This document shows, piece by piece, positions 1-61,623 of a DNA stretch of 61,623 nucleotides. A program made the translations under genes and the position numbers. How positions within the stretch are numbered: position 1 is the first letter of the stretch; each line of letters opens with the position of its first letter. This DNA is from a virus. Location of the stretch: IMG/VR virus record IMGVR_UViG_3300030061_004427, positions 1 to 61,623 of that record; one strand, given 5' to 3'. Below the pieces are notes generated by a model. It did no database searches. It was not told where the DNA came from and saw only the letters and a program-made list of their open reading frames with translations.

Positions 1-547
1 ACACATACATAATATCAAATTTATCATTGTTATATACATTTTTGATAGTGTCGGATACCTTAGTAAGTTGTTCTATATCATGGGTTATTGGGTGTGCATC
101 ATATTGAGCTCCATGGTCAGGCCATTTGGACCAATACCAAATATATTTGTGACGCACAAAAAGTAATCTGCGTTTATTCTCCTTAAGGAGCTTAACTAAT
201 CTTTGACTACGTCTGTTATAAATTTCCCACGTAGCTTCTTCATTAATCCTATCAGTTTCCTGATTATTTTCATCCTGATAATATATAACATGTGCAAAAT
301 CTACACCACTATCGGGATAAAAATTTTTAAACTCTTTTTCAAAAATATTTGGAAGTACGTTTATGTTTGTTACTTGCCAGTCAAAAGGAAAAGAAGACTT
401 CCTCATATAGTTTAAAGCTTGACCAACACAACAACGATGGCCTAAGCTTACTAAATAGTCGTACTCTTTATCAAATAAGGAATTTTCTGGTGCCTTATAA
501 AAATTTGGAACTACCCAACTAGAAGTTGCATCATAATTATCAGCCAT
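1..547 (-). CDS. DUF1796-like putative cysteine peptidase (3' end outside window)
   Basis: The reading frame begins with ATG at 547 and runs off the left edge, leaving 182 codons. Near residue 35 it has the pattern LGHRCC...LNYMRK...FPFDW, which matches the DUF1796 family (putative papain-like cysteine peptidases, often found near glycan genes). The Cys in that pattern would be the nucleophile by family analogy. No promoter box stands out. The assignment rests on this N-terminal motif only; function in the phage is unknown. Confidence 0.6.
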   Translation of the reverse strand, partial: MADNYDATSSWVVPNFYKAPENSLFDKEYDYLVSLGHRCCVGQALNYMRKSSFPFDWQVTNINVLPNIFEKEFKNFYPDSGVDFAHVIYYQDENNQETDRINEEATWEIYNRRSQRLVKLLKENKRRLLFVRHKYIWYWSKWPDHGAQYDAHPITHDIEQLTKVSDTIKNVYNNDKFDIMYV

Positions 548-576
548 ATATTATTTTAGATGGTAATAATGTAATA

Positions 577-1320
577 TCAAACCTTGAGTGCCATATCCCA
601 TACAAGTAAATGCAATCTTGGACTAAAATTGAAATGATGTTTTTTAGCCATCTCAGCTACCATAGGAGCTGCTTCAATATGTTCGTCTCTACTCCCACAA
701 CAAGGCATTAACCAAATTCTACCTGTTGGTATATCAAATGGGTCTATATATTTTTCAAATATTTCATCTAAATCAGATTCTTTATTAACCACGAATTTAA
801 ACCCAGACCCATTTGTAGAATGCCAATCTAAAACTTCTGGTTTATATCTTCTATCTTCTGGATCACCATTATTAGCTAATTTAGGTGATGTAGTAAAGGT
901 TGCTTTTAATCTTACCCATTCTGGGTCTGGCATTATAGTTGCATTAGTTTCAAAATCCATACGTGGTACCCAACCCCATTCAACATCCATATATTGTATA
1001 AATCTCAATAATGAAGGTTGTTGTACTAATGGTTCACCACCTGTAATTTTTAGTAAAGCACCATTCTTAAGATGTTCAGTATACCCACCGTCGTCCAACA
1101 TAGAAAGTATTTCCGTAAAACTCATTTTATTTTTTACCTTCCAAGATATAAAGCTATCACACCCATGAGGTGCTGTTGCACTTGCAAAACCCTTACATGT
1201 AAGATTACACATAGATAATCTCATGAAAACCGAAGGATAACCAACGAATTCACCTTCACCTTCTACAGTATAAAATATCTTATCATCACTAAGAAATATA
1301 TTTCCTTCACCTAATTGCAT
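577..1320 (-). CDS. queE: QueE, 7-carboxy-7-deazaguanine synthase (radical SAM)
   Basis: QueE converts 6-carboxytetrahydropterin to 7-carboxy-7-deazaguanine in the preQ0 pathway. The 247-residue protein shows the YTVEGEGEFVG start typical of the family and a glycine-rich KITGGEPLVQQ segment near residue 93. The 4Fe-4S cysteines are C38 and C42, but the third comes only at C54 instead of three residues on, so the usual CxxxCxxC is split by an insertion. It has an early-type promoter with an 8-nt spacer. folE, queD and queC lie elsewhere in the window, so the phage carries the whole route. Confidence 0.9.
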   Translation of the reverse strand: MQLGEGNIFLSDDKIFYTVEGEGEFVGYPSVFMRLSMCNLTCKGFASATAPHGCDSFISWKVKNKMSFTEILSMLDDGGYTEHLKNGALLKITGGEPLVQQPSLLRFIQYMDVEWGWVPRMDFETNATIMPDPEWVRLKATFTTSPKLANNGDPEDRRYKPEVLDWHSTNGSGFKFVVNKESDLDEIFEKYIDPFDIPTGRIWLMPCCGSRDEHIEAAPMVAEMAKKHHFNFSPRLHLLVWDMALKV

Positions 1321-1328
1321 ATCTATCT

Positions 1329-1356
1329 ATAATATTAACATCAATAGGGTTATCAA
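1329..1356 (-). promoter_or_regulatory. Early-type promoter of queE
   Basis: TTGATA, 16-nt spacer, TATTAT, then 8 nt to the queE ATG. It shares the gap with the late-type box of phoH on the other strand. Confidence 0.65.
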
Positions 1357-1357
1357 G

Positions 1358-1365
1358 ATTAAATA
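1358..1365 (+). promoter_or_regulatory. Late-type box of phoH (ATTAAATA)
   Basis: ATTAAATA followed by the 5-nt spacer TTAAC and the phoH ATG. This is the same arrangement as at other late-type genes here and resembles the T4 gp55 box TATAAATA. Confidence 0.6.
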
Positions 1366-1370
1366 TTAAC

Positions 1371-2108
1371 ATGGCAACGAAACGTTCGCGGTTAGCCGCG
1401 GTGTTCGAGTCGGAACAGTTACATACAGGCGATTTGCATGGTAACTGGGATTTAAACTTTAACGTCCGAAACAAGTTTGATTTTACAGAAAATCAAAAAA
1501 AGTTTATACAAACTATACTTGCAGAGGATAGTAAAATAGTTTTTGCTGATGGATCAGCGGGTACTGCAAAAACTTACTTGTCGGTTTTTGGAGGTCTTAC
1601 CTTGCTTGCTGCAAACAAAATGCAGCAAATTATTTATCTAAGAAGTGTAGTAGAATCAGCTGCACAAAAGATAGGACATTTACCCGGACAATTAGATGAA
1701 AAGTTTCTTCCTTACTCTTTACCTTTAATGGATAAGTTAGATGAGTTAGTAACCAAGACAACCGCTAATTCATTGTTCAAAAAAGAATATATAAAATGTT
1801 TACCGGTGAATTTCACTAGAGGGTTAACGTTTAATAATTCATTAGTCATTGTTGATGAAGCTCAAAATCTCACCAGGCAAGAAATTACTACCATCTTAAC
1901 GAGATTTGGAGAAGGTTCTAGATATATAGTTGTTGGTGATTCTAATCAATCTGACATTAACGGTAAATCTGGTTTTGCTCCAATTATAAAAGCTTTTGAT
2001 AATGAAATTAGTAAAAATAAAGGTATTAATGCTTTTTACTTTGGAACTGATGATATTGTTAGAAGTAAAATATTAAAACACATTGTTCATGTGTTATCAG
2101 ATATTTGA
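1371..2108 (+). CDS. phoH: PhoH-like ATPase
   Basis: PhoH-family P-loop ATPase of 245 residues. The Walker A region is GSAGTAKT at residues 61-68, with Ala in place of the usual Gly before the Lys, and the Walker B region is VIVDEAQN near residue 160, followed by VVGDSNQSD. PhoH genes are common in marine T4-like phages, but the phage role is not established; links to RNA metabolism and phosphate stress have been proposed. The 3' end overlaps the converging small gene by 22 bases. A late-type box precedes the start. Confidence 0.88.
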   Translation: MATKRSRLAAVFESEQLHTGDLHGNWDLNFNVRNKFDFTENQKKFIQTILAEDSKIVFADGSAGTAKTYLSVFGGLTLLAANKMQQIIYLRSVVESAAQKIGHLPGQLDEKFLPYSLPLMDKLDELVTKTTANSLFKKEYIKCLPVNFTRGLTFNNSLVIVDEAQNLTRQEITTILTRFGEGSRYIVVGDSNQSDINGKSGFAPIIKAFDNEISKNKGINAFYFGTDDIVRSKILKHIVHVLSDI

Positions 2109-2278
2109 TTAGCTTCTTTTTCGAGTTCTAACAACTCTTTTAAAGCAGCTTCCGGAGTTATTATATTGTACTCCGGAAGCTCTTCTTTTTTATCGAAAGG
2201 TTTTCCTATTTCTGCCATTTTAGAGAAAACATCCCCGGCAAGCTTTTCTATTTGAGGGTCTTTTTCTCTTTCTATCAT
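2087..2278 (-). CDS. Small conserved-looking protein downstream of queD
   Basis: A 63-residue acidic, Lys/Glu-rich helical protein of unknown function. Its ATG follows the queD stop directly, and an AGAGGA Shine-Dalgarno-like stretch lies in the last queD codons, which supports translational coupling. It runs 22 bases into the end of phoH on the other strand. No domain recognised. Confidence 0.55.
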   Translation of the reverse strand: MIEREKDPQIEKLAGDVFSKMAEIGKPFDKKEELPEYNIITPEAALKELLELEKEANQISDNT

Positions 2279-3124
2279 TTATCCTCTTGCTGGTGCATAA
2301 GGATCTGACGGCTTATCAGAACCCCAGCTGGTACCACCAAATGGATCACCGGCATCGTGTGTTTTAGGTCCTGCGCCAACTCTTGCACCCACTTCTTTAG
2401 TTCTTTTCGAACCGGGTAACATGCGTTGTCGTTCATCTTCATCCTCAATTTTTTTCTCTGCTGCTTCTTTACGTTTTTCAGCCTGTTCATCAATCCTTTT
2501 CTTTTCGTCCATAGGATCTATTTTTTCACCCATTTCATGTAAAGGTGTTGACTTAATAAAATCTTTAGGATTTGCTTGTGGTCCGCATGCTTCTGCTTCT
2601 CTATAAGCATCCCAGTCAACGTTTCCTGTGTCGTCGGTATATTTTGCATGTTCGGGACCAGTAAATCTCATACTTTGTGTAACAATTTTAGTAAATACAA
2701 CACTATTATCTTCATGCTCAAAGACTTCAACCTTTTCAACCCAACACCTATCATTTGTTGCTGCTTTTATAAAAAAATCTGCGGTATCGTAACACCACTC
2801 AGCAATTCTCTCACTACCAGTTCCATTAGACATGATCCTCAGATCACAAGCACCAGCTTTTTCAAGTTGTTGAAAAATAGGTAAAACAGGATCATTAGCA
2901 GCAATGCAAGTTGTATGGTCAAATTGATTTTTTAATTTTTCTTTAAGACCTTTTAACCCACCAAAATCTACTACCCAATTATTTTCGTCTAGTTCATTAG
3001 CCCCAAACCAAAATTTTGCTGTAAGATTGTAACCGTGTAAAAACTTGCAATGTGAATGATTTGCTTTCGGTTGTCTAAAAGCACAGCTACCCAATTCAAT
3101 AACTTTAGTACTCTGAAATTTCAT
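2279..3124 (-). CDS. queD: QueD-like 6-carboxytetrahydropterin synthase with C-terminal extension
   Basis: QueD makes 6-carboxytetrahydropterin from dihydroneopterin triphosphate, the step after FolE. Residues 1 to about 165 show the family layout: HSHCKFLHGYN (catalytic Cys plus metal His), VVDFGGLK and FDHTT. The canonical metal ligands differ: the FxAAH histidine is absent (SCAFRQ) and HGH reads HGY, a variant I recall from other phage QueD-like proteins. Residues 165-281 form a charged, low-complexity tail not found in the usual 120-170-residue enzymes. An early-type promoter precedes it. Confidence 0.82.
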   Translation of the reverse strand: MKFQSTKVIELGSCAFRQPKANHSHCKFLHGYNLTAKFWFGANELDENNWVVDFGGLKGLKEKLKNQFDHTTCIAANDPVLPIFQQLEKAGACDLRIMSNGTGSERIAEWCYDTADFFIKAATNDRCWVEKVEVFEHEDNSVVFTKIVTQSMRFTGPEHAKYTDDTGNVDWDAYREAEACGPQANPKDFIKSTPLHEMGEKIDPMDEKKRIDEQAEKRKEAAEKKIEDEDERQRMLPGSKRTKEVGARVGAGPKTHDAGDPFGGTSWGSDKPSDPYAPARG

Positions 3125-3130
3125 TCCTAA

Positions 3131-3158
3131 ATATTAAATTATGAAATAGATAAATCAA
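3131..3158 (-). promoter_or_regulatory. Early-type promoter of queD
   Basis: TTGATT, 16-nt spacer, TAATAT, then TTAGGA and the queD ATG. The 6-nt leader contains AGGA, but too close to the start to be an ideal Shine-Dalgarno site. Confidence 0.6.
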
Positions 3159-3161
3159 CTA

Positions 3162-4121
3162 TTAAAGTGAAGTATTTATTTCTCTCTCTATAGGTGTGTT
3201 ACCGTATTCATCTTGATCACCTTTAAGATCTTGAAACTTATCTGTAGCTTCTTCTGATTCAGAATGATCCGGTGTATATGTATCACATTCACATATTCGC
3301 TGACCTTGATCATTCTTACTATAATTTAAATTTATTTCCGGGGCTACACATTTATCGCCGCGGCTCCAATAAACACAATCATTACAACTACAATTAACAC
3401 GTTCTATAACGGGGCCATGGCCAAGACGAACATAACCATCTTCATCTTCATGATGCATTTCTGAGATTTTTTTCTTTTTAAATGGCCTTGGACAAGGTGT
3501 TCCTTTTACATGTACATGACCGCATCTTCCACAACGTGTCGCTTTTTTTGCCTTTTCAATAACTACTTTACCTACGTATTTTTTAGCAATTTCATCCATT
3601 TTAGATAAAGGAACATTTAATTCTTTTTCATCCCTTCTCTGTTTATCTCGTATCGCATTTAAAATACTAATTTCATCGTTTGTTAATTCGTACATTTTGT
3701 TGTCTATTTCAACAGTTACTGTTTCTTCGTTCTCAGCAGTACCGCTTTTCCGCCGCGGGTACGGCGTACCGGTTTTGCGCATTCTATTATGATACGATTT
3801 AAACTTAGCCAACCTGCTTCGTTTCTTTTCATCTTCTAGCTCTTCTTTAGAATACATATCATCATCGCGAAGATCATCATCCCCGGAAGCCAGATTTCCT
3901 GATCCATCGCGATCTAAATATGTTTTTTCATACCCTTCTTCTTGATCTTTGTGAGCAGAGATCCACGATTGCTCATCAGGATAATCGTCGTCTTCATGTT
4001 GATTATCTTCTGCGGTGTTTAATGCAATTGCTACTGCTTGCTTTTGAGGATACCCTTCACCTTTCAATTTAGAAATGTTTTTTCCGATTATAGCGTCAGT
4101 TTTTCCTTTTTTAAGCGGCAT
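3162..4121 (-). CDS. Cys-rich zinc-ribbon/DUF1540-like phage protein
   Basis: A 319-residue protein of unknown role built from several parts. The N-terminus ([20 protein letters not shown], then [10 protein letters not shown]) is a short module common in phage head-associated or hypothetical proteins. A long charged linker follows. Near residue 195 is a zinc-ribbon half, [14 protein letters not shown]. Near residues 240-280 is a Cys-rich segment with CSCNDCVYW and two later Cys, like DUF1540. The start overlaps the upstream gene by 11 bases, so they are co-transcribed. Probably a late, virion-associated protein, by context only. Confidence 0.6.
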
Positions 4122-4551
4122 TTTTTAATATGGATTTGTAAATTTTGGTTAGTTCGTTATCATCTACCCCACCAATTCTAAGATACTGTTCAATATCATC
4201 TATATTATTGGTATTTCTTATCTGTTCAAATTCTTTCTTGCTAATTTTATCTTTTAATTTCCTAGCAATGTATTTTTTAAACATTTTAACAGAATTAGGT
4301 TTTGAAGGAGTTAATACCGGTTCGTTAATGTCGAATATACCCGGTAAAGGGCCACCAGGCATTAATACCTTTAATAGCGGCGGTAAAGCTGGACCACAAC
4401 TTTCAAAACTTAACTCTTGTAGTACAAAACCTTCATAACTTTCAGATTTTTCAAAACCTGAATTTAATGTAGGGTCTACTTTGAATCTTATATACTTCAA
4501 GCCTTTGTTTTTTAAACATTCAGCTAATATAATGTCAAAGCTTTTCATCAT
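4111..4551 (-). CDS. Late-type protein of unknown function with CTS-like N-terminus
   Basis: 146 residues, no recognised domain. The N-terminus [14 protein letters not shown] resembles the T4 capsid-targeting leader (hydrophobic stretch ending in LAE), so it may be packaged and trimmed by the prohead protease; this is inference. The C-terminal third is Lys-rich and helical. A late-type box with 5-nt spacing supports the first ATG and late expression. Confidence 0.6.
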
Positions 4552-4556
4552 ATTAG

Positions 4557-4564
4557 TATTTAAT
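4557..4564 (-). promoter_or_regulatory. Late-type box (ATTAAATA)
   Basis: ATTAAATA, spacer CTAAT (5 nt), then the ATG at 4551. Confidence 0.65.
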
Positions 4565-5645
4565 CTTTTTTATAGTTAATAATGTCTTGGATAGTTGAGT
4601 AGAACGGTTTTTGACCCGAACTATGACAACAAGGTTCTTTCTTCTTGTCATGGGACCATTGATTGAACCAAAATAAGTTGTAATTATGTATTTCTGCTAT
4701 AATACTGTAGAATGGTTCCTCAGTAAAAGGGTGTGCATCATGATTGCTAGTGAATATATCCAATAGCTTCATATACATAGGTAAAACAACTTTTTCTAAT
4801 TCTTCAAACTCGCCACCGAAAATAGTACCTACCGTCCAATTAGGGTATTCAGTTGTAATTTGAGAATCTACATTTTTTGTTTTTTTAGGATCTAATGTAA
4901 ATGTTTTTTTGTCTGAATGCTCGTCTTGATTATATTGTGTACCACATTTCCAACCAAATTCATCTTTTAATACCTTAGATACAAATCTGTTATTCTCTTT
5001 CCAGTCATATTCAGCTAATCTATCGTTTTGAGTACCTTGAGTTATATGAAACCATTTTTTTTGTTTCCATATACGTTTTAAACCGGATGTAAACTTGGGA
5101 GTAAAAATATTGTTTTTATTTTTCGGATAGAAGTGAGAGTCGGGGTACCTTTCTTCCATTTGTCCATTCATACTATAAACGTATTCAGCACCTCCAAGTG
5201 ATTCTGGTATTTTACACCACTCTGTAACACCTGCATCTATCCACACCACTCTATCGCAGCCCCATTCGTTATCTTTAGCTCTTCTACACCATTCTAACTT
5301 CCAGTGACAAAGAAGTTCATTTCTCGGACAAAACATATATGTGTTACCGTCATCTTTACCATCTTGAAGTTTATGCCATACAAATTTATTCTTAGTTTCT
5401 AAAATTTCATAAGATCTAGGCCATTCAAATAAATCTAACCCGATAACTTTAAATTTTTTCCAGTATTTTTCTACAATTGAAGTTAATAAACCTACTTCAT
5501 GTGGCCAACAATATAAATGTAATGGCATGCCAAGCTTGGAAAGATTTTTTAAAGAAGTTTCATATAATTCTTCATCATTATCTTTACCTCCGCAGAGCCA
5601 ATCAGATCTTGCATCATAAACACAGGTAACTAAGATAGGTTTCAT
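4560..5645 (-). CDS. HtrL/YibB-type glycosyltransferase-like protein
   Basis: 361 residues. The start ILVTCVYDARSDW, the central VVWIDAGVTEW (a DxG-type nucleotide-sugar site) and the C-terminal FNQWSHD fit the WlaTC/HtrL family of putative glycosyltransferases. A diverged paralogue lies at 24369-25376 with matching LWVDSGITHW and FQEWNHD. The ATG overlaps the stop of the upstream sulfotransferase (4 bases), suggesting that sugar transfer and sulfation act on one glycan. Acceptor unknown. Confidence 0.65.
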   Translation of the reverse strand: MKPILVTCVYDARSDWLCGGKDNDEELYETSLKNLSKLGMPLHLYCWPHEVGLLTSIVEKYWKKFKVIGLDLFEWPRSYEILETKNKFVWHKLQDGKDDGNTYMFCPRNELLCHWKLEWCRRAKDNEWGCDRVVWIDAGVTEWCKIPESLGGAEYVYSMNGQMEERYPDSHFYPKNKNNIFTPKFTSGLKRIWKQKKWFHITQGTQNDRLAEYDWKENNRFVSKVLKDEFGWKCGTQYNQDEHSDKKTFTLDPKKTKNVDSQITTEYPNWTVGTIFGGEFEELEKVVLPMYMKLLDIFTSNHDAHPFTEEPFYSIIAEIHNYNLFWFNQWSHDKKKEPCCHSSGQKPFYSTIQDIINYKKD

Positions 5646-6253
5646 GGTAATAATTTATAATTAAATTTGGTAAAATCCTCTATGTAAAGATTATTAATAA
5701 ATTCTACGGATTCTTTAGTTAGTAAAGGAACACAAGAACAAGTATCAATACCTGATGAATTCATATGAGGTAACCCTTCAGTTATACCTAATTCTTTACA
5801 CATATCATTAAATTCTTGTTCTAAATTTTCATATCTTAGTACATAATCATAATGAATATTTTCAAAATAGATACTTTGAGATAATATATGATCACAATTA
5901 GAGTATATAAATTTTTGCCACCACTCTAAAAATTGATCACTATCAAAAGTTGTAGCTTTTTTTTCTCTAAAAAAATATTCAGATATAGCTCTTGTATAAG
6001 GGTTCCTTACTATTGTAAATTTTTTGTATGAATTATAAAATTTTTCATATCTTTCTTTTATCATACTTGGAGTAAAATGTTGAGGTGAAAAGAGTAACTC
6101 TTTACCTTTTTCATTACAATAATACGGAAGTTCTTCTTCTCTATAACATGTATTCAATGAATTATCTTTAATGCCAAATTTATTAATAATAGAGATACCA
6201 CCTGTCTTAGGAATATGGACAAAGCATAGATTATGCTCATGGATGAAGGGCAT
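5642..6253 (-). CDS. Sulfotransferase family protein (1 of 3)
   Basis: A 203-residue PAPS-dependent sulfotransferase-like protein. The 5'-phosphosulfate loop is HIPKTGG at residues 13-19, and the 3'-phosphate region is IVRNPYTRAIS near residue 80. Such enzymes move sulfate from PAPS to a sugar hydroxyl. The downstream gene is glycosyltransferase-like and overlaps by 4 bases. TTTAAATA lies 4 nt before the ATG and could be a late-type box. The other two sulfotransferase-like genes are at 11477 and 51689. Confidence 0.75.
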   Translation of the reverse strand: MPFIHEHNLCFVHIPKTGGISIINKFGIKDNSLNTCYREEELPYYCNEKGKELLFSPQHFTPSMIKERYEKFYNSYKKFTIVRNPYTRAISEYFFREKKATTFDSDQFLEWWQKFIYSNCDHILSQSIYFENIHYDYVLRYENLEQEFNDMCKELGITEGLPHMNSSGIDTCSCVPLLTKESVEFINNLYIEDFTKFNYKLLP

Positions 6254-6267
6254 CTTTTATTTAAACC

Positions 6268-6295
6268 TTGATTATAAAAGTAAAGATACTAAACT
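6268..6295 (+). promoter_or_regulatory. Early-type promoter of folE
   Basis: TTGATT, 16-nt spacer, TAAACT, then 8 nt to ATG 6304. It occupies the region a longer TTG-started frame would claim, which argues for the internal ATG. Confidence 0.6.
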
Positions 6296-6303
6296 ATATT
6301 TGT

Positions 6304-6966
6304 ATGTCGGAAAGAGTTAAAGAATTTTTATTACCAACAGCAAATAGTTCTGCACCCAGAACAGACGAAGAAAAACAATCAATTATTAATAACGCTGCTA
6401 ATGCTTATGAAGCATATCTAGATGCCCTTGGTTTTGATTGGAGAAATGATCCTAATAGTGATAATACACCAATGAGAGTTGCAAAGGCATTTGTTAATGA
6501 TATGGCAGCTGGTTGTTATGATTCGCCTCCTAAAGTTACGTCGTTTCCTTCTGATGGTTATGACGGTATAGTATTTCAAGGTGGTATTCCTATTAAGAGC
6601 CTTTGTAGTCACCATCATTTACCTTTTACTGGAAAAGCACACGTTGCATATATTCCAAGCTTGGATGGTAGAGTGATTGGTCTTAGTAAGCTTAATCGTA
6701 TTGTTGAATATTTTGCAAGACGTCCTCAGATTCAGGAAGGTCTTACTATGCAGATTCAAAAAGCTATTGATGAAGTATGTGAATCAAATGCAGGGGTTGC
6801 AGTATTAATTAGTGCAACACATACTTGTGCTTGTTTACGTGGTGTTAAGCATGATGGTTGTGCTATGATGACATCAAAATTAAGTGGATCATTTTATGAT
6901 GATGAAAAAACAAGAGCAGAATTTTATCACTTTGTTGACTCTTGGAATAGATCACCTTCAATCTAA
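6304..6966 (+). CDS. folE: FolE, GTP cyclohydrolase I
   Basis: FolE turns GTP into dihydroneopterin triphosphate, the first step of preQ0 (and folate) synthesis. From ATG 6304 the protein has 220 residues. Zinc ligands are visible as C101 and the HHH at 103-105 (SLCSHHHLPF) and C175/C177 in HTCACLRGV. The catalytic core is full length. The frame extends upstream to TTG 6268, but that stretch is the promoter. Together with queD, queE and queC this gives the whole phage preQ0 route. Confidence 0.93.
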   Translation: MSERVKEFLLPTANSSAPRTDEEKQSIINNAANAYEAYLDALGFDWRNDPNSDNTPMRVAKAFVNDMAAGCYDSPPKVTSFPSDGYDGIVFQGGIPIKSLCSHHHLPFTGKAHVAYIPSLDGRVIGLSKLNRIVEYFARRPQIQEGLTMQIQKAIDEVCESNAGVAVLISATHTCACLRGVKHDGCAMMTSKLSGSFYDDEKTRAEFYHFVDSWNRSPSI

Positions 6967-6969
6967 ATA
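6962..6969 (+). promoter_or_regulatory. Late-type box (TCTAAATA)
   Basis: TCTAAATA overlaps the end of folE. The spacer CTTTT (5 nt) places it exactly before the GTG at 6975. Confidence 0.55.
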
Positions 6970-6974
6970 CTTTT

Positions 6975-7532
6975 GTGGCAAGAACAAAAAAAGAAGATTC
7001 TCACGGATTTGAAAAAGCTATTTTAAAAGTTAGTAGTTTAAGAGAACGGAAGCTTTATGGACCCGCAGCTAAAGCAGCTGAAGACCCTGAAACGGGAATT
7101 GTAATTAAACAAAAACCGGCTTATTTTGTTATTAAAGATTGTGCTACTATTACTAAGAGGTATTTGTTTGTAATGTGTTATGGTTCTTTAACTGATCCTA
7201 TTGGACAATTAAAAGGAAAAGTAAGTGTTGAAGATATAGAAGATTTTGTAGCAAGAAGTAAAAATAAATCTGATTATGAAACAAAACAATTATTCAATTT
7301 AGTGTTTCATGACATAGCACAGTATATACCTCAATTGCATTCTGATTCAGATGATCTTGATATCACATTTGATGTAATAGATGAAGAGAACGTTTATGGT
7401 GACTATGAAGACCTAGGAAATGAGCGAATAAAAGAAATGGAAAAACTCGAGGCTCAAGAAAGAACAAAAATCGATTTATCCAACGATCAAGCAGTTATTG
7501 ATAAGTTAGTAGAAGTATTTGTAATGGATTAA
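6975..7532 (+). CDS. Unknown late-type protein, GTG start
   Basis: 185 residues, basic N-terminus (MARTKKEDSHG) and acidic C-terminal half, no domain recognised. The GTG start is favoured because a late-type box sits exactly 5 nt upstream, as at other genes here. It ends 4 bases inside the converging oxygenase gene. A structural or packaging role is possible, but there is no direct sign of it. Confidence 0.6.
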   Translation: MARTKKEDSHGFEKAILKVSSLRERKLYGPAAKAAEDPETGIVIKQKPAYFVIKDCATITKRYLFVMCYGSLTDPIGQLKGKVSVEDIEDFVARSKNKSDYETKQLFNLVFHDIAQYIPQLHSDSDDLDITFDVIDEENVYGDYEDLGNERIKEMEKLEAQERTKIDLSNDQAVIDKLVEVFVMD

Positions 7533-8278
7533 GAAATACTGTGTGTTAATTGGTCGACAGAACCGACTTTACCCCTTATATTCACATTAAAAGACATTGT
7601 CATCCTAAATGTTTCTTTATCTATTTCGTTTGGGTGATACATAGATGCAGCATGTCTTAACCATGATGGAAAAATAATCATCATACCATCTCTTAATTCA
7701 GGCCGTATTGTTGGAGAATAATAACGAGACCCTTCTTCTTTAACGCTAGGAGTTATAACATAATTTTGATTATTAGGGGCGTAAAAAGTCGTACCACCGA
7801 GTGCCATTTTTACTCCGTTATGAGCTTTGGTTTGGGGGTCTTCTACACAAATAATACCGCTAAGAAAACTATTAGGGTGAAAATGTTCTGGGTTTTGACC
7901 ATTTAGTCTATATATGTTAGCCCACATTAAGGATATATCAAAAGTTTCAACTTCTATATTTGTCCGTGTTTCCCATTCTCTACACGCTTCAAAAATAAGA
8001 TCATTTACAAAAGAAAATTCTTTCTTATTTTGTAGATCCGGATTTGTCTGAAAACTGGTAACATTTTCCCCTTTACAAAAACCTTCTATAAGCGCCTTAC
8101 TAAAAAGATTATTTTTTACACCAGGTTTTGTTTTATCCCATGTTTCTACATTGTCGCAATTTCGCTTATATTCATTTTGAATAAGTTTGCTTATTTTTTT
8201 AATAGACTTTTTATCTATTTCACATAAAAAAAATGGTGTGGGAAATAAATCTAGAAGTTCGGGTGTGATTAAAGGCAC
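7529..8278 (-). CDS. 2OG-Fe(II) oxygenase-like protein
   Basis: A 249-residue double-stranded beta-helix dioxygenase of the phage TIGR02466/2OG-FeII_Oxy_5 type. The N-terminus LFPTPFFLCEID is typical. Candidate iron ligands are in HFHPNSF near residue 133 and WLRHA near residue 208, with a distal Arg in FRMTMSFN that would hold 2-oxoglutarate. Substrate unknown; phage members have been suggested to act on proteins or nucleobases. GTG start (an overlapping ATG is out of frame), 8 bases after the retropepsin-like gene. Confidence 0.75.
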   Translation of the reverse strand: MPLITPELLDLFPTPFFLCEIDKKSIKKISKLIQNEYKRNCDNVETWDKTKPGVKNNLFSKALIEGFCKGENVTSFQTNPDLQNKKEFSFVNDLIFEACREWETRTNIEVETFDISLMWANIYRLNGQNPEHFHPNSFLSGIICVEDPQTKAHNGVKMALGGTTFYAPNNQNYVITPSVKEEGSRYYSPTIRPELRDGMMIIFPSWLRHAASMYHPNEIDKETFRMTMSFNVNIRGKVGSVDQLTHSIS

Positions 8279-8286
8279 ATAATGAC

Positions 8287-8736
8287 TTATTCCTGTTCGT
8301 ACTCTTTATCAACGTCAATTAATTTATCAATTTTGGATAAGAATAATTTTCCAATTAATATAGGAAATTCATTTTCACTTCTATCTGCTATAGAAAATGG
8401 TACATCTTTATATTCTTGATCTCCTAATTTTATATCAAATAGAACTACAGGTCGATCTTCTTTAACACCGGACCCGATATGAATTACTACATGATCCACG
8501 ACTTTCTTTTTTAATTTTTTACCATCGATAGTTTTTACTATTATGTTTTCGCCGCGCTTCTTTACTACCTCACCATCTATAACGTTATAAGCTCCATTAC
8601 CTGAGTCTATTTTTGCATCGACTTCACCAATACCATCAATATAGATTTTTTCTACCAAGCCAACAATGTCGTCTTCGGGTACATTGATTTCTTGTACAAT
8701 GTATCTGCGATAAATTTTTGAAAAGTTGCTAATCAT
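8287..8736 (-). CDS. Retropepsin-like aspartic protease fold protein
   Basis: 149 residues. AKIDSGNGAYN at residues 41-51 carries the D-S-G catalytic triplet of retropepsins in the form seen in the RimB/PF05618 group (AKIDTGA). The matching hydrophobic-Gly motif is ILIGKLFL near residue 125. The single lobe would need to dimerise to be active. The usual T of DTG is S here, which is tolerated in pepsin-like enzymes. It overlaps the preceding Hc1-like gene by 8 bases. A role in virion maturation is possible but unproven. Confidence 0.65.
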   Translation of the reverse strand: MISNFSKIYRRYIVQEINVPEDDIVGLVEKIYIDGIGEVDAKIDSGNGAYNVIDGEVVKKRGENIIVKTIDGKKLKKKVVDHVVIHIGSGVKEDRPVVLFDIKLGDQEYKDVPFSIADRSENEFPILIGKLFLSKIDKLIDVDKEYEQE

Positions 8737-8911
8737 TATTTTTTCGTGCTTCTAATATAGTTTTTCGCTCATCTCTACACAGCTTTACCAAATCGGCTAA
8801 TGCTTTCCGAGCTCTAGTAGATGCTGACTTATTATTTTTTTCAGTATATAAATCTACGTTTTTAATATAAGTTGCTACCGTATCTAGAATAAGTTGTTTT
8901 TGACTGTCCAT
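8729..8911 (-). CDS. Histone H1 (Hc1)-like small basic protein
   Basis: 60 residues. The segment NNKSASTRARKALADL resembles the Hc1 family core (NKAAGTRARKAL) of chlamydial and Bacteroidetes histone H1-like proteins, followed by a K/R-rich helix. It probably binds DNA, either host or phage. The gene heads a short minus-strand group (Hc1-like, retropepsin, oxygenase). TATATAAAC lies just before the ATG. Confidence 0.6.
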   Translation of the reverse strand: MDSQKQLILDTVATYIKNVDLYTEKNNKSASTRARKALADLVKLCRDERKTILEARKNND

Positions 8912-8931
8912 ATGTTTATATATACGTTCAA

Positions 8932-9324
8932 CTAGTATTTATCAATCTCTAACTTATCAGCTTCATTATAGTCAGGATCTGAACCTTTTAATAGGTAACT
9001 TTTCCCGTTTACTGGTAACTTTCTTTCAATAGTAAGAAATTTTAATTGTTCATTGGGAACTATCATTTTAGTCTTTCTATCGGTCATATAAAATACGGTA
9101 CCTTTAAACCCTTTTCTAACTACCCTGGCTTGTCTCCCGCTAATATAAATTATATCGTCGTTCTCGATGTTAGAACCTAAGAAAACTAGCATTCCTTGTA
9201 CGAAATTCATTATTAAGTCTCTGCAGAAAAACGTGATTGCTATACCTAAAGCAACCCAAAGATATTCGTTGCCGATATTTTTTATAACCGACTCGAGGTG
9301 ATTAGAATTAAGAACCTCTTCCAT
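8932..9324 (-). CDS. Miniature MscS-like mechanosensitive channel protein
   Basis: 130 residues. One strongly hydrophobic helix spans about residues 21-50 and leads into a beta-domain with ENDDIIYISGRQARVV...MIVPNEQL, which matches the MscS pore-helix/Sm-like domain. A normal MscS has three membrane helices and a C-terminal alpha-beta domain; both the first helices and that last domain are missing. It could form a small channel, modulate host MscS or help lysis. A late-type box is 5 nt before ATG. Confidence 0.7.
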   Translation of the reverse strand: MEEVLNSNHLESVIKNIGNEYLWVALGIAITFFCRDLIMNFVQGMLVFLGSNIENDDIIYISGRQARVVRKGFKGTVFYMTDRKTKMIVPNEQLKFLTIERKLPVNGKSYLLKGSDPDYNEADKLEIDKY

Positions 9325-9329
9325 GTTAA

Positions 9330-9337
9330 TATTTATC
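9330..9337 (-). promoter_or_regulatory. Late-type box (GATAAATA)
   Basis: GATAAATA, spacer TTAAC (5 nt), ATG of the MscS-like gene. Confidence 0.65.
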
Positions 9338-9370
9338 TATTTTTTTTATCTATTGATATGTGGGGATTTG

Positions 9371-9378
9371 AATAAATA
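9371..9378 (+). promoter_or_regulatory. Late-type box (AATAAATA)
   Basis: AATAAATA followed by 9 nt and the ATG of the outer-membrane protein gene. Confidence 0.5.
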
Positions 9379-9387
9379 ATAGTCAAT

Positions 9388-10077
9388 ATGAAGAAAACAT
9401 TATCTTTTCTCATTATGTCGGCTGTGTGTTTATTCACACAAAATGCGCAAGCAGAAGGCTTGTCGTTAACAGGTACACTTCAATACGAAACCGAGCATTA
9501 TGTTCGAGGCCTAAACTATTCTGATGACGCTCTTGGAGTTGGATTCAACGGTAGTTATGACCTCGGATGGGCAAATGCTTTTGGTGGGGTATACAACATT
9601 CCACGTCTTGGTGGATCTGATAGTATAAACCACTCAGTTTTAGGATTGGGTCGGTCTTATGATCTTTTTGGTCTAAAAATTGACGGTTCTGTAGAAGTGC
9701 AACATCATAACGCAGCAGTCAATAGTACAGAAGTTGGTCTAGGTGCTAATTTTACTAATTTACCTTTAATTAGTAAGTTTGCAACTGTTGGTTTAACCCT
9801 TTGGGATAACCAAGATCTAGATTATTCTGGTGTTACTATTGATATTGCGGGAGATGCTATCGATGTACCTTTTATCGATAGCTTAAGTTTTACACCTTAT
9901 GTAGAACTCGGTTCATTTGATTTACATGACTATCAAAAATTTGGTAGTTCTTTAAACTATGACGGGTTCGAAGTGTTAAAGCCTTATGTTAATGTTTTTT
10001 ATCTTGATAGCGATGATTCGCCTTTCGGAGATGAAGATGGTTGGACAACAACAGTCGGTGTGAGATACTCATTCTAA
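9388..10077 (+). CDS. Outer-membrane beta-barrel protein with signal peptide
   Basis: 229 residues. A Sec signal peptide (KK, hydrophobic core, cleavage after AQA at 20-22) is followed by alternating amphipathic strands (for example LSLTGTLQYETEHYVRGLNY) and ends in VGVRYSF, the terminal-Phe signal for BAM insertion. This looks like a small porin-like barrel of about 207 mature residues. A phage gene of this kind could change the host surface during infection, for instance superinfection exclusion. It is transcribed alone: late-type box before, strong terminator after. Confidence 0.8.
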   Translation: MKKTLSFLIMSAVCLFTQNAQAEGLSLTGTLQYETEHYVRGLNYSDDALGVGFNGSYDLGWANAFGGVYNIPRLGGSDSINHSVLGLGRSYDLFGLKIDGSVEVQHHNAAVNSTEVGLGANFTNLPLISKFATVGLTLWDNQDLDYSGVTIDIAGDAIDVPFIDSLSFTPYVELGSFDLHDYQKFGSSLNYDGFEVLKPYVNVFYLDSDDSPFGDEDGWTTTVGVRYSF

Positions 10078-10105
10078 AATAGAATAAAAAAATATGGGGA
10101 GTCAG

Positions 10106-10132
10106 GGGCTTGCGAAAGCAAGCCCTTTTTTT
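10106..10132 (+). terminator. Rho-independent terminator of the outer-membrane protein gene
   Basis: An 8-bp stem GGGCTTGC/GCAAGCCC closed by a GAAA tetraloop and followed by seven T. The T-run abuts the stop codon of the converging lipoprotein gene. Confidence 0.92.
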
Positions 10133-10434
10133 CATGGGTCGTGTTTTTGTCCTGGCTGTCTTGTTTCAGCAGGGGGGTTTGTATTTTTATAACCAGGAGG
10201 GCTTACAGATCTAGGAGGGGTTGGCCTACTAGGTGGTGGGTTATATGGTTTGGATGCTCTATCTCTTTCTCTATGATGTCTTCTTTTATAATTATGATTA
10301 TGGTAGTGGTGGGTATGATCATATATATAAAGAGTACTTTGGTTACGCCAGTGATCGTGAGGATGATATTCTACTGTTTCCCAACTACTACAACCTGTTA
10401 AAAAGATTACAGTAGATAAGGCAAGTATTTTCAT
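10132..10434 (-). CDS. His- and Pro-rich lipoprotein, possible outer spanin
   Basis: 100 residues from ATG 10434. The lipobox LTGC puts the lipidated Cys at residue 15. The mature part is rich in His (HTHHYHNHNYKRRHHRERD) and then Pro (PPPSRPTPPRSVSPP). Proline-rich lipoproteins are typical of outer-membrane spanins, and the gene upstream encodes a small single-helix membrane protein. The His cluster could also bind metal. An in-frame TTG six bases upstream overlaps the previous stop and is less likely. Confidence 0.65.
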   Translation of the reverse strand: MKILALSTVIFLTGCSSWETVEYHPHDHWRNQSTLYIYDHTHHYHNHNYKRRHHRERDRASKPYNPPPSRPTPPRSVSPPGYKNTNPPAETRQPGQKHDP

Positions 10435-10436
10435 GA

Positions 10437-10661
10437 TCAATTTTTAATTCGACGTCTTAAAAGAAGTGGATCAAAATTATCGTTGCTATCCCAAGCAAAA
10501 GGTTCCCATCCTTTGGGTATATTTTTGCCATTAGAAGTTTTGAATTCCCACTCCTGATTTGCATCCCAAGTAGATGGGTTAATTGAGGCACCTGTACCGA
10601 GTACTATAGTAGCGGTCAACAACGCACCAATAGTAAATGATTTCCAGTCTAGTATTTTCAT
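10437..10661 (-). CDS. Small membrane-anchored protein, possible spanin partner
   Basis: 74 residues. One N-terminal membrane segment (about residues 9-27, TIGALLTATIVLGTGASI) is followed by a polar periplasmic tail rich in Trp and Asn. It sits directly before the lipoprotein gene (2-base gap) and overlaps the upstream gene by 4 bases. It lacks the long coiled coil of classical inner spanins, so that role is only a guess. Confidence 0.55.
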   Translation of the reverse strand: MKILDWKSFTIGALLTATIVLGTGASINPSTWDANQEWEFKTSNGKNIPKGWEPFAWDSNDNFDPLLLRRRIKN

Positions 10662-10972
10662 TGTTGTAAATCTTTTATTTTACGGGTTAACATCTTTTGA
10701 TATTTTGCAACCGTACCGTAATTATCGATTGCATGTCTTTTATCTGGATTTGCTCTTAATGCTTTTAAGCTTTCGATATCTTTTTGTTTATCAGTATGCT
10801 CTTCACCTTCTTCTCCAGGAATAGCTTCATCTGTGTCTGCAACCGAACCATCATAAGTATCGTTTTCTGGATCTAATGTATCCCCATGTTGATTCTGGGT
10901 TTGCATATTAAGAACACCTCGATTGTATTCTTTTAACAAGCTTTTTATTTTATCATTGAATGTAACTTTCAT
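10658..10972 (-). CDS. Unknown acidic protein with CTS-like N-terminus
   Basis: 104 residues. The N-terminus MKVTFNDKIKSLLKEYNRG is amphipathic and ends in LKE, like a capsid-targeting leader. The middle is acidic and disordered (Asp/Glu/Gly/Thr) and the C-terminus is basic and helical. It is the first gene of a three-gene minus-strand group with the membrane protein and lipoprotein. No domain recognised. Confidence 0.55.
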   Translation of the reverse strand: MKVTFNDKIKSLLKEYNRGVLNMQTQNQHGDTLDPENDTYDGSVADTDEAIPGEEGEEHTDKQKDIESLKALRANPDKRHAIDNYGTVAKYQKMLTRKIKDLQQ

Positions 10973-11077
10973 TTCTTATTCAGAGCATATAGTTTCCCTT
11001 GCGTCTCCGTTTGTCTCCCTTACCGCAAAGATATTTTACATATCTCATATAGACATCTCGAAAACATGTAATTATTT

Positions 11078-11085
11078 ATTAAATA
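11078..11085 (+). promoter_or_regulatory. Late-type box (ATTAAATA)
   Basis: ATTAAATA, spacer TTGTT (5 nt), ATG 11091. It sets the start well inside a longer frame that opens at 10923. Confidence 0.6.
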
Positions 11086-11090
11086 TTGTT

Positions 11091-11480
11091 ATGAATCGAG
11101 ACGTTCGCAATTTACAAAAACTTATGGAATCAGGAGCTCTTGCTTTTAATATGGGTCCACAAGCTGGAGACTTTGCAGATTACCCACAATCTAATACTAC
11201 AGTTTTAAAATCTCCCGCTAGAGATACCATCTATAAAGTAGTAGATAAACAACTTAAAAGTGCTGAAGGGTTTCTTACAGCAGCAAGGAAAGAAGACATT
11301 GCATCAGCTATAGGTGATGTTAAAGATTCTATATATGTAAAACTCGATCCTTATATAGCAGAAATTAATAAGTTGGGTATGGAAGATGAGATAGATGAAT
11401 ATATTGATAAGACAATAAAAATGATGAAAGGGCCGAGAATGAAAAACCCTACGAGACCATCAGGCAATTTAGAAGATTAA
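11091..11480 (+). CDS. Unknown late-type protein
   Basis: 129 residues from ATG 11091. The N-terminus MNRDVRNLQKLMESGAL contains LME and may be a capsid-targeting leader. The rest is helical and charged, with a basic Pro-rich end. The frame is open further upstream, but that part overlaps the divergent gene and lacks a promoter. Ends 4 bases inside the converging sulfotransferase gene. No function assigned. Confidence 0.6.
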   Translation: MNRDVRNLQKLMESGALAFNMGPQAGDFADYPQSNTTVLKSPARDTIYKVVDKQLKSAEGFLTAARKEDIASAIGDVKDSIYVKLDPYIAEINKLGMEDEIDEYIDKTIKMMKGPRMKNPTRPSGNLED

Positions 11481-12124
11481 GGATCGAAAGTATATTTAAA
11501 TTTTTTTATTTCGTTTTTAGCCTTAGCAGCAACCATTTGTTTTGATTCTTCATCATACCACTCTCTATAATCATTTGGGTATTTAAAATTGAATACGTTT
11601 TTATGTTCTTTAGAACTATTGTCGTTAGGTAGTATATATTTGTTGTAATTAAATTTTTTACATAAAGTATTCCAACATTTTTGTAAATCTTCAAATTTAA
11701 ACCATTTATTATTTTTAAACTCCGGGTCATTAAAAGTATACACCTCTTGTGGTTCATAAAATTCTTCCAAAAACCACTTAAAATTTTCCCAGTCTTGTTT
11801 TTGTGTTCTTATATCAAGTTTAGAAAATTTATCGATATGTAACCAATGAAAATAATAACTTAAAGCATGTGACCACGGGTTTCTAACAAAACAAAATTTA
11901 AAATAACTTTTTAGCTTCTCGTATTCATCTTTTGTATTTTTATCTGTTTTAAGCATCGAATAGTTACCATGCATTCCAAGATAAAAATGCCAATATTCTT
12001 TTTTGATATTTTCGGGTGATCTATCTTTTAATCTTTCGTGTCTCCCCAGTGCTAAATGAATTGCAGATCCCCCTGTTTTAGGTACATGATAAAAAAGAGC
12101 TTTGTGGTGATGGTTAACGTTCAC
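11477..12124 (-). CDS. Sulfotransferase family protein (2 of 3)
   Basis: 215 residues, GTG start 3 bases after the nucleotidyltransferase stop. The PAPS 5' loop is HVPKTGGS at residues 13-20, and FCFVRNPWSHALSYYF near residue 80 supplies the 3'-phosphate-binding Arg and Ser. It has the same layout as the gene at 5642 but is clearly diverged, suggesting a different acceptor sugar. Confidence 0.75.
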   Translation of the reverse strand: MNVNHHHKALFYHVPKTGGSAIHLALGRHERLKDRSPENIKKEYWHFYLGMHGNYSMLKTDKNTKDEYEKLKSYFKFCFVRNPWSHALSYYFHWLHIDKFSKLDIRTQKQDWENFKWFLEEFYEPQEVYTFNDPEFKNNKWFKFEDLQKCWNTLCKKFNYNKYILPNDNSSKEHKNVFNFKYPNDYREWYDEESKQMVAAKAKNEIKKFKYTFDP

Positions 12125-12127
12125 ACC

Positions 12128-12757
12128 CTAATTTATAGACGAGGGAAGGTTTGTCAATAAACTGTAAACCTCGTCAACTACCGTTTTATTATCACGCAAT
12201 CTATCTGGTATATATGGTAATAAATCTTCAACGGATAAATTATCTAATTTGTTTCTTATGTCTGATGCGCTTAACGGGTTATCACCACCAACAGTCGAAA
12301 ATACATCGATATCAAACTCTACACCTTCTGGGGCATACTTAGCAGCATTTTTATATCTTGCAGCATCCTCACCTTTACCACCAACACCTAAAATAACTTT
12401 ATCACCAGGTTGTGTTCTTTCTGCAAAATAATCATAAACAAATTTTACAGGACCTGGGTCTGTTAAAAATGTAATGTTTCTAATATTTTCATTTTCAGCG
12501 TATATTTCAAATATTTTCTTAGCAGTATCTGCAGGTATATATTTTCCTGAATCTGTAGTTCTAATACTTTTTGGATTTTGTGGGTCGCTAATTACAACAA
12601 TTACTCTGTCTGCTTTATCAGCGTAATTTTTAAACATTTCAAAGTGACCTTTATGTGGTGGTTTAAAACTACCCGGAACTAAAGCAACAGTCCTAAAGTT
12701 TACATCTTTATCTGGTATATCTTGTTCACCTAAAAAGAACTGTTTAAATGTTTTCAT
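12128..12757 (-). CDS. Cytidylyltransferase-like nucleotidyltransferase with capsid-targeting-like leader
   Basis: 209 residues. The N-terminus MKTFKQFFLGEQ is close to the T4 internal-protein leader MKTYQEFIAE and would be cut after LGE. The enzyme domain has VPGSFKPPHKGHFEMF, an HxGH-type site at residues 35-38, and PLSASDIRNKL near residue 163 (the ISSTxxR-like motif). Such enzymes join a nucleotide to a phosphorylated partner. A CTTAAATA box and AGG lie before the ATG. The pairing of leader and enzyme suggests packaging in the head. Confidence 0.78.
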   Translation of the reverse strand: MKTFKQFFLGEQDIPDKDVNFRTVALVPGSFKPPHKGHFEMFKNYADKADRVIVVISDPQNPKSIRTTDSGKYIPADTAKKIFEIYAENENIRNITFLTDPGPVKFVYDYFAERTQPGDKVILGVGGKGEDAARYKNAAKYAPEGVEFDIDVFSTVGGDNPLSASDIRNKLDNLSVEDLLPYIPDRLRDNKTVVDEVYSLLTNLPSSIN

Positions 12758-14049
12758 CCTACATTATTTAAGCCTTTGTAGTATTGCTTATACCGCAGCT
12801 TAAATCTCTTGTCAAAGAGTTTAAGGAATTCCTGAATATAATCAACAAACATTTCACCCCTTGCCCCTCTAGCTATATGTTCGGGATTAGCAGCTTCTTT
12901 AAAAATAGCAAAATCTGGAATTAATGGGAGATAATTCAACCAATCTTCTAAGTCATCACCAAAAAGCATATCATATAAAAAGAATTCTATATTATAAAAC
13001 TTTTGTAGAAGGTTAATAAAGAATTGATATCTTATCATCTTCATAGTTCTTTTGTCATTATCATAGACATGGTCCATATATTCTTCATATGCTAATTCTA
13101 TAGCCTTTTTAGTTTGTTTTCTTTCTTCGTCTGTCGGGGCTAATGAATATGGTATCTGTTTCCAATATCTTGTTCTCCATAAGTGAATATTATTGTTTTG
13201 AATTATATTATCTGGAGCTCTAGTTATCTTTATAGACGGTACCCCATTAACACTAAACTCTGAATCTCTTATTGTTGAAAAAACCAACCCATCTAACGAA
13301 ATACCTATACCCTTTTTATCTAAGATTAAATCTGTTAAATTTTGATTTTCGTATGTAATGAAATCGACGCTTAATTTCCTGCTTTTATTAATAGCATCAA
13401 AAACAATAGGCCTATTACTTGTGCTAGCACCACCATAAAAAACAAACTTACCTGATTTAAGTTTCTTTTTTGCTTTTTTTCTTTTTTCAATTTGTAATTC
13501 CGGGGTCTGGTGTCTTAAAGCGTAAAGTTTGTGGAAACTCTCACACATAAATCCTTGTTTACAAAATTTCATATTATTAAACTTAGGAAAATACTTTTCG
13601 TCGCTTTCCGGTACGGCATGTCCAACAGTATGAAAAACCATATGATTATAATCTATATCGTCAGTGTACATCCATGGGGGTTCTACATATATTTCTCCGT
13701 GGTAAAAATTTTCTTCTTTTTGAAAGTATACTATTATATTAGTTTCATCGAAACCATATTCTCTTAATTCTGTTTCTATTTTGCCTTTAAAATGAGGGTA
13801 GGTACCGTTTACATAACATTCCGGTATTACAATTTGTTTGGGTTTTAGTCTTTCTAACTCTTTAAAAAAGAAATACCAATCAATATCATGAATTTTGCCA
13901 CCTAACTCGGGTGAAATATAACCACCCATTTTATGTTCATAAACTATAGGGCCTTCTTCAGTTAAAAGATAAACTGTATCGTAATTGAATATAGTGCAAT
14001 CCGGTGAATGGAATTCACCCACTCTTGGGTGATATTTGACGAACCCCAT
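12754..14049 (-). CDS. Unknown protein, possible glycosyltransferase-like fold
   Basis: 431 residues. The N-terminal half has an alpha/beta look with short beta-strand blocks (IVIPECYVNGTYP). Near residues 203-280 is GKFVFYGGASTSNRPIVFDA and later GISLDGLVFSTIRDSEFSVN with GVPSIKI, a pattern I associate with phage glycosyltransferase-like proteins in which a donor site precedes a GVP turn. No catalytic residues are certain. It overlaps the next gene by 4 bases. Confidence 0.4.
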   Translation of the reverse strand: MGFVKYHPRVGEFHSPDCTIFNYDTVYLLTEEGPIVYEHKMGGYISPELGGKIHDIDWYFFFKELERLKPKQIVIPECYVNGTYPHFKGKIETELREYGFDETNIIVYFQKEENFYHGEIYVEPPWMYTDDIDYNHMVFHTVGHAVPESDEKYFPKFNNMKFCKQGFMCESFHKLYALRHQTPELQIEKRKKAKKKLKSGKFVFYGGASTSNRPIVFDAINKSRKLSVDFITYENQNLTDLILDKKGIGISLDGLVFSTIRDSEFSVNGVPSIKITRAPDNIIQNNNIHLWRTRYWKQIPYSLAPTDEERKQTKKAIELAYEEYMDHVYDNDKRTMKMIRYQFFINLLQKFYNIEFFLYDMLFGDDLEDWLNYLPLIPDFAIFKEAANPEHIARGARGEMFVDYIQEFLKLFDKRFKLRYKQYYKGLNNVG

Positions 14050-14063
14050 GTTATTAGTTATTG

Positions 14064-15416
14064 TTATCTTCGAGCATTACCACCGGTGGCTCGACCAGGT
14101 CCGGGGTATTTAGAATAAGGGGTTCCACCTGGGTCTTTAGAACTTGCTGCATAATTGGTAGCTTGAGCATTTGGGTATTCCATTCTACCATTACCATAAT
14201 TTACACTTGGTGCTGATTGATCATCTTCGTCAGTAGATCTAAATCTACTAGTCATCCCATCTATAATAAATTTACCCGTTATTTTATACATTGGAGACCC
14301 CGATATTCTTGAATCTTGTACTACAATACCTTCATGATCATTAGCAGCACCTAAAACTGATTTATAATTTGATAAAAGTTCGTCTCCTAATTTAATAGTT
14401 GCATGATATAGTAATGCACCATCAACTGCTTGTTGCATATCAGACTCTGAATAGTATTGATCTAAAGGTTGTTCACTTAAAACATTAAGATAATTTTGCT
14501 TACTTACTGCTCCAATTCTTTTACCTTCATTAGTGGTTAACATATAACCAAAAGGATTAATTGCACTACCTAACCAATTACCTAAAGGTTGAGTATTTTC
14601 TTCCTCGTTTGTAAAATTTATAGTAAATGGCTCAGATAGTACCTTTTTAAAATTTGGATGACCAGTAGTCTCTACGTCAGCTCTCGTAATAACATCAAAC
14701 TTATAATGTTCTGCAATTGGTTCTACTATCTTAGCAAGTTCATCAAGTGCATCTTGGCTGTAATTTACTGGTTTTGAAGAGCCTTTTTCTAATTGTTCTT
14801 TTCCAGTAACTTGATTAGTTGTGGTTTGTCTTTGTATTCCGGGTCTTACTAATTGACCTTGTCTATTATATTTTTCTAAAAATTGATTAATACCATGTAA
14901 AGCTAAAAAGTCCTGGTCACCATAATCAATAACGTTTGTGTGTCCTTGAACAAATTCAGCGTTTATAAATTTTGTTGGATCATTCCATAACCCCAATTCT
15001 TCTAACTGCGGTCTAATAAGAGGTAAAGCTTCATTGAAAATGCTTAAAATTATTCTACCACTGTTTACCATACCGTGAGGTGAACCATCTTTAGTAACAA
15101 ATCTATCTTCTAATCTATCAACGGTTACACCATTAACATCTAATTCAGACATTGAACCTCTATCTAAAGCAAATTGTTTTTGTCCTTGTTCGTTTTCAAT
15201 TAGTTTAATACTTACATTTGTTCCGTCGATCTTTATGGCACCACCGTCTTTGTTTAATACATCAACGGTATCATCAAACTTTCTTATTAAATCATTTCCT
15301 GTTTTTACATCTGGAAGATCAAACGGGTGTGCCATATGACCAGCGGCACCGCCTTCGTTTAAAAGAATATTACTTTTATAACTTTCAAATATTATTTCAT
15401 GTTCAAAGTAGCTCAT
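14064..15416 (-). CDS. DUF6267-like nucleotidyltransferase/ligase-fold protein with CTS-like leader
   Basis: 450 residues. Residues 60-70 (AIKIDGTNVSI) hold the KxDG motif I of DNA/RNA ligases, with Lys62 as the expected adenylated residue. FINAEFVQG near residue 150 fits motif III, and HEGIVV near 366 followed by MYKITG fits motifs IV/V. The N-terminus MSYFEHEIIFES...ILLNEGG has IFE and LNE sites like prohead-protease targets. It is in a run of overlapping late genes. A packaged nucleic-acid ligase is the simplest reading; substrate unknown. Confidence 0.65.
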   Translation of the reverse strand: MSYFEHEIIFESYKSNILLNEGGAAGHMAHPFDLPDVKTGNDLIRKFDDTVDVLNKDGGAIKIDGTNVSIKLIENEQGQKQFALDRGSMSELDVNGVTVDRLEDRFVTKDGSPHGMVNSGRIILSIFNEALPLIRPQLEELGLWNDPTKFINAEFVQGHTNVIDYGDQDFLALHGINQFLEKYNRQGQLVRPGIQRQTTTNQVTGKEQLEKGSSKPVNYSQDALDELAKIVEPIAEHYKFDVITRADVETTGHPNFKKVLSEPFTINFTNEEENTQPLGNWLGSAINPFGYMLTTNEGKRIGAVSKQNYLNVLSEQPLDQYYSESDMQQAVDGALLYHATIKLGDELLSNYKSVLGAANDHEGIVVQDSRISGSPMYKITGKFIIDGMTSRFRSTDEDDQSAPSVNYGNGRMEYPNAQATNYAASSKDPGGTPYSKYPGPGRATGGNARR

Positions 15417-16930
15417 GCTTTTAGTGATAGTGGTATTCCTTTCGACATTTGATCATCGAGTCCAAGAGATATTCCTAACTTCGACCCTAGAGCACCTATT
15501 TCCTCAAAGATTGAAGGTATATCTTCTACTAAATTATTTGTAAATTGAAAGGTGTAACAATTAAGAGTTTTGTCGTTCATATAGACTAGATATTTAAATT
15601 GGTGGTGCTGAGCATATGTAGTCAAATGTAAAGTTGCAATTATTTTCTTAAGAGTGTTTTGATCATTATCAAACATTAATTTATCAATTGCATCATCTTG
15701 TAATATAGAATTAAGAGCGATTTTAACATCGTTCATACTGTTATCACTTAAATCATGATTAACCATTAGAGTCAAAGAATCAATATATTCATCTCTTGAC
15801 AAACCATAATCATTTAGATATCCATTTTGAACTACTTGATTCCATGTTGGATTATCTTTTTTGGTTAATACTCTATTATCTTTTGCATCAATATAAGTTT
15901 GTAGAGCATCAACATATTTGTTTAAATGATTTTCTATAGAAGTAGCCGTTCTTTTATCATATCGTTTTGGATCGTACAAATCATTTTGTATTTTTGATAC
16001 AAATCTCATTAATGATTCTTGATGCATATCATTTCTTGTATCAGATATAGCACCTATAGATTCTATTGCGCCTTCAAGTTGGTTATCAAATTGATCAATA
16101 TCCTGATTATGTAATTTATCAATTAGTTTTTTAATTGGTATTAATAATTTTTCTCTTGCACCTATAACCTTTTTATGAGCTGATTGAATACCTTGCCCTG
16201 TATGAATTGATTTACCTTTATCTAATAAAAATTCTGGTAGTTTAGTCCTTGCTTGAAAAGCTCTATCTTGTGAACCCGGTCTACCATCTAGACCTTTTAA
16301 TTCTACCTCACCTAGTGATGGAAAATCTAAATCTCCAGATTCACCTTTTATACCATTTGAAAACATTGTCATTAATAATTCGCCTTTACCAACTCCAACA
16401 TTGTTTATTTTGAAACTATAATTGTATAATGAATGCATTAGTTCCTCAACATTAGAAAAACACGCCCCTACTACTGGAGCTAATACAGCACCTAAATTCC
16501 AAATACCTGCTTCACCAATTTGTGAACCATTCTCTTGAATTGCATTTTCTAATCCTGGTAACCCAAGCCTAGCTACTTTTTCTTGAGCTAGTATGGATAT
16601 TGCCTCACCGTCTGTATCTGATTTATTATGAATAATATGAATAACGGTTTCTAATAAATCTTTATATTCTTTATTACTTTGATCCCATTTTGATGCTCTT
16701 AAAATAGTATCCACATCTTTTGTCCATCCATCAGTTCCTTTACTTGATATTTGTCTTTTTAAAACTTTAAAATAAGCATCGTCTACTGTTCCTATTTTTT
16801 CTGGATCACCAATACCATCAACATCAGCAAATATAGCAACGTTTTCTCTTATTGCACGTCTTGGTACTTTCGGTACCGGCTTATAAGCAATGGCACTATA
16901 AACTTCATCTAGTGGTATATATTTTTTCAT
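15413..16930 (-). CDS. Putative PD-(D/E)XK-like nuclease fold protein
   Basis: 505 residues, unknown family. Near residues 186-212 the protein reads GVGKGELLMTMFSNGIKG, ESGDLDFPSLGEVELKGLDG. The Asp in GDLDF and the E-L-K eleven residues later fit a PD-(D/E)XK active site, and the preceding GE(L)L helix is also typical. The rest is helical. It overlaps the ligase-like gene by 4 bases, so a nuclease and a ligase are made together. The assignment rests on this motif only. Confidence 0.45.
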   Translation of the reverse strand: MKKYIPLDEVYSAIAYKPVPKVPRRAIRENVAIFADVDGIGDPEKIGTVDDAYFKVLKRQISSKGTDGWTKDVDTILRASKWDQSNKEYKDLLETVIHIIHNKSDTDGEAISILAQEKVARLGLPGLENAIQENGSQIGEAGIWNLGAVLAPVVGACFSNVEELMHSLYNYSFKINNVGVGKGELLMTMFSNGIKGESGDLDFPSLGEVELKGLDGRPGSQDRAFQARTKLPEFLLDKGKSIHTGQGIQSAHKKVIGAREKLLIPIKKLIDKLHNQDIDQFDNQLEGAIESIGAISDTRNDMHQESLMRFVSKIQNDLYDPKRYDKRTATSIENHLNKYVDALQTYIDAKDNRVLTKKDNPTWNQVVQNGYLNDYGLSRDEYIDSLTLMVNHDLSDNSMNDVKIALNSILQDDAIDKLMFDNDQNTLKKIIATLHLTTYAQHHQFKYLVYMNDKTLNCYTFQFTNNLVEDIPSIFEEIGALGSKLGISLGLDDQMSKGIPLSLKA

Positions 16931-17286
16931 TAATAGTTAATATCAGGATCGTCAGTATATGTGTTCAAATAAGTTCTTATTTTTGATAGCATTTGCCGTC
17001 CATTATTTTCATTAATCTCCGTATCAAGCAATTCTGGAGGTATGGTACCCTCAGTCGGGTTAACGACTAAAGCTTTCAAAATTAAACGAATGAGTTCAAC
17101 TTCACCTTCTGAAGTGAGTTTTTGAAATTCTGGTTCTGGTTCTGTAATAGTTTCTGTTTGTTGAACATCTACTACTTCTTCGCCAGGTACAGGTGCTAAG
17201 GGTGGTTCCATTGGAGGTACCTGCTCATTTAACACACCGTGTTTATTTTTTATTATTTTGAAAAATTTACTTCTTAATGTAATCAT
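16930..17286 (-). CDS. Unknown protein with CTS-like N-terminus
   Basis: 118 residues. The basic amphipathic N-terminus MITLRSKFFKIIKNKHGVLN continues into EQ, giving an LNE cleavage-like site. A Pro/Glu-rich disordered linker follows, then a helical C-terminus. One-base overlap with the next gene and 4-base overlap with the upstream gene place it in the same late operon. Confidence 0.6.
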   Translation of the reverse strand: MITLRSKFFKIIKNKHGVLNEQVPPMEPPLAPVPGEEVVDVQQTETITEPEPEFQKLTSEGEVELIRLILKALVVNPTEGTIPPELLDTEINENNGRQMLSKIRTYLNTYTDDPDINY

Positions 17287-17726
17287 GACAATTTACTTGT
17301 TACGTCCCTTATTTTATTAACTACTTTACCATGAAGATCTTGAGTAGCTTGAGCAACCTCAGGAGACTTTAATTGCTTACCTAAAGATAATGCCTTTTGT
17401 AAATCAGATGTATTTACATCATCAAAAGCTTCATTTCCAGCTTCAGTTTCATCAGTACCACCTTCCATATCTTCATATTCTTCATCAGTACCACCTAATT
17501 CCGGTGTATTAATACCTGCTTCTCTTGCTAATGCCGCAAGCTCCATGTAATTATCATGGTAGATTCCCATTAGTTGCTCATTTTCGCCGTATGAAGTGGT
17601 TCCTAAAGCATCATATGCTACTTTGATTGCTCTTTTTAAAACTTCCGCCGGTACTTGAACGTGGCGCGCTTCTTCTGATACAAGATATGTATTATAACCT
17701 TCTCGTATTGCATTATCGAACTTCAT
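17283..17726 (-). CDS. Unknown acidic late protein
   Basis: 147 residues. The N-terminus MKFDNAIREGYNTYLVSEEA could be a capsid-targeting leader (VSE is a weaker match to the LxE rule). The central part is Glu/Asp/Gly-rich and the C-terminus helical. First gene of the 12128-17726 late operon; a late-type box lies 6 nt upstream. Confidence 0.62.
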   Translation of the reverse strand: MKFDNAIREGYNTYLVSEEARHVQVPAEVLKRAIKVAYDALGTTSYGENEQLMGIYHDNYMELAALAREAGINTPELGGTDEEYEDMEGGTDETEAGNEAFDDVNTSDLQKALSLGKQLKSPEVAQATQDLHGKVVNKIRDVTSKLS

Positions 17727-17732
17727 TTTATA

Positions 17733-17740
17733 TATTTATT
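17733..17740 (-). promoter_or_regulatory. Late-type box (AATAAATA)
   Basis: AATAAATA, 6-nt spacer, ATG 17726. Likely the main late promoter for the operon down to 12128. Confidence 0.6.
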
Positions 17741-18305
17741 TGAAAATCAATTGTTTTGTCTTGATATTGTCAAAATATTCGTTTGAAAGAAAATTTAATT
17801 CATATTTAGTTGCAAATTTTTTAACTTTTTCAAATGTAAAGTTTTCTATTTTAAATTTAGATAGTGTTGAATTAATTTTCATAACTGTGCCTTTAGCTCT
17901 TCCATCGTTTAACTTTACAAGCTCTTTAAAGTAAGGTAAGCTCCTCATCGATATCACAACTTTTATAGGTAAAACACTTCTTAATTTCAATAACAATTTT
18001 GTAAGAATATCTAGATAGCTTTGTTCACTAACGTAATTTAATATTTCACTTTCATAAAACTGTGTATTATTGAAATAAACTATTACCTTGTTATTGGTTT
18101 TAATTTTATTGATATAATCTACTGTACCTTTAATTGAATGATGAAAGAATAATTTTTTAATATCTTTATTTTGAAATCCTTTTTCTTTAAATGTATCTAT
18201 CAATAAACTATTATGAATTTCATCTAATAAATCTTTATCGAACTTTTTATGAATGTCTTGAAAGTCGATAAGAGTTATATTGTATTGTGAAAGATTAAAT
18301 CTCAC
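17736..18305 (-). CDS. Unknown protein with early-type promoter
   Basis: 189 residues, basic, alpha/beta pattern (VIVYFNNTQFYESEI, PIKVVISMRSLPYFKEL), no domain recognised. The GTG at 18305 is favoured by an early-type promoter placed 6 nt upstream. Its early promoter sets it apart from the late genes on both sides, so it may act on host functions or replication. Confidence 0.6.
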   Translation of the reverse strand: MRFNLSQYNITLIDFQDIHKKFDKDLLDEIHNSLLIDTFKEKGFQNKDIKKLFFHHSIKGTVDYINKIKTNNKVIVYFNNTQFYESEILNYVSEQSYLDILTKLLLKLRSVLPIKVVISMRSLPYFKELVKLNDGRAKGTVMKINSTLSKFKIENFTFEKVKKFATKYELNFLSNEYFDNIKTKQLIFK

Positions 18306-18311
18306 TCAAAC

Positions 18312-18340
18312 ATTATAAATTGTAGATTGTAAATTATCAA
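18312..18340 (-). promoter_or_regulatory. Early-type promoter
   Basis: TTGATA, 17-nt spacer, TATAAT, then GTTTGA and the GTG at 18305. Confidence 0.65.
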
Positions 18341-18747
18341 CTCTTTTTTATTTTACCCAATCTTAAATTAATTATACCGTTGTAATAATTTTCATTTAAT
18401 AATACATCATGATCAAATTGCATTTTGGCTTCATAATAAGCTAACTCACTTTTGCTTTGACAAAATCTTATTATTTCAAATTTAAATTTATCTTTCCCCA
18501 ATGTATTAATATCTTCGTTTAATTTGTCTGAAGAACCTGTATATGTTTTCCAATCTGTTTCTTTTACAACGTGCCTTTTATTTTTTCTACCCTTAAGAGG
18601 AGGACGTTTTAATATAGTTGATGATTGTTTCTTACCGATATATTTTCTACTATTTGTTGTATTTGTAATTATGTAAATAAAACCGTAGAATGTGTTCGGT
18701 ATCTCTTTCTCTTCGAGATTATAAGTCCAATGACCGTAGTTATCCAC
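18337..18747 (-). CDS. GIY-YIG-type endonuclease-like protein
   Basis: 136 residues from GTG 18747 (an in-frame TTG lies one codon earlier). The N-terminal FIYIITN...RKYIGKK is the GIY/YIG pair. WKTYTGSS, the FKFEIIRFC strand and YYEAKMQ (the metal-binding Glu) follow in the family order. Only the nuclease domain is present, with no DNA-binding tail as in homing enzymes. It could be a homing remnant or a repair nuclease. A weak AAATAAAT box precedes it. Confidence 0.7.
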   Translation of the reverse strand: MDNYGHWTYNLEEKEIPNTFYGFIYIITNTTNSRKYIGKKQSSTILKRPPLKGRKNKRHVVKETDWKTYTGSSDKLNEDINTLGKDKFKFEIIRFCQSKSELAYYEAKMQFDHDVLLNENYYNGIINLRLGKIKKS

Positions 18748-18755
18748 CAAATAAT

Positions 18756-18998
18756 TTATTTCTTTTTGGATTTTGTTCTACTCTTTTTCTTTTTCTTTTT
18801 CTTCTTTTTTGATACACCGGCTCTTCTTTGCATTGCACCAAGAGCAAAAGGTCTTCTAGCATCACCAGGAGCATATAAACCTGGACCAGAAAATTGAGAT
18901 TGATCCCAACTACCTAACACACCACCAGATCCAGCGACGTTACCTCCGTCTTCTTCTGATAACAAAGCTTTTAAAAATGCGTTTTGGTAGATTGACAT
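18756..18998 (-). CDS. Small capsid-internal-like protein with poly-Lys tail
   Basis: 80 residues. The N-terminus MSIYQNAFLKALLSEEDGG looks like a capsid-targeting leader with cleavage at LSE. The middle is Gly-rich and the end is a run of nine Lys followed by more Lys/Arg/Ser. Such a basic tail would bind packaged DNA, as T4 internal proteins do. The late-type box CTTAAATC is 5 nt before the ATG. The Lys codons form an AAG/AAA microsatellite. Confidence 0.68.
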   Translation of the reverse strand: MSIYQNAFLKALLSEEDGGNVAGSGGVLGSWDQSQFSGPGLYAPGDARRPFALGAMQRRAGVSKKKKKKKKKSRTKSKKK

Positions 18999-19020
18999 TA
19001 GCTGATTTAAGTAATAATAT
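18992..19020 (+). promoter_or_regulatory. Early-type promoter of uvsY
   Basis: TTGACA (perfect -35), 17-nt spacer, TAATAT, 7 nt to ATG. The -35 overlaps the start codon of the divergent poly-Lys gene. Confidence 0.6.
19004..19011 (-). promoter_or_regulatory. Late-type box (CTTAAATC)
   Basis: CTTAAATC, spacer AGCTA (5 nt), ATG 18998. It lies inside the spacer of the uvsY early promoter on the other strand. Confidence 0.5.
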
Positions 19021-19027
19021 TTAATAG

Positions 19028-19426
19028 ATGTCTGAAATTATACACAAGTACCAAGAAGAACTTAATGAGCATTTGGTAATAGATGAATTTACCTTAAAAG
19101 ATGTACAATTACAACTTCCCGGTAGAAGACATATTTGGGTTGGTCGATTAATGAGACACAAACACGAAGTAAACCAACTCAAAAAACAAAAAATTGCAAG
19201 CCTTGCAGATCTTACGGGTAAAATCCAAGAACAAAGTAATGTAAGATTATCTACACCGGCTGCTGAAAAAGTTGCTGAAAATTCCGAAATAGTAAAGAAA
19301 ATAAATAGCAATATACAAGAACAGTACCTAGTAATTGAATATCTCGAAAAAGTAGAAAAAATTATGGGGTCGATCGGGTTTGATATAAGAAATATTATAG
19401 AAATACAAAAACTTGAAACGCAATGA
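19028..19426 (+). CDS. uvsY: UvsY-like recombination mediator
   Basis: 132 residues, close to the 137 of T4 UvsY. UvsY helps load UvsX on gp32-covered single-stranded DNA. The N-terminal EELNEHLVIDEFTL pattern, the basic Lys-rich central helix and the end GSIGFDIRNIIEIQKLE match the T4 layout (RGFAIKHIQDMRAFE). It heads a plus-strand operon with sugar genes, joined by overlapping stop and start codons. Confidence 0.78.
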   Translation: MSEIIHKYQEELNEHLVIDEFTLKDVQLQLPGRRHIWVGRLMRHKHEVNQLKKQKIASLADLTGKIQEQSNVRLSTPAAEKVAENSEIVKKINSNIQEQYLVIEYLEKVEKIMGSIGFDIRNIIEIQKLETQ

Positions 19427-19902
19427 TTGAAATAAGATTGATACTATTTGATATTGATGGGGTTTTAACGGACGGAACAGCTGCATACAATGAAAAGGGT
19501 GAAGTTATATCCAAAAGTTATAATCAAAAGGATATTACAGCTTTGAGACGGTTTCAAAATGAGTTAGGAATTAATATAGCTTTATTTTCTGGTAGTTTAG
19601 ACATTAATCCAGCATTTGCCGAAAGAAGAAAGTTCGATTTCATTAGTGTAAAACATAGATTTGGTGAAAATAAGTCTACCAAGTTAAATGATATATGTTT
19701 TGACTATAATACACCCAAATCACAAGTAGCATTTGTGGGTGATGATGTACAAGACTTGGATATAATGAAAGAAGTTGAATATGCTTTTTGTCCTAAAGAT
19801 GCTATTCCAGAAGTACAAAAAATATCATGTGTTTTACCTGTAAATGGTGGTTGTGGTGTTGCAGCTCATTTATTTGAATATATTAAAAACACGAATAACT
19901 AA
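19423..19902 (+). CDS. KdsC-like HAD phosphatase
   Basis: 159 residues. Motif I is FDIDGVLTDG (D10, D12), and motif IV is VGDDVQDLDIM near residue 106, with the KdsC-typical NGGCGVAAHL end. KdsC removes phosphate from KDO-8-phosphate, and relatives act on acylneuraminate-9-phosphate. With the neighbouring sugar nucleotidyltransferase and glycosyltransferase-like gene it probably prepares an acidic sugar. Start overlaps the uvsY stop by 4 bases. Confidence 0.82.
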   Translation: MIEIRLILFDIDGVLTDGTAAYNEKGEVISKSYNQKDITALRRFQNELGINIALFSGSLDINPAFAERRKFDFISVKHRFGENKSTKLNDICFDYNTPKSQVAFVGDDVQDLDIMKEVEYAFCPKDAIPEVQKISCVLPVNGGCGVAAHLFEYIKNTNN

Positions 19903-19908
19903 TAAAGA

Positions 19909-20625
19909 ATGAACGTTGTTATTCCAATGGCTGGCAAGTCAACAGCTTTTAAAGAAGCTGGAATTGAAACACCCAAACCTTTTCTTGATATTAAAGGAAA
20001 AACCATGGTTCAACGGGCTTATGAAAGTATTGGTATAGATGCTAACTACTATTTTATAATTTTAAGAGAACACGAAGAAAAATATGGTGTATATGACTTA
20101 ATTCATAAGTTTTGCCCTGATGCTAAAGTGTTATACGTTGAAGAAGTCACAAGTGGACCGGCGGAAACGCTTTTTGTCAGTAAAAAATTTATTCCTAACA
20201 ATGAACCCATTATACAAACTAACGTGGATCAAATTCTAGATTGGGAACCAAAACGGTTTTTACAATATATTAAAAAAGAAAAACCAGATAGCGCAGTAGT
20301 AACAAAATATACAGTAGACCCTCATTATAGTTTTATAAGAGTTGATCAATTTAATAACGGTGAGTTATTAAAAGAAAAAGAAGTGTGCTCTTGTCATGGG
20401 TTAATTGGTACTCATTACTGGAAAAAAGCTAAATACTTTTTTGATTCTTTTCTTGGAGCTAAAAAGAAAGGATATAGATATAATGACGAAATTTACGTTT
20501 CGTTAACTTTTAATGATCTTATAGATCGTGGTTTAACTGTTAAAAATTATTGTTTAAAGCAACATGAAATACAACATGTTATAGGAAGCCCGGATGAACT
20601 TAAAATATATGAAGGGAAACTTTGA
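19909..20625 (+). CDS. Sugar-phosphate nucleotidyltransferase
   Basis: 238 residues with the start VVIPMAGKSTAFKEAG and TPKPFLDIKGKTMVQRAY, the nucleotide- and sugar-binding loops of the NTP_transferase family (the signature Gly-x-Gly-x-R is reduced to GKSTAF). TNVDQILDW near residue 105 is the metal-Asp region. It makes a nucleotide-activated sugar from a sugar phosphate. Follows the KdsC-like gene by 6 bases. Exact sugar unknown. Confidence 0.75.
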   Translation: MNVVIPMAGKSTAFKEAGIETPKPFLDIKGKTMVQRAYESIGIDANYYFIILREHEEKYGVYDLIHKFCPDAKVLYVEEVTSGPAETLFVSKKFIPNNEPIIQTNVDQILDWEPKRFLQYIKKEKPDSAVVTKYTVDPHYSFIRVDQFNNGELLKEKEVCSCHGLIGTHYWKKAKYFFDSFLGAKKKGYRYNDEIYVSLTFNDLIDRGLTVKNYCLKQHEIQHVIGSPDELKIYEGKL

Positions 20626-21418
20626 TTGTTCGATACTTGTTTTAAGTTCTGATGCATATCAGCCAATACTTAAAATATGGGACTTTTATCATCAGAAAAA
20701 CTGGAAATGCCCGTACAACGTCTATACCGTTTCAAATAAAAAACACTATGAAAGTAAAAATGTAGAATGTATTGTTACTGGTGTTAAGTGGGAAGAAAAT
20801 GCTTCTCATTTTAAACCTATGGTACTACAAGGTCTTAAAAAAATCACCACCAAATATGTGTTGTTTATGGTGGAAGATCAAATAATAGTTAATCCAGTTA
20901 TATCAGAAAACTTCTACCACGCTCTAAATTTTATGGAACGTAATGACATCACCAAACTTCGTTGTTTATCAATGCCCGAACCAGACTTACCACTAGAAGG
21001 TAATCCTGAAGGACCTATAACTAATGAAAACTTTGGAATGATATCTAAAAATAACGAATATAGAAATTCATTACAAGCAGCAATATGGAACAAAGAAAGA
21101 ATTACTGAACTTTTAAACAGTACCGAGGGTGATTTTTCGGGGTGGCATTTAGAAACAGATAAAACCTTAAAAAAATATTCTAAAAAATGGAAATATGTTG
21201 CATGTCGACAAGGTAAAGGTGGTACATTGTTAAGTAGAAACGAAGGACAAACAGATTCCCCGTTGTTACAATACGTAGAACTGGTAAGGTGGGGTAAATT
21301 AGACAGGCTTTACTATGATTACTTCAAAGAAATGTTTGAAAAAGATGGAATAGACGTAACCTCTAAGGAATACGAACCATTTGGAGGTAATTTAACTAAG
21401 GAAGAACTACCAGAATAG
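20609..21418 (+). CDS. Glycosyltransferase-like protein
   Basis: 269 residues from ATG 20609, overlapping the previous gene by 17 bases (an ATG at 20594 is also in frame). SILVLSSDAYQPILKIW begins like a GT-A fold, and YVLFMVEDQIIVNP near residue 87 has a (E)D pair in the place of a DxD motif. A WHLETDKTL segment follows. It probably completes the KdsC-like/nucleotidyltransferase set. No exact family recognised. Confidence 0.6.
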   Translation: MKGNFDCSILVLSSDAYQPILKIWDFYHQKNWKCPYNVYTVSNKKHYESKNVECIVTGVKWEENASHFKPMVLQGLKKITTKYVLFMVEDQIIVNPVISENFYHALNFMERNDITKLRCLSMPEPDLPLEGNPEGPITNENFGMISKNNEYRNSLQAAIWNKERITELLNSTEGDFSGWHLETDKTLKKYSKKWKYVACRQGKGGTLLSRNEGQTDSPLLQYVELVRWGKLDRLYYDYFKEMFEKDGIDVTSKEYEPFGGNLTKEELPE

Positions 21419-21426
21419 ATTAAATA
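21419..21426 (+). promoter_or_regulatory. Late-type box (ATTAAATA)
   Basis: ATTAAATA, 6-nt spacer, ATG 21433. It overlaps the end of the glycosyltransferase-like gene. Confidence 0.55.
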
Positions 21427-21432
21427 AGTGTC

Positions 21433-21741
21433 ATGAACACTATTAGAAGGATTGGCGTATGGTCCTGTGCAAAGGTATACGCAGTGGTAGGGTTATTAAC
21501 AGGAGGCCTTTTAGGAGGTTTAATTATCCTTGCTACTTTATTCGGTGGAGCTGCCGGTATGGCTAGCGGCTTAACAGGAATGGAAGCAGGAACAGGTATT
21601 GCTGGTGCATTATTGGCTACCGGTTTTATGATTGTTGCATATGGCATCGGTGGTTTAGTAGCCGGTGTATTTACTGCATTATTTGGTAATTTAGCTCTTA
21701 AACTATGCGGAGGGTTAGAAATAAAAATTGATGCCCCTTAA
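21433..21741 (+). CDS. Small membrane protein, DUF3566-like (copy A)
   Basis: 102 residues, with two long hydrophobic segments (about 13-42 and 55-88) rich in Gly/Ala, ending in a polar GGLEIKIDAP tail. Pattern IGVWSCAKVYAVVGLL and the closing LCGGLEIKI fit a DUF3566-type family. The next gene is a diverged copy. Tandem late membrane proteins could be holin-like, but there is no direct evidence. Confidence 0.62.
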   Translation: MNTIRRIGVWSCAKVYAVVGLLTGGLLGGLIILATLFGGAAGMASGLTGMEAGTGIAGALLATGFMIVAYGIGGLVAGVFTALFGNLALKLCGGLEIKIDAP

Positions 21742-21759
21742 TAAAAACAGGGAGTTTCC

Positions 21760-21767
21760 ATTAAATA
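21760..21767 (+). promoter_or_regulatory. Late-type box (ATTAAATA)
   Basis: ATTAAATA, 7-nt spacer, ATG 21775. Each copy of the membrane-protein pair has its own box. Confidence 0.55.
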
Positions 21768-21774
21768 GATAGCA

Positions 21775-22065
21775 ATGAAAAAACTACATAAAGTCGGGGT
21801 GCTGTCATTAGCAAACATACTAGCGTTGCTTGGGGCATTAACAGGAGCAATTAAGGTCGCGGTTTTTCCAGTATTAGCTTTAGTAGCTGGTGGTGGTTTA
21901 GGTGATCTTGATGCTGCAATTAACACAATCGGGGAATCCGTTACAGCTAACATTAAAGATGTTATATCATTTGCTGTTGCAGGGTGGCTCGGTGGAGCAG
22001 TTTATGGGTATCTCATAAACATAGTATTGGGTTGGCGTGATGGATTAGATGTAGAAGTTAAGTAA
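21775..22065 (+). CDS. Small membrane protein, DUF3566-like (copy B)
   Basis: 96 residues, same layout as the previous gene: VGVLSLANILALLGALTGAI, a second hydrophobic segment near 60-82 and a short polar end (GLDVEVK). It overlaps the converging gene by 8 bases; a terminator-like hairpin lies 36 bases beyond. Confidence 0.62.
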   Translation: MKKLHKVGVLSLANILALLGALTGAIKVAVFPVLALVAGGGLGDLDAAINTIGESVTANIKDVISFAVAGWLGGAVYGYLINIVLGWRDGLDVEVK

Positions 22066-22357
22066 CTTTATCAATTATTTGATGTACGTTATCCCAGGAC
22101 ACCCTGTCTATTATTAGGCAGGGTTGTTTTTTCTTAGTAACCGATATTCTATAACCATACACTTGTTCATGTGGACATACTATTTCATTTACAAAATCCC
22201 ACAAATGGGTTCTTTTTAACCAGTGAAAATACATATCTTTGTTTTCTCTTTTAGCTTCTAAAATAAATTCTTGTTGTGAAACCAATAGAAGGGCTCTTAG
22301 CGCACCGCTTTCGGAAGGTGGTTCAACTATCCCTTCGAAGAATATAAAGGGTACCAT
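22058..22357 (-). CDS. Unknown small protein
   Basis: 99 residues. N-terminus MVPFIFFEGIVEPPSESGAL, then Trp/His-containing helical and strand parts, no domain recognised. A late-type box 5 nt before ATG supports it as a real gene. Its 3' end contains the terminator-like hairpin that would stop transcripts of the converging membrane-protein genes. Confidence 0.6.
   Translation of the reverse strand: MVPFIFFEGIVEPPSESGALRALLLVSQQEFILEAKRENKDMYFHWLKRTHLWDFVNEIVCPHEQVYGYRISVTKKKQPCLIIDRVSWDNVHQIIDKVT
22101..22133 (+). terminator. Probable rho-independent terminator
   Basis: 9-bp stem ACCCTGTCT/AGGCAGGGT (one T-G pair) with loop ATTATT, then TGTTTTTT. It would end plus-strand transcripts from the two membrane-protein genes, though it lies inside the converging gene. 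Confidence 0.55.
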
Positions 22358-22362
22358 TTAAA

Positions 22363-22370
22363 TATTTATC
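22363..22370 (-). promoter_or_regulatory. Late-type box (GATAAATA)
   Basis: GATAAATA, spacer TTTAA (5 nt), ATG 22357. It directly abuts the -35 of the divergent uvsW promoter. Confidence 0.65.
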
Positions 22371-22398
22371 TTGAAAACCCTAGTTAATTTCATATAAT
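22371..22398 (+). promoter_or_regulatory. Early-type promoter of uvsW
   Basis: TTGAAA, 16-nt spacer, TATAAT, 7 nt to ATG 22406. Confidence 0.75.
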
Positions 22399-22405
22399 TA
22401 AAACA

Positions 22406-23845
22406 ATGGCAATTTTTAATTACGATAAACGTAAACGCCAAGCAGTATTAAAATCCGAAAATATAAATTTCATAAGAGAACATTTTTCTTTTGAAAATGA
22501 AGGAGCCCGTTTTGCTAGAAGGTATGGAAGATATATGCCTGCTAGAACATATGTAATAACACCTGCCGGGAAATATGAAGTTGGATTAACAGCTAATATA
22601 ATAAAGTTTATTAAGAAGGAATTTCCATCAGAAAAAATTCAATTAGAAGAATCAATTATTAATGCAATTAAACCTCAAATGCAGTTTGGTGATAATGGAA
22701 AGTTAAGCTTAGAATTAAGAGATTATCAAAAAGAAATTGTAGTAGAGTGTTTAGATAAAGGCCGGGGTGTTGTAATGTTAGCAACTGCGGGTGGTAAAAC
22801 ACTAACGATGGCAAGTATGCTTGAAAAGCTATATCAAAAATCAAAACAAGATACATGGAAAGCTCTTATTATCGTTCCTGACTTAGGATTGGTAAATCAA
22901 ACGTTTGATGATTTTACCAAATATGAATGTACTTTTTCTTTTGGTAAATGGACTGGTAATATACCCGTTGACATGACTAAAAATGTTATAGTTGCTAATT
23001 TAGGTATTTTACAAAGTGATAAAACCGATTTAGAATGGATACAGTATATAGACGTATTAGTGATAGACGAATGTCATAAAGTAAGACGATCAAATAAAGT
23101 AAACAAAATAATAAAAAGTATACAAACAGAAAATAAATTTGGCTTTACAGGTACTCTTCCCGATAATAATGCAGATCAATGGAATATTATCGGGAAGATT
23201 GGTCCAATTATATATCAAAAGAAAAGTTACGAGTTAAGAATAGAAAATTATGTAACCAATGCCGTAGCTCAAGTAGTAAAGCTTCATTACAAAAAACAAC
23301 CTAACTATTCAATTGATATATCAGACCCAGGAGAAAGATATAGACAAGAATTTGAATTTTTATTTGAAAATCAATTTAGAAATGCTATAATAAAGAAGTT
23401 ATCAACAGGTGTTAAAAACAATTCACTTATATTAGTAGATTATATTAAACACGGTGAAGCACTTTTTGAAGAATTAAATAAGAATGATCAAGGAAAGAAA
23501 ATATATTTTATAAGAGGTGAAGTAGATGTTGAAGAGCGTGATAAAGTTAAAAAACTCATTGAGCGGGATAATAATATTATTTGTATTGCAATTAGCAGGA
23601 TTTTCTCAACTGGTATTAGCATTAATAATCTTCATTACATTATTTTTGCTAGCGGTGGTAAAGCAAAAATTAAAATCCTTCAGTCAATTGGTCGTGGGCT
23701 TCGTTTGCACGAAAGCAAAAACAAACTAGTTATAGTCGATATTGCTGACCAGTTAAGATATGGTAAAGCTCATTCAGACAAAAGAATCGACCTTTATACA
23801 TCTGAAAATATTAACGTTAAAATATCTGATTTTTATGAAAAATAA
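22406..23845 (+). CDS. uvsW: UvsW-like helicase (SF2)
   Basis: 479 residues (T4 UvsW is about 500). UvsW unwinds branched DNA and R-loops and moves replication from origin- to recombination-dependent mode. Motif I is LATAGGKT near residue 127, motif II VIDECHK near 218, motif III GFTGTLP near 249, and motif VI QSIGRGLR near 427. The N-terminal region is the small DNA-binding domain. Alone on its transcript with an early-type promoter. Confidence 0.9.
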   Translation: MAIFNYDKRKRQAVLKSENINFIREHFSFENEGARFARRYGRYMPARTYVITPAGKYEVGLTANIIKFIKKEFPSEKIQLEESIINAIKPQMQFGDNGKLSLELRDYQKEIVVECLDKGRGVVMLATAGGKTLTMASMLEKLYQKSKQDTWKALIIVPDLGLVNQTFDDFTKYECTFSFGKWTGNIPVDMTKNVIVANLGILQSDKTDLEWIQYIDVLVIDECHKVRRSNKVNKIIKSIQTENKFGFTGTLPDNNADQWNIIGKIGPIIYQKKSYELRIENYVTNAVAQVVKLHYKKQPNYSIDISDPGERYRQEFEFLFENQFRNAIIKKLSTGVKNNSLILVDYIKHGEALFEELNKNDQGKKIYFIRGEVDVEERDKVKKLIERDNNIICIAISRIFSTGISINNLHYIIFASGGKAKIKILQSIGRGLRLHESKNKLVIVDIADQLRYGKAHSDKRIDLYTSENINVKISDFYEK

Positions 23846-23850
23846 TTTAG

Positions 23851-23878
23851 TTGAACTTTATACTAACTATATTATAAT
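23851..23878 (+). promoter_or_regulatory. Early-type promoter of gene 55
   Basis: TTGAAC, 16-nt spacer, TATAAT, 11 nt to ATG 23890. Confidence 0.7.
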
Positions 23879-23889
23879 GATACTTAGCC

Positions 23890-24372
23890 ATGCAAGCAAA
23901 AAAGCCTAAAAATGGAGTAAAAATTAAACCAAAGAGTAAAGAACACTACGTTAACTCGAGAGAATTTAAAGAAGCAATTGCAAAATATTATGATACAGAT
24001 GTTTGTAGTGAAGAGTTAGGTGAAATGATTACAAAGATTGCTCATGGTTTAAGTTATGCACCTAACTTTATTAACTACTCTTATAAAGACGAGATGATAG
24101 GTGATGCAGTAGTTAAAATGTTTACAGCTTTGTTTAACAAAAAATTTAACTTAGATGCATGCGATTCAAATGGTAAAAAGTACAACCCATTTTCATATTT
24201 TACTACAATTGCTTTTCACGCGTTTATTAATAGAATTAAAAAAGAAAAAAGGCATCATGAAGCTTTGAACGAGTACAAAGAACGGGTGTATGAAGAAACA
24301 TTAAACTCGGGTGATGAAGCACAACAAAAAGTATATGTCAAGCCTGTGAGTGAAGACGATAATTTTGATTAA
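23890..24372 (+). CDS. 55: gp55-like late sigma factor
   Basis: 160 residues. In T4, gp55 directs host RNA polymerase to late promoters with TATAAATA. The central part (DEMIGDAVVKMFTALFNK, then NPFSYFTTIAFHAFINRI) matches the sigma region-2 helices of T4-like gp55. The C-terminus is Glu/Asp-rich without an obvious hydrophobic clamp-binding end. Its own promoter is early-type, as expected for a switch factor. The many late-type boxes in this window are its likely targets. Confidence 0.85.
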   Translation: MQAKKPKNGVKIKPKSKEHYVNSREFKEAIAKYYDTDVCSEELGEMITKIAHGLSYAPNFINYSYKDEMIGDAVVKMFTALFNKKFNLDACDSNGKKYNPFSYFTTIAFHAFINRIKKEKRHHEALNEYKERVYEETLNSGDEAQQKVYVKPVSEDDNFD

Positions 24373-25376
24373 GCGTAATTTTTAAACTCGTCCCAAATTT
24401 TATAAAAACATTTAATGTGTGATCTATCTTCATCACCAAAATCTACAAAACTGGGATCTCCTTTTATATCATGATTCCATTCCTGGAATTCTAAACAAAA
24501 CTGTTTCCTTAATACGTGGTATGCAGAAAGAATAATTTCTTCTGTAAAAAAGTCTGTTGTAGGTGGTTTTGTTTTACATAAAAGTAATAAAGCTTTTTCA
24601 TAGAATGAAAAGAAGTCTTTAAACTCTGAAGGGTGTATTCCCATCACACCACCAATTACCTGATCTTTAATTGCACTATCTTCTTCCGACAACCCATATT
24701 CTTTTTGCAAAAAGGTCTGCAGTGCTTTTACATGGTGTGCATTATACCACAAGTTACCATGTTTAACTCCAATATATTTGTGTTCGTCTATTAAATTGTT
24801 TATACCTTCCCCTATCTTGGGTGTATACATGTTGTCTTTATTATAAGGGTAATAAATCTTCTTGTTAAAGAAATTATTAATCTCTACACCACCCATACTC
24901 TTCGGATTTAAACCCCAATGAGTTATTCCAGAATCTACCCATAAAAAGTTTTCTGTATCATACGGGTTATCTTCAGCTACTTCTTTAACCCAATACATTT
25001 TACGGTGACATAAAATTTCACACCTTGCGTGGAAAAATCCTGGTTCATCGGGATTCTCTTTTTGTTTTTCAAGAGTAACTTTTTGTTGCCATTTTATTAC
25101 TCTTTTCCTATGAGATAAAATCTGCTTTTTAAATTTAAAGTCCCCTAACTCGCTTACTATTAGTTTAAACTTATTTGGGTGGCCTATATGAACCAAGTAG
25201 TCGAAATACTTCTTTAGTTTAGGGTAGCCATCCTTATCACAATAGATTACTGCTGGGCAGCCAAAATTGTAAATGTTTTGGAAAGATGAAAAGTAGTATT
25301 GTTCACGCCAACACCGTCCTCCTAGTTCACCTTCTCGGTCGCCATAATAGATTGCAGTAACTAACGTTGTATTCAT
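24369..25376 (-). CDS. HtrL/YibB-type glycosyltransferase-like protein (paralogue)
   Basis: 335 residues from ATG 25376 (an upstream ATG at 25421 would overlap gene 47 and its promoter). NTTLVTAIYYGDREGELGG, FLWVDSGITHWGLNPKSMGG and FQEWNHDIKGDP correspond to blocks in the gene at 4560, so the two are diverged paralogues. It is one of several sugar-related genes placed between replication genes. Its 3' end overlaps gene 55 by 4 bases. Confidence 0.65.
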   Translation of the reverse strand: MNTTLVTAIYYGDREGELGGRCWREQYYFSSFQNIYNFGCPAVIYCDKDGYPKLKKYFDYLVHIGHPNKFKLIVSELGDFKFKKQILSHRKRVIKWQQKVTLEKQKENPDEPGFFHARCEILCHRKMYWVKEVAEDNPYDTENFLWVDSGITHWGLNPKSMGGVEINNFFNKKIYYPYNKDNMYTPKIGEGINNLIDEHKYIGVKHGNLWYNAHHVKALQTFLQKEYGLSEEDSAIKDQVIGGVMGIHPSEFKDFFSFYEKALLLLCKTKPPTTDFFTEEIILSAYHVLRKQFCLEFQEWNHDIKGDPSFVDFGDEDRSHIKCFYKIWDEFKNYA

Positions 25377-25394
25377 AAGTTTATATGTTATACT
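25367..25394 (+). promoter_or_regulatory. Early-type promoter of gene 47
   Basis: TTGTAT, 16-nt spacer, TATACT, 7 nt to the GTG at 25402. It overlaps the start of the divergent glycosyltransferase gene. Confidence 0.6.
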
Positions 25395-25401
25395 ATTTAC
25401 A

Positions 25402-26463
25402 GTGTCTGATATAGAATTCAAACAATCAAAAATCTGTTGTATATCCGATATTCATTTAGGGGTTCATCAAAATAATAGCAGCTGGCACAAAATACTATTA
25501 GATTGGGCACAATGGCTTAATCAACAGCTAGAAAAAAATAAAATCCAAGATATTATGATCTGTGGGGATTTGTTTCATTATAGAGATGAAATAGCAGTTA
25601 ACAGTCTTCACGTTGCTAATGAATTTTTTGATATACTTCACCAATATAATATTGTAATGATAACTGGAAACCATGACTGCTATTACAAAGATAACAGTTT
25701 AGTCAATTCATTGTCTATTCTTAAAGGTAGACCCAACATAACCATTATTGATCAATGTTACAGTACTACTATTTTTGATAAACATGTAACTTTTTGCCCA
25801 TGGGGTACAAAAATAAACGAAATAAAAATTAAAAGTGATATTATTTTTGGTCATTTTGAACTTTTAAATTTTAAAATGAATAATTTTAAAGTGTGTGATC
25901 ATGGTGACTCACCAGAAAAGATTTTAGAAAAAGGAAACAAAGTTATTTCAGGTCACTTTCATTTACGTGATCGTCGCAAATATAAAGATGGTGAAATTTT
26001 ATATCTGGGCAACCCTTTTGAAATGGATTTTGGTGATGCTGGTAGTACAAAAGGTTGGTATGAACTAGATTTTACAACTCTACAAACAACATTTCATCAA
26101 AACAATATATCCCCTAAGCACATAAAGATACCTTTAAGTGATCTTATTAAACATGACGGAATAACAGACGAATTAAAAAATATAGTTAAAGGTAATATAA
26201 TAAAATTAGTTATTGATAAAAATATACAAGCAGATGACTTGGATATTATTATGGTGTGCTTGAATAATTTAAAACCCTTTTCTATTAACGTTGATTACGA
26301 AATTAATTTTAATAAGTTTTCTGTAGAAGGTGAAGTAGAATACGAATATTCGGGTGTCGACTATGAAACAGCTATCACCGATTTCGTTAGTATGTTAGAT
26401 ATTAACAATAAGAACGACGTTATTCAGTATACGATAGATTTATATAAATCATGCAAGGAATAG
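25402..26463 (+). CDS. 47: gp47-like recombination nuclease subunit (Mre11/SbcD type)
   Basis: 353 residues, GTG start. gp47 with gp46 resects DNA ends for recombination-dependent replication. Metal-binding motifs are in order: SDIHLG near 15-20, GDLFH near 57, TGNHDC near 94, and GHFHLRD near 186. T4 gp47 is 339 residues, so the length fits. A glycosyltransferase gene overlaps its 3' end by 13 bases and separates it from gene 46. Confidence 0.92.
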   Translation: MSDIEFKQSKICCISDIHLGVHQNNSSWHKILLDWAQWLNQQLEKNKIQDIMICGDLFHYRDEIAVNSLHVANEFFDILHQYNIVMITGNHDCYYKDNSLVNSLSILKGRPNITIIDQCYSTTIFDKHVTFCPWGTKINEIKIKSDIIFGHFELLNFKMNNFKVCDHGDSPEKILEKGNKVISGHFHLRDRRKYKDGEILYLGNPFEMDFGDAGSTKGWYELDFTTLQTTFHQNNISPKHIKIPLSDLIKHDGITDELKNIVKGNIIKLVIDKNIQADDLDIIMVCLNNLKPFSINVDYEINFNKFSVEGEVEYEYSGVDYETAITDFVSMLDINNKNDVIQYTIDLYKSCKE

Positions 26464-27218
26464 GTATAGTATTATTTACATTAGGTGGTAAAAACCTTAA
26501 AAGAGCATTACGTGGCTTAACAGACGTTTTAGATAAAACTGTTGTTGTAAATGACGGTAAAAATGAGGTTGTTGACGAAACTAAAATCAGAAAATATATA
26601 AAACCAGTTTTTACTCAGTACCCATCGTCTTGTTATAACATGGGTATTAGGGAACTTTTAAAAGACGATTCAATTGAACACATTTTCATAATGAATGACT
26701 CAATAGAAGTTATAGATGACACATTATTCCAAGATTATATTGATGTATCAAAGAAAACGAACTTAAAAGCTTTATATTTTTGTAGAGACGATGATGACCC
26801 AAGAGGTACCTTTAAAAATGAAAGACTTAAGATAGATGTAGGTATGGAACCCAATAAAATGACCTTAAACATGGGTACATCTGGCTCTTTAGTGTATCTT
26901 CATAAAGATATTTTTAAGAAAGTAGGTTTCTTTGATGAAAGATTTAGAGCTGCTGTTGAATGGTCTGATATGTGTTATAGAATTTCTCAAAAGAATCTTT
27001 CTACCCCATTTCTTTGGTTTCCACACCTTGAATCAGTACAATCTAAAATTATAGTTGCCGAAAATGACGAAATGTACCAAGATAATATCGAGGATAGGAT
27101 TATTAGAGGTATGAAGTTGTTTTATATGAAGTATAAGTGTCAGATTAGTGACTTAATAAACACATACTCTAAAAAAGACGTAATTCAAAAGCTTAAAAAC
27201 AAAGCTAGATCTTCTTAG
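26451..27218 (+). CDS. GT2-like glycosyltransferase between genes 47 and 46
   Basis: 255 residues. GIVLFTLGGKNLKRALRGL and VVVNDGKNE are the GT-A donor site, HIFIMNDSIEV stands in the DxD place, and GSLVYLHKDIFKKVGFFD with FRAAVEWSDMCYRI is the GT2 acceptor-side pattern (W-x-D). The 13-base overlap with gene 47 suggests coupled translation. Inserting a sugar gene between the two subunits of one nuclease is unusual. Confidence 0.7.
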   Translation: MQGIGIVLFTLGGKNLKRALRGLTDVLDKTVVVNDGKNEVVDETKIRKYIKPVFTQYPSSCYNMGIRELLKDDSIEHIFIMNDSIEVIDDTLFQDYIDVSKKTNLKALYFCRDDDDPRGTFKNERLKIDVGMEPNKMTLNMGTSGSLVYLHKDIFKKVGFFDERFRAAVEWSDMCYRISQKNLSTPFLWFPHLESVQSKIIVAENDEMYQDNIEDRIIRGMKLFYMKYKCQISDLINTYSKKDVIQKLKNKARSS

Positions 27219-27241
27219 GAAATTAGTTATAATAATATTCA

Positions 27242-29062
27242 ATGAAGCAAATCTTCTTCGAAGAGGTCTCTATTCAAAACTTTCTTTCTGTTGGTAACGA
27301 GCCAGTAAAAGTACAATTCAATTGTGGGTTTAACATCATTACTGGTTCTAATAAAGACAAAGAAGACAGACGTAACGGGGTAGGTAAAAGTACTATTGCA
27401 GATTCAATTAATTTCGCTATATTCGGATCGACTTTAAGAGAGCTAAAAAAGGAACTTATTCAAAACAACCTTACTAATGAAACTTGCTCTGTAACACTAG
27501 CATTTAAAGTAGTTACACCCCAAGGCTCAAATGATTATACCATTAATAGAACAATTTCACCTTCAAAATGTTACATATATAAAAATGAACAAGATATTAC
27601 TAGAGATTCTATTATTAATACTAACGAATACATAAAAGATCTTATTAATTGTTCTGAAGATGTATTTCAAAACTGTGTTATAATGACAGTAAACAATACA
27701 ATACCTTTTATGGCAAAGAAAAAGGTAGAAAAAAGAAAATTTATTGAGGGTATTTTTAATTTAGAGATTTTTAGTAATATGATTTCTAATCTTCGTAATG
27801 ACTATAATGAAACAAAGAAAGATTTTGACATTGAATCTACTCGTTACGATGAAAACAATACAACACTTGAAAATTTTAAAAAACAAAAAGATAATCTTCT
27901 AGAAGAAAGAAAGAAGAAGGTTACAAAATACAAAAATAGACAAGAAGATAATCAGCGAGCTCTTTTAGATATAAGAAGTAAATTAACTACTATCGAAAAT
28001 GATGTTATAGAACAAAATGAGTTGTTAATAGAAAAGATTGAAAACAAAATACAAGAATTATCTGGTAAAAAAAGTAAAAGACATTCTGCTATTGGGGGCA
28101 TTAAAGGGGTAATTTCACAAAGCCAAATTTTATTGTCTAAAATAGGTACTGATGAAGAAACATGCCCTACTTGTTTAAGGCAAATTGGTGAACATGACGC
28201 GGATCATATAAACAAGGAAAAAGATCTTATTGAAAAAAGTATTAATAAGTCTAATAATGAAATTAATGACATAAATGCAGAAATTGAATCTATAGTTGAA
28301 ACAGAAAACAAACTAACTACAGGTATACGTAGTATCAGAACTAAAATAAAAGGCATAAACGACGAAATAGCTGATCAAAAAGTATTAAAACAAAAAGCAA
28401 AGCAACTATTAGAATGGCAATCACAACTTAAACTTGATATTAAAGAACTAAAATCAGGTGACTCAAATTTAGATAGTGTAATCGACGACTACTTTAAAAA
28501 AGTAAAAAATATAAAAGATAAACTTGATACGGTAAAGAATAAAATTAATATGCTTGACGTTGTAAAGTACGTTGTATCAGAAGAAGGTGTTAAATCGTAT
28601 ATAGTTAAAAAGATACTCACTGTGTTTAATCAAAAGCTTGCTTATTATCTTAAAAAAATGGATAGTAATTGTATTTGTATTTTTAACGAATATTTCGAAG
28701 AACAAATTATAAATGAAAAAAATAAAATCTGTTCATATTTTAACTTTAGTGGAGCTGAACGAAAAAATATTGATTTGGCTTGCTTATTTGCATTTATGGA
28801 CATAAGAAGGCTTCAAGGTGACGTTGCTTTTAATTTTAGTATGTATGATGAGCTCTTTGATAGTAGTTTAGATGAGAAAGGAGTCGATTTAGTTACTACT
28901 ATATTAAGAGAACGAGTAGAAAAGTATAATGAATGTGTATATGTTATCAGTCATCGAAAAGAAAGTGTAAAAGCAGCAACAGGTGAAGTGATCTATTTAG
29001 AAAAGACAAACGGCATAACACGAAAAGTAGAATATCGAGAAATTGATAAAGATTTACAATGA
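27242..29062 (+). CDS. 46: gp46-like recombination ATPase subunit (Rad50/SbcC type)
   Basis: 606 residues (T4 gp46 is 560). Walker A is NGVGKST near residues 44-50. Long coiled-coil arms run about 180-300 and 320-440, joined by a zinc hook CPTC near 307. The signature region is FSGAERKNIDLAC near 500 and Walker B MYDELFDSSLDEKG near 537. A TATAAT lies 8 nt before the ATG, but a matching -35 is weak. Confidence 0.92.
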   Translation: MKQIFFEEVSIQNFLSVGNEPVKVQFNCGFNIITGSNKDKEDRRNGVGKSTIADSINFAIFGSTLRELKKELIQNNLTNETCSVTLAFKVVTPQGSNDYTINRTISPSKCYIYKNEQDITRDSIINTNEYIKDLINCSEDVFQNCVIMTVNNTIPFMAKKKVEKRKFIEGIFNLEIFSNMISNLRNDYNETKKDFDIESTRYDENNTTLENFKKQKDNLLEERKKKVTKYKNRQEDNQRALLDIRSKLTTIENDVIEQNELLIEKIENKIQELSGKKSKRHSAIGGIKGVISQSQILLSKIGTDEETCPTCLRQIGEHDADHINKEKDLIEKSINKSNNEINDINAEIESIVETENKLTTGIRSIRTKIKGINDEIADQKVLKQKAKQLLEWQSQLKLDIKELKSGDSNLDSVIDDYFKKVKNIKDKLDTVKNKINMLDVVKYVVSEEGVKSYIVKKILTVFNQKLAYYLKKMDSNCICIFNEYFEEQIINEKNKICSYFNFSGAERKNIDLACLFAFMDIRRLQGDVAFNFSMYDELFDSSLDEKGVDLVTTILRERVEKYNECVYVISHRKESVKAATGEVIYLEKTNGITRKVEYREIDKDLQ

Positions 29063-29078
29063 AGTAAATATATCAACA

Positions 29079-30329
29079 ATGTTTCAAGTACCATTTCAAG
29101 CCAAACCTTTCGGGAATACTAACCCATTTCAAAATAATTTTGCTGTAGGTGGAGGTAAGCCACACGGTATAAATGAAAAGCCTACACCTGCTTCACTAGG
29201 AGGAACATCACCAGAATCCATACCACGATTTATGAATTATGTGGCTGATTATGGTGGTTGTGGTTATTGGAGAGTTATATGGCCTGAATATCTTTTAAAT
29301 GCTAGTGGTAAGTGTATGGTACACACCTCAACTTGTATGACTTTGGACCCACAACACTATAGACATTGTAAAGCACTAAAAATTCAAAGACAGGCATCTC
29401 CAGATCATTATAGATTTACCAAACACTTAAAAGAAGTATCAAAAGAACATGGTTTTAAATTAATTTACGAAATTGACGATATACCTTTTAGAGAAGACAT
29501 ACCAGATTATAACAAATACAAATTTGCTTTTACAGACGATGAAGTAAGAGAGAATATTCAAAAAATTATGGAGTTGTGTGATGAAATGACAGTTACTTGC
29601 AACTTCATGAAAGAGTATTTCACAGAAAAACTGGGTGGTAAATTACCTATTACTGTTATACCAAATTGTGTGCCTAAATTCTGGATGGGTAATTACTATA
29701 ATAGAGATAAAGTTGAGCGAGATTATGAAAAATACAAACGGAAACCAAGAGTTATTTGGTCTGGATCGGGTGCTCATATAGATGTAGATAGAAGAGTAAA
29801 AGGTAAAGATGATTTTCATCATATAAATGACGCAGTTAAGAAAACAATAAACGACTTTCAGTGGGTATTTACGGGTGCAGTGCCTCGTGAACTAGTTCAT
29901 CTTGTTGAAAATGGTAAAATAGAATTCCATCAATGGTCAGAACTTTTTAATTACCCAGAAAAAATATATACCCTTAACGGTAATATGATGATAGCTCCTT
30001 TAGTTGATAATAATTTTAACAAATCAAAAAGCGATTTAAAATATTTAGAAGCTAGTTGTTACGGCTTACCTATTGCTTGTCAAGATATTTGCACATATGA
30101 AAATGCTCCAATAAAGTTTAACACGGGTGATGAAATGGTTGATCAAATAAAAACCGTATTAAAGGATGAGAGACGCTTTATAAAAGAATCTGTAACTGGT
30201 AGAAATTTTGCCGAATCGAGATTTTTGGAAAAAGAAGAAAATATTGGAAAGTTTTTTGAATCATATATGTTCCCATATGGGTCACCACAACGTAAATTTT
30301 TAAACACTTTAGATATTAATAAAACATAA
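29079..30329 (+). CDS. GT4-like glycosyltransferase
   Basis: 416 residues from ATG 29079; the frame is open to a TTG at 29043 inside gene 46. The first 50 residues are Pro/Gly/Asn-rich. GGCGYWRVIWP, LIYEIDDIPFRED, TVIPNCVPKFW, RVIWSGSGAHID and DLKYLEASCYGLPIACQDI are the ordered blocks of a GT-B enzyme, the last being the donor-binding E-x7-E region (here E...C). Acceptor unknown. Confidence 0.72.
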   Translation: MFQVPFQAKPFGNTNPFQNNFAVGGGKPHGINEKPTPASLGGTSPESIPRFMNYVADYGGCGYWRVIWPEYLLNASGKCMVHTSTCMTLDPQHYRHCKALKIQRQASPDHYRFTKHLKEVSKEHGFKLIYEIDDIPFREDIPDYNKYKFAFTDDEVRENIQKIMELCDEMTVTCNFMKEYFTEKLGGKLPITVIPNCVPKFWMGNYYNRDKVERDYEKYKRKPRVIWSGSGAHIDVDRRVKGKDDFHHINDAVKKTINDFQWVFTGAVPRELVHLVENGKIEFHQWSELFNYPEKIYTLNGNMMIAPLVDNNFNKSKSDLKYLEASCYGLPIACQDICTYENAPIKFNTGDEMVDQIKTVLKDERRFIKESVTGRNFAESRFLEKEENIGKFFESYMFPYGSPQRKFLNTLDINKT

Positions 30330-30900
30330 TAGTCTTCATTTCATCAGACATGTAATTTAATGTTAACGGGTATTCTCCGGCATCGAGATCTTGAGGAACA
30401 ATAACCATTTTATGTTTTGATTTTATTGATTTTATCTTTTGTGTCAATCCTTGCTTTAGTTCGTCTGATTGATTATGTTGATATACATCTTTACAAAGCA
30501 ATAAATCGAACTCATCATCACTTTCAAATTTAAAAAGATCACTACATATAAACTTTTTTGTGGGGGATGATAATTTTTCTATATTTGATTCTATTACAAT
30601 TTGTGAACCATCAATACCTGTATAATCAAGTTCACTAAATGTGTTGGAAAACGGTAACCATTGCATTGCACCACAACCAATATCTATTAAACTTTTTATT
30701 TCATTCTTTATTACAAAATCATCAAATATTTTTATTAATTCCTCGTTGTGTTCTAATAAACTACCAGCTCCTGAACCTTGTCCACCATAGCCCCCGTTTT
30801 TATAAATTTCATCCCATTGTTCTGCTGTTAATCGGGTATGGTCATATTTGGGAAACAAATATGTTTCAAACCATTCTTGTACTTCTTTACTGTTGCTCAT
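30316..30900 (-). CDS. SAM-dependent methyltransferase
   Basis: 194 residues, class I fold. Motif I is LIDIGCGAMQWLPF near residue 72, the acidic end of strand 2 is YTGIDGSQ near 93, and motif IV is FDLLLCKDVYQH near 133. Probably modifies a small molecule or sugar, since no DNA-methylase NPPY-type motif is present. It overlaps the GT32-like gene by 14 bases, which suggests a shared glycan substrate. Confidence 0.75.
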   Translation of the reverse strand: MSNSKEVQEWFETYLFPKYDHTRLTAEQWDEIYKNGGYGGQGSGAGSLLEHNEELIKIFDDFVIKNEIKSLIDIGCGAMQWLPFSNTFSELDYTGIDGSQIVIESNIEKLSSPTKKFICSDLFKFESDDEFDLLLCKDVYQHNQSDELKQGLTQKIKSIKSKHKMVIVPQDLDAGEYPLTLNYMSDEMKTIMFY

Positions 30901-31789
30901 ATATCCAGTGTTTTGTTAAATCAGACCAGTGGTGTGTATCGAAATTTTTATAGAATTCTTTCCTGTATTGATAAAACAATTCTTGGTTGAAATAAGTTAT
31001 AGGTTCTTCTTTAAGTAAAAGATCTGGATCTAGTTCGTAACCATCTAAATTACCGGCGCTGATACAAAATGTTGAAGTAAAACACCAAGGTACTTCTTTC
31101 TTGGTGGTAGTATGTTTACATTCATACAATGCAGATCTAATATCTTCTTCCATCATCCTCCAGTTAAGACCGTTACCTTCTTTTTTTCGATCATACCCGG
31201 TAAAACCAAAAAGTGTATTGAAGACGGTTTTACTCCAAGTTATTGACCCTAATATTAATATTTTATTTTTCGTATCTTCGTAATTTAACGATTGATTACC
31301 TAATTGCGTTCTCTCTTCAATATTATCTTTTATAGCTTGTTTAAATATTGGGTTTTTTGGTGCCGTGCCCATTAAACAATGAGCAAAACCAAAATCTTCA
31401 TGCGTTGGTAAAATGAATTTTATATCTTCGGTAATAAAATCATCAAAAGATATATTACAATATCTATCCAAATCGTGATACACCCCACCTTCATTGTAAA
31501 GTTTTATTAATCTCCATAAATCTGTTTTTTCTACAACATGCGTATATTTTATATCATTATAATCTTTAGACGATAAATTTTCTTTAAGATAATCTTCCAC
31601 ATCTTGATCATCACTAATAACTACATCCCACTCCGGATTTAAATCAATCATTTTTCTTAACCCATTTGTTATCATAGGGTGATTGTTATCCTTTATGTTT
31701 TTATCTTTCCATGTAAAGTTAATTATTTTAGGTATTGTATCTAGATCTTCTAATAAGAAATCATTCACAACTTTATTTACTTGAATCAT
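30887..31789 (-). CDS. GT32-type glycosyltransferase (DXD sugar-binding)
   Basis: 300 residues. IPKIINFTWKDK at the start, EKTDLWRLIKLYNEGGVYHD near 123-142 and the LDRY that follows form the Gly_transf_sug (Och1/capsular sugar) signature with the D-x-D. It is divergent from gene 43 and translationally coupled to the methyltransferase. Confidence 0.82.
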   Translation of the reverse strand: MIQVNKVVNDFLLEDLDTIPKIINFTWKDKNIKDNNHPMITNGLRKMIDLNPEWDVVISDDQDVEDYLKENLSSKDYNDIKYTHVVEKTDLWRLIKLYNEGGVYHDLDRYCNISFDDFITEDIKFILPTHEDFGFAHCLMGTAPKNPIFKQAIKDNIEERTQLGNQSLNYEDTKNKILILGSITWSKTVFNTLFGFTGYDRKKEGNGLNWRMMEEDIRSALYECKHTTTKKEVPWCFTSTFCISAGNLDGYELDPDLLLKEEPITYFNQELFYQYRKEFYKNFDTHHWSDLTKHWIYEQQ

Positions 31790-31808
31790 TCGCAGATTAA
31801 ACTATAAT
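31781..31808 (+). promoter_or_regulatory. Early-type promoter of gene 43
   Basis: TTGAAT, 16-nt spacer, TATAAT, 8 nt to ATG 31817. Confidence 0.72.
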
Positions 31809-31816
31809 AAATCTGT

Positions 31817-34411
31817 ATGTATAGGAACGTAGTTTATGAACCGTCTTTAGAGCAAATGAGACTTTACACTTGGGATGAAGACGGTAACAGAATAGAAGTT
31901 TTACAAAGCTATAGTCCATATCTTTATATTGAACCTAAAGACAAAAGGCATTCGAACGCAACATCAATTTATGATACACCTTTAAGAAAAATGGTGTTTA
32001 GAAGAGAGTCTGAAAGAAGACATTTCATTAGAAACAATGGAATAAAAAGACTCTTTGAAAATTTACCAATTAAACAACAGTTTTTATTAGATAATTTTTG
32101 GCAAGTAAACGAAACAGATGATTTTACTAAGCATCCAATTAAAATGCTTTTATTGGACATTGAGACTTATTCACCAGATGGGTTTCCAAATATTGAAAGT
32201 GCAAATCATGCAATCAATGTTATTACAGTTTATGATAATTTAGAGAAAAAATTTTATACTTGGGGTACAAAAGAATATAATGGTAAAGGTAGAGATGATG
32301 TAAAATATACCTATTGTGAAACCGAAAGGGTATTGTTTGCAAAATTTTTAGATTATCTCGAACAAGATTATCCAGATATTTTAAGTGGTTGGAACTCTGA
32401 GTTCTTTGATATTCCATATATTGTAAAACGTTGTGAACGAATAATGGGTGAAGAGCAAATGAAAAGACTTTCACCTGTAAAGAACGTTTATTATAGAAGT
32501 TTACAAGGTGCTTTTGGTAGACAGCAAATTAGATGGTATATTGAAGGTATAGCTTTATTAGATTATTTGGACATTTATAAAAAGTTTGCACCATTACGTG
32601 AATCATATAAGCTTGATGCAATTGGTGAACTTGAGTTAAATCAACGTAAGGTAGATTTCCAAGGAATGGACTTGGCAACGTTGTCTGATGTAGATTGGGA
32701 TAAGTTTATTGATTACAATATTCAGGATGTTAATCTGCTTGTAAGACTAGAAGAAAAGCTTCAATATTTGGGGTTAATAAGAATGTTAGCTTATGTTGGT
32801 TGTGTAACTTTTGATGCAGCAATGGGAGCATTATCTGTAATCAATGGTGCTTTTTGTATTCGTGCAAGACATAACCAACATATAATTCCTACTTTTATAC
32901 GAGGTGAAGATACTGGTAAGAACCCAGGTGCATATGTGGGGGAACCACAACAAGGATTTCAAAACTACATATTATCTTTTGATGCAAACAGTCTATACCC
33001 AAATGTGATGATATCTTTGAACTTATCACCCGAGACAAAGATTGGTAAAATTTTACAAAAAGATGACAAAGAAGTGGTCATGGAAATGGTAAGTGGTAAA
33101 GTAAAAGAATTTACAATACCAATGTTTGCTAAAATGATAAAAGATTACAAGCTTACAATATCAAAAGCAAACGTAGTATTTCATCAACAAAAGAAAGGAA
33201 TAATACCTGAGATTGTTGATTATTATTATCAAAAACGTAAAGGGTTTAAAGATGAGTATAATGAGTTAAGGAAGAAACATTCAAAGATGAAGAAAAAAGA
33301 TCCTGATTATGAAAAAATTGGGATTGAAGCTCAAAGAGCTGGAACAAAACAATTAACGGTTAAAATTTTGATTAACTCGATATATGGTTATTTTGGTAAC
33401 AAAAATGCTCCTATTGGTGATGATGATATTGCATCATCTGTAACATTAAGCGGTCAAGCAGTAATCAAACAAAGCAATATAATTATTAGAGACTTTATTA
33501 AACTTAAAACGGGGTTAACAGATGATGATCTAAAGAAAAAGGACCCAATCATTTATAATGATACAGATTCATCATATGCATCAATTGAATTGTTAATAAA
33601 ACATTTAGGGCTTAATTTTAAAAATGAAAGCGGTGAAGTACACCAAGATATATATACGTTGGAAGATGAATTAGTAGAGTATCTTAATAAACAAATAATG
33701 ATATGGGGTAAGAAAACTTTCAATAGTAAAGATTGTAGGTTTGTATTTAAACGTGAGTGTATTGCTGAAGTTGGGGTGTTCTTACAAAAGAAACGATATG
33801 TAATGAACATACTTGATGATGAAGGTGCTAAGATAAACAAAACAAAATATACTGGGGTAGAGGTAGTTAGAACGACATTGCCTAATTCATTAAAACCTCA
33901 TATGAAAAACGTTATTGAAACAATGCTTAGTACGCAAGACTATCAAAAGACGAATGAAGCTATGAAAGTGGTTCATGAAAAATTTAAAGATCTACCTATT
34001 ACAGATATTGCAAGTGTTATGGGGTTAAAAGGTTATGAAAAGTATGCTGGTCAATGTGATAATATGAAGACGGTTAAGGGTATGCCAATACATTGTAAAG
34101 CAAGTTACTTTTATAATCAATTATTAAAATTGCATAAACTTGATAAAAAATATGAAACGATAGGATCAGGAGATAAGGTTAGATTCTTTTATGTAAAAAA
34201 ACCAAACAAGTATAATGTTGATTCAATTGCATACAAATATGAGTGGCCAGAAGAATTTGACGCATTTTTTAAACCTGATTATGATAAAATTTATCAAAAG
34301 CTAATTTTTGCTCCTATCGAACGGTTTTATAACGCAGTAAATTGGAAATGTTATTTACCTAACCAAGCAGTTCAGTGTGATTTGTTTAGTCTTTTAGCAG
34401 AAAATGAGTAA
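31817..34411 (+). CDS. 43: gp43-like family B DNA polymerase
   Basis: 864 residues (T4 gp43 is 898), apparently intact. The 3'-5' exonuclease Exo I motif is LLLDIETYSP at 111-120. Polymerase motif A is SFDANSLYPNVM near 387-398, motif B region KILINSIYGYFGN near 516, and motif C YNDTDSSY near 580. The end QCDLFSLLAENE is hydrophobic and acidic, in the place of the T4 clamp-binding tail. A GT60-like gene overlaps its last 8 bases. Confidence 0.96.
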   Translation: MYRNVVYEPSLEQMRLYTWDEDGNRIEVLQSYSPYLYIEPKDKRHSNATSIYDTPLRKMVFRRESERRHFIRNNGIKRLFENLPIKQQFLLDNFWQVNETDDFTKHPIKMLLLDIETYSPDGFPNIESANHAINVITVYDNLEKKFYTWGTKEYNGKGRDDVKYTYCETERVLFAKFLDYLEQDYPDILSGWNSEFFDIPYIVKRCERIMGEEQMKRLSPVKNVYYRSLQGAFGRQQIRWYIEGIALLDYLDIYKKFAPLRESYKLDAIGELELNQRKVDFQGMDLATLSDVDWDKFIDYNIQDVNLLVRLEEKLQYLGLIRMLAYVGCVTFDAAMGALSVINGAFCIRARHNQHIIPTFIRGEDTGKNPGAYVGEPQQGFQNYILSFDANSLYPNVMISLNLSPETKIGKILQKDDKEVVMEMVSGKVKEFTIPMFAKMIKDYKLTISKANVVFHQQKKGIIPEIVDYYYQKRKGFKDEYNELRKKHSKMKKKDPDYEKIGIEAQRAGTKQLTVKILINSIYGYFGNKNAPIGDDDIASSVTLSGQAVIKQSNIIIRDFIKLKTGLTDDDLKKKDPIIYNDTDSSYASIELLIKHLGLNFKNESGEVHQDIYTLEDELVEYLNKQIMIWGKKTFNSKDCRFVFKRECIAEVGVFLQKKRYVMNILDDEGAKINKTKYTGVEVVRTTLPNSLKPHMKNVIETMLSTQDYQKTNEAMKVVHEKFKDLPITDIASVMGLKGYEKYAGQCDNMKTVKGMPIHCKASYFYNQLLKLHKLDKKYETIGSGDKVRFFYVKKPNKYNVDSIAYKYEWPEEFDAFFKPDYDKIYQKLIFAPIERFYNAVNWKCYLPNQAVQCDLFSLLAENE

Positions 34412-35468
34412 ATCAGAAAATAGATTAAAGTTAAATGAAGTTATGCCAGAATTAGCTGGTGAGGTATCTTCTTTTTTTGAAAACATCGAACAAACAAAAA
34501 AAATAGAAGAAACTATTTTTGTTATGGTACCGAGTTATAGGGATAAAGACCTTGATAATACGTTAACGGATTTATATCAAAAAGCAACTAACCCCGAACT
34601 ACTAACTGTTTGTGTTTTTGATCAGTCTGAGCATGACGGCTATGTAAATTTCGATAAAACTAATATGCATTATATACATACAAACTATCGTAATGCAAAA
34701 GGTATTAGTCATGCAAGAAATATAATTCAAAATTTTTATAATAATGAAACGTATTTTTTATCTATAGATTCTCATATGCGTTTTATTTCTGATTGGGATA
34801 CGACTCTTAAACGAATGTATAAACAATTGAAAGAGCAAGGACTTAATCCCATTATAACAAACTACGCTTGTGAATTAGTATATGGTGATGAAATGGACTT
34901 ATACCCTGAAGAAGTTAAAAACACATACACACAATTAGAAGAACCCCGACCCGGTGGTTTTAGTGGTTCATGGATCAAATCACAACCTGGTTGTGTAGAC
35001 GTTGAAAAATATACCGTTTATGACGGTAAACGTTCAAGAAAAACTATTGGTGAAACAGAAAATGAATTTATGTTTTCACCTTGGTGTTCATTACATTTTA
35101 TGTTTACCGAAGGCATGTATAACAAACGAATTAGGTTTGACCCTGATCATTATTTCTCGGGGGATGAATATAATATGACTTTAAGAACTTTTACACATGG
35201 GTATGATTTATTAAGCCCTTATGAACCTGTTATGTATCATCATTACAGAAAGGATTCTTTTAAAAATACTCCTGCAAATTATATTGTTGATAATAAACAA
35301 TGGGCGGATTTGGATGAAAAAGGAATTATTAAAAATAAAAACTTAATGACAGGCGAAGCTGCTTTGAGTTGCCCTTCATATGGAATTGGGTCTGAAAGAA
35401 GTATAGGAGATTTCTTAAAATACATGAAAGAAAAAACACAGAAAAGTCTTTCAGTTGACTTAGATTGA
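34404..35468 (+). CDS. GT60-like (GlcNAc-type) glycosyltransferase
   Basis: 354 residues. TIFVMVPSYRDKDLDNTLTD, VCVFDQSEHDG, NYRNAKGISHARNI and FLSIDSHMRF...WD are the ordered motifs of the Glycosyltransferase (GlcNAc) family PF11397, which includes the Dictyostelium Skp1 hydroxyproline GlcNAc transferase. The D-x-H metal site is IDSH near 126. It overlaps the polymerase gene by 8 bases, so it is expressed with the replisome. Possible targets are virion protein, DNA or host glycan. Confidence 0.78.
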   Translation: MSKSENRLKLNEVMPELAGEVSSFFENIEQTKKIEETIFVMVPSYRDKDLDNTLTDLYQKATNPELLTVCVFDQSEHDGYVNFDKTNMHYIHTNYRNAKGISHARNIIQNFYNNETYFLSIDSHMRFISDWDTTLKRMYKQLKEQGLNPIITNYACELVYGDEMDLYPEEVKNTYTQLEEPRPGGFSGSWIKSQPGCVDVEKYTVYDGKRSRKTIGETENEFMFSPWCSLHFMFTEGMYNKRIRFDPDHYFSGDEYNMTLRTFTHGYDLLSPYEPVMYHHYRKDSFKNTPANYIVDNKQWADLDEKGIIKNKNLMTGEAALSCPSYGIGSERSIGDFLKYMKEKTQKSLSVDLD

Positions 35469-35487
35469 GCGTATATAAAATATTGAT

Positions 35488-35850
35488 ATGAATCTTAAGA
35501 TTTTTGTTGATCAAGTCGGACGAACCGTTATTGGTGAGTTAGTGGATGATGGGGATACAACCGTTGTACTTAAAAACCCATGTACCATCTTCGTACAACC
35601 GAACGAATCGGGGCAGTTACAGGTACAAACCGTACCAATGTTTTTTAGAGAATTTCTTACCGAGGCTGGTAGGGAAGAAGGCACAACTTGGACATTCAAT
35701 AAGGGCAATATTATTGATAGTGACTGTGCCGAACATCTGGACGATAAGTTAGTTAACCAATATACAGCCATTCTTACTAACTTAGGGCAACCGGACGCAT
35801 CTGGAGACGATGCTGAAGAGCCTGAAGTAGTAAAATTGTTTGACGATTAA
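35488..35850 (+). CDS. Unknown small protein between gene 43 and uvsX
   Basis: 120 residues. The first 85 residues are beta-rich (KIFVDQVGRTVIGELVDDG, VVLKNPCTIFVQPN), an Sm- or OB-like look often found in phage hypothetical proteins, and the tail is acidic, ending EEPEVVKLFDD. TAAAAT lies 6 nt before the ATG with TTGACT 15 nt further up. A strong terminator follows the stop. Function unknown. Confidence 0.65.
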   Translation: MNLKIFVDQVGRTVIGELVDDGDTTVVLKNPCTIFVQPNESGQLQVQTVPMFFREFLTEAGREEGTTWTFNKGNIIDSDCAEHLDDKLVNQYTAILTNLGQPDASGDDAEEPEVVKLFDD

Positions 35851-35871
35851 CAAAAAAACCATATATTGGTG

Positions 35872-35897
35872 AGCGCCCTTAGGGGCGCTTTTTTTTT
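35872..35897 (+). terminator. Rho-independent terminator before uvsX
   Basis: 7-bp stem AGCGCCC/GGGCGCT with loop TTAG and a run of nine T. It separates the gene-43 transcript from uvsX. Confidence 0.92.
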
Positions 35898-35898
35898 C

Positions 35899-35926
35899 TT
35901 GAATTTAAAGGTTTTATCTATATAAT
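35899..35926 (+). promoter_or_regulatory. Early-type promoter of uvsX
   Basis: TTGAAT, 16-nt spacer, TATAAT, 6 nt to ATG 35933. Placed right after the terminator. Confidence 0.78.
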
Positions 35927-35932
35927 AAGCGC

Positions 35933-37018
35933 ATGGCAAAAGACCCTATTTCAGATGTATTTTCAACTTTAGATAAACTCAACCCAGAAGCCACCTATCT
36001 TAGTGAAAATGCTTTATCTAATGTTGATACCTGGTATGATACTGGTTGTTATGCATTGAATGCTATTATTGGTGGTAGTTGTGTTGGTGGTGGTGTACCA
36101 AAAGGAAGATTGGTTGGTTTTTCAGGACCTTCACAATCTGGTAAAACATACATTATTAATAAGATTTTAGGTAATGCTCAAAAAGAAGGGCTACATCCTG
36201 TTATATTTGATACCGAATTTGCTGTAGATAAAGATAGTAGTGAAGGGGTTGGCCTTGATGCATCAAAAACAAAATATGTCCCTGTATATACTGTTGAGCA
36301 ATGCCGAAATCAAGTTGTTGCTTTACTAGACAGTATTGTTGAAAAGGGGTTACAAGGTAAATTTATTATTAGTATTGATTCTTTAGGTAATTTAGCATCA
36401 CAAAAAGAAGTAGAAGATGCAGCAAAAGATAAAAGTGCAATGGATATGGGTCTGAGAGCTAAACAACTCAAATCTATGATGAGAATACTTACATACAAAG
36501 CCGGTCTATCTGGTACTACAATTTTGTTTAGTAATCATACATATGAAAACCCAGGTGCATTACACCCTACTTTAGTTAAAACAGCTTCAGGTGGGAGCGG
36601 CCCACAGTATATGGCTAGTGTACTAGTGCAATTGGCTAATAAAAAAGAAAGACAAGATGCATCTAACGAAGATGATGAAATGTTATCAGAAGCTCGTAAT
36701 TACTCTGGTGCAACATTACGGTTTTTAACCACTAAAAATCGGTTTGTTCCGCCATTTTTACAAGCTGAAATATATCTTAACTTCCGTACTGGTTTAGATA
36801 GGTACAGTGGCTTAAAAGACATGGCTGTTAATCATGGGATATTAACGCAGACCGGTAGTACATTTCAAATAGGTATGGAGAGTAAGGACGAAAAATTCAA
36901 ACCAGGAGACAAGATCGGATACTATAAAAATTGGAAAAAAGATAAAGAACTTTGGGAAAATTTTATTATTCCTGAGTTGGATAAGAAGTTGAAATTGGTG
37001 TATAGTTACGGTAAATAA
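35933..37018 (+). CDS. uvsX: UvsX-like RecA-family recombinase
   Basis: 361 residues (T4 UvsX is 391). UvsX forms filaments on single-stranded DNA and drives strand invasion. Walker A is GPSQSGKT at 65-72, Walker B is FIISIDSLGN near 144, and the LLFSNHTYENPG region near 198 fits the RecA core. UvsY and UvsW are also present in the window. Confidence 0.94.
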   Translation: MAKDPISDVFSTLDKLNPEATYLSENALSNVDTWYDTGCYALNAIIGGSCVGGGVPKGRLVGFSGPSQSGKTYIINKILGNAQKEGLHPVIFDTEFAVDKDSSEGVGLDASKTKYVPVYTVEQCRNQVVALLDSIVEKGLQGKFIISIDSLGNLASQKEVEDAAKDKSAMDMGLRAKQLKSMMRILTYKAGLSGTTILFSNHTYENPGALHPTLVKTASGGSGPQYMASVLVQLANKKERQDASNEDDEMLSEARNYSGATLRFLTTKNRFVPPFLQAEIYLNFRTGLDRYSGLKDMAVNHGILTQTGSTFQIGMESKDEKFKPGDKIGYYKNWKKDKELWENFIIPELDKKLKLVYSYGK

Positions 37019-37022
37019 GGAT

Positions 37023-38627
37023 ATGGCAAATATTGCTATCTACGGTTCGCATAACGGTGCAATTGCTTTAGAAGACAATGATGAATATTACGTTATTGAA
37101 TTTGAACGATTTTTTAATATTAAAAATATTGGTCTGGCTCAATACAAACCATTAAAATTTAGAGAAGAAGCCGTTTATGCTATTTTACAATATCTGGAAA
37201 AGGAATTAGGTTACCCAACACCCTTTGATAACTTACTTCATATTAATACTGAATGTGTACATGACGATATAACATACAGTTATAAAAATTTTATTGATGC
37301 TAATACGGTACTTGAAGGTTGGCACCACCACGCACATGCAAGTGGGTCCTTTTATCAATCTAATTTTGAAAAAGCTTTAATTTTTAGTTTTGATGGTGGT
37401 GGTAATGATGGGTTCTTTAATATATTTACTGCTAATCGGGAAGACGGTGTAACATATTTAGATAAAACAAATCCAGCTGATCGAACAGACTATGATTACG
37501 ATTTTGGATTTCCATATATGTGTTTTGCGCACTTTTGTCCTGATATTAGACAGGAATGGATATCAGATGGTAATTTAGTTTATAGTGGTAAAATTATGGG
37601 GCTGTGTAACTACGGGAACATAAACAAAGAATGGTTACCACACTTTAAAAAGTTTTATTATTCTAAACCTGATGGAGAAGATTTTTATAAAAAGTTAAAA
37701 CAATATATTACTGATACATGTGGGTTGGTATTTGATGAAAATAAAAGACTTGAAAAAGAAATTAGCTGGGACGTAGCAGCTACTTCTCAAGCTGCATTTG
37801 AAGAATGTTTTTTTGAAGTAGTAGACCCTTATTTGAAAAAATACCAAGACCTACCTATCATTATAACTGGTGGTTGTGGTCTTAATATATTGTTAGCCTC
37901 CAAAATAAAAACGCTATTTCCAGAAAGACCAAGTTTCGTTGCACCAAATACAAATGATTGTGGTATTGCTTTGGGTTTGTTAGCTGGGTTTAAAAAACCT
38001 AAAAAACCTATTGATATCACTTACGGTGGTATGGAGCTTTTAGATAAAAACACATACCCTGCTTGGATAGAAAGCAATTCTGCCAAACCTGTCAATCTTG
38101 GTCATATTGCTACAGAATTAGCAAACGGTAAAATCTTTGGATGTGCTAGAGGAAGGTCCGAACACGGGCCAAGAGCACTTGGTAATAGATCAATTTTTTG
38201 TAATCCTGCTTTTCCTGAAATGAAAGACATTCTCAACTTTAAAGTAAAAAACAGAGAGTGGTATAGACCGTTTGCACCAGTATGCAAATTAGAAGACGTT
38301 TCTAAATATTTTGAATGGGAAGGGGAAAGCCGTCATATGCTTTATTGTCCTACAGTAAAGAAAGAATGGAAAGAAAAATTATCATCTATTACACATATTG
38401 ACGGTACAGCAAGAGTACAAACAGTGACAAGAGAACAAAATCAGTTCTTATATGATCTTTTAACCGCTTTTGAAGATGCAGCTGGTCATGGTGTGTTATT
38501 GAACACATCTTTTAACATTGCTGGTAAACCAATTTTGAATACTATATCCGATGCAATGAAAGTCTTAGAGGGTACACAAATGGATTACCTAATAATTGAA
38601 GACTTTTATTATGGTAAGCATTGGTAA
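37023..38627 (+). CDS. Carbamoyltransferase (NodU/CmcH family)
   Basis: 534 residues. GWHHHAHASGSFYQSNF near 100 and SFDGGGNDG near 124 belong to the YgjD-like half, and GRSEHGPRALGNRSI near 379 with REWYRPFAPV near 417 belongs to the C-terminal carbamoyl-binding half. The enzyme moves a carbamoyl group from carbamoyl phosphate onto a sugar or nucleobase hydroxyl through a carbamoyl-AMP step. AAGGAT lies just upstream, 4 bases after uvsX. Phage homologues occur in DNA hypermodification and glycan clusters. Confidence 0.9.
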   Translation: MANIAIYGSHNGAIALEDNDEYYVIEFERFFNIKNIGLAQYKPLKFREEAVYAILQYLEKELGYPTPFDNLLHINTECVHDDITYSYKNFIDANTVLEGWHHHAHASGSFYQSNFEKALIFSFDGGGNDGFFNIFTANREDGVTYLDKTNPADRTDYDYDFGFPYMCFAHFCPDIRQEWISDGNLVYSGKIMGLCNYGNINKEWLPHFKKFYYSKPDGEDFYKKLKQYITDTCGLVFDENKRLEKEISWDVAATSQAAFEECFFEVVDPYLKKYQDLPIIITGGCGLNILLASKIKTLFPERPSFVAPNTNDCGIALGLLAGFKKPKKPIDITYGGMELLDKNTYPAWIESNSAKPVNLGHIATELANGKIFGCARGRSEHGPRALGNRSIFCNPAFPEMKDILNFKVKNREWYRPFAPVCKLEDVSKYFEWEGESRHMLYCPTVKKEWKEKLSSITHIDGTARVQTVTREQNQFLYDLLTAFEDAAGHGVLLNTSFNIAGKPILNTISDAMKVLEGTQMDYLIIEDFYYGKHW

Positions 38628-38645
38628 GTAATATATACTCATTTT

Positions 38646-39437
38646 ATGGATAAAAAAGCTGTAATGATTTTTAGTGGTGGTATGGACAGTGCTGCCATGC
38701 TAAGAATGGCTCAATTTCAATCGGGTGAGCTACACTGTTTAACTTTTGATTATGGTCAAAGGCATATACGCGAACTTGAATGTGCAAAGACACAAATCGA
38801 ACATGCAAAGTTGGTTAGCTTTAGTCATAATTTTGAAGATTGTGAAGTAATACACAAAGTGTTAGACGTTTCATTTTTAAAAGAGTTACTTACTACAAGT
38901 TCACTTACTAATACAGACATTGATAATCCTGATGTTAAAGATATGGTAGGGGAAGCACAACCGGTAAGTTATGTGCCATTTAGAAATCAATTGTTTTTGA
39001 CAATAGCATGTGCATATGCAGAATCAATTGGTGCTGAAACTGTTTATCATGGTGCAACTCAAGTTGATAGTTTAGCTGGTTATTGGGATGGTAGTGCAGA
39101 ATTTCAGGAACACTTTCAAACGTTAATAGGGCTAAATAGAACACACCAAATTACTCTTAATTGCCCGTTACTTAGTATGAGTAAACAAGCTATTGTAGAG
39201 TTTTGTGTTGGTAGTAGGGTTGATCTAAAATATACATACACTTGTTATAGTGGTGATGAACTTTCTGATGCAACCACACCAAGCAGTTCATTACGAATTA
39301 AAGGGTTTGCAGATGCAGGTTATATTGACCCAATTGAATATAAACAAGATTTAACCAAATATTGGGAAGACAATAAATGTAAACCGTTTCCTATTAATGA
39401 GGTATTTTCTGATAGATTTGGAACCAGAGGTCCTTAA
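38646..39437 (+). CDS. queC: QueC-like 7-cyano-7-deazaguanine synthase with degraded zinc site
   Basis: 263 residues. QueC uses ATP and ammonia to turn 7-carboxy-7-deazaguanine into preQ0. The PP-loop is SGGMDS at 10-15 and FDYGQRH at 34-40 matches the family. The C-terminal zinc motif keeps only C200 (TYTCYSG); the three Cys of the usual CxxCxxC block are absent, the region reading ATTPSSSLR. A TATACT is 6 nt before the ATG, with no clear -35. A class II amidotransferase gene follows 1.5 kb downstream. Confidence 0.88.
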   Translation: MDKKAVMIFSGGMDSAAMLRMAQFQSGELHCLTFDYGQRHIRELECAKTQIEHAKLVSFSHNFEDCEVIHKVLDVSFLKELLTTSSLTNTDIDNPDVKDMVGEAQPVSYVPFRNQLFLTIACAYAESIGAETVYHGATQVDSLAGYWDGSAEFQEHFQTLIGLNRTHQITLNCPLLSMSKQAIVEFCVGSRVDLKYTYTCYSGDELSDATTPSSSLRIKGFADAGYIDPIEYKQDLTKYWEDNKCKPFPINEVFSDRFGTRGP

Positions 39438-40195
39438 TGCATATATTTGATAAGGATAAAATATCAAAAATAGGGTACACTGATGATACAGCGTTTTCAT
39501 CGCATAGAATCTACTTAGAATATGTAGTAGATTTTCTGTATAAGAAAAACGGTAACAAACAACTTAGTATTTTAGAGTGCGGTACAGGTAACGGTAGTAG
39601 TGATTACTTTAGTAAAATTTCAAAAGAGGGAAAAGCTAAAATTTGGGGTATAGAATATCATAATGTTCCACCTGAAAACTGGTATGAACAAATGAAAGAA
39701 AAATATGCAAACGAAAACTACAAAATTACTCATGAGCAACAGGGTATATGGGTTTTTGGTTCAGAATATTTTCATAAGTTGGACGATCACTACGATATAA
39801 TTTTTATAGATACAAGTGGGTACGAAAACAGAGCAAACTGGGTAAAATTTGCAGCAAACGATACCAGTAAAGTAGTAATTCTTCACGATAGCGAACACTT
39901 TCATAGATTTAAACCCTGGTTATTAGAATGGGTAACAAAGAATTTTAAATTTGTTTATGATTCATGGCCTATACAGGAACCCGGGACGTTGTTTGCTAGT
40001 AATATTAATTTACAGTGTAATTTAAAATATGAAGGAAGGCACGACGATTTACCTGACAGAACAGAACAGCCAGAAATGGATCCCGAAGTTCATGGATTCC
40101 CAAAACAATGTCATAATGAGATCTCAAAGGAGGAACAGATGAAGAGATATGAAGACTCTCTCAAAGAAGATGATTGGGGTCACCAACCTTGCTAA
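39437..40195 (+). CDS. SAM-dependent methyltransferase-like protein
   Basis: 252 residues. ILECGTGNGSSDYFSK near 44 is motif I, KIWGIEYHN near 68 the motif II acidic residue, and DIIFIDTSGYE near 114 motif IV. The C-terminal 60 residues are charged and Pro-rich. Overlaps the queC stop by one base, with AGAGG 6 nt before the ATG. Substrate unknown; possible partner in sugar or base modification. Confidence 0.65.
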   Translation: MHIFDKDKISKIGYTDDTAFSSHRIYLEYVVDFLYKKNGNKQLSILECGTGNGSSDYFSKISKEGKAKIWGIEYHNVPPENWYEQMKEKYANENYKITHEQQGIWVFGSEYFHKLDDHYDIIFIDTSGYENRANWVKFAANDTSKVVILHDSEHFHRFKPWLLEWVTKNFKFVYDSWPIQEPGTLFASNINLQCNLKYEGRHDDLPDRTEQPEMDPEVHGFPKQCHNEISKEEQMKRYEDSLKEDDWGHQPC

Positions 40196-40378
40196 TTAGT
40201 ATAAAATAGGTAAACAGAGTGCTACAGTAAAATAACTTTGTAATTCTGCATCAGCTAATAAGTTTGCAACCCCCATATCCTGATTAGGAAAAGGAAAATT
40301 TCCACTGCCTGATAATTTAGTAGAACTCGTACCGGTGAAGCGGGTATCTAAATATTGATAACCTAATTCTACTTCCAT
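40196..40378 (-). CDS. Small unknown protein, downstream of 40380-40934
   Basis: 60 residues with a polar N-terminus (VELGYQYLDTRFTGTSSTKL) and a hydrophobic end. It begins one base after the stop of the preceding minus-strand gene, which favours a real co-transcribed gene, and ends directly against the converging methyltransferase-like gene. No domain recognised. Confidence 0.45.
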   Translation of the reverse strand: MEVELGYQYLDTRFTGTSSTKLSGSGNFPFPNQDMGVANLLADAELQSYFTVALCLPILY

Positions 40379-40379
40379 T

Positions 40380-40934
40380 TTAATAATCTTCTAATTCTTC
40401 GGACTCTTTATCAGTAGCAGTAAAATCTTGATACGCTTCGATTTCTCCTAACTTATCGGGATCTACATCATCTACAGGGGCTTCCTCTTCACCAAAAACT
40501 TCATCTAATAACCCCAACAGAATCATATCTTTTAAGATTTTTTCTGCCTCTTTTTGATCTTCTATTTTTGAAGCAAAGTCAACAATTTCTTTTGCTGTGG
40601 TTGGCCTAACTTCTACAAAACCAACTATATCTTTTTGTAACCCTTTTAACGGGGTTTCATAAGCTGCGTCTGCTACCTTAAATTTTCGCTTACCTAAAGC
40701 AACTTTTTCTTTTTCCACCGGCTTTTTAAATCTAGTAGATCTGCTTCTTGCTCCCCCACCACCACGAATACCCTTAATTCTCATCATCATCTCATAATAT
40801 GATTCTTTTCTTTCTTCTCCTGTCTCAGGGTCGGCAACAACTTTTCTTACTCTATCTTCAAACTGTTTTTTTCTTCCTTCTGTTAAAGACTCTTGGTAAG
40901 ATTCGTAAAGAAACTGGGTATCTTTATCTTTCAT
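40380..40934 (-). CDS. Late-type protein with CTS-like N-terminus
   Basis: 184 residues. The N-terminus MKDKDTQFLYESYQESLTEG has LYE and LTE sites like capsid-targeting leaders. A basic region with Gly-rich and Arg/Lys segments (RIKGIRGGGGARSRSTRFKK) follows, then an acidic helical C-terminus. A DNA-binding, head-internal role is plausible. The late-type box is 7 nt before the ATG. Confidence 0.62.
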   Translation of the reverse strand: MKDKDTQFLYESYQESLTEGRKKQFEDRVRKVVADPETGEERKESYYEMMMRIKGIRGGGGARSRSTRFKKPVEKEKVALGKRKFKVADAAYETPLKGLQKDIVGFVEVRPTTAKEIVDFASKIEDQKEAEKILKDMILLGLLDEVFGEEEAPVDDVDPDKLGEIEAYQDFTATDKESEELEDY

Positions 40935-40935
40935 A

Positions 40936-40963
40936 TTGAAATATTTATTAGATACTTTATAAT
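40936..40963 (+). promoter_or_regulatory. Early-type promoter of the amidotransferase operon
   Basis: TTGAAA, 16-nt spacer, TATAAT, 8 nt to ATG 40972. The divergent late-type box lies inside its spacer. Confidence 0.72.
40942..40949 (-). promoter_or_regulatory. Late-type box (AATAAATA)
   Basis: AATAAATA, 7-nt spacer, ATG 40934, on the opposite strand inside the early promoter for 40972. Confidence 0.6.
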
Positions 40964-40971
40964 ATAAACAA

Positions 40972-41613
40972 ATGTGTGCAATATTTGGTACTTCAGATAG
41001 ACAACAATTTATAACGTTGTATGAACTTAATAAAGATAGGGGTGGTTATGCATCTACTTTTTGTGGTATAAAAGATGGTAAGTTACATGTTTTTAAAAAT
41101 AAACTATTTGATTTAGATAATGTATACTTAGAGGATTGGGATTATTATTTGGGTCATCATCAAGCTCCTACTGGTAAAGTACGGAAATATAGTGAAAAGA
41201 CTTCTCATCCATTTAACTATGGAAGGTGGCATGTAGCTCATAATGGTGTTTTAACCAATTATAGAGATATAACAGAATCAAGTGATACCAAAGACATAGA
41301 TACATCATATATTCCAGCGTTTATGGAAGAATTAGATTATTTACCGGTAAAATGGGATGATAAACAAATATTAGAAGAAACATTTAGTGCATTTAAAGGA
41401 ACCCATACATGTTGGATTTGGGACGATAAAAATAGTATTGTATATTTAACTAAAAATGGTAGTACTTTATTTTCAAATGGTACAACATTTTCATCAGTTC
41501 AATATGATGGTGGTAAACCGTTATTAGATGGATATGTATATATGATGCATGAAGGCTCAGCATTTTTAGAGTATGTAAAATTCGAAGACAGCAACCCGTT
41601 TGCAGTTTTATAA
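40972..41613 (+). CDS. Class II glutamine amidotransferase
   Basis: 213 residues. MCAIFGTSD places the catalytic Cys at residue 2 (exposed after Met removal), and GHHQAPTG near 62 and HPFNYGRWHVAHNGVLTNY near 81 complete the Ntn-type glutaminase pocket. No synthetase domain is attached, so it must pass ammonia to a partner. QueC is the nearest candidate; in some phages and Crenarchaeota a similar domain is fused to QueC (Gat-QueC) and makes archaeosine. Another sugar aminotransfer role is possible. Confidence 0.85.
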   Translation: MCAIFGTSDRQQFITLYELNKDRGGYASTFCGIKDGKLHVFKNKLFDLDNVYLEDWDYYLGHHQAPTGKVRKYSEKTSHPFNYGRWHVAHNGVLTNYRDITESSDTKDIDTSYIPAFMEELDYLPVKWDDKQILEETFSAFKGTHTCWIWDDKNSIVYLTKNGSTLFSNGTTFSSVQYDGGKPLLDGYVYMMHEGSAFLEYVKFEDSNPFAVL

Positions 41614-41617
41614 AACT

Positions 41618-42196
41618 ATGCAAGATTTATTAGATTATAAAGAGACTTTAGATCCAAGTAACCGTGCTATCTATGACTTATTTGAAAAATATAAACCCGA
41701 TTCTGGTATATTTGTAGAAACCGGTTGTCATTTAGGGGGTGGGTTAACTAAAGCAGTACATGTTGGTTTTACTAAACTGTATTCATGTGATATAAATTTA
41801 GAAAGGGTAGAACATTCAATTGAGTTAATGTCAGAAATGGCCATGTATGGTTCAATAATTGACCCTTGTATTTTTAACTCCGAGTCTATTGTTTTTCTAA
41901 TGAACGTTTTACCACTTATACAAGATGATCAAGTTATGTTTTGGCTCGATGCTCATGATGAGGGTGGTGGGGTACCTGTTCTACAAGAACTTGATTTAAT
42001 AAAAGCAATATGTAAAAATAAAAATAGCCCCATCTTAATTGATGACGTGCCTCTTTATCTAGAAGAAGAGGGGGTTGATTATCTTAAAAAAACAATTTTA
42101 GAAATAAATGAAAACTACGAATTTGAACAAATTAAAACTAACGATGGTGGTAATTATGTTATTGCTGCTAGCGTAGTTGAAAAAGAGGAAAAGTAG
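41618..42196 (+). CDS. Methyltransferase-like (Rossmann) protein
   Basis: 192 residues from ATG 41618 (a TTG at 41600 lies inside the amidotransferase gene). IFVETGCHLGGGLTKAV near 31 resembles motif I, KLYSCDINLERVEHS near 52 motif II and VMFWLDAHDEG near 107 motif IV of class I methyltransferases, in the form seen in phage and sugar-cluster FkbM-like proteins. Four bases after the amidotransferase stop. Role unknown. Confidence 0.6.
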   Translation: MQDLLDYKETLDPSNRAIYDLFEKYKPDSGIFVETGCHLGGGLTKAVHVGFTKLYSCDINLERVEHSIELMSEMAMYGSIIDPCIFNSESIVFLMNVLPLIQDDQVMFWLDAHDEGGGVPVLQELDLIKAICKNKNSPILIDDVPLYLEEEGVDYLKKTILEINENYEFEQIKTNDGGNYVIAASVVEKEEK

Positions 42197-42209
42197 TTAT
42201 AATACTGAT

Positions 42210-43292
42210 ATGAAGACAGCTTTAGTATGTGGTGCAGGTGGTTTTATTGGTAACCATCTTGTTAGTAGGCTTAAAAAAGAAGGTTATTGGGTACGTGGTG
42301 TGGATCTAAAGCACCCAGATTACGAAGAATCACAAGCCGATGAATTTATAACAGGTGATTTAACAGAAAAAGATATAGTTGAAAGGTGCATTAGAACTGG
42401 AAGCTATTACGGTACTGTACCAAAACAATATCAAGGACAATTTGATGAAATATATCAATTAGCTGCTGATATGGGTGGAGCCGGGTATATTTTTACCGGT
42501 GAACATGATGCAAACGTTATGAGAAATTCAGCAACTATTAATTTACATATCTTAGATGCAATAAACCGGTTAAACCAATTTGTTAAAACCCCTTGGTATA
42601 ACGATTCTCGAGTTTTACCATATGATGAGGTTACAACTAAGATTTTTTATAGCAGTTCTGCATGTATGTACCCTGAACATAATCAATTAGATCCTGATAA
42701 TCCTAATTGTGAAGAAAGTTCAGCATATCCTGCTGCACCTGATAGTGAGTATGGTTGGGAAAAGTTATTTTCCGAAAGGCTATACCTTGCATATCAACGA
42801 AATTATAACATTCCATGTGCTATTGCTAGATTTCATAACATATACGGTCCAAAAGGTACTTGGAAAGGTGGTAGAGAAAAAGCTCCAGCTGCTATTTGCA
42901 GAAAAGTAGTGTTAGCCAAAGAAGGTGAAGATATCGAAATATGGGGTGACGGTACACAAACACGGTCTTTTCTATATATAGATGAATGTATAAATGGTAT
43001 AAGAAAATTAATGGAGTCAGACTGGTCAGGTCCAGTAAATCTAGGATCAGACGAAATGGTTACCATTAATGCATTAGTAGAAACTGCAGAAACCGTCGCC
43101 GGTAAAAAACTGGGTAGAAAATATGTTGAAGGACCACTAGGAGTAAGAGGTAGGAATAGTGATAACAAACTTATACAAGAAAAGCTCGATTGGTCACCTC
43201 ACTACCCCCTTATTAAAGGTATACAACAGACGTACGATTGGATTTGGGATCAAATCAACCAAGAATCGATCGTTGATCATTCAAGTATATAA
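42210..43292 (+). CDS. GDP-mannose 3,5-epimerase-like SDR enzyme
   Basis: 360 residues from ATG 42210. The NAD loop is GAGGFIG at 8-14. LAADMGGAGYIF, YSSSACMYPEHNQLDPDNP, YGWEKLFSE (catalytic Tyr/Lys), RFHNIYGPKGTWKGGREKAP and GDGTQTRSFLYIDEC match the plant-type GME signature in order. GME makes GDP-L-galactose or GDP-L-gulose from GDP-mannose. TATAAT sits 6 nt before the ATG with a TTGAAA-like -35. Confidence 0.85.
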   Translation: MKTALVCGAGGFIGNHLVSRLKKEGYWVRGVDLKHPDYEESQADEFITGDLTEKDIVERCIRTGSYYGTVPKQYQGQFDEIYQLAADMGGAGYIFTGEHDANVMRNSATINLHILDAINRLNQFVKTPWYNDSRVLPYDEVTTKIFYSSSACMYPEHNQLDPDNPNCEESSAYPAAPDSEYGWEKLFSERLYLAYQRNYNIPCAIARFHNIYGPKGTWKGGREKAPAAICRKVVLAKEGEDIEIWGDGTQTRSFLYIDECINGIRKLMESDWSGPVNLGSDEMVTINALVETAETVAGKKLGRKYVEGPLGVRGRNSDNKLIQEKLDWSPHYPLIKGIQQTYDWIWDQINQESIVDHSSI

Positions 43293-43300
43293 TCTATACT
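43273..43300 (+). promoter_or_regulatory. Early-type promoter of gene 41
   Basis: TTGATC, 16-nt spacer, TATACT, 7 nt to ATG 43308. Confidence 0.65.
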
Positions 43301-43307
43301 AGTTTAT

Positions 43308-44639
43308 ATGTCAGTAAACTCTTTGGATTTAGAATACTACGAAAATGTAGTACTATATAAATGCATTACAGATCCGAGATACCTTGGGTCTATAATTGAT
43401 CACGTTCATCCACGGTATTTTGACAATAAAAATTATAGAAGTATAATTTCAATTATAAAAGCATTCTTTATTAAAAGACAAACAATACCGAGTGCTACAG
43501 AAATTGCATCTTATTGTACTACCCCTGAATTAAAACTTAATTTAAAACAAACTCTATTAAAAATAGATCAATTAGACAAATCATTTAACAACGACGAGCT
43601 GTATACAAACACGGAAAGATTTTTAAAAGAAAAGTCCGTGTATCATACTATGTTAGACGTTGCAGATGACTGTTCAAAAGGTAAGGTTGAACCAACAGAA
43701 ATATTTGACAAGTTTGAAAAGTGTTGTGGTATTAATTTATCGGTAGATCTTGGGTTTGATCTTCTTGTAGACCATGAAAAGTTAATTGAAAACCTTCAAA
43801 TCGATGAACCAACCATACCATCAGGTTGGGCATGGGTAGATGAAATGTTAGATGGTGGGTTTCTTGAAAATGGTCGTTCTATTTATGTGTTTGCTGGTGA
43901 AACTAATGTTGGTAAGTCTATTTTCTTGGGTAACATAGCAGTAAACATGGCCAAACAAGGTAAAACGGTGTTGGTGGTGTCACTTGAAATGAGTGAACTA
44001 ATGTATGCTAAGAGACTTGCAGGTAATCTTACTGGACTAGAAATTAATAATCTAAGACATGAAATTCCAGAGTTAAGAACCAAGATGCAAAAAGAAGTTA
44101 TTGAAAACCCAACAGGTAAGTTATTAATTAAAGAATTTCCACCAAGTACTATAACAGCATCACAGTTAGGGGCGTTTATGAAGAAGATAGAACAAAAAGG
44201 CATCAAGATTGATGCGTTAGTTCTCGATTACGTTAACTTAATGCATTCACCAATTGGTAATAATAGTTATGAACGTGTAAAATATGCAACAGAACAAGTT
44301 AGAGCGTTATCTTATACCCATAACTGCCCTATTATAACAGCAACACAGTTAAATAGGTCCGGTTACGATACGCAAGACCCAGGATTAGACACTATTGGTG
44401 AAAGTATGGGGTTAGCAATGACTGCAGATGCAATATTTTCAATATTTCAGAACGAAGAAGACAGGGGTTTAGATCAAATAAGGTTAGGTGTTATGAAGAA
44501 CCGATTTGGACCAAACTTTGGTGCTACAGAAATGAGTATACACTACCCAACGTTAACTATAAGTGATGGAGGTAGCCAAGATATGGGTAATGCGGCTGCT
44601 AACGTTATGGGTGCTATAGAAGCCCTAGCCAATGGTTGA
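43308..44639 (+). CDS. 41: gp41-like replicative helicase (DnaB type)
   Basis: 443 residues (T4 gp41 is 475). The N-terminal helical domain spans about 1-165. Walker A is GETNVGKS at 197-204 (as in gp41), Walker B is ALVLDYVNLMHSP near 306, and the ATQLNRSGYD block near 345 fits motif H3/H4 of DnaB-like helicases. It works with the gp61 primase at 53617. Confidence 0.92.
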   Translation: MSVNSLDLEYYENVVLYKCITDPRYLGSIIDHVHPRYFDNKNYRSIISIIKAFFIKRQTIPSATEIASYCTTPELKLNLKQTLLKIDQLDKSFNNDELYTNTERFLKEKSVYHTMLDVADDCSKGKVEPTEIFDKFEKCCGINLSVDLGFDLLVDHEKLIENLQIDEPTIPSGWAWVDEMLDGGFLENGRSIYVFAGETNVGKSIFLGNIAVNMAKQGKTVLVVSLEMSELMYAKRLAGNLTGLEINNLRHEIPELRTKMQKEVIENPTGKLLIKEFPPSTITASQLGAFMKKIEQKGIKIDALVLDYVNLMHSPIGNNSYERVKYATEQVRALSYTHNCPIITATQLNRSGYDTQDPGLDTIGESMGLAMTADAIFSIFQNEEDRGLDQIRLGVMKNRFGPNFGATEMSIHYPTLTISDGGSQDMGNAAANVMGAIEALANG

Positions 44640-44663
44640 GAATCGTAGTAAAAATCATAAATT
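44636..44663 (+). promoter_or_regulatory. Early-type promoter of the DHH gene
   Basis: TTGAGA, 16-nt spacer, TAAATT, 5 nt to ATG 44669. The -35 covers the gene 41 stop. Confidence 0.5.
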
Positions 44664-44668
44664 TCTAA

Positions 44669-45571
44669 ATGAACGGTAAAGATTACGTATTTACTGATTC
44701 GGATTTAGATGGGGTTGGTAGTTTTTTAGTACTCAAATGGATACTTGATACGGAAATTTCCTACAAAACCACCACCCATAAGAATTTTAGGGGGGACTTT
44801 GTAAAGTTTCTCAGTAAAAATAAAATTTCCGAATTTGATACAATTTATATCTGTGATTTAAATGTTAGTGACCACTCAGATTTACTTAATTATAAAAATA
44901 TTGTTGTTATTGACCATCATAATGGTAAAGACAATTACGATGAGTTTACAAAACCTACTTTAGTGTTAGATAGTGACTACACTTCTACTACAAAGCTGGT
45001 ATTGAAGTATGGTCTGGATACAATTCCCAATACTAACACAAAACTTACAGGTGCTAAAGCTAAATTAATACAGTTGGTGGATGATTATGATAGTTACAAG
45101 TTATCTCATGAAGAAAGCTTGGGTGTTAATCATGTTTTGTGGAGCTATACAGGTGATAGAGTTGCTAAATTTATACAAGAGTTTGGTGATGGGTTTAGTG
45201 GTTTTAGTTTACATCAAAAAAACATGGTTGTGTTAGCTAATAACAAGATCCACGATCAAGTAGAGAATGGAGAAGCGTTTTCTTATAAGACAAACATTGA
45301 CGGTAAACCATATAAACTAATTTCTTCGGTTTGTTCCCATAATATTAACGAAGTTGCATCTGGGTTGTTAAAGAAGCATGCTTCAGACATTGTATTCATA
45401 ATAAATCCAAAATCTCACAGCGTTAGTGTACGGAAACGGTCAGGTGTAAGTGTAAATCTTAATAAACTTGCCGGTAAACTAATTGATGGAGGTGGTCATA
45501 CTGATTCAGCTGGTGGAAAGCTGACAGAGGCATTTTTAAAGTTCACTAAACTCTTTAAAGTTGAAGTATGA
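44669..45571 (+). CDS. DHH/DHHA1 phosphoesterase
   Basis: 300 residues. TDSDLDGVGS near 9 (motif I), ICDLNVSDH near 71, VIDHHNG near 90 (DHH) and GGGHTDSAGG near 275 (DHHA1) give the full set. Members cleave short oligonucleotides or cyclic nucleotides (NrnA) or act as RecJ nucleases. Placed between the helicase and gp32 genes, a role in clearing primers or nanoRNA, or in countering cyclic-nucleotide defence, is possible. Confidence 0.85.
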   Translation: MNGKDYVFTDSDLDGVGSFLVLKWILDTEISYKTTTHKNFRGDFVKFLSKNKISEFDTIYICDLNVSDHSDLLNYKNIVVIDHHNGKDNYDEFTKPTLVLDSDYTSTTKLVLKYGLDTIPNTNTKLTGAKAKLIQLVDDYDSYKLSHEESLGVNHVLWSYTGDRVAKFIQEFGDGFSGFSLHQKNMVVLANNKIHDQVENGEAFSYKTNIDGKPYKLISSVCSHNINEVASGLLKKHASDIVFIINPKSHSVSVRKRSGVSVNLNKLAGKLIDGGGHTDSAGGKLTEAFLKFTKLFKVEV

Positions 45572-45861
45572 AATACGAAAATCACAATCCAGTAGAACAT
45601 ACCCACAATAAAGAGATGGCGCATGCGTTCATGGGGTTTTGTTCCTTTGTTTCTATTTTAAATAACAAAAAAGTAAACCTTCCTAACATTTTTATTCTGT
45701 TGCTTAAAGATAAAAAGCTCAGAACACTGTTTAAGGAACAAGTTGATATCGATACCGACTTTGAAATGGTTAAATTGTTTTTATTTTATGATCCATCATT
45801 ACATAAGAGCAAATATATCATGAAATACATTAATAGTAGTAAAAACAAATTGATTCATTAG
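45568..45861 (+). CDS. Unknown small protein
   Basis: 97 residues, basic and hydrophobic, with FMGFCSFVSILNN and a Lys-rich C-terminus. Overlaps the DHH gene by 4 bases. No domain recognised; may be an accessory to the replication genes around it. Confidence 0.55.
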   Translation: MKYENHNPVEHTHNKEMAHAFMGFCSFVSILNNKKVNLPNIFILLLKDKKLRTLFKEQVDIDTDFEMVKLFLFYDPSLHKSKYIMKYINSSKNKLIH

Positions 45862-45877
45862 TGGATATAACTATAAT
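45850..45877 (+). promoter_or_regulatory. Early-type promoter
   Basis: TTGATT, 16-nt spacer, TATAAT, 6 nt to the GTG at 45884. Confidence 0.65.
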
Positions 45878-45883
45878 TAGTTA

Positions 45884-46546
45884 GTGACAGAATTCGAAAA
45901 GCTAATTTATAACACCCATCTTAAAGTAAGTAGGGTAACTAAAAACAAACCTTATAAGTTCCGTACAAATTTCGATAACCTAGAAGAAGATAAACAGTTT
46001 TTGTGTAAAAAGTTAGCTCACTTCTTTACAAAGCACAAAAATATCAATCTAGATAGGTTTTTCTATGCTCCATTTAAAATTTACCAAGACAACCCTATAT
46101 TAGATTTAAAATTTTATACTTCTCTTAAAGCTTGTAAGTTATATTTCGATTATGTTAACAGTTTGAATAGATCTGAAATTGATTCCAAAGAAAACAAAGA
46201 CTTCTTTTCGAATTCTGGGTTGTTTATAACAAAATACTGTTGCAAACACAAGATCAAATGGGATAGTTACATAACTCATAAAGAAAACAAGACAGATCGA
46301 CTTAATTCCTTTTTTTCTCATTTAAAATCGGGGAATGTTTCAGTATATATGCTTTATACCTTTCCAGAGTTCTCATCTGAATATAAAAAAGCTGATAGAG
46401 AGGTAGTTGAGATGATGCTCAAGGGAGTAATTGATGATATCGGTGTATATCGTGTAAAATTTTACAATTGTAAAGAGGATTTAAAAAAATATTTCGGTAA
46501 GGTTACTAAGCTATGCAAAAAAAGAGTGGATACATTAGTCGGATAA
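45884..46546 (+). CDS. Unknown protein upstream of gene 32, possible gp59-like helicase loader
   Basis: 220 residues, GTG start, all-helical and basic (Lys-rich). T4 gp59, the helicase loader, is 217 residues, also helical and basic, and lies right before gene 32. Some spacing of aromatic blocks (LCKKLAHFFTKH, KFYTSLKACKLYF, LNSFFSHLKSG) is reminiscent, but I cannot show homology. The early-type promoter with 6-nt spacer supports the GTG. Confidence 0.5.
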   Translation: MTEFEKLIYNTHLKVSRVTKNKPYKFRTNFDNLEEDKQFLCKKLAHFFTKHKNINLDRFFYAPFKIYQDNPILDLKFYTSLKACKLYFDYVNSLNRSEIDSKENKDFFSNSGLFITKYCCKHKIKWDSYITHKENKTDRLNSFFSHLKSGNVSVYMLYTFPEFSSEYKKADREVVEMMLKGVIDDIGVYRVKFYNCKEDLKKYFGKVTKLCKKRVDTLVG

Positions 46547-46548
46547 TA

Positions 46549-46620
46549 TATAATTATGTTAGTACGGTAATGAATGTTACCTCTACGAAAAATTAACGAA
46601 CAAATATTAAAAATTATAAA
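46549..46620 (+). promoter_or_regulatory. Leader of gene 32 with TATAAT and short hairpin
   Basis: Unlike most genes here, gene 32 has a longer gap. TATAAT at 46549-46554 overlaps the end of the upstream gene, and a hairpin GGTAA-TGAATG-TTACC sits at 46566-46581. T4 gp32 binds and represses its own leader; a similar control is possible but not shown. Confidence 0.35.
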
Positions 46621-47490
46621 ATGACAGATATTAAATCATTATTCGAGAGTATTAAAACTGAGATGACAAAAGACTCCGGTCAGACAAACCGTTCTCAGTT
46701 TCTAAGAACAGAAGTCGGCAATACTTATACAGTGCGTTTATTGCCTAATGTAAAGGATGCAAGTAAAACATTCTTTCATTATTATACGCACGGGTGGACT
46801 TCATTCGCCACCGGTCAATACATTAATCAGATTAGCCCACAAACGTGGGGTGAGCGTGATCCAATTGGTGAAGCTCGTTATCGTATTACTAAAACCGGTA
46901 GTGAAGAAGAGAAAGAAAAGGCCAAAGCGATCTTGCGTCGTGAAAATTGGATGGTAAACGTGTATGTGGTGAATGATCCCGTTAATCCTGACAATAACGG
47001 CACAAACAAGTTGTTGCGTTTTGGTAGACAGCTTCATAAAGTTATTATGGAAGCTATGCAAGGTGATGAAGCCGAAGAGTTAGGCCCACGCATCTTTGAT
47101 CTAGGTAAGAATGGGTGCGATTTTCGTATTAAGGTTGAGAAGCAAGGCGACTTTCCTACATACGTATCGTCAAAATTCGGTATGCCCAAAGCAATTGAAG
47201 GCATGGATGACAACAAAGCAAAAGAAACGTATGATACCATATCAGATCTTGAAAGTGTCTTCACGGTGAAGAGTTTTGATGAACTAAAAGATATGTTGAA
47301 TGAGCATTTCTATTGCATAAGTACAGATGATGTTGCAAGTACAACAACCACAACGGTTATTGAACAAAAAGCAGCTGAACCTACTAAGTCTGAAGAGAAA
47401 AGTGAACCAGAATCAAGCACTTCGAACAATACTGACAGCGAAGATGATGATATTGCTAACTTGCTTAACAGCTTAGAAGACATCAAATAA
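46621..47490 (+). CDS. 32: gp32-like single-stranded DNA-binding protein
   Basis: 289 residues (T4 gp32 is 301). The N-terminal basic region (SLFESIKTEMTKD), the core (YTVRLLPNVKDASKTFFHYY, WMVNVYVVNDPVNPDNNG, LLRFGRQLHKVI) and the acidic Ser/Glu tail ending DDDIANLLNSLEDIK follow the T4 order. The zinc site (T4 H64, C77, C87, C90) is not present: the region reads SPQTWGERDP without Cys. Codons look more GC-rich than neighbours, fitting high expression. Confidence 0.85.
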   Translation: MTDIKSLFESIKTEMTKDSGQTNRSQFLRTEVGNTYTVRLLPNVKDASKTFFHYYTHGWTSFATGQYINQISPQTWGERDPIGEARYRITKTGSEEEKEKAKAILRRENWMVNVYVVNDPVNPDNNGTNKLLRFGRQLHKVIMEAMQGDEAEELGPRIFDLGKNGCDFRIKVEKQGDFPTYVSSKFGMPKAIEGMDDNKAKETYDTISDLESVFTVKSFDELKDMLNEHFYCISTDDVASTTTTTVIEQKAAEPTKSEEKSEPESSTSNNTDSEDDDIANLLNSLEDIK

Positions 47491-48050
47491 TGGATAACGA
47501 ATCTAGACCACCGCAGAGGCAAATGCCGCCTGGGGAACCACCTCCTGGTGAGGTACCAGTAGCACCGGTGAACCATAATGCAGGTTTAGACCCAGACTTC
47601 GATCCGGGGGTAGGGCAACCTCCCCCGGATGATCCATATAGTGATGCAATGGCCATAAGAGGTCTTTTTGGAGCAGTACATAATGATTTAGCACAACTAA
47701 ATGAACACTTGGTTAGTGAATCTTCTGGTTTAAGATCAAAAAATGTAGATAAAAACGTAATGGATAGAGATATTCTAAAAGTTATGGGTCAAAATCCACA
47801 ACAACAACAATTGCAACAGCAACAACAACCTGGACAAGTGGCACATCATGTACACCCGCAAGCTCCTCAACAAGCTCCCGTAATACAGCCTGAACAAAAT
47901 CAACACGACCCAAACCAAATTGAATTCAATTTTGATAATTCAGCCACTGCACAAGATATATTCAATAGATTATCTGATATAGAAAGAGATCAAACTAAAA
48001 TATTGAAATTGTTAAACGGTATTAAAGACTCGTTGGCTACCGACGATTAA
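47490..48050 (+). CDS. Unknown Pro/Gln-rich protein
   Basis: 186 residues. The first 50 are Pro-rich and disordered, a helical part follows near 55-85, then a Gln tract of about ten residues interrupted once by Leu and a Pro/His/Gln-rich linker. The last 35 residues (NRLSDIERDQTKILKLLNGI) form a coiled-coil helix. The ATG shares one base with the gp32 stop. No family recognised. Confidence 0.6.
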   Translation: MDNESRPPQRQMPPGEPPPGEVPVAPVNHNAGLDPDFDPGVGQPPPDDPYSDAMAIRGLFGAVHNDLAQLNEHLVSESSGLRSKNVDKNVMDRDILKVMGQNPQQQQLQQQQQPGQVAHHVHPQAPQQAPVIQPEQNQHDPNQIEFNFDNSATAQDIFNRLSDIERDQTKILKLLNGIKDSLATDD

Positions 48051-48059
48051 AAAACTAAC

Positions 48060-48087
48060 TTGTAAATCAAAGATTAAAGGCTATAAT
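48060..48087 (+). promoter_or_regulatory. Early-type promoter of gene 45
   Basis: TTGTAA, 16-nt spacer, TATAAT, 5 nt to ATG 48093. Confidence 0.68.
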
Positions 48088-48092
48088 AAGTT

Positions 48093-48812
48093 ATGGTCAT
48101 TAATATCAAAAATAAAAACCAATTTGTTACAGGTTACTTGCGCCCTATTAGTGCTTTAACCGATGCAGTAATCTTAAAGACAAAAGATAATAAATTGGAA
48201 TGTATTGCAAATAATGAACAAGGGCTTATTATTTACGCATCTTACGATTTAGACGTCCAGTCAGATTTGGTTTTAAACATCCCTAACATTAAGAAGTTAG
48301 AAAAGATTTTATCATTTATAGAATCAGACGATATTGACTTAACATATAAAGAAAATTCGTTATCTTATAAAGACAAAAAGATGCGATTTAAGTATCATTT
48401 TCTTGATGACAATATTATACAGGCTCCTAAACTAAGTGTAGAAAAAATAATGAGCTTACCTTATGATATTGAATTTAATATTGATTCATCTAAGATAAGC
48501 GAACTTGCAAAAGGTGCAGCATTTGTAGCAGAGTCTGAAAAATTATATATTAATATTTCTGAAGGTAAAATATTTGCAGAAATAACAGATAGATCTAATT
48601 CATCTGTAGATAGTTATTCTATTTTAATTAATGATACTGCTGAAGCTAAAGATGTTAGTTTTCCAATGCATTTTGATATAGTAAGACTTTTAGGAGCAAC
48701 AAATAATATTCGAATTAATGTAAAGATTAATACAGAACAAGGATTAAGTACTTTCGAACTAAAAACCGAGACGTCAATGTTGAAATATATTGTACCTGGT
48801 TTGCAAGTATGA
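48093..48812 (+). CDS. 45: gp45-like sliding clamp
   Basis: 239 residues (T4 gp45 is 228). The protein has the repeated beta-alpha pattern of a PCNA-like clamp (LTDAVILKTKDNKLECIANN, then IIYASYDLD; later LYINISEGKIFAEITD). It tethers gp43 and, in T4, activates late transcription with gp55 and gp33. The clamp-loader genes 44 and 62 are not seen in this window. It leads a group with two small unknown genes. Confidence 0.8.
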   Translation: MVINIKNKNQFVTGYLRPISALTDAVILKTKDNKLECIANNEQGLIIYASYDLDVQSDLVLNIPNIKKLEKILSFIESDDIDLTYKENSLSYKDKKMRFKYHFLDDNIIQAPKLSVEKIMSLPYDIEFNIDSSKISELAKGAAFVAESEKLYINISEGKIFAEITDRSNSSVDSYSILINDTAEAKDVSFPMHFDIVRLLGATNNIRINVKINTEQGLSTFELKTETSMLKYIVPGLQV

Positions 48813-49141
48813 GGAATAAAGTAAAGACATGTGGTTATTTTAAAAAACGTTTGAAAGATAACGGATTTATTGTACTGGATGTTTTTAAAAGTTTTAATGA
48901 TAAAGATAAGCGTAAGTGGTGTCTACTAATTAACCCGGGGCAAGAATCTATCTTTTGTACTTGCTATGTGAACTTTGATAATGAGGTATCTGTTGCGTTT
49001 GAATTTAATGACGGTGGGAAGAAAATACCAAAAAACTTTTTTATGGCAACCCCTTCAATGGAATCAATAATAACTCAGCTAATTGTTACTTGGGGCGTAA
49101 ATAATAATAATAAAAGCTCTACTTATTATAAAAAACGATGA
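48809..49141 (+). CDS. Unknown small basic protein
   Basis: 110 residues; alpha/beta look with WCLLINPGQESIFCTCYVNF and a Lys/Asn-rich end. Overlaps gene 45 and the next gene by 4 bases each, so it is translationally coupled to the clamp. No domain recognised. Confidence 0.6.
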   Translation: MRNKVKTCGYFKKRLKDNGFIVLDVFKSFNDKDKRKWCLLINPGQESIFCTCYVNFDNEVSVAFEFNDGGKKIPKNFFMATPSMESIITQLIVTWGVNNNNKSSTYYKKR

Positions 49142-49488
49142 GCAAGAAAAGTAAAAACGAAGGACCAGCTCCAACACCCTTACCAGACAAAAATAATACT
49201 GATAATCTCTCTGAAAAAGAAATTAAACATGCTTTTGAATCTTTGGTAAAGCGTAAGTTTTCAAAAGAACAAAATGAACAAGCAAACCATTATAAAGAAC
49301 TAGATAGAATTTTAAAAGAATATATGGATTGTTGTATAATTTTAGGTTATGACGTAAAAGGAAACGGGGTTGTTCGTGTTCTTCAAGATAACAACTTACA
49401 AAACGACGCTCTTCATCACCTACTTCAAAAAGTTGTTGTTAGTCACTTAGGACCACCAGGTTTAATGGGTGGAAATGGGTTAGATTGA
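49138..49488 (+). CDS. Unknown protein in clamp operon
   Basis: 116 residues: disordered N-terminus, Lys/Glu-rich helix, then a compact part (CCIILGYDVKGNGVVRVLQ). T4 has gp33 (112 residues), the co-activator that links gp55 polymerase to the clamp; the size and clamp-linked position are suggestive, but no shared sequence is evident. Confidence 0.55.
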   Translation: MSKKSKNEGPAPTPLPDKNNTDNLSEKEIKHAFESLVKRKFSKEQNEQANHYKELDRILKEYMDCCIILGYDVKGNGVVRVLQDNNLQNDALHHLLQKVVVSHLGPPGLMGGNGLD

Positions 49489-49503
49489 TCTTAAAATATT
49501 GAT

Positions 49504-50538
49504 ATGGATATTACGAAAGTACTCGTAGTAGGCAAAGGTTTTATTGGTCAACAATTATCTACTTTTCTTGCTACAGATGAAAGATTAGAAGTACATCAAA
49601 TAGAAAGTTCACAAGTTAACTACCGTGATTACAACACATTCGTAGACTTTCTAACACAATATGAAGAAGAAGGAACAGGGTTTGATGCAATAATTAATGC
49701 AGCTGGGTTTACTGGTGAAAAAAACGTTGATGATGCTGAAAAACAGAAAGAATTGGTGTGGTTATTAAACACAGTATTGCCAACCACCTTAGCATCAGCA
49801 GCACAAGCATGTAATATACCTTCTTTTTTTAATATCTCTTCTGGTTGTATATTTACAGGCTATACAAAGCCAGATCCATATGTAGGGTACACTGAAGAAG
49901 AAGTTCCAAACTTTGGTTTGTTTGATGATGACTCATCTTGGTATAGTAAAACAAAGCATGCTGGTGAGCTTTCACTAACATCAAGCTTTAATTGTTATAA
50001 TTTACGTATCAGAATGCCAATTGGTGAAATATTCCACCCAAAAAATCTTATTTCAAAGATGTTGAAGTATGAAACAGTACTAGATGAAGATAATAGTGCA
50101 ACATATATGTTTGATTTAATGAATTTTGTATATAATGCTATTTTAGCACCACCGCCTTTTGGTATCTATAACATTGTAAGTTCGAATGTGTTCAATTCAA
50201 AAGATTTATTCACTGCTTTTAACAATAATAAAGAAGATCTTATACAAGAAGGCCTTCTTCCTAATGGTTGGTCCTTAGAAAACATTAAATTCATTAAAGA
50301 AAAAGCATTCTACAAGAAAGGCGTAACGGCAGTAAAGAGAAGTAACTGTATTCTTAACAATACTTCAGCTTCAGAGTTAAAACTACATGAATTCACTGAT
50401 GTTTCGCATGATTTCCTTGATAAAGTGGTGAAAGGTTACATAGAAAACAAAAGAACCTTGGAATCTCAACCAGATAACGTGGTAGATATAGAAGAAATTC
50501 AAGGAGCCAAAGAACCACGTAAAGACGAAGATATATGA
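49504..50538 (+). CDS. RmlD-like NAD(P)-dependent sugar reductase/epimerase
   Basis: 344 residues. VLVVGKGFIGQQL is the nucleotide loop, AIINAAGFTGEKNVDDAE the RmlD-type substrate loop, ISSGCIFTGY the catalytic Ser/Thr block, and WYSKTKHAGE the Tyr-x3-Lys. The C-terminal 40 residues are acidic. It overlaps the RmlB-like gene by 4 bases. TAAAAT lies 6 nt before the ATG. Confidence 0.78.
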   Translation: MDITKVLVVGKGFIGQQLSTFLATDERLEVHQIESSQVNYRDYNTFVDFLTQYEEEGTGFDAIINAAGFTGEKNVDDAEKQKELVWLLNTVLPTTLASAAQACNIPSFFNISSGCIFTGYTKPDPYVGYTEEEVPNFGLFDDDSSWYSKTKHAGELSLTSSFNCYNLRIRMPIGEIFHPKNLISKMLKYETVLDEDNSATYMFDLMNFVYNAILAPPPFGIYNIVSSNVFNSKDLFTAFNNNKEDLIQEGLLPNGWSLENIKFIKEKAFYKKGVTAVKRSNCILNNTSASELKLHEFTDVSHDFLDKVVKGYIENKRTLESQPDNVVDIEEIQGAKEPRKDEDI

Positions 50539-51476
50539 CTGTTTTAGTTACAGGTGGTTATGGGTTTATAGGTCATCACCTAGTTAAATGCCTTAGAAAC
50601 AAGGGATATCGAACTATTGTTTATGATAAAGAAACATATGCATGTGAATACGTTGATAAAGAGAACGTTCGTACCGTCTGGAGTGTGTATGGAGACATAT
50701 TAGACGTTAAAAAGTTAGAAAGCGTATTTAGAATCCATAAATTCGACAAAGTATTTCATTTAGCAGCAGAGTCTCATGTGGATAATAGCATTGCTAATCC
50801 AAACGTGTTTGCTAACACAAATGTAATAGGCACTGTCAATATATTAAACTTGGCTAAACAGTACGGAAAGCAAGTGATCCACGTGTCAACAGACGAAGTT
50901 TATGGTGCTTTACGTTCGGACGATAAAAATTGGAATGAAAAGCAACCCGTACTACCAAATTCACCTTATTCAGCTTCAAAAGCTAGCTCGGATCTGATTG
51001 CACTGTCGTATTACAAAACATATGGTATGGATGTTCGTGTTACTCGTTGTTGTAACAATTTTGGTACAGGTCAACATGCAGAAAAACTGATACCAAAATC
51101 AATTCTTTCATCGATACAAGACAAAGAAATATTACTTTACGGTGATGGTACCAATAAACGTGAATGGGTCCACGCTGAAGACCATTCAGAGGCTTTAATA
51201 TTAGTAGCTGAAAAGGGTAAGGCTGGTGAAATATATAATATCGGTTCGGGGGATGAATATTCTAATAATCAAATAGCTAATAAAATTATTAAGTATACAC
51301 AACCCGATACTACCATAAGGTATATTTCGGACAGACTTGGTCACGATTTTAGATACGCAGTAAACTTTTCTAAAATAGAACGATTAGGGTATTCTCCAAA
51401 GAGAAGTATAAAAAATAGTAAGGAATGGAATGAAATTATTGAATTTTATAAGAAACACTGGAAAACCCAAACCTAG
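50535..51476 (+). CDS. RmlB-like NDP-sugar 4,6-dehydratase/epimerase
   Basis: 313 residues. VLVTGGYGFIG at 3-13, FHLAAESHVDNSI near 75, HVSTDEVYG near 116 (Thr-Asp-Glu, the dehydratase triad) and YSASKASSD near 143 are all present, as is the C-terminal REWVHAEDHSEAL. dTDP-glucose 4,6-dehydratase is the closest recognised function. With the RmlD-like gene it forms a deoxysugar pair. Confidence 0.88.
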   Translation: MTVLVTGGYGFIGHHLVKCLRNKGYRTIVYDKETYACEYVDKENVRTVWSVYGDILDVKKLESVFRIHKFDKVFHLAAESHVDNSIANPNVFANTNVIGTVNILNLAKQYGKQVIHVSTDEVYGALRSDDKNWNEKQPVLPNSPYSASKASSDLIALSYYKTYGMDVRVTRCCNNFGTGQHAEKLIPKSILSSIQDKEILLYGDGTNKREWVHAEDHSEALILVAEKGKAGEIYNIGSGDEYSNNQIANKIIKYTQPDTTIRYISDRLGHDFRYAVNFSKIERLGYSPKRSIKNSKEWNEIIEFYKKHWKTQT

Positions 51477-51480
51477 ATAC

Positions 51481-51702
51481 ATGTACGCCATAAAAAATGG
51501 TGATTATGCAGGGCATTTCTGTGCCTATATTCGATCTACCACGGAAAAACATATTTTTCTCACAGTACCTAACAATCAAAAGATAGAAGTACCTATAAAA
51601 GACTTTAAAGATGGTATGAAATCGGGACTAGTAGACTTTGTAGAGGTTTTACCAAGACATGTCTATAAAGTAATTAGAGCACAATACGATGCAACAAATT
51701 AA
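51481..51702 (+). CDS. Unknown small protein
   Basis: 73 residues from ATG 51481. The segment MYAIKNGDYAGHFCAYIRST looks like a small beta-barrel (KOW-like) and the rest alternates charged strands. It begins 4 bases after the RmlB-like gene and overlaps the sulfotransferase start by 14 bases. No domain assigned. Confidence 0.55.
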   Translation: MYAIKNGDYAGHFCAYIRSTTEKHIFLTVPNNQKIEVPIKDFKDGMKSGLVDFVEVLPRHVYKVIRAQYDATN

Positions 51703-52249
51703 TAAGGTTTTTGGTATAGGTTTATCCAGAACGGGTACAACTTCCTTACATGAAGCATTTAAAATTTTAGGTTTACGCAGTTATCACTACCCACAACACT
51801 TCGAAAGTATACTTGCCAGTGATGCTGCTGTTGATGTCACAGTAGCAATGAGTTATAAAATTTTAGACGTGTTTTTCCCCGGGAGTAAATTTGTTTATAC
51901 CGTGAGAAAAATAGATAAATGGGTTGAGTCTATGCAAAAATATTTTGAAGCTACTATCAATCAAATGGATGATGAATTTGCCAATAAAGTAAACAGAATT
52001 GTATATGACAGAACTAGATTTGATGAGGAGGATATAGAAGCATTTAAAGTCGCATTTGAAAAGCATCATATGGATGTCCTATCATATTTCAAAGATAGAC
52101 CCGATGATATTTTAATTCTTGATATCATTTCCGGTGACGGATGGGAAAAATTATGCCCGTTTTTAGATAAAGACATACCAAACGTACCTTTTCCAAAAAC
52201 CAATACTACAAATGAAAATTGGAAAATGACTCAATCAATTTTTAGTTGA
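51689..52249 (+). CDS. Sulfotransferase family protein (3 of 3)
   Basis: 186 residues. GIGLSRTGTTSLHEAFKILG at 9-28 is the P-loop-like PAPS site of the GLSRTGTT group, and FVYTVRKIDKWVESMQKYF near 70 gives the 3'-phosphate Arg and Ser. It differs in type from the two KTGG-type copies. Located after the RmlB/RmlD-like genes, so a sulfated deoxysugar is possible. Confidence 0.72.
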   Translation: MQQINKVFGIGLSRTGTTSLHEAFKILGLRSYHYPQHFESILASDAAVDVTVAMSYKILDVFFPGSKFVYTVRKIDKWVESMQKYFEATINQMDDEFANKVNRIVYDRTRFDEEDIEAFKVAFEKHHMDVLSYFKDRPDDILILDIISGDGWEKLCPFLDKDIPNVPFPKTNTTNENWKMTQSIFS

Positions 52250-52273
52250 CTTATTTAATAGATCATTTAAAAT
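52246..52273 (+). promoter_or_regulatory. Early-type promoter
   Basis: TTGACT, 16-nt spacer, TAAAAT, 6 nt to ATG 52280. Confidence 0.6.
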
Positions 52274-52279
52274 GATAGT

Positions 52280-52495
52280 ATGACATCAATACGAGATAGA
52301 ATACTCAAAGCAGTCAATCAAAAAGAAATTGATACTTTGGTAGAAGAATCGAAAACATTCGAATTTTGTTCTACCAATACAAAGACCAAAATTCGAAAAG
52401 CAGTGGTTGAAAGGATAAACTCCCTTTCCGGAAATAAACCTAAGTCAAAAAAGAAAGGAAAGAAAAATGAAAACACTGCTTCTAGACGCAAATAA
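52280..52495 (+). CDS. Unknown small basic protein
   Basis: 71 residues; a helical first part and a Lys/Arg-rich tail (KPKSKKKGKKNENTASRRK). It may bind nucleic acid. The rnh gene starts 29 bases before its end in another frame, so translation is coupled. Confidence 0.58.
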   Translation: MTSIRDRILKAVNQKEIDTLVEESKTFEFCSTNTKTKIRKAVVERINSLSGNKPKSKKKGKKNENTASRRK

Positions 52496-53411
52496 TTTAT
52501 TGTATCGAATATTTTGGGTTAACAAAAACAAAAAGGAAGGCGATATTAATATGTCAACCTTAATGTTTTTACGCTCAGTAAAATCGTATGTTGATAAATT
52601 TAGTCCGGATCAAACTTATGCTGTTTGGGACAAAAGATTAGCGTACCCTTCAACAAATTTTCGTAAATCTCTTTCAGAAAACAAATATAAAAGCAATAGA
52701 GATCGTAATGTGGCTAAAGAAGCTCATCAGAACGACGAAACGTTGAGAGAGCTATTGGATTCATTGGGAATAAAGAGTATCTACCCTAATAGAATGGAAG
52801 CTGACGACGTAATAAGTTGGTTGGTTGGTAAGTTACCCGGGAAGAAAATTATCGTCACGGTTGATAAAGATTTGTATCAATTAATTGATGAAAATACAAT
52901 GGTGTTTAATCCTATCCAAAAGGTTGCTGTTACTAATGCCAATTTTGAAATTTATACTAAAGGTGTTAGTAAGAAGAATTTTTTAGATTATAAAGCTATT
53001 GTTGGAGATAATAGTGATAATCTTAAAGGGTTGCATAAAGTAGGACACAAGAGAGCTTTGAACTTGCTTGATAAATTTAACAGTAGTGAAAAAGAATGGG
53101 AAGGTATTTTAAACGAAGAAAATTATCAAATCTACTCTCATAATATACAGATGATGGATTTGTCTTTGGGTTGGAAGTATTACGACGATGAAGAGGAAGC
53201 GTATCAAAAACAAATGAAAGAAGGTATGCCGCCTTGTAATTCAAAATCGTTCTATGACAGGTGTCAAGAGCTAGACTTAGGTTCTATTATGAAGAACAAA
53301 GATAAGTGGACGAATACCTTTTTTACTAAGGATGTTTTTCAAGAGGTTGTAGAGAAAGTAAACCTATTAAATAATAAATATATAAACAATAGATATGCTA
53401 CAAAACAATAA
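52467..53411 (+). CDS. rnh: T4-type RNase H / 5'-3' exonuclease (FEN family)
   Basis: 314 residues (T4 Rnh is 305). It removes RNA primers from lagging-strand fragments. LLLDANNLLYRIFW at 4-17, MEADDVISWLVG near 109, TVDKDLYQL near 131 and IVGDNSDNLKGL near 174 give the FEN acidic residues in order. It sits before the primase gene 61. Confidence 0.88.
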   Translation: MKTLLLDANNLLYRIFWVNKNKKEGDINMSTLMFLRSVKSYVDKFSPDQTYAVWDKRLAYPSTNFRKSLSENKYKSNRDRNVAKEAHQNDETLRELLDSLGIKSIYPNRMEADDVISWLVGKLPGKKIIVTVDKDLYQLIDENTMVFNPIQKVAVTNANFEIYTKGVSKKNFLDYKAIVGDNSDNLKGLHKVGHKRALNLLDKFNSSEKEWEGILNEENYQIYSHNIQMMDLSLGWKYYDDEEEAYQKQMKEGMPPCNSKSFYDRCQELDLGSIMKNKDKWTNTFFTKDVFQEVVEKVNLLNNKYINNRYATKQ

Positions 53412-53601
53412 CAACGTTAACAACATGCAGATGGTTAGAGCGATTCCGATTGCTAGCCCCATTTCCGGTGAAACATGCTTTCCTCGTATTCATAAATTAG
53501 AAAGAGGCGGTAAAGTTTATACTGAAGCTCATTGGATTGACCCGGCTAGCGGTGCTTTTATACGCAAAGGAATTGTTTCTATTGAAGATGTGCAGAAGTA
53601 A
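53395..53601 (+). CDS. Unknown small protein
   Basis: 68 residues with an Asn-rich start and a compact part (GETCFPRIHKLERGGKVYTE, then AHWIDPASGAFIRKGIVSIE). It overlaps rnh by 17 bases. An ATG at 53425 is an alternative start. No domain recognised. Confidence 0.5.
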   Translation: MLQNNNNVNNMQMVRAIPIASPISGETCFPRIHKLERGGKVYTEAHWIDPASGAFIRKGIVSIEDVQK

Positions 53602-53609
53602 TATATAAT
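53582..53609 (+). promoter_or_regulatory. Early-type promoter of gene 61
   Basis: TTGAAG, 16-nt spacer, TATAAT, 7 nt to ATG 53617. Confidence 0.65.
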
Positions 53610-53616
53610 CTATGGT

Positions 53617-54657
53617 ATGGTGTTACCAGAGGCATATGTTATTCAAAAATTTTATCAATTTGCAGGTTCACCGAAATATAATAGATTAACAAAAACCTAT
53701 CAAGGGGGTTGCCCTGTATGTCGTGAGGGTAAATCTTGGGGAAGAAAAAAAAGATTATTTTATGTTGTAAAAGATAACTACTTTCATTGTCATAATTGTG
53801 GATGGCATTCAAATCCTACAAATTGGATTATAGAAGTTTCAGGAAGTACATTTGAAGACTTAATTGAAGAAAGTAAAGAGTTTGATATTTTACCCGAAGA
53901 TATTTCAAATACAAATTCAAAAATAAATGAAACTGTATCTAATATTCTTAAACAAAAGTTACCAGAAGATAGTATAAATTTATTTGATAACAACCAGGTA
54001 AGTTATTTCAAATCGAATGCAATAGTTCAAACTGCATTAAGATATATTACAAACAGAAAGTTAGATACTGCATGCAATAAACCTAAAAGTCTTTGGTTGT
54101 CATTAAAAGATAAAGTTCATAAGAACAGATTAATAATACCGTTTTATGATGATAACAATAAAATAGTACACTACCAAACAAGAACGTTACTTAAGAACGA
54201 TGAAAAATTTAAACCCAAATATTTGTCAAAAATAAACAGCGACAAAAGCGTTTTCAATATTAATCAGGTAGACGAAAGTTTAGATAGGATGTATATATTT
54301 GAAGGTCCTATAGATTCATGCTTTACGACTAATGGGGTTGCTGTTGCAGGTATTACTGAAAATAGTTCTAACTTATATACAAAACTTCAATATGAACAAC
54401 TTAATAAATTACCATTTCAAGAAAAAGTAATTGTACTAGACTCTCAATGGCAAGATGCTGCATCTAAAAACAAAACTAAATTTTTACTTGATGCCGGGTT
54501 GTGTGTTTTTATATGGCCAAAAAATTTAGGTTTAAAATACAAAGACTTTAATGCAATAGCTGTTGGACAAAAAATGAATAAAATACCCGCTACATTTGTT
54601 GATGAACATTCATATAACGGGTTAAAAGGGCGTGTTATTCTATCTCAAATAAATTAG
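53617..54657 (+). CDS. 61: gp61-like DNA primase
   Basis: 346 residues (T4 gp61 is 342). The zinc ribbon is CPVC at 32-35 and CHNC at 58-61. The TOPRIM-type block is MYIFEGPIDSCFTTNG near 226, with VIVLDSQWQD near 271 as the acidic strand. It makes the primers for lagging-strand synthesis with gp41. Confidence 0.88.
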   Translation: MVLPEAYVIQKFYQFAGSPKYNRLTKTYQGGCPVCREGKSWGRKKRLFYVVKDNYFHCHNCGWHSNPTNWIIEVSGSTFEDLIEESKEFDILPEDISNTNSKINETVSNILKQKLPEDSINLFDNNQVSYFKSNAIVQTALRYITNRKLDTACNKPKSLWLSLKDKVHKNRLIIPFYDDNNKIVHYQTRTLLKNDEKFKPKYLSKINSDKSVFNINQVDESLDRMYIFEGPIDSCFTTNGVAVAGITENSSNLYTKLQYEQLNKLPFQEKVIVLDSQWQDAASKNKTKFLLDAGLCVFIWPKNLGLKYKDFNAIAVGQKMNKIPATFVDEHSYNGLKGRVILSQIN

Positions 54658-54711
54658 TACGATAGCAAAAACAAATTGCTAATAGCAATACAAATAATAT
54701 TACCATCCCGC

Positions 54712-55134
54712 TCAACGTGCAGGCCCGGCACCCGGTCCTGTTTCAACTGTATGAAGATAACCTTTAAGGTTTTCAATTAGTGAACTTAACTCCATTGCAA
54801 CTCTCGCAATCTTCTTAGTTTCGGCACCTGCAATTTTATTAAAAAGGGTATCACAACTAGCTGCGTGCAGGAGAGATTGAACTGAATCTGGTTTTTCACT
54901 ATTAAGATAATTAGTAAATTCTTCCATAGCACCAATAATGCTTACTAATTCTTGGGCCTGTGCTGCATTACTCTGTGCTGTAACTTCGCCACCATCTAAT
55001 GTTGGTGCATCTACATCATACTCTGTTACTTCGGTACCCGGATCTAACTGGGTTTCCATAGCTTCAGTATCTGTTATTTGAATTGTTTCATCTTGTTCCA
55101 ATACATGAACAAAGTGTTTGCCAAAAAAGCTCAT
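54712..55134 (-). CDS. Late-type protein with CTS-like N-terminus
   Basis: 140 residues. MSFFGKHFVHVLEQDET is an amphipathic start with VLEQ. A Thr/Glu/Asp-rich disordered part and a helical C-terminus follow. The late-type box 5 nt before the ATG is divergent from another late box for 55167. A prohead core or internal head role is possible. Confidence 0.62.
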   Translation of the reverse strand: MSFFGKHFVHVLEQDETIQITDTEAMETQLDPGTEVTEYDVDAPTLDGGEVTAQSNAAQAQELVSIIGAMEEFTNYLNSEKPDSVQSLLHAASCDTLFNKIAGAETKKIARVAMELSSLIENLKGYLHTVETGPGAGPAR

Positions 55135-55139
55135 GTATA

Positions 55140-55147
55140 TATTTATG
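55140..55147 (-). promoter_or_regulatory. Late-type box (CATAAATA)
   Basis: CATAAATA, spacer TATAC (5 nt), ATG 55134. Confidence 0.65.
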
Positions 55148-55153
55148 CTTTTG

Positions 55154-55161
55154 AATAAATA
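55154..55161 (+). promoter_or_regulatory. Late-type box (AATAAATA)
   Basis: AATAAATA, spacer TTAAC (5 nt), ATG 55167. Forms a back-to-back late pair with the minus-strand box. Confidence 0.65.
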
Positions 55162-55166
55162 TTAAC

Positions 55167-55646
55167 ATGGGTAGTTTAAAAATTTTAGAAGAAGATCAAA
55201 TAAAAATGTACAATAAGTGGGTGAGAGGCATTGCTACCCGGGAACAAAAACCCACGCATGTTACAGTTGGAGATCTTTTACAAGCATCAGGACGTAATGA
55301 TAATAATAAAGCTCCTCTTCAATTACCGTTTCCTTTAACTCATATTGTTGAAGATATGGGTGGTTTATATCTTGCTACAGACAATATTCAAGCTAAAGCA
55401 GATATGGCAAAAAATAACCCGGTTGTTACAGAAAGCGACAATGCTTTAGATAGTTTAAAAGGATTTGTTCGTAAATGTAGGAAAATTAAAGCATTAATTG
55501 AATCAATGACTAATGATTTAGATATAATTGTTGATAGAAAACCTTACGAAAGTCACAGTTCAGAACCAGAAGACAATAGCGATGAAACGCCAAGTGCTCC
55601 TATGGATTCAGGAGGATCACAAGCAATTAATAAGTTGCCAAAATAA
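55167..55646 (+). CDS. Unknown late-type protein
   Basis: 159 residues; helical, with an acidic Ser/Pro-rich tail (SSEPEDNSDETPSAPMDSGG). The start MGSLKILEEDQ includes ILE and may be a short leader. It heads the plus-strand group 55167-55894. No domain recognised. Confidence 0.6.
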   Translation: MGSLKILEEDQIKMYNKWVRGIATREQKPTHVTVGDLLQASGRNDNNKAPLQLPFPLTHIVEDMGGLYLATDNIQAKADMAKNNPVVTESDNALDSLKGFVRKCRKIKALIESMTNDLDIIVDRKPYESHSSEPEDNSDETPSAPMDSGGSQAINKLPK

Positions 55647-55894
55647 TGCTTTTTCAAGAATATTATACTTTAGATGAGCTTACCGATCAAATTGATAACG
55701 GGACATATTCTGATCCTAGACATCTTACATCAGTATTAGCAATTTCAGTCGGTACCAGTCATTTAGACTATTCTGCGGCTTTAAAAATATTAGACTACTT
55801 TTTTCAAGGTTGGCCCGCCTCGAAGTCAGGACGAAAAAAAGAAATGCAAAAATGGGTTAATGAACTTCGTAAGCATATAGATAAAGCTAGTTGA
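55646..55894 (+). CDS. Unknown small protein
   Basis: 82 residues, helical. Shares one base with the previous stop (TAATG). The sequence (YYTLDELTDQIDNGTYSDP, WVNELRKHIDKA) gives no recognised domain. Confidence 0.58.
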   Translation: MLFQEYYTLDELTDQIDNGTYSDPRHLTSVLAISVGTSHLDYSAALKILDYFFQGWPASKSGRKKEMQKWVNELRKHIDKAS

Positions 55895-55918
55895 TAATCG
55901 TCCTTTCTACATTATAAT
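55891..55918 (+). promoter_or_regulatory. Early-type promoter
   Basis: TTGATA, 16-nt spacer, TATAAT, 6 nt to the GTG at 55925. It starts over the stop codon of the previous gene. Confidence 0.68.
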
Positions 55919-55924
55919 AATTAA

Positions 55925-56353
55925 GTGATTCAAGTAGTAAAATCTTTATCTATCGTCGTTATAGTAAGTGCATTTTTAGGAGGTTGCGGCTATCTTCTTG
56001 GTTATAATTTCTTTGCTATATTAGGAATAACGTTTATTGGTCAATTTATCATTTATGATCTTTTTTCTCGTTGGAGAAGATCAGGATTGGAAATAGAATT
56101 CAGAAGATTAGAAAACGAAAGAATTAAAGCTTTTTCAGAACAAGGATTAGAAGTTACTTGCCCTGTAGAAAGTTGTATGCATAAAACGTTTGTACCTATA
56201 ATTATTAGTGAAGACAATGAATATGATTGTCCGAAATGTAATGTAGGAGTAAAAATATATGTTGGTACAAAAAGTTTTCTTAAAACAACGCCAATAGATG
56301 GGGATCCATTTGAAAAACACAATTTTGTAACGAATACTGATTATGACAACTAA
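55925..56353 (+). CDS. Membrane protein with zinc-ribbon tail
   Basis: 142 residues, GTG start chosen by promoter spacing. Two hydrophobic segments (about 7-25 and 27-45) are followed by a helical linker and a Cys4 ribbon, CPVESC near 79 and CPKC near 104. The ribbon faces the cytoplasm if the N-terminus is inside. Function unknown. Confidence 0.62.
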   Translation: MIQVVKSLSIVVIVSAFLGGCGYLLGYNFFAILGITFIGQFIIYDLFSRWRRSGLEIEFRRLENERIKAFSEQGLEVTCPVESCMHKTFVPIIISEDNEYDCPKCNVGVKIYVGTKSFLKTTPIDGDPFEKHNFVTNTDYDN

Positions 56354-56738
56354 AAATAACGATTTAAAATTTAATGAACAAAATGGTTCGGTAATAAATC
56401 CTATGCCCCCTGTTAAAAATACAGAAAGATATCACGGTTCGTTATTACGTGAATCGTATGAAAAGGGTAAACTTGCAGCCACCGGAACTTTAGACGCAAA
56501 AAACAAAGAGAGGATTGTGGAAAATTTAATCAAAGTTATTTTTGATGATATTTTAAGTGAAAATTCAGATAGAATTAAAAGCAATCACAATATTTTAAAA
56601 TTAAATTTACAAGTTATCGAAAATGCAATTAAAAATACAAAATTAAGTAATTTTATCTTTAACCATGAAAGGATTGCATCTATAATAGAAGGGTATGCTA
56701 AAGTCATTGAACAAAAAAGTATTAACAGAAATGTCTGA
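56343..56738 (+). CDS. Unknown protein
   Basis: 131 residues, polar N-terminus and helical Lys/Glu/Asn-rich rest. Overlaps the previous gene by 11 bases and the next by 8. No domain recognised. Confidence 0.58.
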   Translation: MTTKNNDLKFNEQNGSVINPMPPVKNTERYHGSLLRESYEKGKLAATGTLDAKNKERIVENLIKVIFDDILSENSDRIKSNHNILKLNLQVIENAIKNTKLSNFIFNHERIASIIEGYAKVIEQKSINRNV

Positions 56739-56979
56739 CGAAGAAATTTCAAGGTGGTTGTGTCTATTTGATGCAGTAAACTATGTTGCAGCAAAAGCTG
56801 ATCAGCTTGGAATGGATGTAAACAAGAATAATTCATGGATAAAGCCTCTTGCATTTAAAAATTACATTGCTGAAATGTATGAATCTGTTTATTTGAATTA
56901 TAAAATGGGTGGAGATGTAGAAGTTGCACCAAGAAACGTGAAAGAGTTCATATATCGAGAAGATGCACTACACGCCTAA
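56731..56979 (+). CDS. Unknown protein
   Basis: 82 residues from ATG 56731 (an in-frame ATG at 56695 would give a 44-base overlap). Helical with two Trp and a polar end. Overlaps the following gene by 17 bases. Confidence 0.55.
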   Translation: MSDEEISRWLCLFDAVNYVAAKADQLGMDVNKNNSWIKPLAFKNYIAEMYESVYLNYKMGGDVEVAPRNVKEFIYREDALHA

Positions 56980-57286
56980 TACATCTTTAAGGGTACCGAT
57001 TGAAAATCAAGGACGGAAAATTGGTGGTCCTACTATTCCTAGCCAGCAACGTAACCTTGCACCTAGAGTTATGCAAAGAAGATCATTAACCCCTGGTGTA
57101 TTATATACATTATCCTATATAAAAAAGGAAGAAAACGGGAATATGGCTTATTCCTTTAAAGGGCAAGATGGTTCTTTGATAGTAGAAACGTTTCGTTCCT
57201 GTCAAGAAGCTGATATATTTATTGCAGGTATTAAAAATGAAGCGATACCGGAATACGAACAGTTTTATAAAAAATTAAAAACTTAA
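56963..57286 (+). CDS. Unknown small basic protein
   Basis: 107 residues: Pro/Arg-rich N-terminus (LRVPIENQGRKIGGPTIPSQ) and an alpha/beta C-terminus with GVLYTLSYIKKE and SFKGQDGSLIVETF. Ends 4 bases inside the converging neck-protein gene. No domain recognised. Confidence 0.58.
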   Translation: MHYTPNTSLRVPIENQGRKIGGPTIPSQQRNLAPRVMQRRSLTPGVLYTLSYIKKEENGNMAYSFKGQDGSLIVETFRSCQEADIFIAGIKNEAIPEYEQFYKKLKT

Positions 57287-58170
57287 GAAGTTGGGCCGAA
57301 AGGCCCGTCTTCTGGTTCTTCAGTGTTTCCGTAGCCCCCATAAACGTCGTCATAACCAAAGTCTTGGTAATCAAATATTGCTTTAGATAATTCTTCAAGA
57401 TCACCATCATAACTCTTATTAGGTGACCTGGAATTTGTACCTTCATCCATTCTACCAGAGAATTTATCATCATACACTTGATCGCTTCCACCTTCTGTAC
57501 TTAAACCAGGCTCAAAACTGTAATCGAAACGTTTAGCCTTAACCATCCATACATAGTGACCAGCAAGAGGATTGATTCTAGCAACGTCCTCATCTAATCT
57601 CTCTGTTATCTCAAACTGTTTACCTGTTCTAGGCCATGGTCTGTCATCACCATACTCGGATAATATGAATACATCACCGGCTTTAGGCTCTTGAGGGTAA
57701 CCAAACGAAGCATAAAAGCTACTAATATGTATATAAGCAGTTAATTCGTCGTCTGAATCAAATCCATACTTCTGTAATATAACTGCATTTTCGTTTAACT
57801 CGATTGCAACGATTATTTTCTTTGGATCTACAAAAACTTTAGTAGGATCTTCACCATATATGTTACCAGGACCACCACCTTCACCATTTATAGCACCTTG
57901 AGGCACACCATCTGCTGATAAAGTCTGGTATGGGTTTTGATAATATGTTACTTCTTGCCCATATAAAGCAATAATTTCTTCCCACCAATTATCTATTACA
58001 ATTCTCTCACATTCGTTTTGAGATTTGTCCGTAAATCTAAAACATTTATTATAGGGCTTAGGACCAGGATAAATTGAACCAGGGTTATCTGGATCGGGTG
58101 TAGGAACACCCGGTAAAAACTGAGGCATGATTTGATTCATCCCCCTATATCTGTCCATTTCTACTGCCAT
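57283..58170 (-). CDS. 14: gp14-like neck protein
   Basis: 295 residues. The order of blocks (ECERIVIDNWWEEIIALYG, VTYYQNPYQTL, IYGEDPTKVF, IHISSFYASFG, KAGDVFILSEYG, FEITERLDED, YVWMVKAKRFDYSFEPG) parallels T4 gp14 (YYVPREY, LIFGEDL, FFSNFG, KEGDLIYFPM, FEINWVEP, KFIYSGEEINP). The neck joins head and tail after packaging. An acidic, Gly/Asp-rich C-terminus is added. The ATG shares one base with the previous stop. Confidence 0.72.
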   Translation of the reverse strand: MAVEMDRYRGMNQIMPQFLPGVPTPDPDNPGSIYPGPKPYNKCFRFTDKSQNECERIVIDNWWEEIIALYGQEVTYYQNPYQTLSADGVPQGAINGEGGGPGNIYGEDPTKVFVDPKKIIVAIELNENAVILQKYGFDSDDELTAYIHISSFYASFGYPQEPKAGDVFILSEYGDDRPWPRTGKQFEITERLDEDVARINPLAGHYVWMVKAKRFDYSFEPGLSTEGGSDQVYDDKFSGRMDEGTNSRSPNKSYDGDLEELSKAIFDYQDFGYDDVYGGYGNTEEPEDGPFGPTS

Positions 58171-58565
58171 TATACTAAATTATCTGTAGTTGTTGTTGGT
58201 TCTGGTTTTTCTACTTTAGTTTTTAACAAATAATACTCACCATTTGGTTTTACCTCAATAGCTATACCTGTCTTTTTTAGCCCTTTTGGTCTACCAGGCT
58301 TTAATCTATTTACACCAAAACGTTTGGTTAACATATAAGCATCTTTTTGTGATATTTTAATGTATTTTGGACCTACTCTTTGTTGTAATACTCTATAAGC
58401 TGCGGGTAGCGAGGTATCATTTTGTAGATAATTAGCTACCGTCAGTGGCGACTTACGCAAACCCGGGTCTTTTGGTATTGCTCGTTGGTGTCTATGATTA
58501 ACACCTGGAATATTTCCTGTATTAAATCTTTCTTCAATCATAATGAAAAACTCTTTAAAAGTCAC
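58170..58565 (-). CDS. CTS-leader late protein, basic
   Basis: 131 residues, GTG start supported by the late box at 5 nt. MTFKEFFIMIEER is a clear capsid-targeting-like leader (IEE site) and nearly equals the leader of the gene at 59188. The rest is basic (GVNRLKPGRPKGLKKTGIAI). Probably a packaged internal head protein. Confidence 0.68.
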   Translation of the reverse strand: MTFKEFFIMIEERFNTGNIPGVNHRHQRAIPKDPGLRKSPLTVANYLQNDTSLPAAYRVLQQRVGPKYIKISQKDAYMLTKRFGVNRLKPGRPKGLKKTGIAIEVKPNGEYYLLKTKVEKPEPTTTTDNLV

Positions 58566-58570
58566 ATTTA

Positions 58571-58578
58571 TATTTAAG
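58571..58578 (-). promoter_or_regulatory. Late-type box (CTTAAATA)
   Basis: GCTTAAATA, spacer TAAAT (5 nt), GTG 58565. The same block occurs before 59454. Confidence 0.65.
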
Positions 58579-58598
58579 CAAAGTAATTACCAGTATCT

Positions 58599-59186
58599 TC
58601 ACAATGATGATTTATTACGCTCTTGCCAATTGTATGACTTTTCATCTTCAGTAATTGGTCCGCCTTTTGCCCATGTGTGACAACTTCTAGCACTATGGCA
58701 TTTAAAATTATGCATCCAACAATAACCTAAACGACCATCCTCATCAGATGTTTCTCCTGGCATACATTCATCCATTCTTGGTGATACATCAAACGCAACA
58801 CAATTACCACACAAAGATTGTTTAGCAGCTTCTTCTGATGTCTTCCAATACCTCGCAATCTTCTTCCAATAATTACCAGGTTCTTCTACATTTAACGGTC
58901 CATAGTTAAACTGTTCTATAGTTGCATCTCTATTAATTGTGTTTAATTCTAAGTTTTGAGTAGGTGCTGGGCAACCCATCTCGTTATCTTCACAATGATA
59001 GTTTAGATACCGCTGGGCAGCTTTGGCTGTGTTATTGCCTTTATTTTTTTGTTTACCTTTTAATGTACGAGCTTTAGTACACGTAAGTTTACCTTTAGTT
59101 TGTCTTTTCAAGATACCAGGTCTTACTGGATCGTGTATAGATTTCTCTAAAATCTCTTCTATTTTTTTGTTAAATAATGATTCCAT
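58599..59186 (-). CDS. Cys-rich late protein with CTS-like leader
   Basis: 195 residues from ATG 59186; a longer frame to 59342 only reflects overlap with the next gene. MESLFNKKIEEILEKS has two (I)xE sites. A Lys-rich segment follows, and the C-terminal half has a Cys pattern with CGNCVAF, then GYCWMHNFKCHSARSCHTW and GGPI, seen in other marine phages as far as I recall, likely metal binding (zinc or Fe-S). Role unknown. Confidence 0.6.
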   Translation of the reverse strand: MESLFNKKIEEILEKSIHDPVRPGILKRQTKGKLTCTKARTLKGKQKNKGNNTAKAAQRYLNYHCEDNEMGCPAPTQNLELNTINRDATIEQFNYGPLNVEEPGNYWKKIARYWKTSEEAAKQSLCGNCVAFDVSPRMDECMPGETSDEDGRLGYCWMHNFKCHSARSCHTWAKGGPITEDEKSYNWQERNKSSL

Positions 59187-59187
59187 A

Positions 59188-59454
59188 TTACCAATCTTTA
59201 CAAGCTTGATATCTTGCTGTACCAGGTTTAGCAGAACTACATTTATGTCGAGCTCTAAAGCTTTTTCTCCTTTTTGTATTAGCTTTACCTGATACCTTAA
59301 CTCCTTTTTGACCCCAATGAATTTTTTTGTATCCTTTACCATCAGGATTCTTTACACATTTCATCCATTTTTTACCTTTAGATGTACTGCTAGCTTTTTT
59401 TGTGGTCTTAGTACATTTTTCTTCTATCTTAATAAAAAACTCTTTAAAGGTCAT
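59188..59454 (-). CDS. CTS-leader late protein, Cys/Lys-rich
   Basis: 88 residues. MTFKEFFIKIEEK is the capsid-targeting-like leader. The mature part is strongly basic with KWMKCVKNPDGKGYKKIHWG, VKVSGKANTKRRKSFRARHK and three more Cys, like a family of phage basic proteins (DUF6321-like; uncertain). It likely binds packaged DNA. The following gene begins one base after its stop. Confidence 0.65.
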   Translation of the reverse strand: MTFKEFFIKIEEKCTKTTKKASSTSKGKKWMKCVKNPDGKGYKKIHWGQKGVKVSGKANTKRRKSFRARHKCSSAKPGTARYQACKDW

Positions 59455-59459
59455 ATTAG

Positions 59460-59467
59460 TATTTAAG
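59460..59467 (-). promoter_or_regulatory. Late-type box (CTTAAATA)
   Basis: GCTTAAATA, spacer CTAAT (5 nt), ATG 59454. It lies just after the minus-strand terminator. Confidence 0.68.
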
Positions 59468-59468
59468 C

Positions 59469-59495
59469 AAAAAAAAGCCCCTTTTCAGGGGCTTT
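59469..59495 (-). terminator. Rho-independent terminator after the 59517 gene
   Basis: On the minus strand, 8-bp stem AAAGCCCC/GGGGCTTT with a 6-nt loop and a run of T. It ends the upstream transcript right before the next late promoter. Confidence 0.9.
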
Positions 59496-59516
59496 AAAAG
59501 GCTAACTTTTTTTGAC

Positions 59517-60629
59517 TTAATTGTTTTTCTGGAAGAATGATTGATCACCCTTTCCGCCACCCTTAATCCTGCTTTTAACAACATTAGATTTTCCCTTTAC
59601 TGACGTTGGGTGTCCCTTTTTCTGGTTAACCAACGGTGTACCTTCGTCGGTTCCTTCACCATCAATACCATCTTTAATTTTGCCATCGCCTTCGCTATGA
59701 CCAACGGTCTGTGTATATTGTGAATGAACAACGTTTGCACTACCAGTTACGGGTGTTGGATTACCTTCTTTCTGGTTAACCAACGGTGTGCCAAGAATCT
59801 CTGCTTCGATTTCCTCGCCGAAGTAGTTAAAATTCTCTTCATCCTCTTCAGGATGGTCGCTCGTGCCGTAATCTCTTACTTCACTCTTACGACCTGTCTT
59901 TTTGTCGTAACGACGAGCTCTGTCCCCTTTGTTTCCACCGAAATGCTTCTCTTTCTCGGACTCGTCTTCATCGTATCCCATTTCGTCCTCGTCATCGTCG
60001 TAATCACCAAGAGCATCCTCGACATCTTCAATATCATCTGCTGCGTCCATTACGTCCATGAGTGCGTCATGTAAGTGTTTTGCAACTTCTTTTGGAATCT
60101 CGATAGTAATTGTATCAGTTTCGGTTGTTTCAACATCGACATCGTCTGTGTCAATACCGAGTTCTACTGCATCAATTTGTTCATCGTCCATAACTTCTTC
60201 GTATAAACGGTCAAAAATAGATTTGTTCTTAGCCATATTAGTATTTATACTCTCTTTGTTTATTTTTTCGTTTTCTGCCTTAAAATAGTCTGAAGCGTCC
60301 GTATCAGATAATTGCTTAACATCGTAAGCGTTACCTAATTTAATTTCTGGGTTATTTGGATCTAATTCCGTGCTTTTATAATTGTCGGCGCCGTTAGGTC
60401 CGGAGTTACCATGATAAAAGCCTTTATAACCTTCTGGCTTTTCAGCAGGTATGTCTGTGTTGCTGCCTTTTAGTTTTACTTTTTTACCGGCGCGCTCCCA
60501 GGTCTTACTAATAGGCTTGCCTGGTTTGATTTGTTGCTTGTGCGCCGCTTTACCTGGTGGATCACCAACTACAGCTTCATAAGCTTCTTCAATTTGTTTC
60601 AATTGTCTTTTACGATTTTTGATATACAT
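59517..60629 (-). CDS. Acidic prohead-core-like protein with internal promoter and second start
   Basis: 370 residues, no recognised domain, very acidic in the middle (DYDDDEDEMGYDEDESEKEK). The N-terminus MYIKNRKRQLKQIEEAYEAV has an IEE site. ATG 60236 (residue 132) starts MAKNKSIFDRLYEEVMDDEQ, another CTS-like leader, and has a perfect TATAAATA 5 nt upstream, so a 239-residue protein is probably made separately. The C-terminus carries two copies of GTPLVNQKxGxPTxVxGxxN. Acidic, helical and late: a scaffold-core or internal head protein is possible. Confidence 0.65.
   Translation of the reverse strand: MYIKNRKRQLKQIEEAYEAVVGDPPGKAAHKQQIKPGKPISKTWERAGKKVKLKGSNTDIPAEKPEGYKGFYHGNSGPNGADNYKSTELDPNNPEIKLGNAYDVKQLSDTDASDYFKAENEKINKESINTNMAKNKSIFDRLYEEVMDDEQIDAVELGIDTDDVDVETTETDTITIEIPKEVAKHLHDALMDVMDAADDIEDVEDALGDYDDDEDEMGYDEDESEKEKHFGGNKGDRARRYDKKTGRKSEVRDYGTSDHPEEDEENFNYFGEEIEAEILGTPLVNQKEGNPTPVTGSANVVHSQYTQTVGHSEGDGKIKDGIDGEGTDEGTPLVNQKKGHPTSVKGKSNVVKSRIKGGGKGDQSFFQKNN
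59593..59796 (-). repeat. Two-copy repeat in the C-terminus of the 59517 gene
   Basis: The block GTPLVNQK(E/K)G(N/H)PT then V(T/K)G(S/K)(A/S)NVV(H/K)S occurs twice, separated by about 30 residues. At the DNA level the GGTTAACCAGAA-type core is nearly the same in both copies. Confidence 0.8.
60242..60249 (-). promoter_or_regulatory. Perfect late promoter TATAAATA inside the 59517 gene
   Basis: TATAAATA, spacer CTAAT (5 nt), ATG 60236. The best match to the T4 late consensus in the window, and inside a longer open frame. Confidence 0.75.
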
Positions 60630-60644
60630 AAAATTATTTAATTG

Positions 60645-61193
60645 TTATGCGGATTTTAACCATTCATCTTGAATGTCTTCTGTAGTGTCAACTTCCGCGT
60701 ATTGTTTTTCAATTGCACTAATATCTTCACTCTTTACATGAAGCGTTTCATCATCATCTGTTTGTACAACAAATGTGTTTGGTGGATTAGAGACGATACC
60801 AACTATTTCACCGGTACCACCACCAATTCTATCTTCTATGTCAACGTACATACCGATACCAAATTCTTCTTCTTGTTCTTGCTGTTGTTGACCTGCTATT
60901 TTATTTTGAACTCTTTGCTGTACTCCTTGAGCAGCTCCAGCTACTGCAGCTTTCCCAACTTGTTTAGCAGCTGGCATTAAAGCTTTTGCACCTCTCACTG
61001 CTGCTCCCGCTATTTTTGGTGCATATTTTGCTGCTGTGCGAATCGCGGCGCCTGCTATAGGAGCAAGTTCTTGAACAACCTGTCGTTCTGTACCACCATC
61101 ATAACTAGTTATGGTGTTTTCTTCTACAATTTGCCCATATGCATCGGACAAATCAGACATTGCTCTATCACCTTTTGATTTAAAATATTTCAT
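60645..61193 (-). CDS. Unknown late-cluster protein, Ala-rich
   Basis: 182 residues from ATG 61193 (an ATG at 61232 overlaps the upstream gene). The start has SKGDRAMSDLSDAYGQIVEEN, an Ala-rich amphipathic stretch follows at about 50-95 (AAIRTAAKYAPKIAGAAVRG), then a Gln/Glu-rich linker and a small beta domain with GMYVDIEDRIGGGTGEIVGI. The beta part resembles a small KOW/SH3-like fold. Probably a virion-associated protein. Confidence 0.58.
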   Translation of the reverse strand: MKYFKSKGDRAMSDLSDAYGQIVEENTITSYDGGTERQVVQELAPIAGAAIRTAAKYAPKIAGAAVRGAKALMPAAKQVGKAAVAGAAQGVQQRVQNKIAGQQQQEQEEEFGIGMYVDIEDRIGGGTGEIVGIVSNPPNTFVVQTDDDETLHVKSEDISAIEKQYAEVDTTEDIQDEWLKSA

Positions 61194-61286
61194 ATCAGTA
61201 CCAACCGTGGTTTTCAATTGGCTTTCTTTCAACCTGTTCGTATGACTCCATTAATTGGGTCATTGCTCTATCACCTTTAGAAGAAT
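61152..61286 (-). repeat. Diverged duplication across a gene junction
   Basis: AAAGGTGATAGAGCAATG occurs at the end of the 61195 gene and again at the start of the 60645 gene, each followed by a similar helix (LMESYEQV and LSDAYGQI). This looks like an old tandem duplication that now spans two genes. Confidence 0.65.
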
Positions 61287-61623
61287 AATAAACCTCTTCA
61301 TTCTCATGACAAGGTACGTGATCACAGCGTTCGTCTTTACCGTCGCCGTCATCATATTTACCCTTCTTTTCTTCATCTTCGTCTTTATCTAAATCAGGCC
61401 ATTTTCTTGCAACACATCTGTCGATACCTTCTGGATCTGGAGCATTACGTGCATATGATTTAGCAGCTATTGCTCTTTTTCTTGTATTAACAGGGTATGT
61501 TCCATCAGCGGCACCACCAGATGGTCCACAAAATTCGTCTTTATCTACGTCTGTATAAGCTCCAGCACTCGAACTACCTTCACGGTCTCTTTCGTCGTCT
61601 AGATCTTTACCCCAACGATGTTT
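61195..61623 (-). CDS. DUF6582-like phage protein (5' end outside window)
   Basis: The last 142 codons and stop of a longer gene. DKDEFCGPSGGAADGTYPVN followed by TRKRAIAAKSYARNAPDPEG and IDRCVARK matches the DUF6582-type module often placed in phage head or hypothetical proteins. The end, YYSSKGDRAMTQLMESYEQV, resembles the start of the next gene. Two bases after this stop the next gene begins (TGATATG). Confidence 0.6.
   Translation of the reverse strand, partial: KHRWGKDLDDERDREGSSSAGAYTDVDKDEFCGPSGGAADGTYPVNTRKRAIAAKSYARNAPDPEGIDRCVARKWPDLDKDEDEEKKGKYDDGDGKDERCDHVPCHENEEVYYSSKGDRAMTQLMESYEQVERKPIENHGWY

Follow-up and report, generated by a model that had tools for sequence, protein, structure and literature searches.

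The window analysed here, 61,623 nucleotides long, comes from a marine T4-like myovirus (virus record G000), of which it covers a 61.6-kb fragment; its genes include what reads as a T4-type replication set. Nine consecutive genes run along its minus strand from 18750 to 11477, separated by short gaps or overlapping by 1-4 bases. In operon order they encode a GIY-YIG protein of the SegE type, proteins of 189, 147, 118 and 505 aa, a 450-aa protein (the KIDG protein, called after its KIDG motif), a 431-aa protein, a 209-aa nucleotidyltransferase (NTase) and a sulfotransferase; the gaps between neighbouring genes were -4, -1, -4, +14, -4 and +3. The overlapping operon proposed in a preliminary description of this DNA was verified for the minus-strand reading frames 12128-12757, 14064-15416 and 15413-16930, whose neighbours overlap or nearly abut. 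Promoter-like sites were no more frequent in a promoter scan than in shuffles.

The syntenic relative L107 encodes homologues of the 189-aa protein (17736..18305, minus strand; E = 2e-7) and of the 118-aa protein (16930..17286, minus strand; E = 6e-4); in the window, the 118-aa protein has the leader-like start ...GVLNE/Q, where the slash, here and below, marks the predicted cut. The small acidic 147-aa protein (17283..17726, minus strand) is known from its reading frame and its position in the same operon. The 431-aa gene (12754..14049, minus strand) lies between the two enzyme genes and was absent from the preliminary description; its product gave no family matches, looks glycosyltransferase-like by eye only and is retained in close relatives only, being missing from L107.

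The 209-aa protein (12128..12757, minus strand) was assigned to the HIGH superfamily of nucleotidyltransferases by its matches to Pfam CTP_transf_like (PF01467; 3.4e-6, 27.7 bits, cut-off 21) and TIGR00125 (5.7e-9). Its active-site motif HKGH lies at 12644..12655 on the minus strand; H35, G37 and H38 of this motif were invariant in 19 relatives, as was R168 of the distal (S/T)xxxR motif. The PDB profile matches were PPAT (phosphopantetheine) and NMNAT adenylyltransferases (best 2e-6), all NCBIfam equivalog models stayed far below cut-off, and homology to the cyanophage cytidyltransferase was found with hhalign (8e-9). The N-terminal leader MKTFKQFFLGE/Q (12725..12757, minus strand) resembles MKTYQEFIAE/A of T4 IPII/IPIII, as read from the T4 record, and has the aromatic residues 4 and 7 and the [LI]xE cut site of the T4 type. 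Homologues encoded by separate genes retained a similar leader with a variable linker behind it. The earlier picture of a nucleotidyltransferase joining a capsid-type leader to an HKGH site was thus borne out, both elements being present and the CTP_transf_like score lying above its cut-off.

The KIDG protein (14064..15416, minus strand) gave zero matches in family database searches, and a profile search of solved structures with its sequence returned nothing meaningful. Its alignment with 45 relatives contained a full set of invariant ligase motifs. Motif I, KIDGTN (K62 to N67; 15216..15233, minus strand), contains the predicted nucleotide-accepting lysine, with K62, D64, G65 and N67 invariant; R86 of motif Ia and E154 of motif III were invariant too. 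Motif IV is EGIV (E362 to V365; 14322..14333, minus strand; E362, G363 and V365 invariant) and motif V is KITG (K378 to G381; 14274..14285, minus strand; K378, T380 and G381 invariant), in which a threonine stands where classical KxK has its second lysine. ATP-dependent ligases and capping enzymes have their motifs in this order; the KIDG family departs from them by a long insertion and by KxTG for KxK in motif V. A loose ligase motif pattern fitted 60 of 61 family reading frames but 2 of the 270 remaining ones, and one of those 2 in fact belongs to the family, its start having been mis-called.

The AlphaFold model of the KIDG protein had 272 residues with pLDDT of at least 90; its core was confident, and its leader and tail were disordered. 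In a Foldseek search against the PDB the top five matches were all RNA ligases, matched weakly (T4 Rnl2, E = 0.045). VIA-align placed T4 Rnl1 first, with a middling Z of 7.3 for the predicted model over 175 residues at 4.4 A, followed by NgrRnl (6.8) and Trl1 (6.5), and ranks 1-31 were solely RNA and DNA ligases. Among the BFVD predicted viral structures, large phage cytidyltransferase fusion proteins were the best matches and viral RNA ligases came next. The PF09414 profile (T4 Rnl2 family) hit 7 of 45 KIDG members weakly (best E = 0.01) and the 450-aa protein itself not at all; the KxK motif V of PF09414 RNA ligases was absent from the family, in which KxTG is invariant. The KIDG-family HMM did not score above shuffles against T4 Rnl2; the ligase reading is therefore based on the motif sets and the predicted fold. 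On these grounds the KIDG motif pointed out earlier is genuine, and the protein is predicted to be a ligase-fold nucleotidyltransferase.

The 505-aa protein upstream (15413..16930, minus strand) appeared PD-(D/E)XK-like and has a large helical insertion. Across 23 sequences G181, G183, E184, K195, G199, D200, E210 and K212 were invariant, with the motif region E184...D200...E210xK212 at 16295..16381 on the minus strand, and the predicted helix-strand-strand-helix order fits a PD-(D/E)XK fold. The fold search, dominated by the insertion at 241-354, listed only helical-bundle matches and no nuclease, though the core may still be of that type, and a sequence profile search of solved structures gave nothing meaningful. 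The nuclease assignment made earlier from the sequence therefore stands for the invariant E-D-ExK motif, whereas no solved nuclease was recovered by fold, and we describe the protein as nuclease-like from its motifs.

The KIDG protein begins with a leader of 21 residues ending in LLNE/GGAAGHM (15354..15416, minus strand), which is disordered in the model; a T4-type cut site is present, and the targeting part is looser than in the NTase. The GG[AS]AGH[ML] start occurred in 73 distinct contexts, in 64 of which it was preceded by E, and all 64 E/GG sites had L, V or I at P3 and a hydrophobic fourth residue before the cut, with P2 free. V occupied P3 in 11 of the 64, which goes beyond strict L/I. 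In a stricter count of 71 contexts, the remainder consisted of eight leaderless M/GG starts and one exception (L061). T4 gp21 cleaves after L/I-x-E, and in the IPIII leader residues 4 and 7 are needed for targeting and residues 8 and 10 for cutting (PMC9026906); the [LIV]xE/GGAAGHM start of the KIDG protein fits such a prohead-protease site. Over the fetched loci, leader-like sequences were found at 28 of 973 N-termini versus 13 of 3903 internal Met positions (P = 2e-11), the genes being related and not independent. The 61.6-kb window, a fragment, contained no prohead protease; among 20 contigs chosen from relatives, Peptidase_S77 was present in 13 and Portal_T4 in 14, and in four contigs with a fusion the KIDG and portal genes shared a strand and were some 9-13 kb apart.

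The KIDG domain was frequently joined to the NTase in one polypeptide. Among 65 distinct relatives, 45 were fused in either order (29 NTase-KIDG and 16 KIDG-NTase); in 12 the NTase was encoded downstream by a gene of its own, and 8 had none, 5 of those being short loci. In the fusion proteins the E/GG site was retained 214-1000 residues inside the chain after variable sequence, for example FSKEWW...ILNE/GGAAGHM. HExxH-type stretches occurred in some fusions and in one related NTase protein. Isolate phages yielded no match when searched by tblastn with the KIDG and 505-aa proteins; a distant isolate relative, Microcystis phage Mel-JY01, was reached via a fused homologue, and its NTase-IIAE/GGLGGHMNHPF...EKLDG protein is encoded 2.6 kb upstream of the large terminase gene. 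In an NTase relative from a Flavobacterium phage, the GGAAGHM domain was not visible on reading.

It might be supposed that the two proteins are ordinary intracellular enzymes of RNA/DNA repair or NAD+ metabolism, the leader being a flexible start and E/GG a domain border. The eight leaderless M/GG contexts agree with this, and phages without another DNA ligase might need one inside the cell. We nevertheless consider it unlikely, because E at P1 and L, V or I at P3 are fixed while P2 varies, even at internal junctions after variable sequence, because unrelated proteins carry a similar leader, and because leader-bearing NTase relatives occur in virions (PMC9602691). Still less probable is a structural or scaffold role in the head, in which the KIDG protein would have kept the ligase fold and lost catalysis, and its NTase partner likewise. 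The missing second lysine of motif V would suit such a role, and several T4 core proteins cleaved by gp21 are structural (PMC9026906), but every other catalytic residue was invariant in 45 diverse relatives, and in the NTase HxGH and the distal R were likewise invariant.

The leaders resemble those that load T4 head proteins, so both enzymes are probably delivered with the viral DNA. Injection of the enzymes, as the preliminary description had proposed, is well supported by indirect evidence, namely the T4-like leaders, the invariant [LIV]xE/G site, the T4-type protease and portal in related contigs and the NMNAT-like relatives detected in virions. NMNAT-like proteins were detected by MS in the virions of S-SCSM1, S-CBWM1, S-SZBM1 and S-CREM2 (PMC9602691, PMC10665884); the S-CREM2 protein was represented by 3 peptides only, and the authors of the proteomics noted that such proteins had possibly co-purified. 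The cyanophage NTase relatives carry leaders of the form MK[KS]FxxFLxE/A, and ORF91 of S-SCSM1, a virion protein by annotation and by MS detection, starts with MKSFLQFLKE/A. A literature search for virion detection of KIDG or DUF6267 proteins found nothing comparable.

The KIDG protein had also been called DUF6267-like. The DUF6267 HMM (PF19782) gave no match in the KIDG protein, in its relatives or in the window, and hhalign of KIDG against DUF6267 aligned only HxxHPxD...KxDG (E = 0.012). DUF6267 proteins have invariant KxDG, EGxV and K motifs, and tblastn found relatives of them in 471 phage records, mostly from cyanophages; our search of open-access papers for mention of DUF6267 found none. 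In S-MS29, S-RIM8 and P-SSM3 the DUF6267 gene stands directly before the cytidyltransferase gene, and phrog_455 matches both proteins. The 184-kb contig G014 (locus L107) has the same order as the window, that is, GIY-YIG, a 177-aa protein, two small genes, the nuclease-like protein (25% identity, 6e-28), DUF6267 (1.2e-77) and an NTase with the leader MKSFKQFILE/Q, and no KIDG gene was found in it. As the operon order is the same and DUF6267 is present without KIDG, the two replace each other in one operon slot, and this synteny is the strongest sign of a relation between them. The label thus holds for the slot, which in G014 is filled by a true DUF6267 gene, and not for membership by HMM. The profile of the 505-aa family did not match the cyanophage gene upstream of DUF6267, and these two may be unrelated.

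The explanation that we prefer, with a probability of roughly two in three, is that the operon codes for enzymes carried as internal head proteins in the manner of T4, injected with the DNA and acting as a pair before phage gene expression. The motifs, the predicted fold, the leaders, the fusions and the synteny are computed support for it; that the NTase and KIDG protein of the window are themselves packaged and cleaved, that they act together, and their substrate, are what we infer. The capsid-targeting leaders would bring both proteins into the prohead core, where the prohead protease would cut after [LIV]xE and leave mature ends such as GGAAGHM. Once in the cell with the DNA, the mature enzymes would work as a pair ahead of phage gene expression. 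Most likely the KIDG protein takes up AMP on K62, with ATP or NAD+ as donor, and transfers it to a nucleic-acid end, which would seal or cap RNA or nicked strands, and the NTase would supply NAD+ or a similar adenylylated compound. Of the possible functions we favour that the packaged pair acts as soon as infection begins, on the ends of nucleic acids and on adenylylated cofactors; this chemistry is conjectural, and the end-repair or counter-defence role suggested earlier is plausible.

Fifteen genomes were searched for enzymes that bear on this function. None encoded an ATP- or NAD+-dependent DNA ligase, and the only RNA ligases were one that exceeded the cut-off in G014, a genome without KIDG, and a weak match in Mel-JY01. 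With other ligases nearly absent from these genomes, KIDG may be the sole ligase-type enzyme of many such phages. A NadV-like enzyme was found in none of the 15, which tells against the alternative that the main task of the packaged pair is to counter host defence, the NTase restoring NAD+ instead of nucleic acids being sealed, and KIDG adenylylating a small molecule or a protein: according to PMC9503650, NadM of phages is always accompanied by NadV, and the NTase profile matches were divided between PPAT and NMNAT. Relatives of the NTase are annotated as NMNAT-like and hosts commonly defend themselves by depleting NAD+ (PMC9503650), so we rate this alternative as having perhaps some chance, though a rather low one. 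More speculatively, and with somewhat greater doubt than belief, KIDG and DUF6267 could be widespread, unrecognised head-packaged nucleic-acid ligases, made in many marine phages as one polyprotein with the NTase that is cut at the internal [LIV]xE/GG in the prohead, so that a ligase-less phage imports a sealing kit with its DNA.

The analysis offers a candidate function for the DUF6267 relatives of several hundred phage records, mostly cyanophages, as an injected ligase-fold enzyme with an NMNAT-like partner. If true, it would help to explain the recurrent NMNAT-like proteins of cyanophage virions, and nucleic-acid repair or cofactor supply would join the deliveries made by phages ahead of their first gene expression. 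The predicted internal prohead-protease site of the fusions would be a route to several packaged enzymes from one gene.

The proposed system is like T4 IPI-III and Alt in its short N-terminal capsid-targeting leader with a prohead-protease cut after L/I-x-E, and like Alt in having an enzyme cargo injected with the DNA, with packaging predicted in this virus; it differs in that the cargo would be a HIGH-superfamily NTase and a ligase-fold enzyme. The NMNAT-like/cytidylyltransferase proteins of S-SCSM1, S-CBWM1, S-SZBM1 and S-CREM2 (phrog_395 type) are homologous to the NTase by the same hhalign score, obtained with S-SCSM1 and three others, and the S-SCSM1 protein combines the same kind of leader with MS detection in virions; the accessible parts of PMC9602691 and PMC10665884 do not mention the leader, a ligase-like partner or fusions. 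Cyanophage DUF6267 shares with KIDG the KxDG, EGxV and K motifs, the adjoining NTase and the slot in the syntenic relative, whereas no significant sequence match extends beyond the HxxHPxD...KxDG alignment. T4 Rnl1 and Rnl2 resemble the KIDG protein in predicted fold and motif order (KIDGTNxS here and KIHGTNFS in Rnl2), and KIDG differs from them in the KxTG motif V, the long insertion that separates motif IIIa from motif IV, the lack of a recognisable C-terminal domain and the lack of significance at the sequence level. Like the phage polyvalent proteins (PMC5512222), some relatives are large and multidomain, with HExxH zincin-like stretches and nucleotide enzymes, and are predicted to be injected; in a text search of that paper ligases appeared only in a passage on 2H domains and HIGH-type NTases did not appear, and the window proteins are encoded by separate genes. 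The T4 internal proteins and the packaging of NMNAT-like proteins were already known; apparently new are that the KIDG domain is ligase-like, that it is fused to the NTase and exchanged beside it, and that an internal processing site is conserved.

The leader, a short N-terminal stretch resembling the T4 capsid-targeting sequence, was also recognizable on other proteins of the window. The 80-aa ORF at 18756-18998 (minus strand) contained a leader-like start, LLSEEDGGNVAGSGG and a C-terminal lysine run. Two further small proteins, encoded on the minus strand at 58170-58565 and 59188-59454 (the latter with a weak DUF5754 match), started with a near-identical TFKEFFI.IEE, which implied that the leader is common to several unrelated proteins in this genome. 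In a single context, the protein at 7956-9047 of the related locus L061, Cys replaced the Glu before GGAAGHM; this may be either a real loss or a sequence error.

G014, the contig holding L107, differed from the other searched contigs in containing DUF6267 and a bona fide RNA_ligase gene without the KIDG gene. Genes reading as sugar-nucleotide, glycosyl- or sulfotransferases were found in the window at 5642-6253, 11477-12124, 19423-21418, and 49504-52249, a high number for a 61-kb phage fragment.

GGxVAG stretches resembling those of the 80-aa ORF were also present in the C-terminal parts of fusion proteins in L029 and L069. HExxH zincin-like stretches were observed in fusion and related nucleotidyltransferase proteins (L036 5715-9077, L060 2944-6978, and L118 7122-9845), with an additional HAD-type-like stretch in the L060 protein, and these stretches recall the polyvalent proteins.

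Follow-up and report, generated by a model that had tools for sequence, protein, structure and literature searches.

A zinc-less QueC and a separately encoded glutamine amidotransferase as a candidate two-subunit preQ0 synthase in a T4-like phage lineage

A virus fragment with T4-like replication genes carries a QueC-family enzyme that has lost its zinc site and, a short distance downstream, a class II glutamine amidotransferase (GAT) encoded as a protein of its own. We consider that the two proteins probably act together as a two-subunit preQ0 synthase that depends on glutamine and supplies a DNA transglycosylase, the loss of the QueC zinc site being a peculiarity of this clade. The fragment, which we call the window, is the whole stretch of DNA that was analysed, a linear virus record of 61,623 bp with 33% GC in which a PHROG search identifies gp43 and UvsX.

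Results

The window holds FolE, QueD and QueE of the phage 7-deazaguanine DNA modification system, all three of them, together with the QueC-family enzyme and GAT. The features are as follows.

577..1320, minus strand: QueE-like radical SAM enzyme (7-carboxy-7-deazaguanine synthase); PHROG 2076, E=9.8e-44
2279..3124, minus strand: QueD-like 6-carboxytetrahydropterin synthase; Pfam PTPS, E=5e-15 (residues 16-144); PHROG 2389, E=5e-35
6304..6966, plus strand: FolE, GTP cyclohydrolase I; Pfam, E=2.9e-49; PHROG 2197, E=6e-63
38646..39437, plus strand: QueC-family enzyme (PF06508), predicted to be zinc-less; Pfam QueC, E=2e-48; PHROG 1550, E=2.7e-50
39243..39296, plus strand: former QueC zinc site, residues 200-217, CYSGDELSDATTPSSSLR; alignment of 33 QueCs
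40972..41613, plus strand: stand-alone class II glutamine amidotransferase (GAT); PHROG 12378, E=6e-12; Foldseek; profile comparison

Pfam and PHROGs agree on the four pathway enzymes, which an earlier note made from the sequence had placed at these positions, and the stand-alone amidotransferase that it located 1.5 kb past QueC indeed starts 1,534 bp downstream of the QueC stop codon. The QueD has a C-terminal extension, at about residues 147-281, that is without a match.

The QueC of the window (263 aa; Pfam QueC score of 165 bits, where the cut-off is 22) is marked by its sequence as a zinc-less PF06508 variant and not a canonical QueC. It shares with the bacterial enzymes of E. coli and B. 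subtilis the PF06508 domain, the SGGxDS, YxQxHxxE and VPxRN motifs and the essential tyrosines, but differs from them in lacking the zinc site, in reading YWDG for YPDC and in having GAT as a partner. The P-loop is intact (SGGMDS, residues 10-15), YGQRHIRE (36-43) and VPFRN (110-114) are kept, and the position of the canonical YPDC is occupied by GYWDG, where Tyr and Asp are retained and Pro and Cys are changed. Alignment of the window protein with 32 other QueCs shows that it also retains the equivalents of E. coli Y35, R99, Y131 and Y189, residues found to be essential in E. coli QueC by mutagenesis in 2026 (PMC13329287), and that the catalytic-type Y201 is kept within the former zinc site.

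The C..C..C..C zinc motif itself, given as C(x)8CxxCxxC for canonical QueC, reads C200-YSGDELS-D208-AT-T211-PS-S214-SLR in the window, so that the first cysteine (C200) is preserved and the other three ligands have become D208, T211 and S214; the alignment to zinc-bearing marine relatives is free of indels here. The same alignment therefore bears out the loss of three zinc cysteines that had been noticed earlier. The loss is conserved across the 13 zinc-less QueC sequences compared, and the replacement segment, D-x-T/N-T/S-P/A-S-S-S/A-L-R-I/L-K-G-F, is kept with small variations in relatives down to ~52% identity, which argues for a maintained variant rather than decay. In a tree of which the deep joins are unsure, some branches being long, the zinc-less QueCs fall into a single clade (99/95) that adjoins marine T4-like phages with a four-cysteine QueC. 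Since canonical QueC is described as needing zinc (PMC13329287), the variant without it may be a changed or an inactive enzyme. Since GAT is also paired with QueCs that keep all four zinc cysteines, zinc loss was dropped as a marker of a Gat/QueC split, and the link between the two that had been suggested does not hold: the cysteines went in a single event that is conserved in the clade of the window and is separate from the pairing with GAT.

GAT is a protein of 213 aa that reaches Pfam GATase_6 and GATase_7 below threshold (E=5e-4 and 8e-4, respectively; 20.5 bits for GATase_6 against a cut-off of 27), and phrog_12378, the family that it matches, is labelled 'unknown function'. A moderately confident AlphaFold model (best pLDDT 81, other models 42-63) matches the glutaminase domain of GlmS in the PDB when searched with Foldseek (E=3.5e-10 to 1e-9), and the fold also matches PurF. 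The Cys2 nucleophile, the N91-G92 oxyanion pair and D110 are invariant in 13 GAT sequences, while the glutamine-binding arginine (GHTRWAT in GlmS) is replaced by Gln64 (HxQAPT) throughout the family, a substitution that counts against a glutamine-fed QueC.

The closest resemblance is to the Gat domain of fused phage Gat-QueCs. Comparison of the GAT profile with this domain from four such fusions by hhalign gave a probability of 97.5 and E=8e-12 over 172 columns, and the window-clade GAT compared with single sequences gave 42-51 with the four Gat domains, against 32 for GlmS, 33 for PurF and 25 for AsnB. Furthermore, the GAT model has its top BFVD match in a fusion protein, the Gat-QueC of Pantoea phage Vid5 (E=3e-12), so that both hhalign and BFVD identify the window GAT as a class II Gat domain of the Gat-QueC type. 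A search of genome contigs with GAT returned no cellular relative.

Two genes, one of them on the opposite strand, lie between QueC and GAT in the window, which precludes translational coupling of the pair there. Wherever a window-type locus has both, the two share a strand with QueC upstream, and the genes between them vary. GAT follows QueC directly in KVP40/nt-1-type Vibrio phages, in Vibrio phage 2.275.O and in Pseudomonas phage pf16, with a one-base overlap in nt-1, KVP40 and 1.081.O and a spacing of 32 bp in 2.275.O and 11 bp in pf16. A tblastn search of 50,697 phage records with GAT (E<=1e-5) yielded six records, every one a Vibrio phage; the match overlaps or touches the preceding QueC in five, and is the next gene in the sixth, 2.275.O. 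A looser limit added many KVP40-like phages, again with GAT beside QueC, and the KVP40 GAT as query retrieved 51 records, including pf16, in which the QueC-GAT pair adjoins a DpdA2 that is 31% identical to the DpdA2 of KVP40.

Co-occurrence follows the same pattern. Among 23 larger viral records, GAT was found in 11/11 with QueC and in 0/12 without (Fisher p=7e-7, to be read as indicative only because the records are related), and separate groups of phages follow the same rule. Campylobacter phage CPt10 has a QueC, with GAT undetected in the parts searched; GAT implies QueC, and not the reverse. That QueC and GAT work as separate partner proteins is well supported by their adjacency, their co-occurrence and the resemblance of GAT to the Gat domain, and in this respect the earlier idea of a Gat-QueC divided into two proteins stands.

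No TGT or DpdA was found in the window by PF01702, the DpdA2 PHROG, a DpdA3-type profile or a scan for TGT motifs, which agrees with what had been read from the sequence before; the window being a 61.6-kb fragment, this absence says little. PF01702 proved uninformative as a test for DpdA, as it misses the known DpdA2 of nt-1, KVP40 and 1.081.O. DpdA2 (phrog_10773) was likewise not found in the window's relatives. Genome comparison revealed a hypothetical protein, phrog_19058 (labelled 'unknown function'), that is common to the marine QueC+GAT genomes and CPt10. As hhalign with the tiny TGT, DpdA and DpdA3 alignments had no power, structure prediction and Foldseek were used instead. The resulting model (pLDDT 90) has eight strands alternating with helices, and tRNA-guanine transglycosylase accounts for 50/50 of the PDB matches listed (E=9e-9, TM-score ~0.7). 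The motif aspartates D54 (LLDNSIFEL) and D212 (DTSNP) are invariant in 21 sequences, and the Flavobacterium immuto homolog is annotated as 'DNA guanine transglycosylase ... DpdA'. This TGT-fold protein, which we take to represent the DpdA3 family, is probably DpdA3.

The DpdA3-like protein is present in six related genomes (G028, G030, G035, G040, G053 and G056), and in G053 and G056 it accompanies a zinc-less QueC directly beside GAT. Sister genomes keep the gene near gp23. For the window's own lineage, we searched outward from QueE, from the right-end gene and from the portal gene. The closest relatives, G017 and G019, show no DpdA and stop at the portal gene or a little beyond it, short of the gp23 site; the fragments G072, G073 and G075 (portal 80-85% identical) show none either, nor a detectable major-capsid gene, and scanning for DpdA3 again brought up no contig that could be linked to the lineage of the window. 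The earlier expectation of a DpdA elsewhere in the genome is made plausible by the TGT-fold protein of related genomes, although none was found in the closest lineage.

Discussion

The following mechanism would account for the pairing of QueC and GAT. FolE, QueD, QueE and QueC would constitute a phage preQ0 pathway, in which GAT may hydrolyse glutamine and, in complex with QueC, hand over the ammonia. With ATP, QueC would then convert 7-carboxy-7-deazaguanine first to the amide and subsequently to preQ0, which in the window's clade may be achieved with the zinc site gone and the catalytic residues kept. A TGT-type transglycosylase encoded outside the fragment could finally swap the base for guanine in phage DNA, a role that would fall to DpdA2 in KVP40-type phages and to the DpdA3-like protein in the sister marine phages. 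The archaeal two-subunit GMP synthetase also joins an ATP-using PP-loop enzyme to a glutaminase that has its own gene (PMC13329287), but it uses another substrate and its glutaminase belongs to family PF00117, so that the comparison is an analogy only.

Perhaps the most informative comparison is with the KVP40/nt-1-type Vibrio phages (Schizotequatrovirus, Mylasvirus), which have the same FolE, QueD and QueC followed directly by a GAT of the same family; they differ in a QueC that keeps its four zinc cysteines and in a DpdA2, absent from the window, within the same cluster. The DNA of nt-1 contains dPreQ0, dADG and dG+ at 232, 72 and 44 per million nucleotides, respectively, and an ArcS homolog is credited in that study (PMC6884629). 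In Schizotequatrovirus 6E351A, taken here from its name to be Vibrio phage 6E35.1a, dPreQ1 amounts to 15% of dG and was credited to QueF (PMC12028318). Both phages belong to the QueC+GAT+DpdA2 group, and the stand-alone GAT is unnamed in the texts of PMC6884629 and PMC12028318. Such base contents are more consistent with glutamine-dependent synthesis of preQ0 than with that of archaeosine.

They bear on a second possibility, namely that the pair is a split Gat-QueC that makes the archaeosine base (G+), or converts preQ0 to G+ in DNA, in the manner of phage 9g. The fused Gat-QueC of 9g and its relatives, which belongs to the dG+ pathway, likewise unites a class II Gat with QueC in the company of FolE, QueD, QueE and a DpdA; the window GAT is most closely related to its Gat domain, and the trace of dG+ in nt-1, which has the pair, is in keeping with such a product. 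In the window, however, Gat and QueC are not fused but occupy two genes, QueC first and GAT second, and the QueC belongs to a pair-type clade (99/97) apart from the Gat-QueC clade (100/100), with YGQxH-type and YWD motifs in place of YG(C/S)xAE and YPDN. Moreover, the gat-queC of 9g does not complement an E. coli queC mutant and 9g yields almost only dG+ (PMC6884629), whereas phages with GAT and QueC have mainly dPreQ0 or dPreQ1. The archaeosine-like product put forward in the earlier note is unsupported by this comparison, and we regard a split Gat-QueC with that product as unlikely.

A bolder reading can be imagined for the zinc-less clade, in which GAT and a zinc-independent QueC might constitute a distinct glutamine-driven 7-deazaguanine synthase that, aided by the DpdA3-like transglycosylase and by a phosphoribosyltransferase recycling guanine, replaces most or all of the genomic guanine. 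We hold this reading to be doubtful; if true, it would mean that the QueC zinc site is dispensable when ammonia is channelled.

The DpdA3-like protein brings in a second comparison, with the Campylobacter (Firehammervirus) and Flavobacterium immuto phages, which share preQ0-type genes and the TGT-fold protein with the window's sister genomes; in the window lineage this transglycosylase was not found. The versions of the protein in the marine relatives and in the Campylobacter phages share 45-46% identity, and the latter phages are a group reported, as cited in PMC6884629, to be highly dADG-modified. Together with the presence of some dADG in nt-1, this could suggest that GAT enables QueC to end its reaction at the amide (ADG) or to make it preferentially, so that dADG enters the DNA. 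Yet GAT was undetected in the parts of CPt10 searched, which indicates that dADG needs no GAT, and the QueC of that phage is very distant. An amide product is, in our judgement, improbable.

It could also be argued that the pathway serves tRNA queuosine of the host or phage, with preQ0 raising Q levels and the DNA left unmodified, as was proposed in a 2019 survey for preQ0-pathway phages without DpdA (PMC6884629). A window without DpdA would conform to this, but related QueC+GAT genomes have either DpdA2 or the TGT-fold DpdA3-like protein, two of them alongside a zinc-less QueC, and there is little to recommend a tRNA role on these grounds. That GAT instead serves another partner, for example in sugar amination, and lies close to QueC by accident is very improbable: genes do intervene in the window, and sugar-nucleotide genes, among them epimerases and a carbamoyltransferase, abound in the region, but direct adjacency in other phage groups, exact co-occurrence and the persistence of QueC and GAT while the intervening genes change all argue against it.

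Taken as a glutamine-dependent preQ0 synthase, the QueC-GAT pair seems to be a two-protein form, so far overlooked, of a DNA-protection pathway already known from phages. This reading proposes a function for phrog_12378, whose members stand beside QueC in dozens of phages including KVP40, and suggests a nitrogen source for the DNA base in phages with QueC and GAT. The zinc-less QueC would offer a natural variant for probing the role of zinc in this family. Finally, a place in this pathway is suggested for the phrog_19058 family of marine T4-like phages, in which the modified base would become predictable and open to testing.

Genes flanking QueC and the amidotransferase

Around the zinc-less QueC and the stand-alone class II amidotransferase (GAT) lie three further genes of the window:

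37023-38627, Nol-like carbamoyltransferase (phrog_1601, E=3e-120)
39437-40195 and 41600-42196, a pair of proteins bearing motifs that resemble ECGTGNGSS and ETGCHLGGG

The carbamoyltransferase, whose substrate could be a sugar or the DNA base, lies 18 bp upstream of QueC and keeps this position across the window's subclade; it is not at the corresponding place in the sister genome G053 or in G030, G035, G040 and G022. The two motif proteins, found in some relatives only, had no matches in Pfam and PHROG searches and are perhaps, judging from sequence, SAM-dependent methyltransferases. Elsewhere in the window, QueD (2279-3124) carries a charged, repetitive extension of ~130 residues C-terminal to its PTPS domain.

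Related genomes and records

G038, the 217 kb IMG/VR genome behind locus L096, encodes QueE and QueD along with a distant DpdA3-like protein (E=8e-19), and neither QueC nor GAT was found in it; its gene content makes 7-carboxy-7-deazaguanine a candidate base in the DNA of this virus.

Two records have peculiarities of their own. The gp43 DNA polymerase of the relative G013 (L018/L019) occupies two reading frames (29919-31442 and 32646-33680) about 1.2 kb apart, possibly reflecting an intron or a split polymerase. CAKLQF020000007 (L036, 'Acinetobacter phage MD-2021a') has the bacterial chromosome genes cysU/W, dapD and purL around queC; it appears to be host sequence filed in error.

Genomes with the DpdA3-like protein repeatedly contain a phosphoribosyltransferase (phrog_8995):

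L201:15683-16123
L219:10286-10741
L233:3861-4331
L446:475-963
L529:843-1238
CPt10_1911, in a Campylobacter phage

Flavobacterium phage immuto has a phosphoribosyltransferase as well, next to its FolE and DpdA. The phrog_8995 enzyme might salvage the guanine freed in base exchange.
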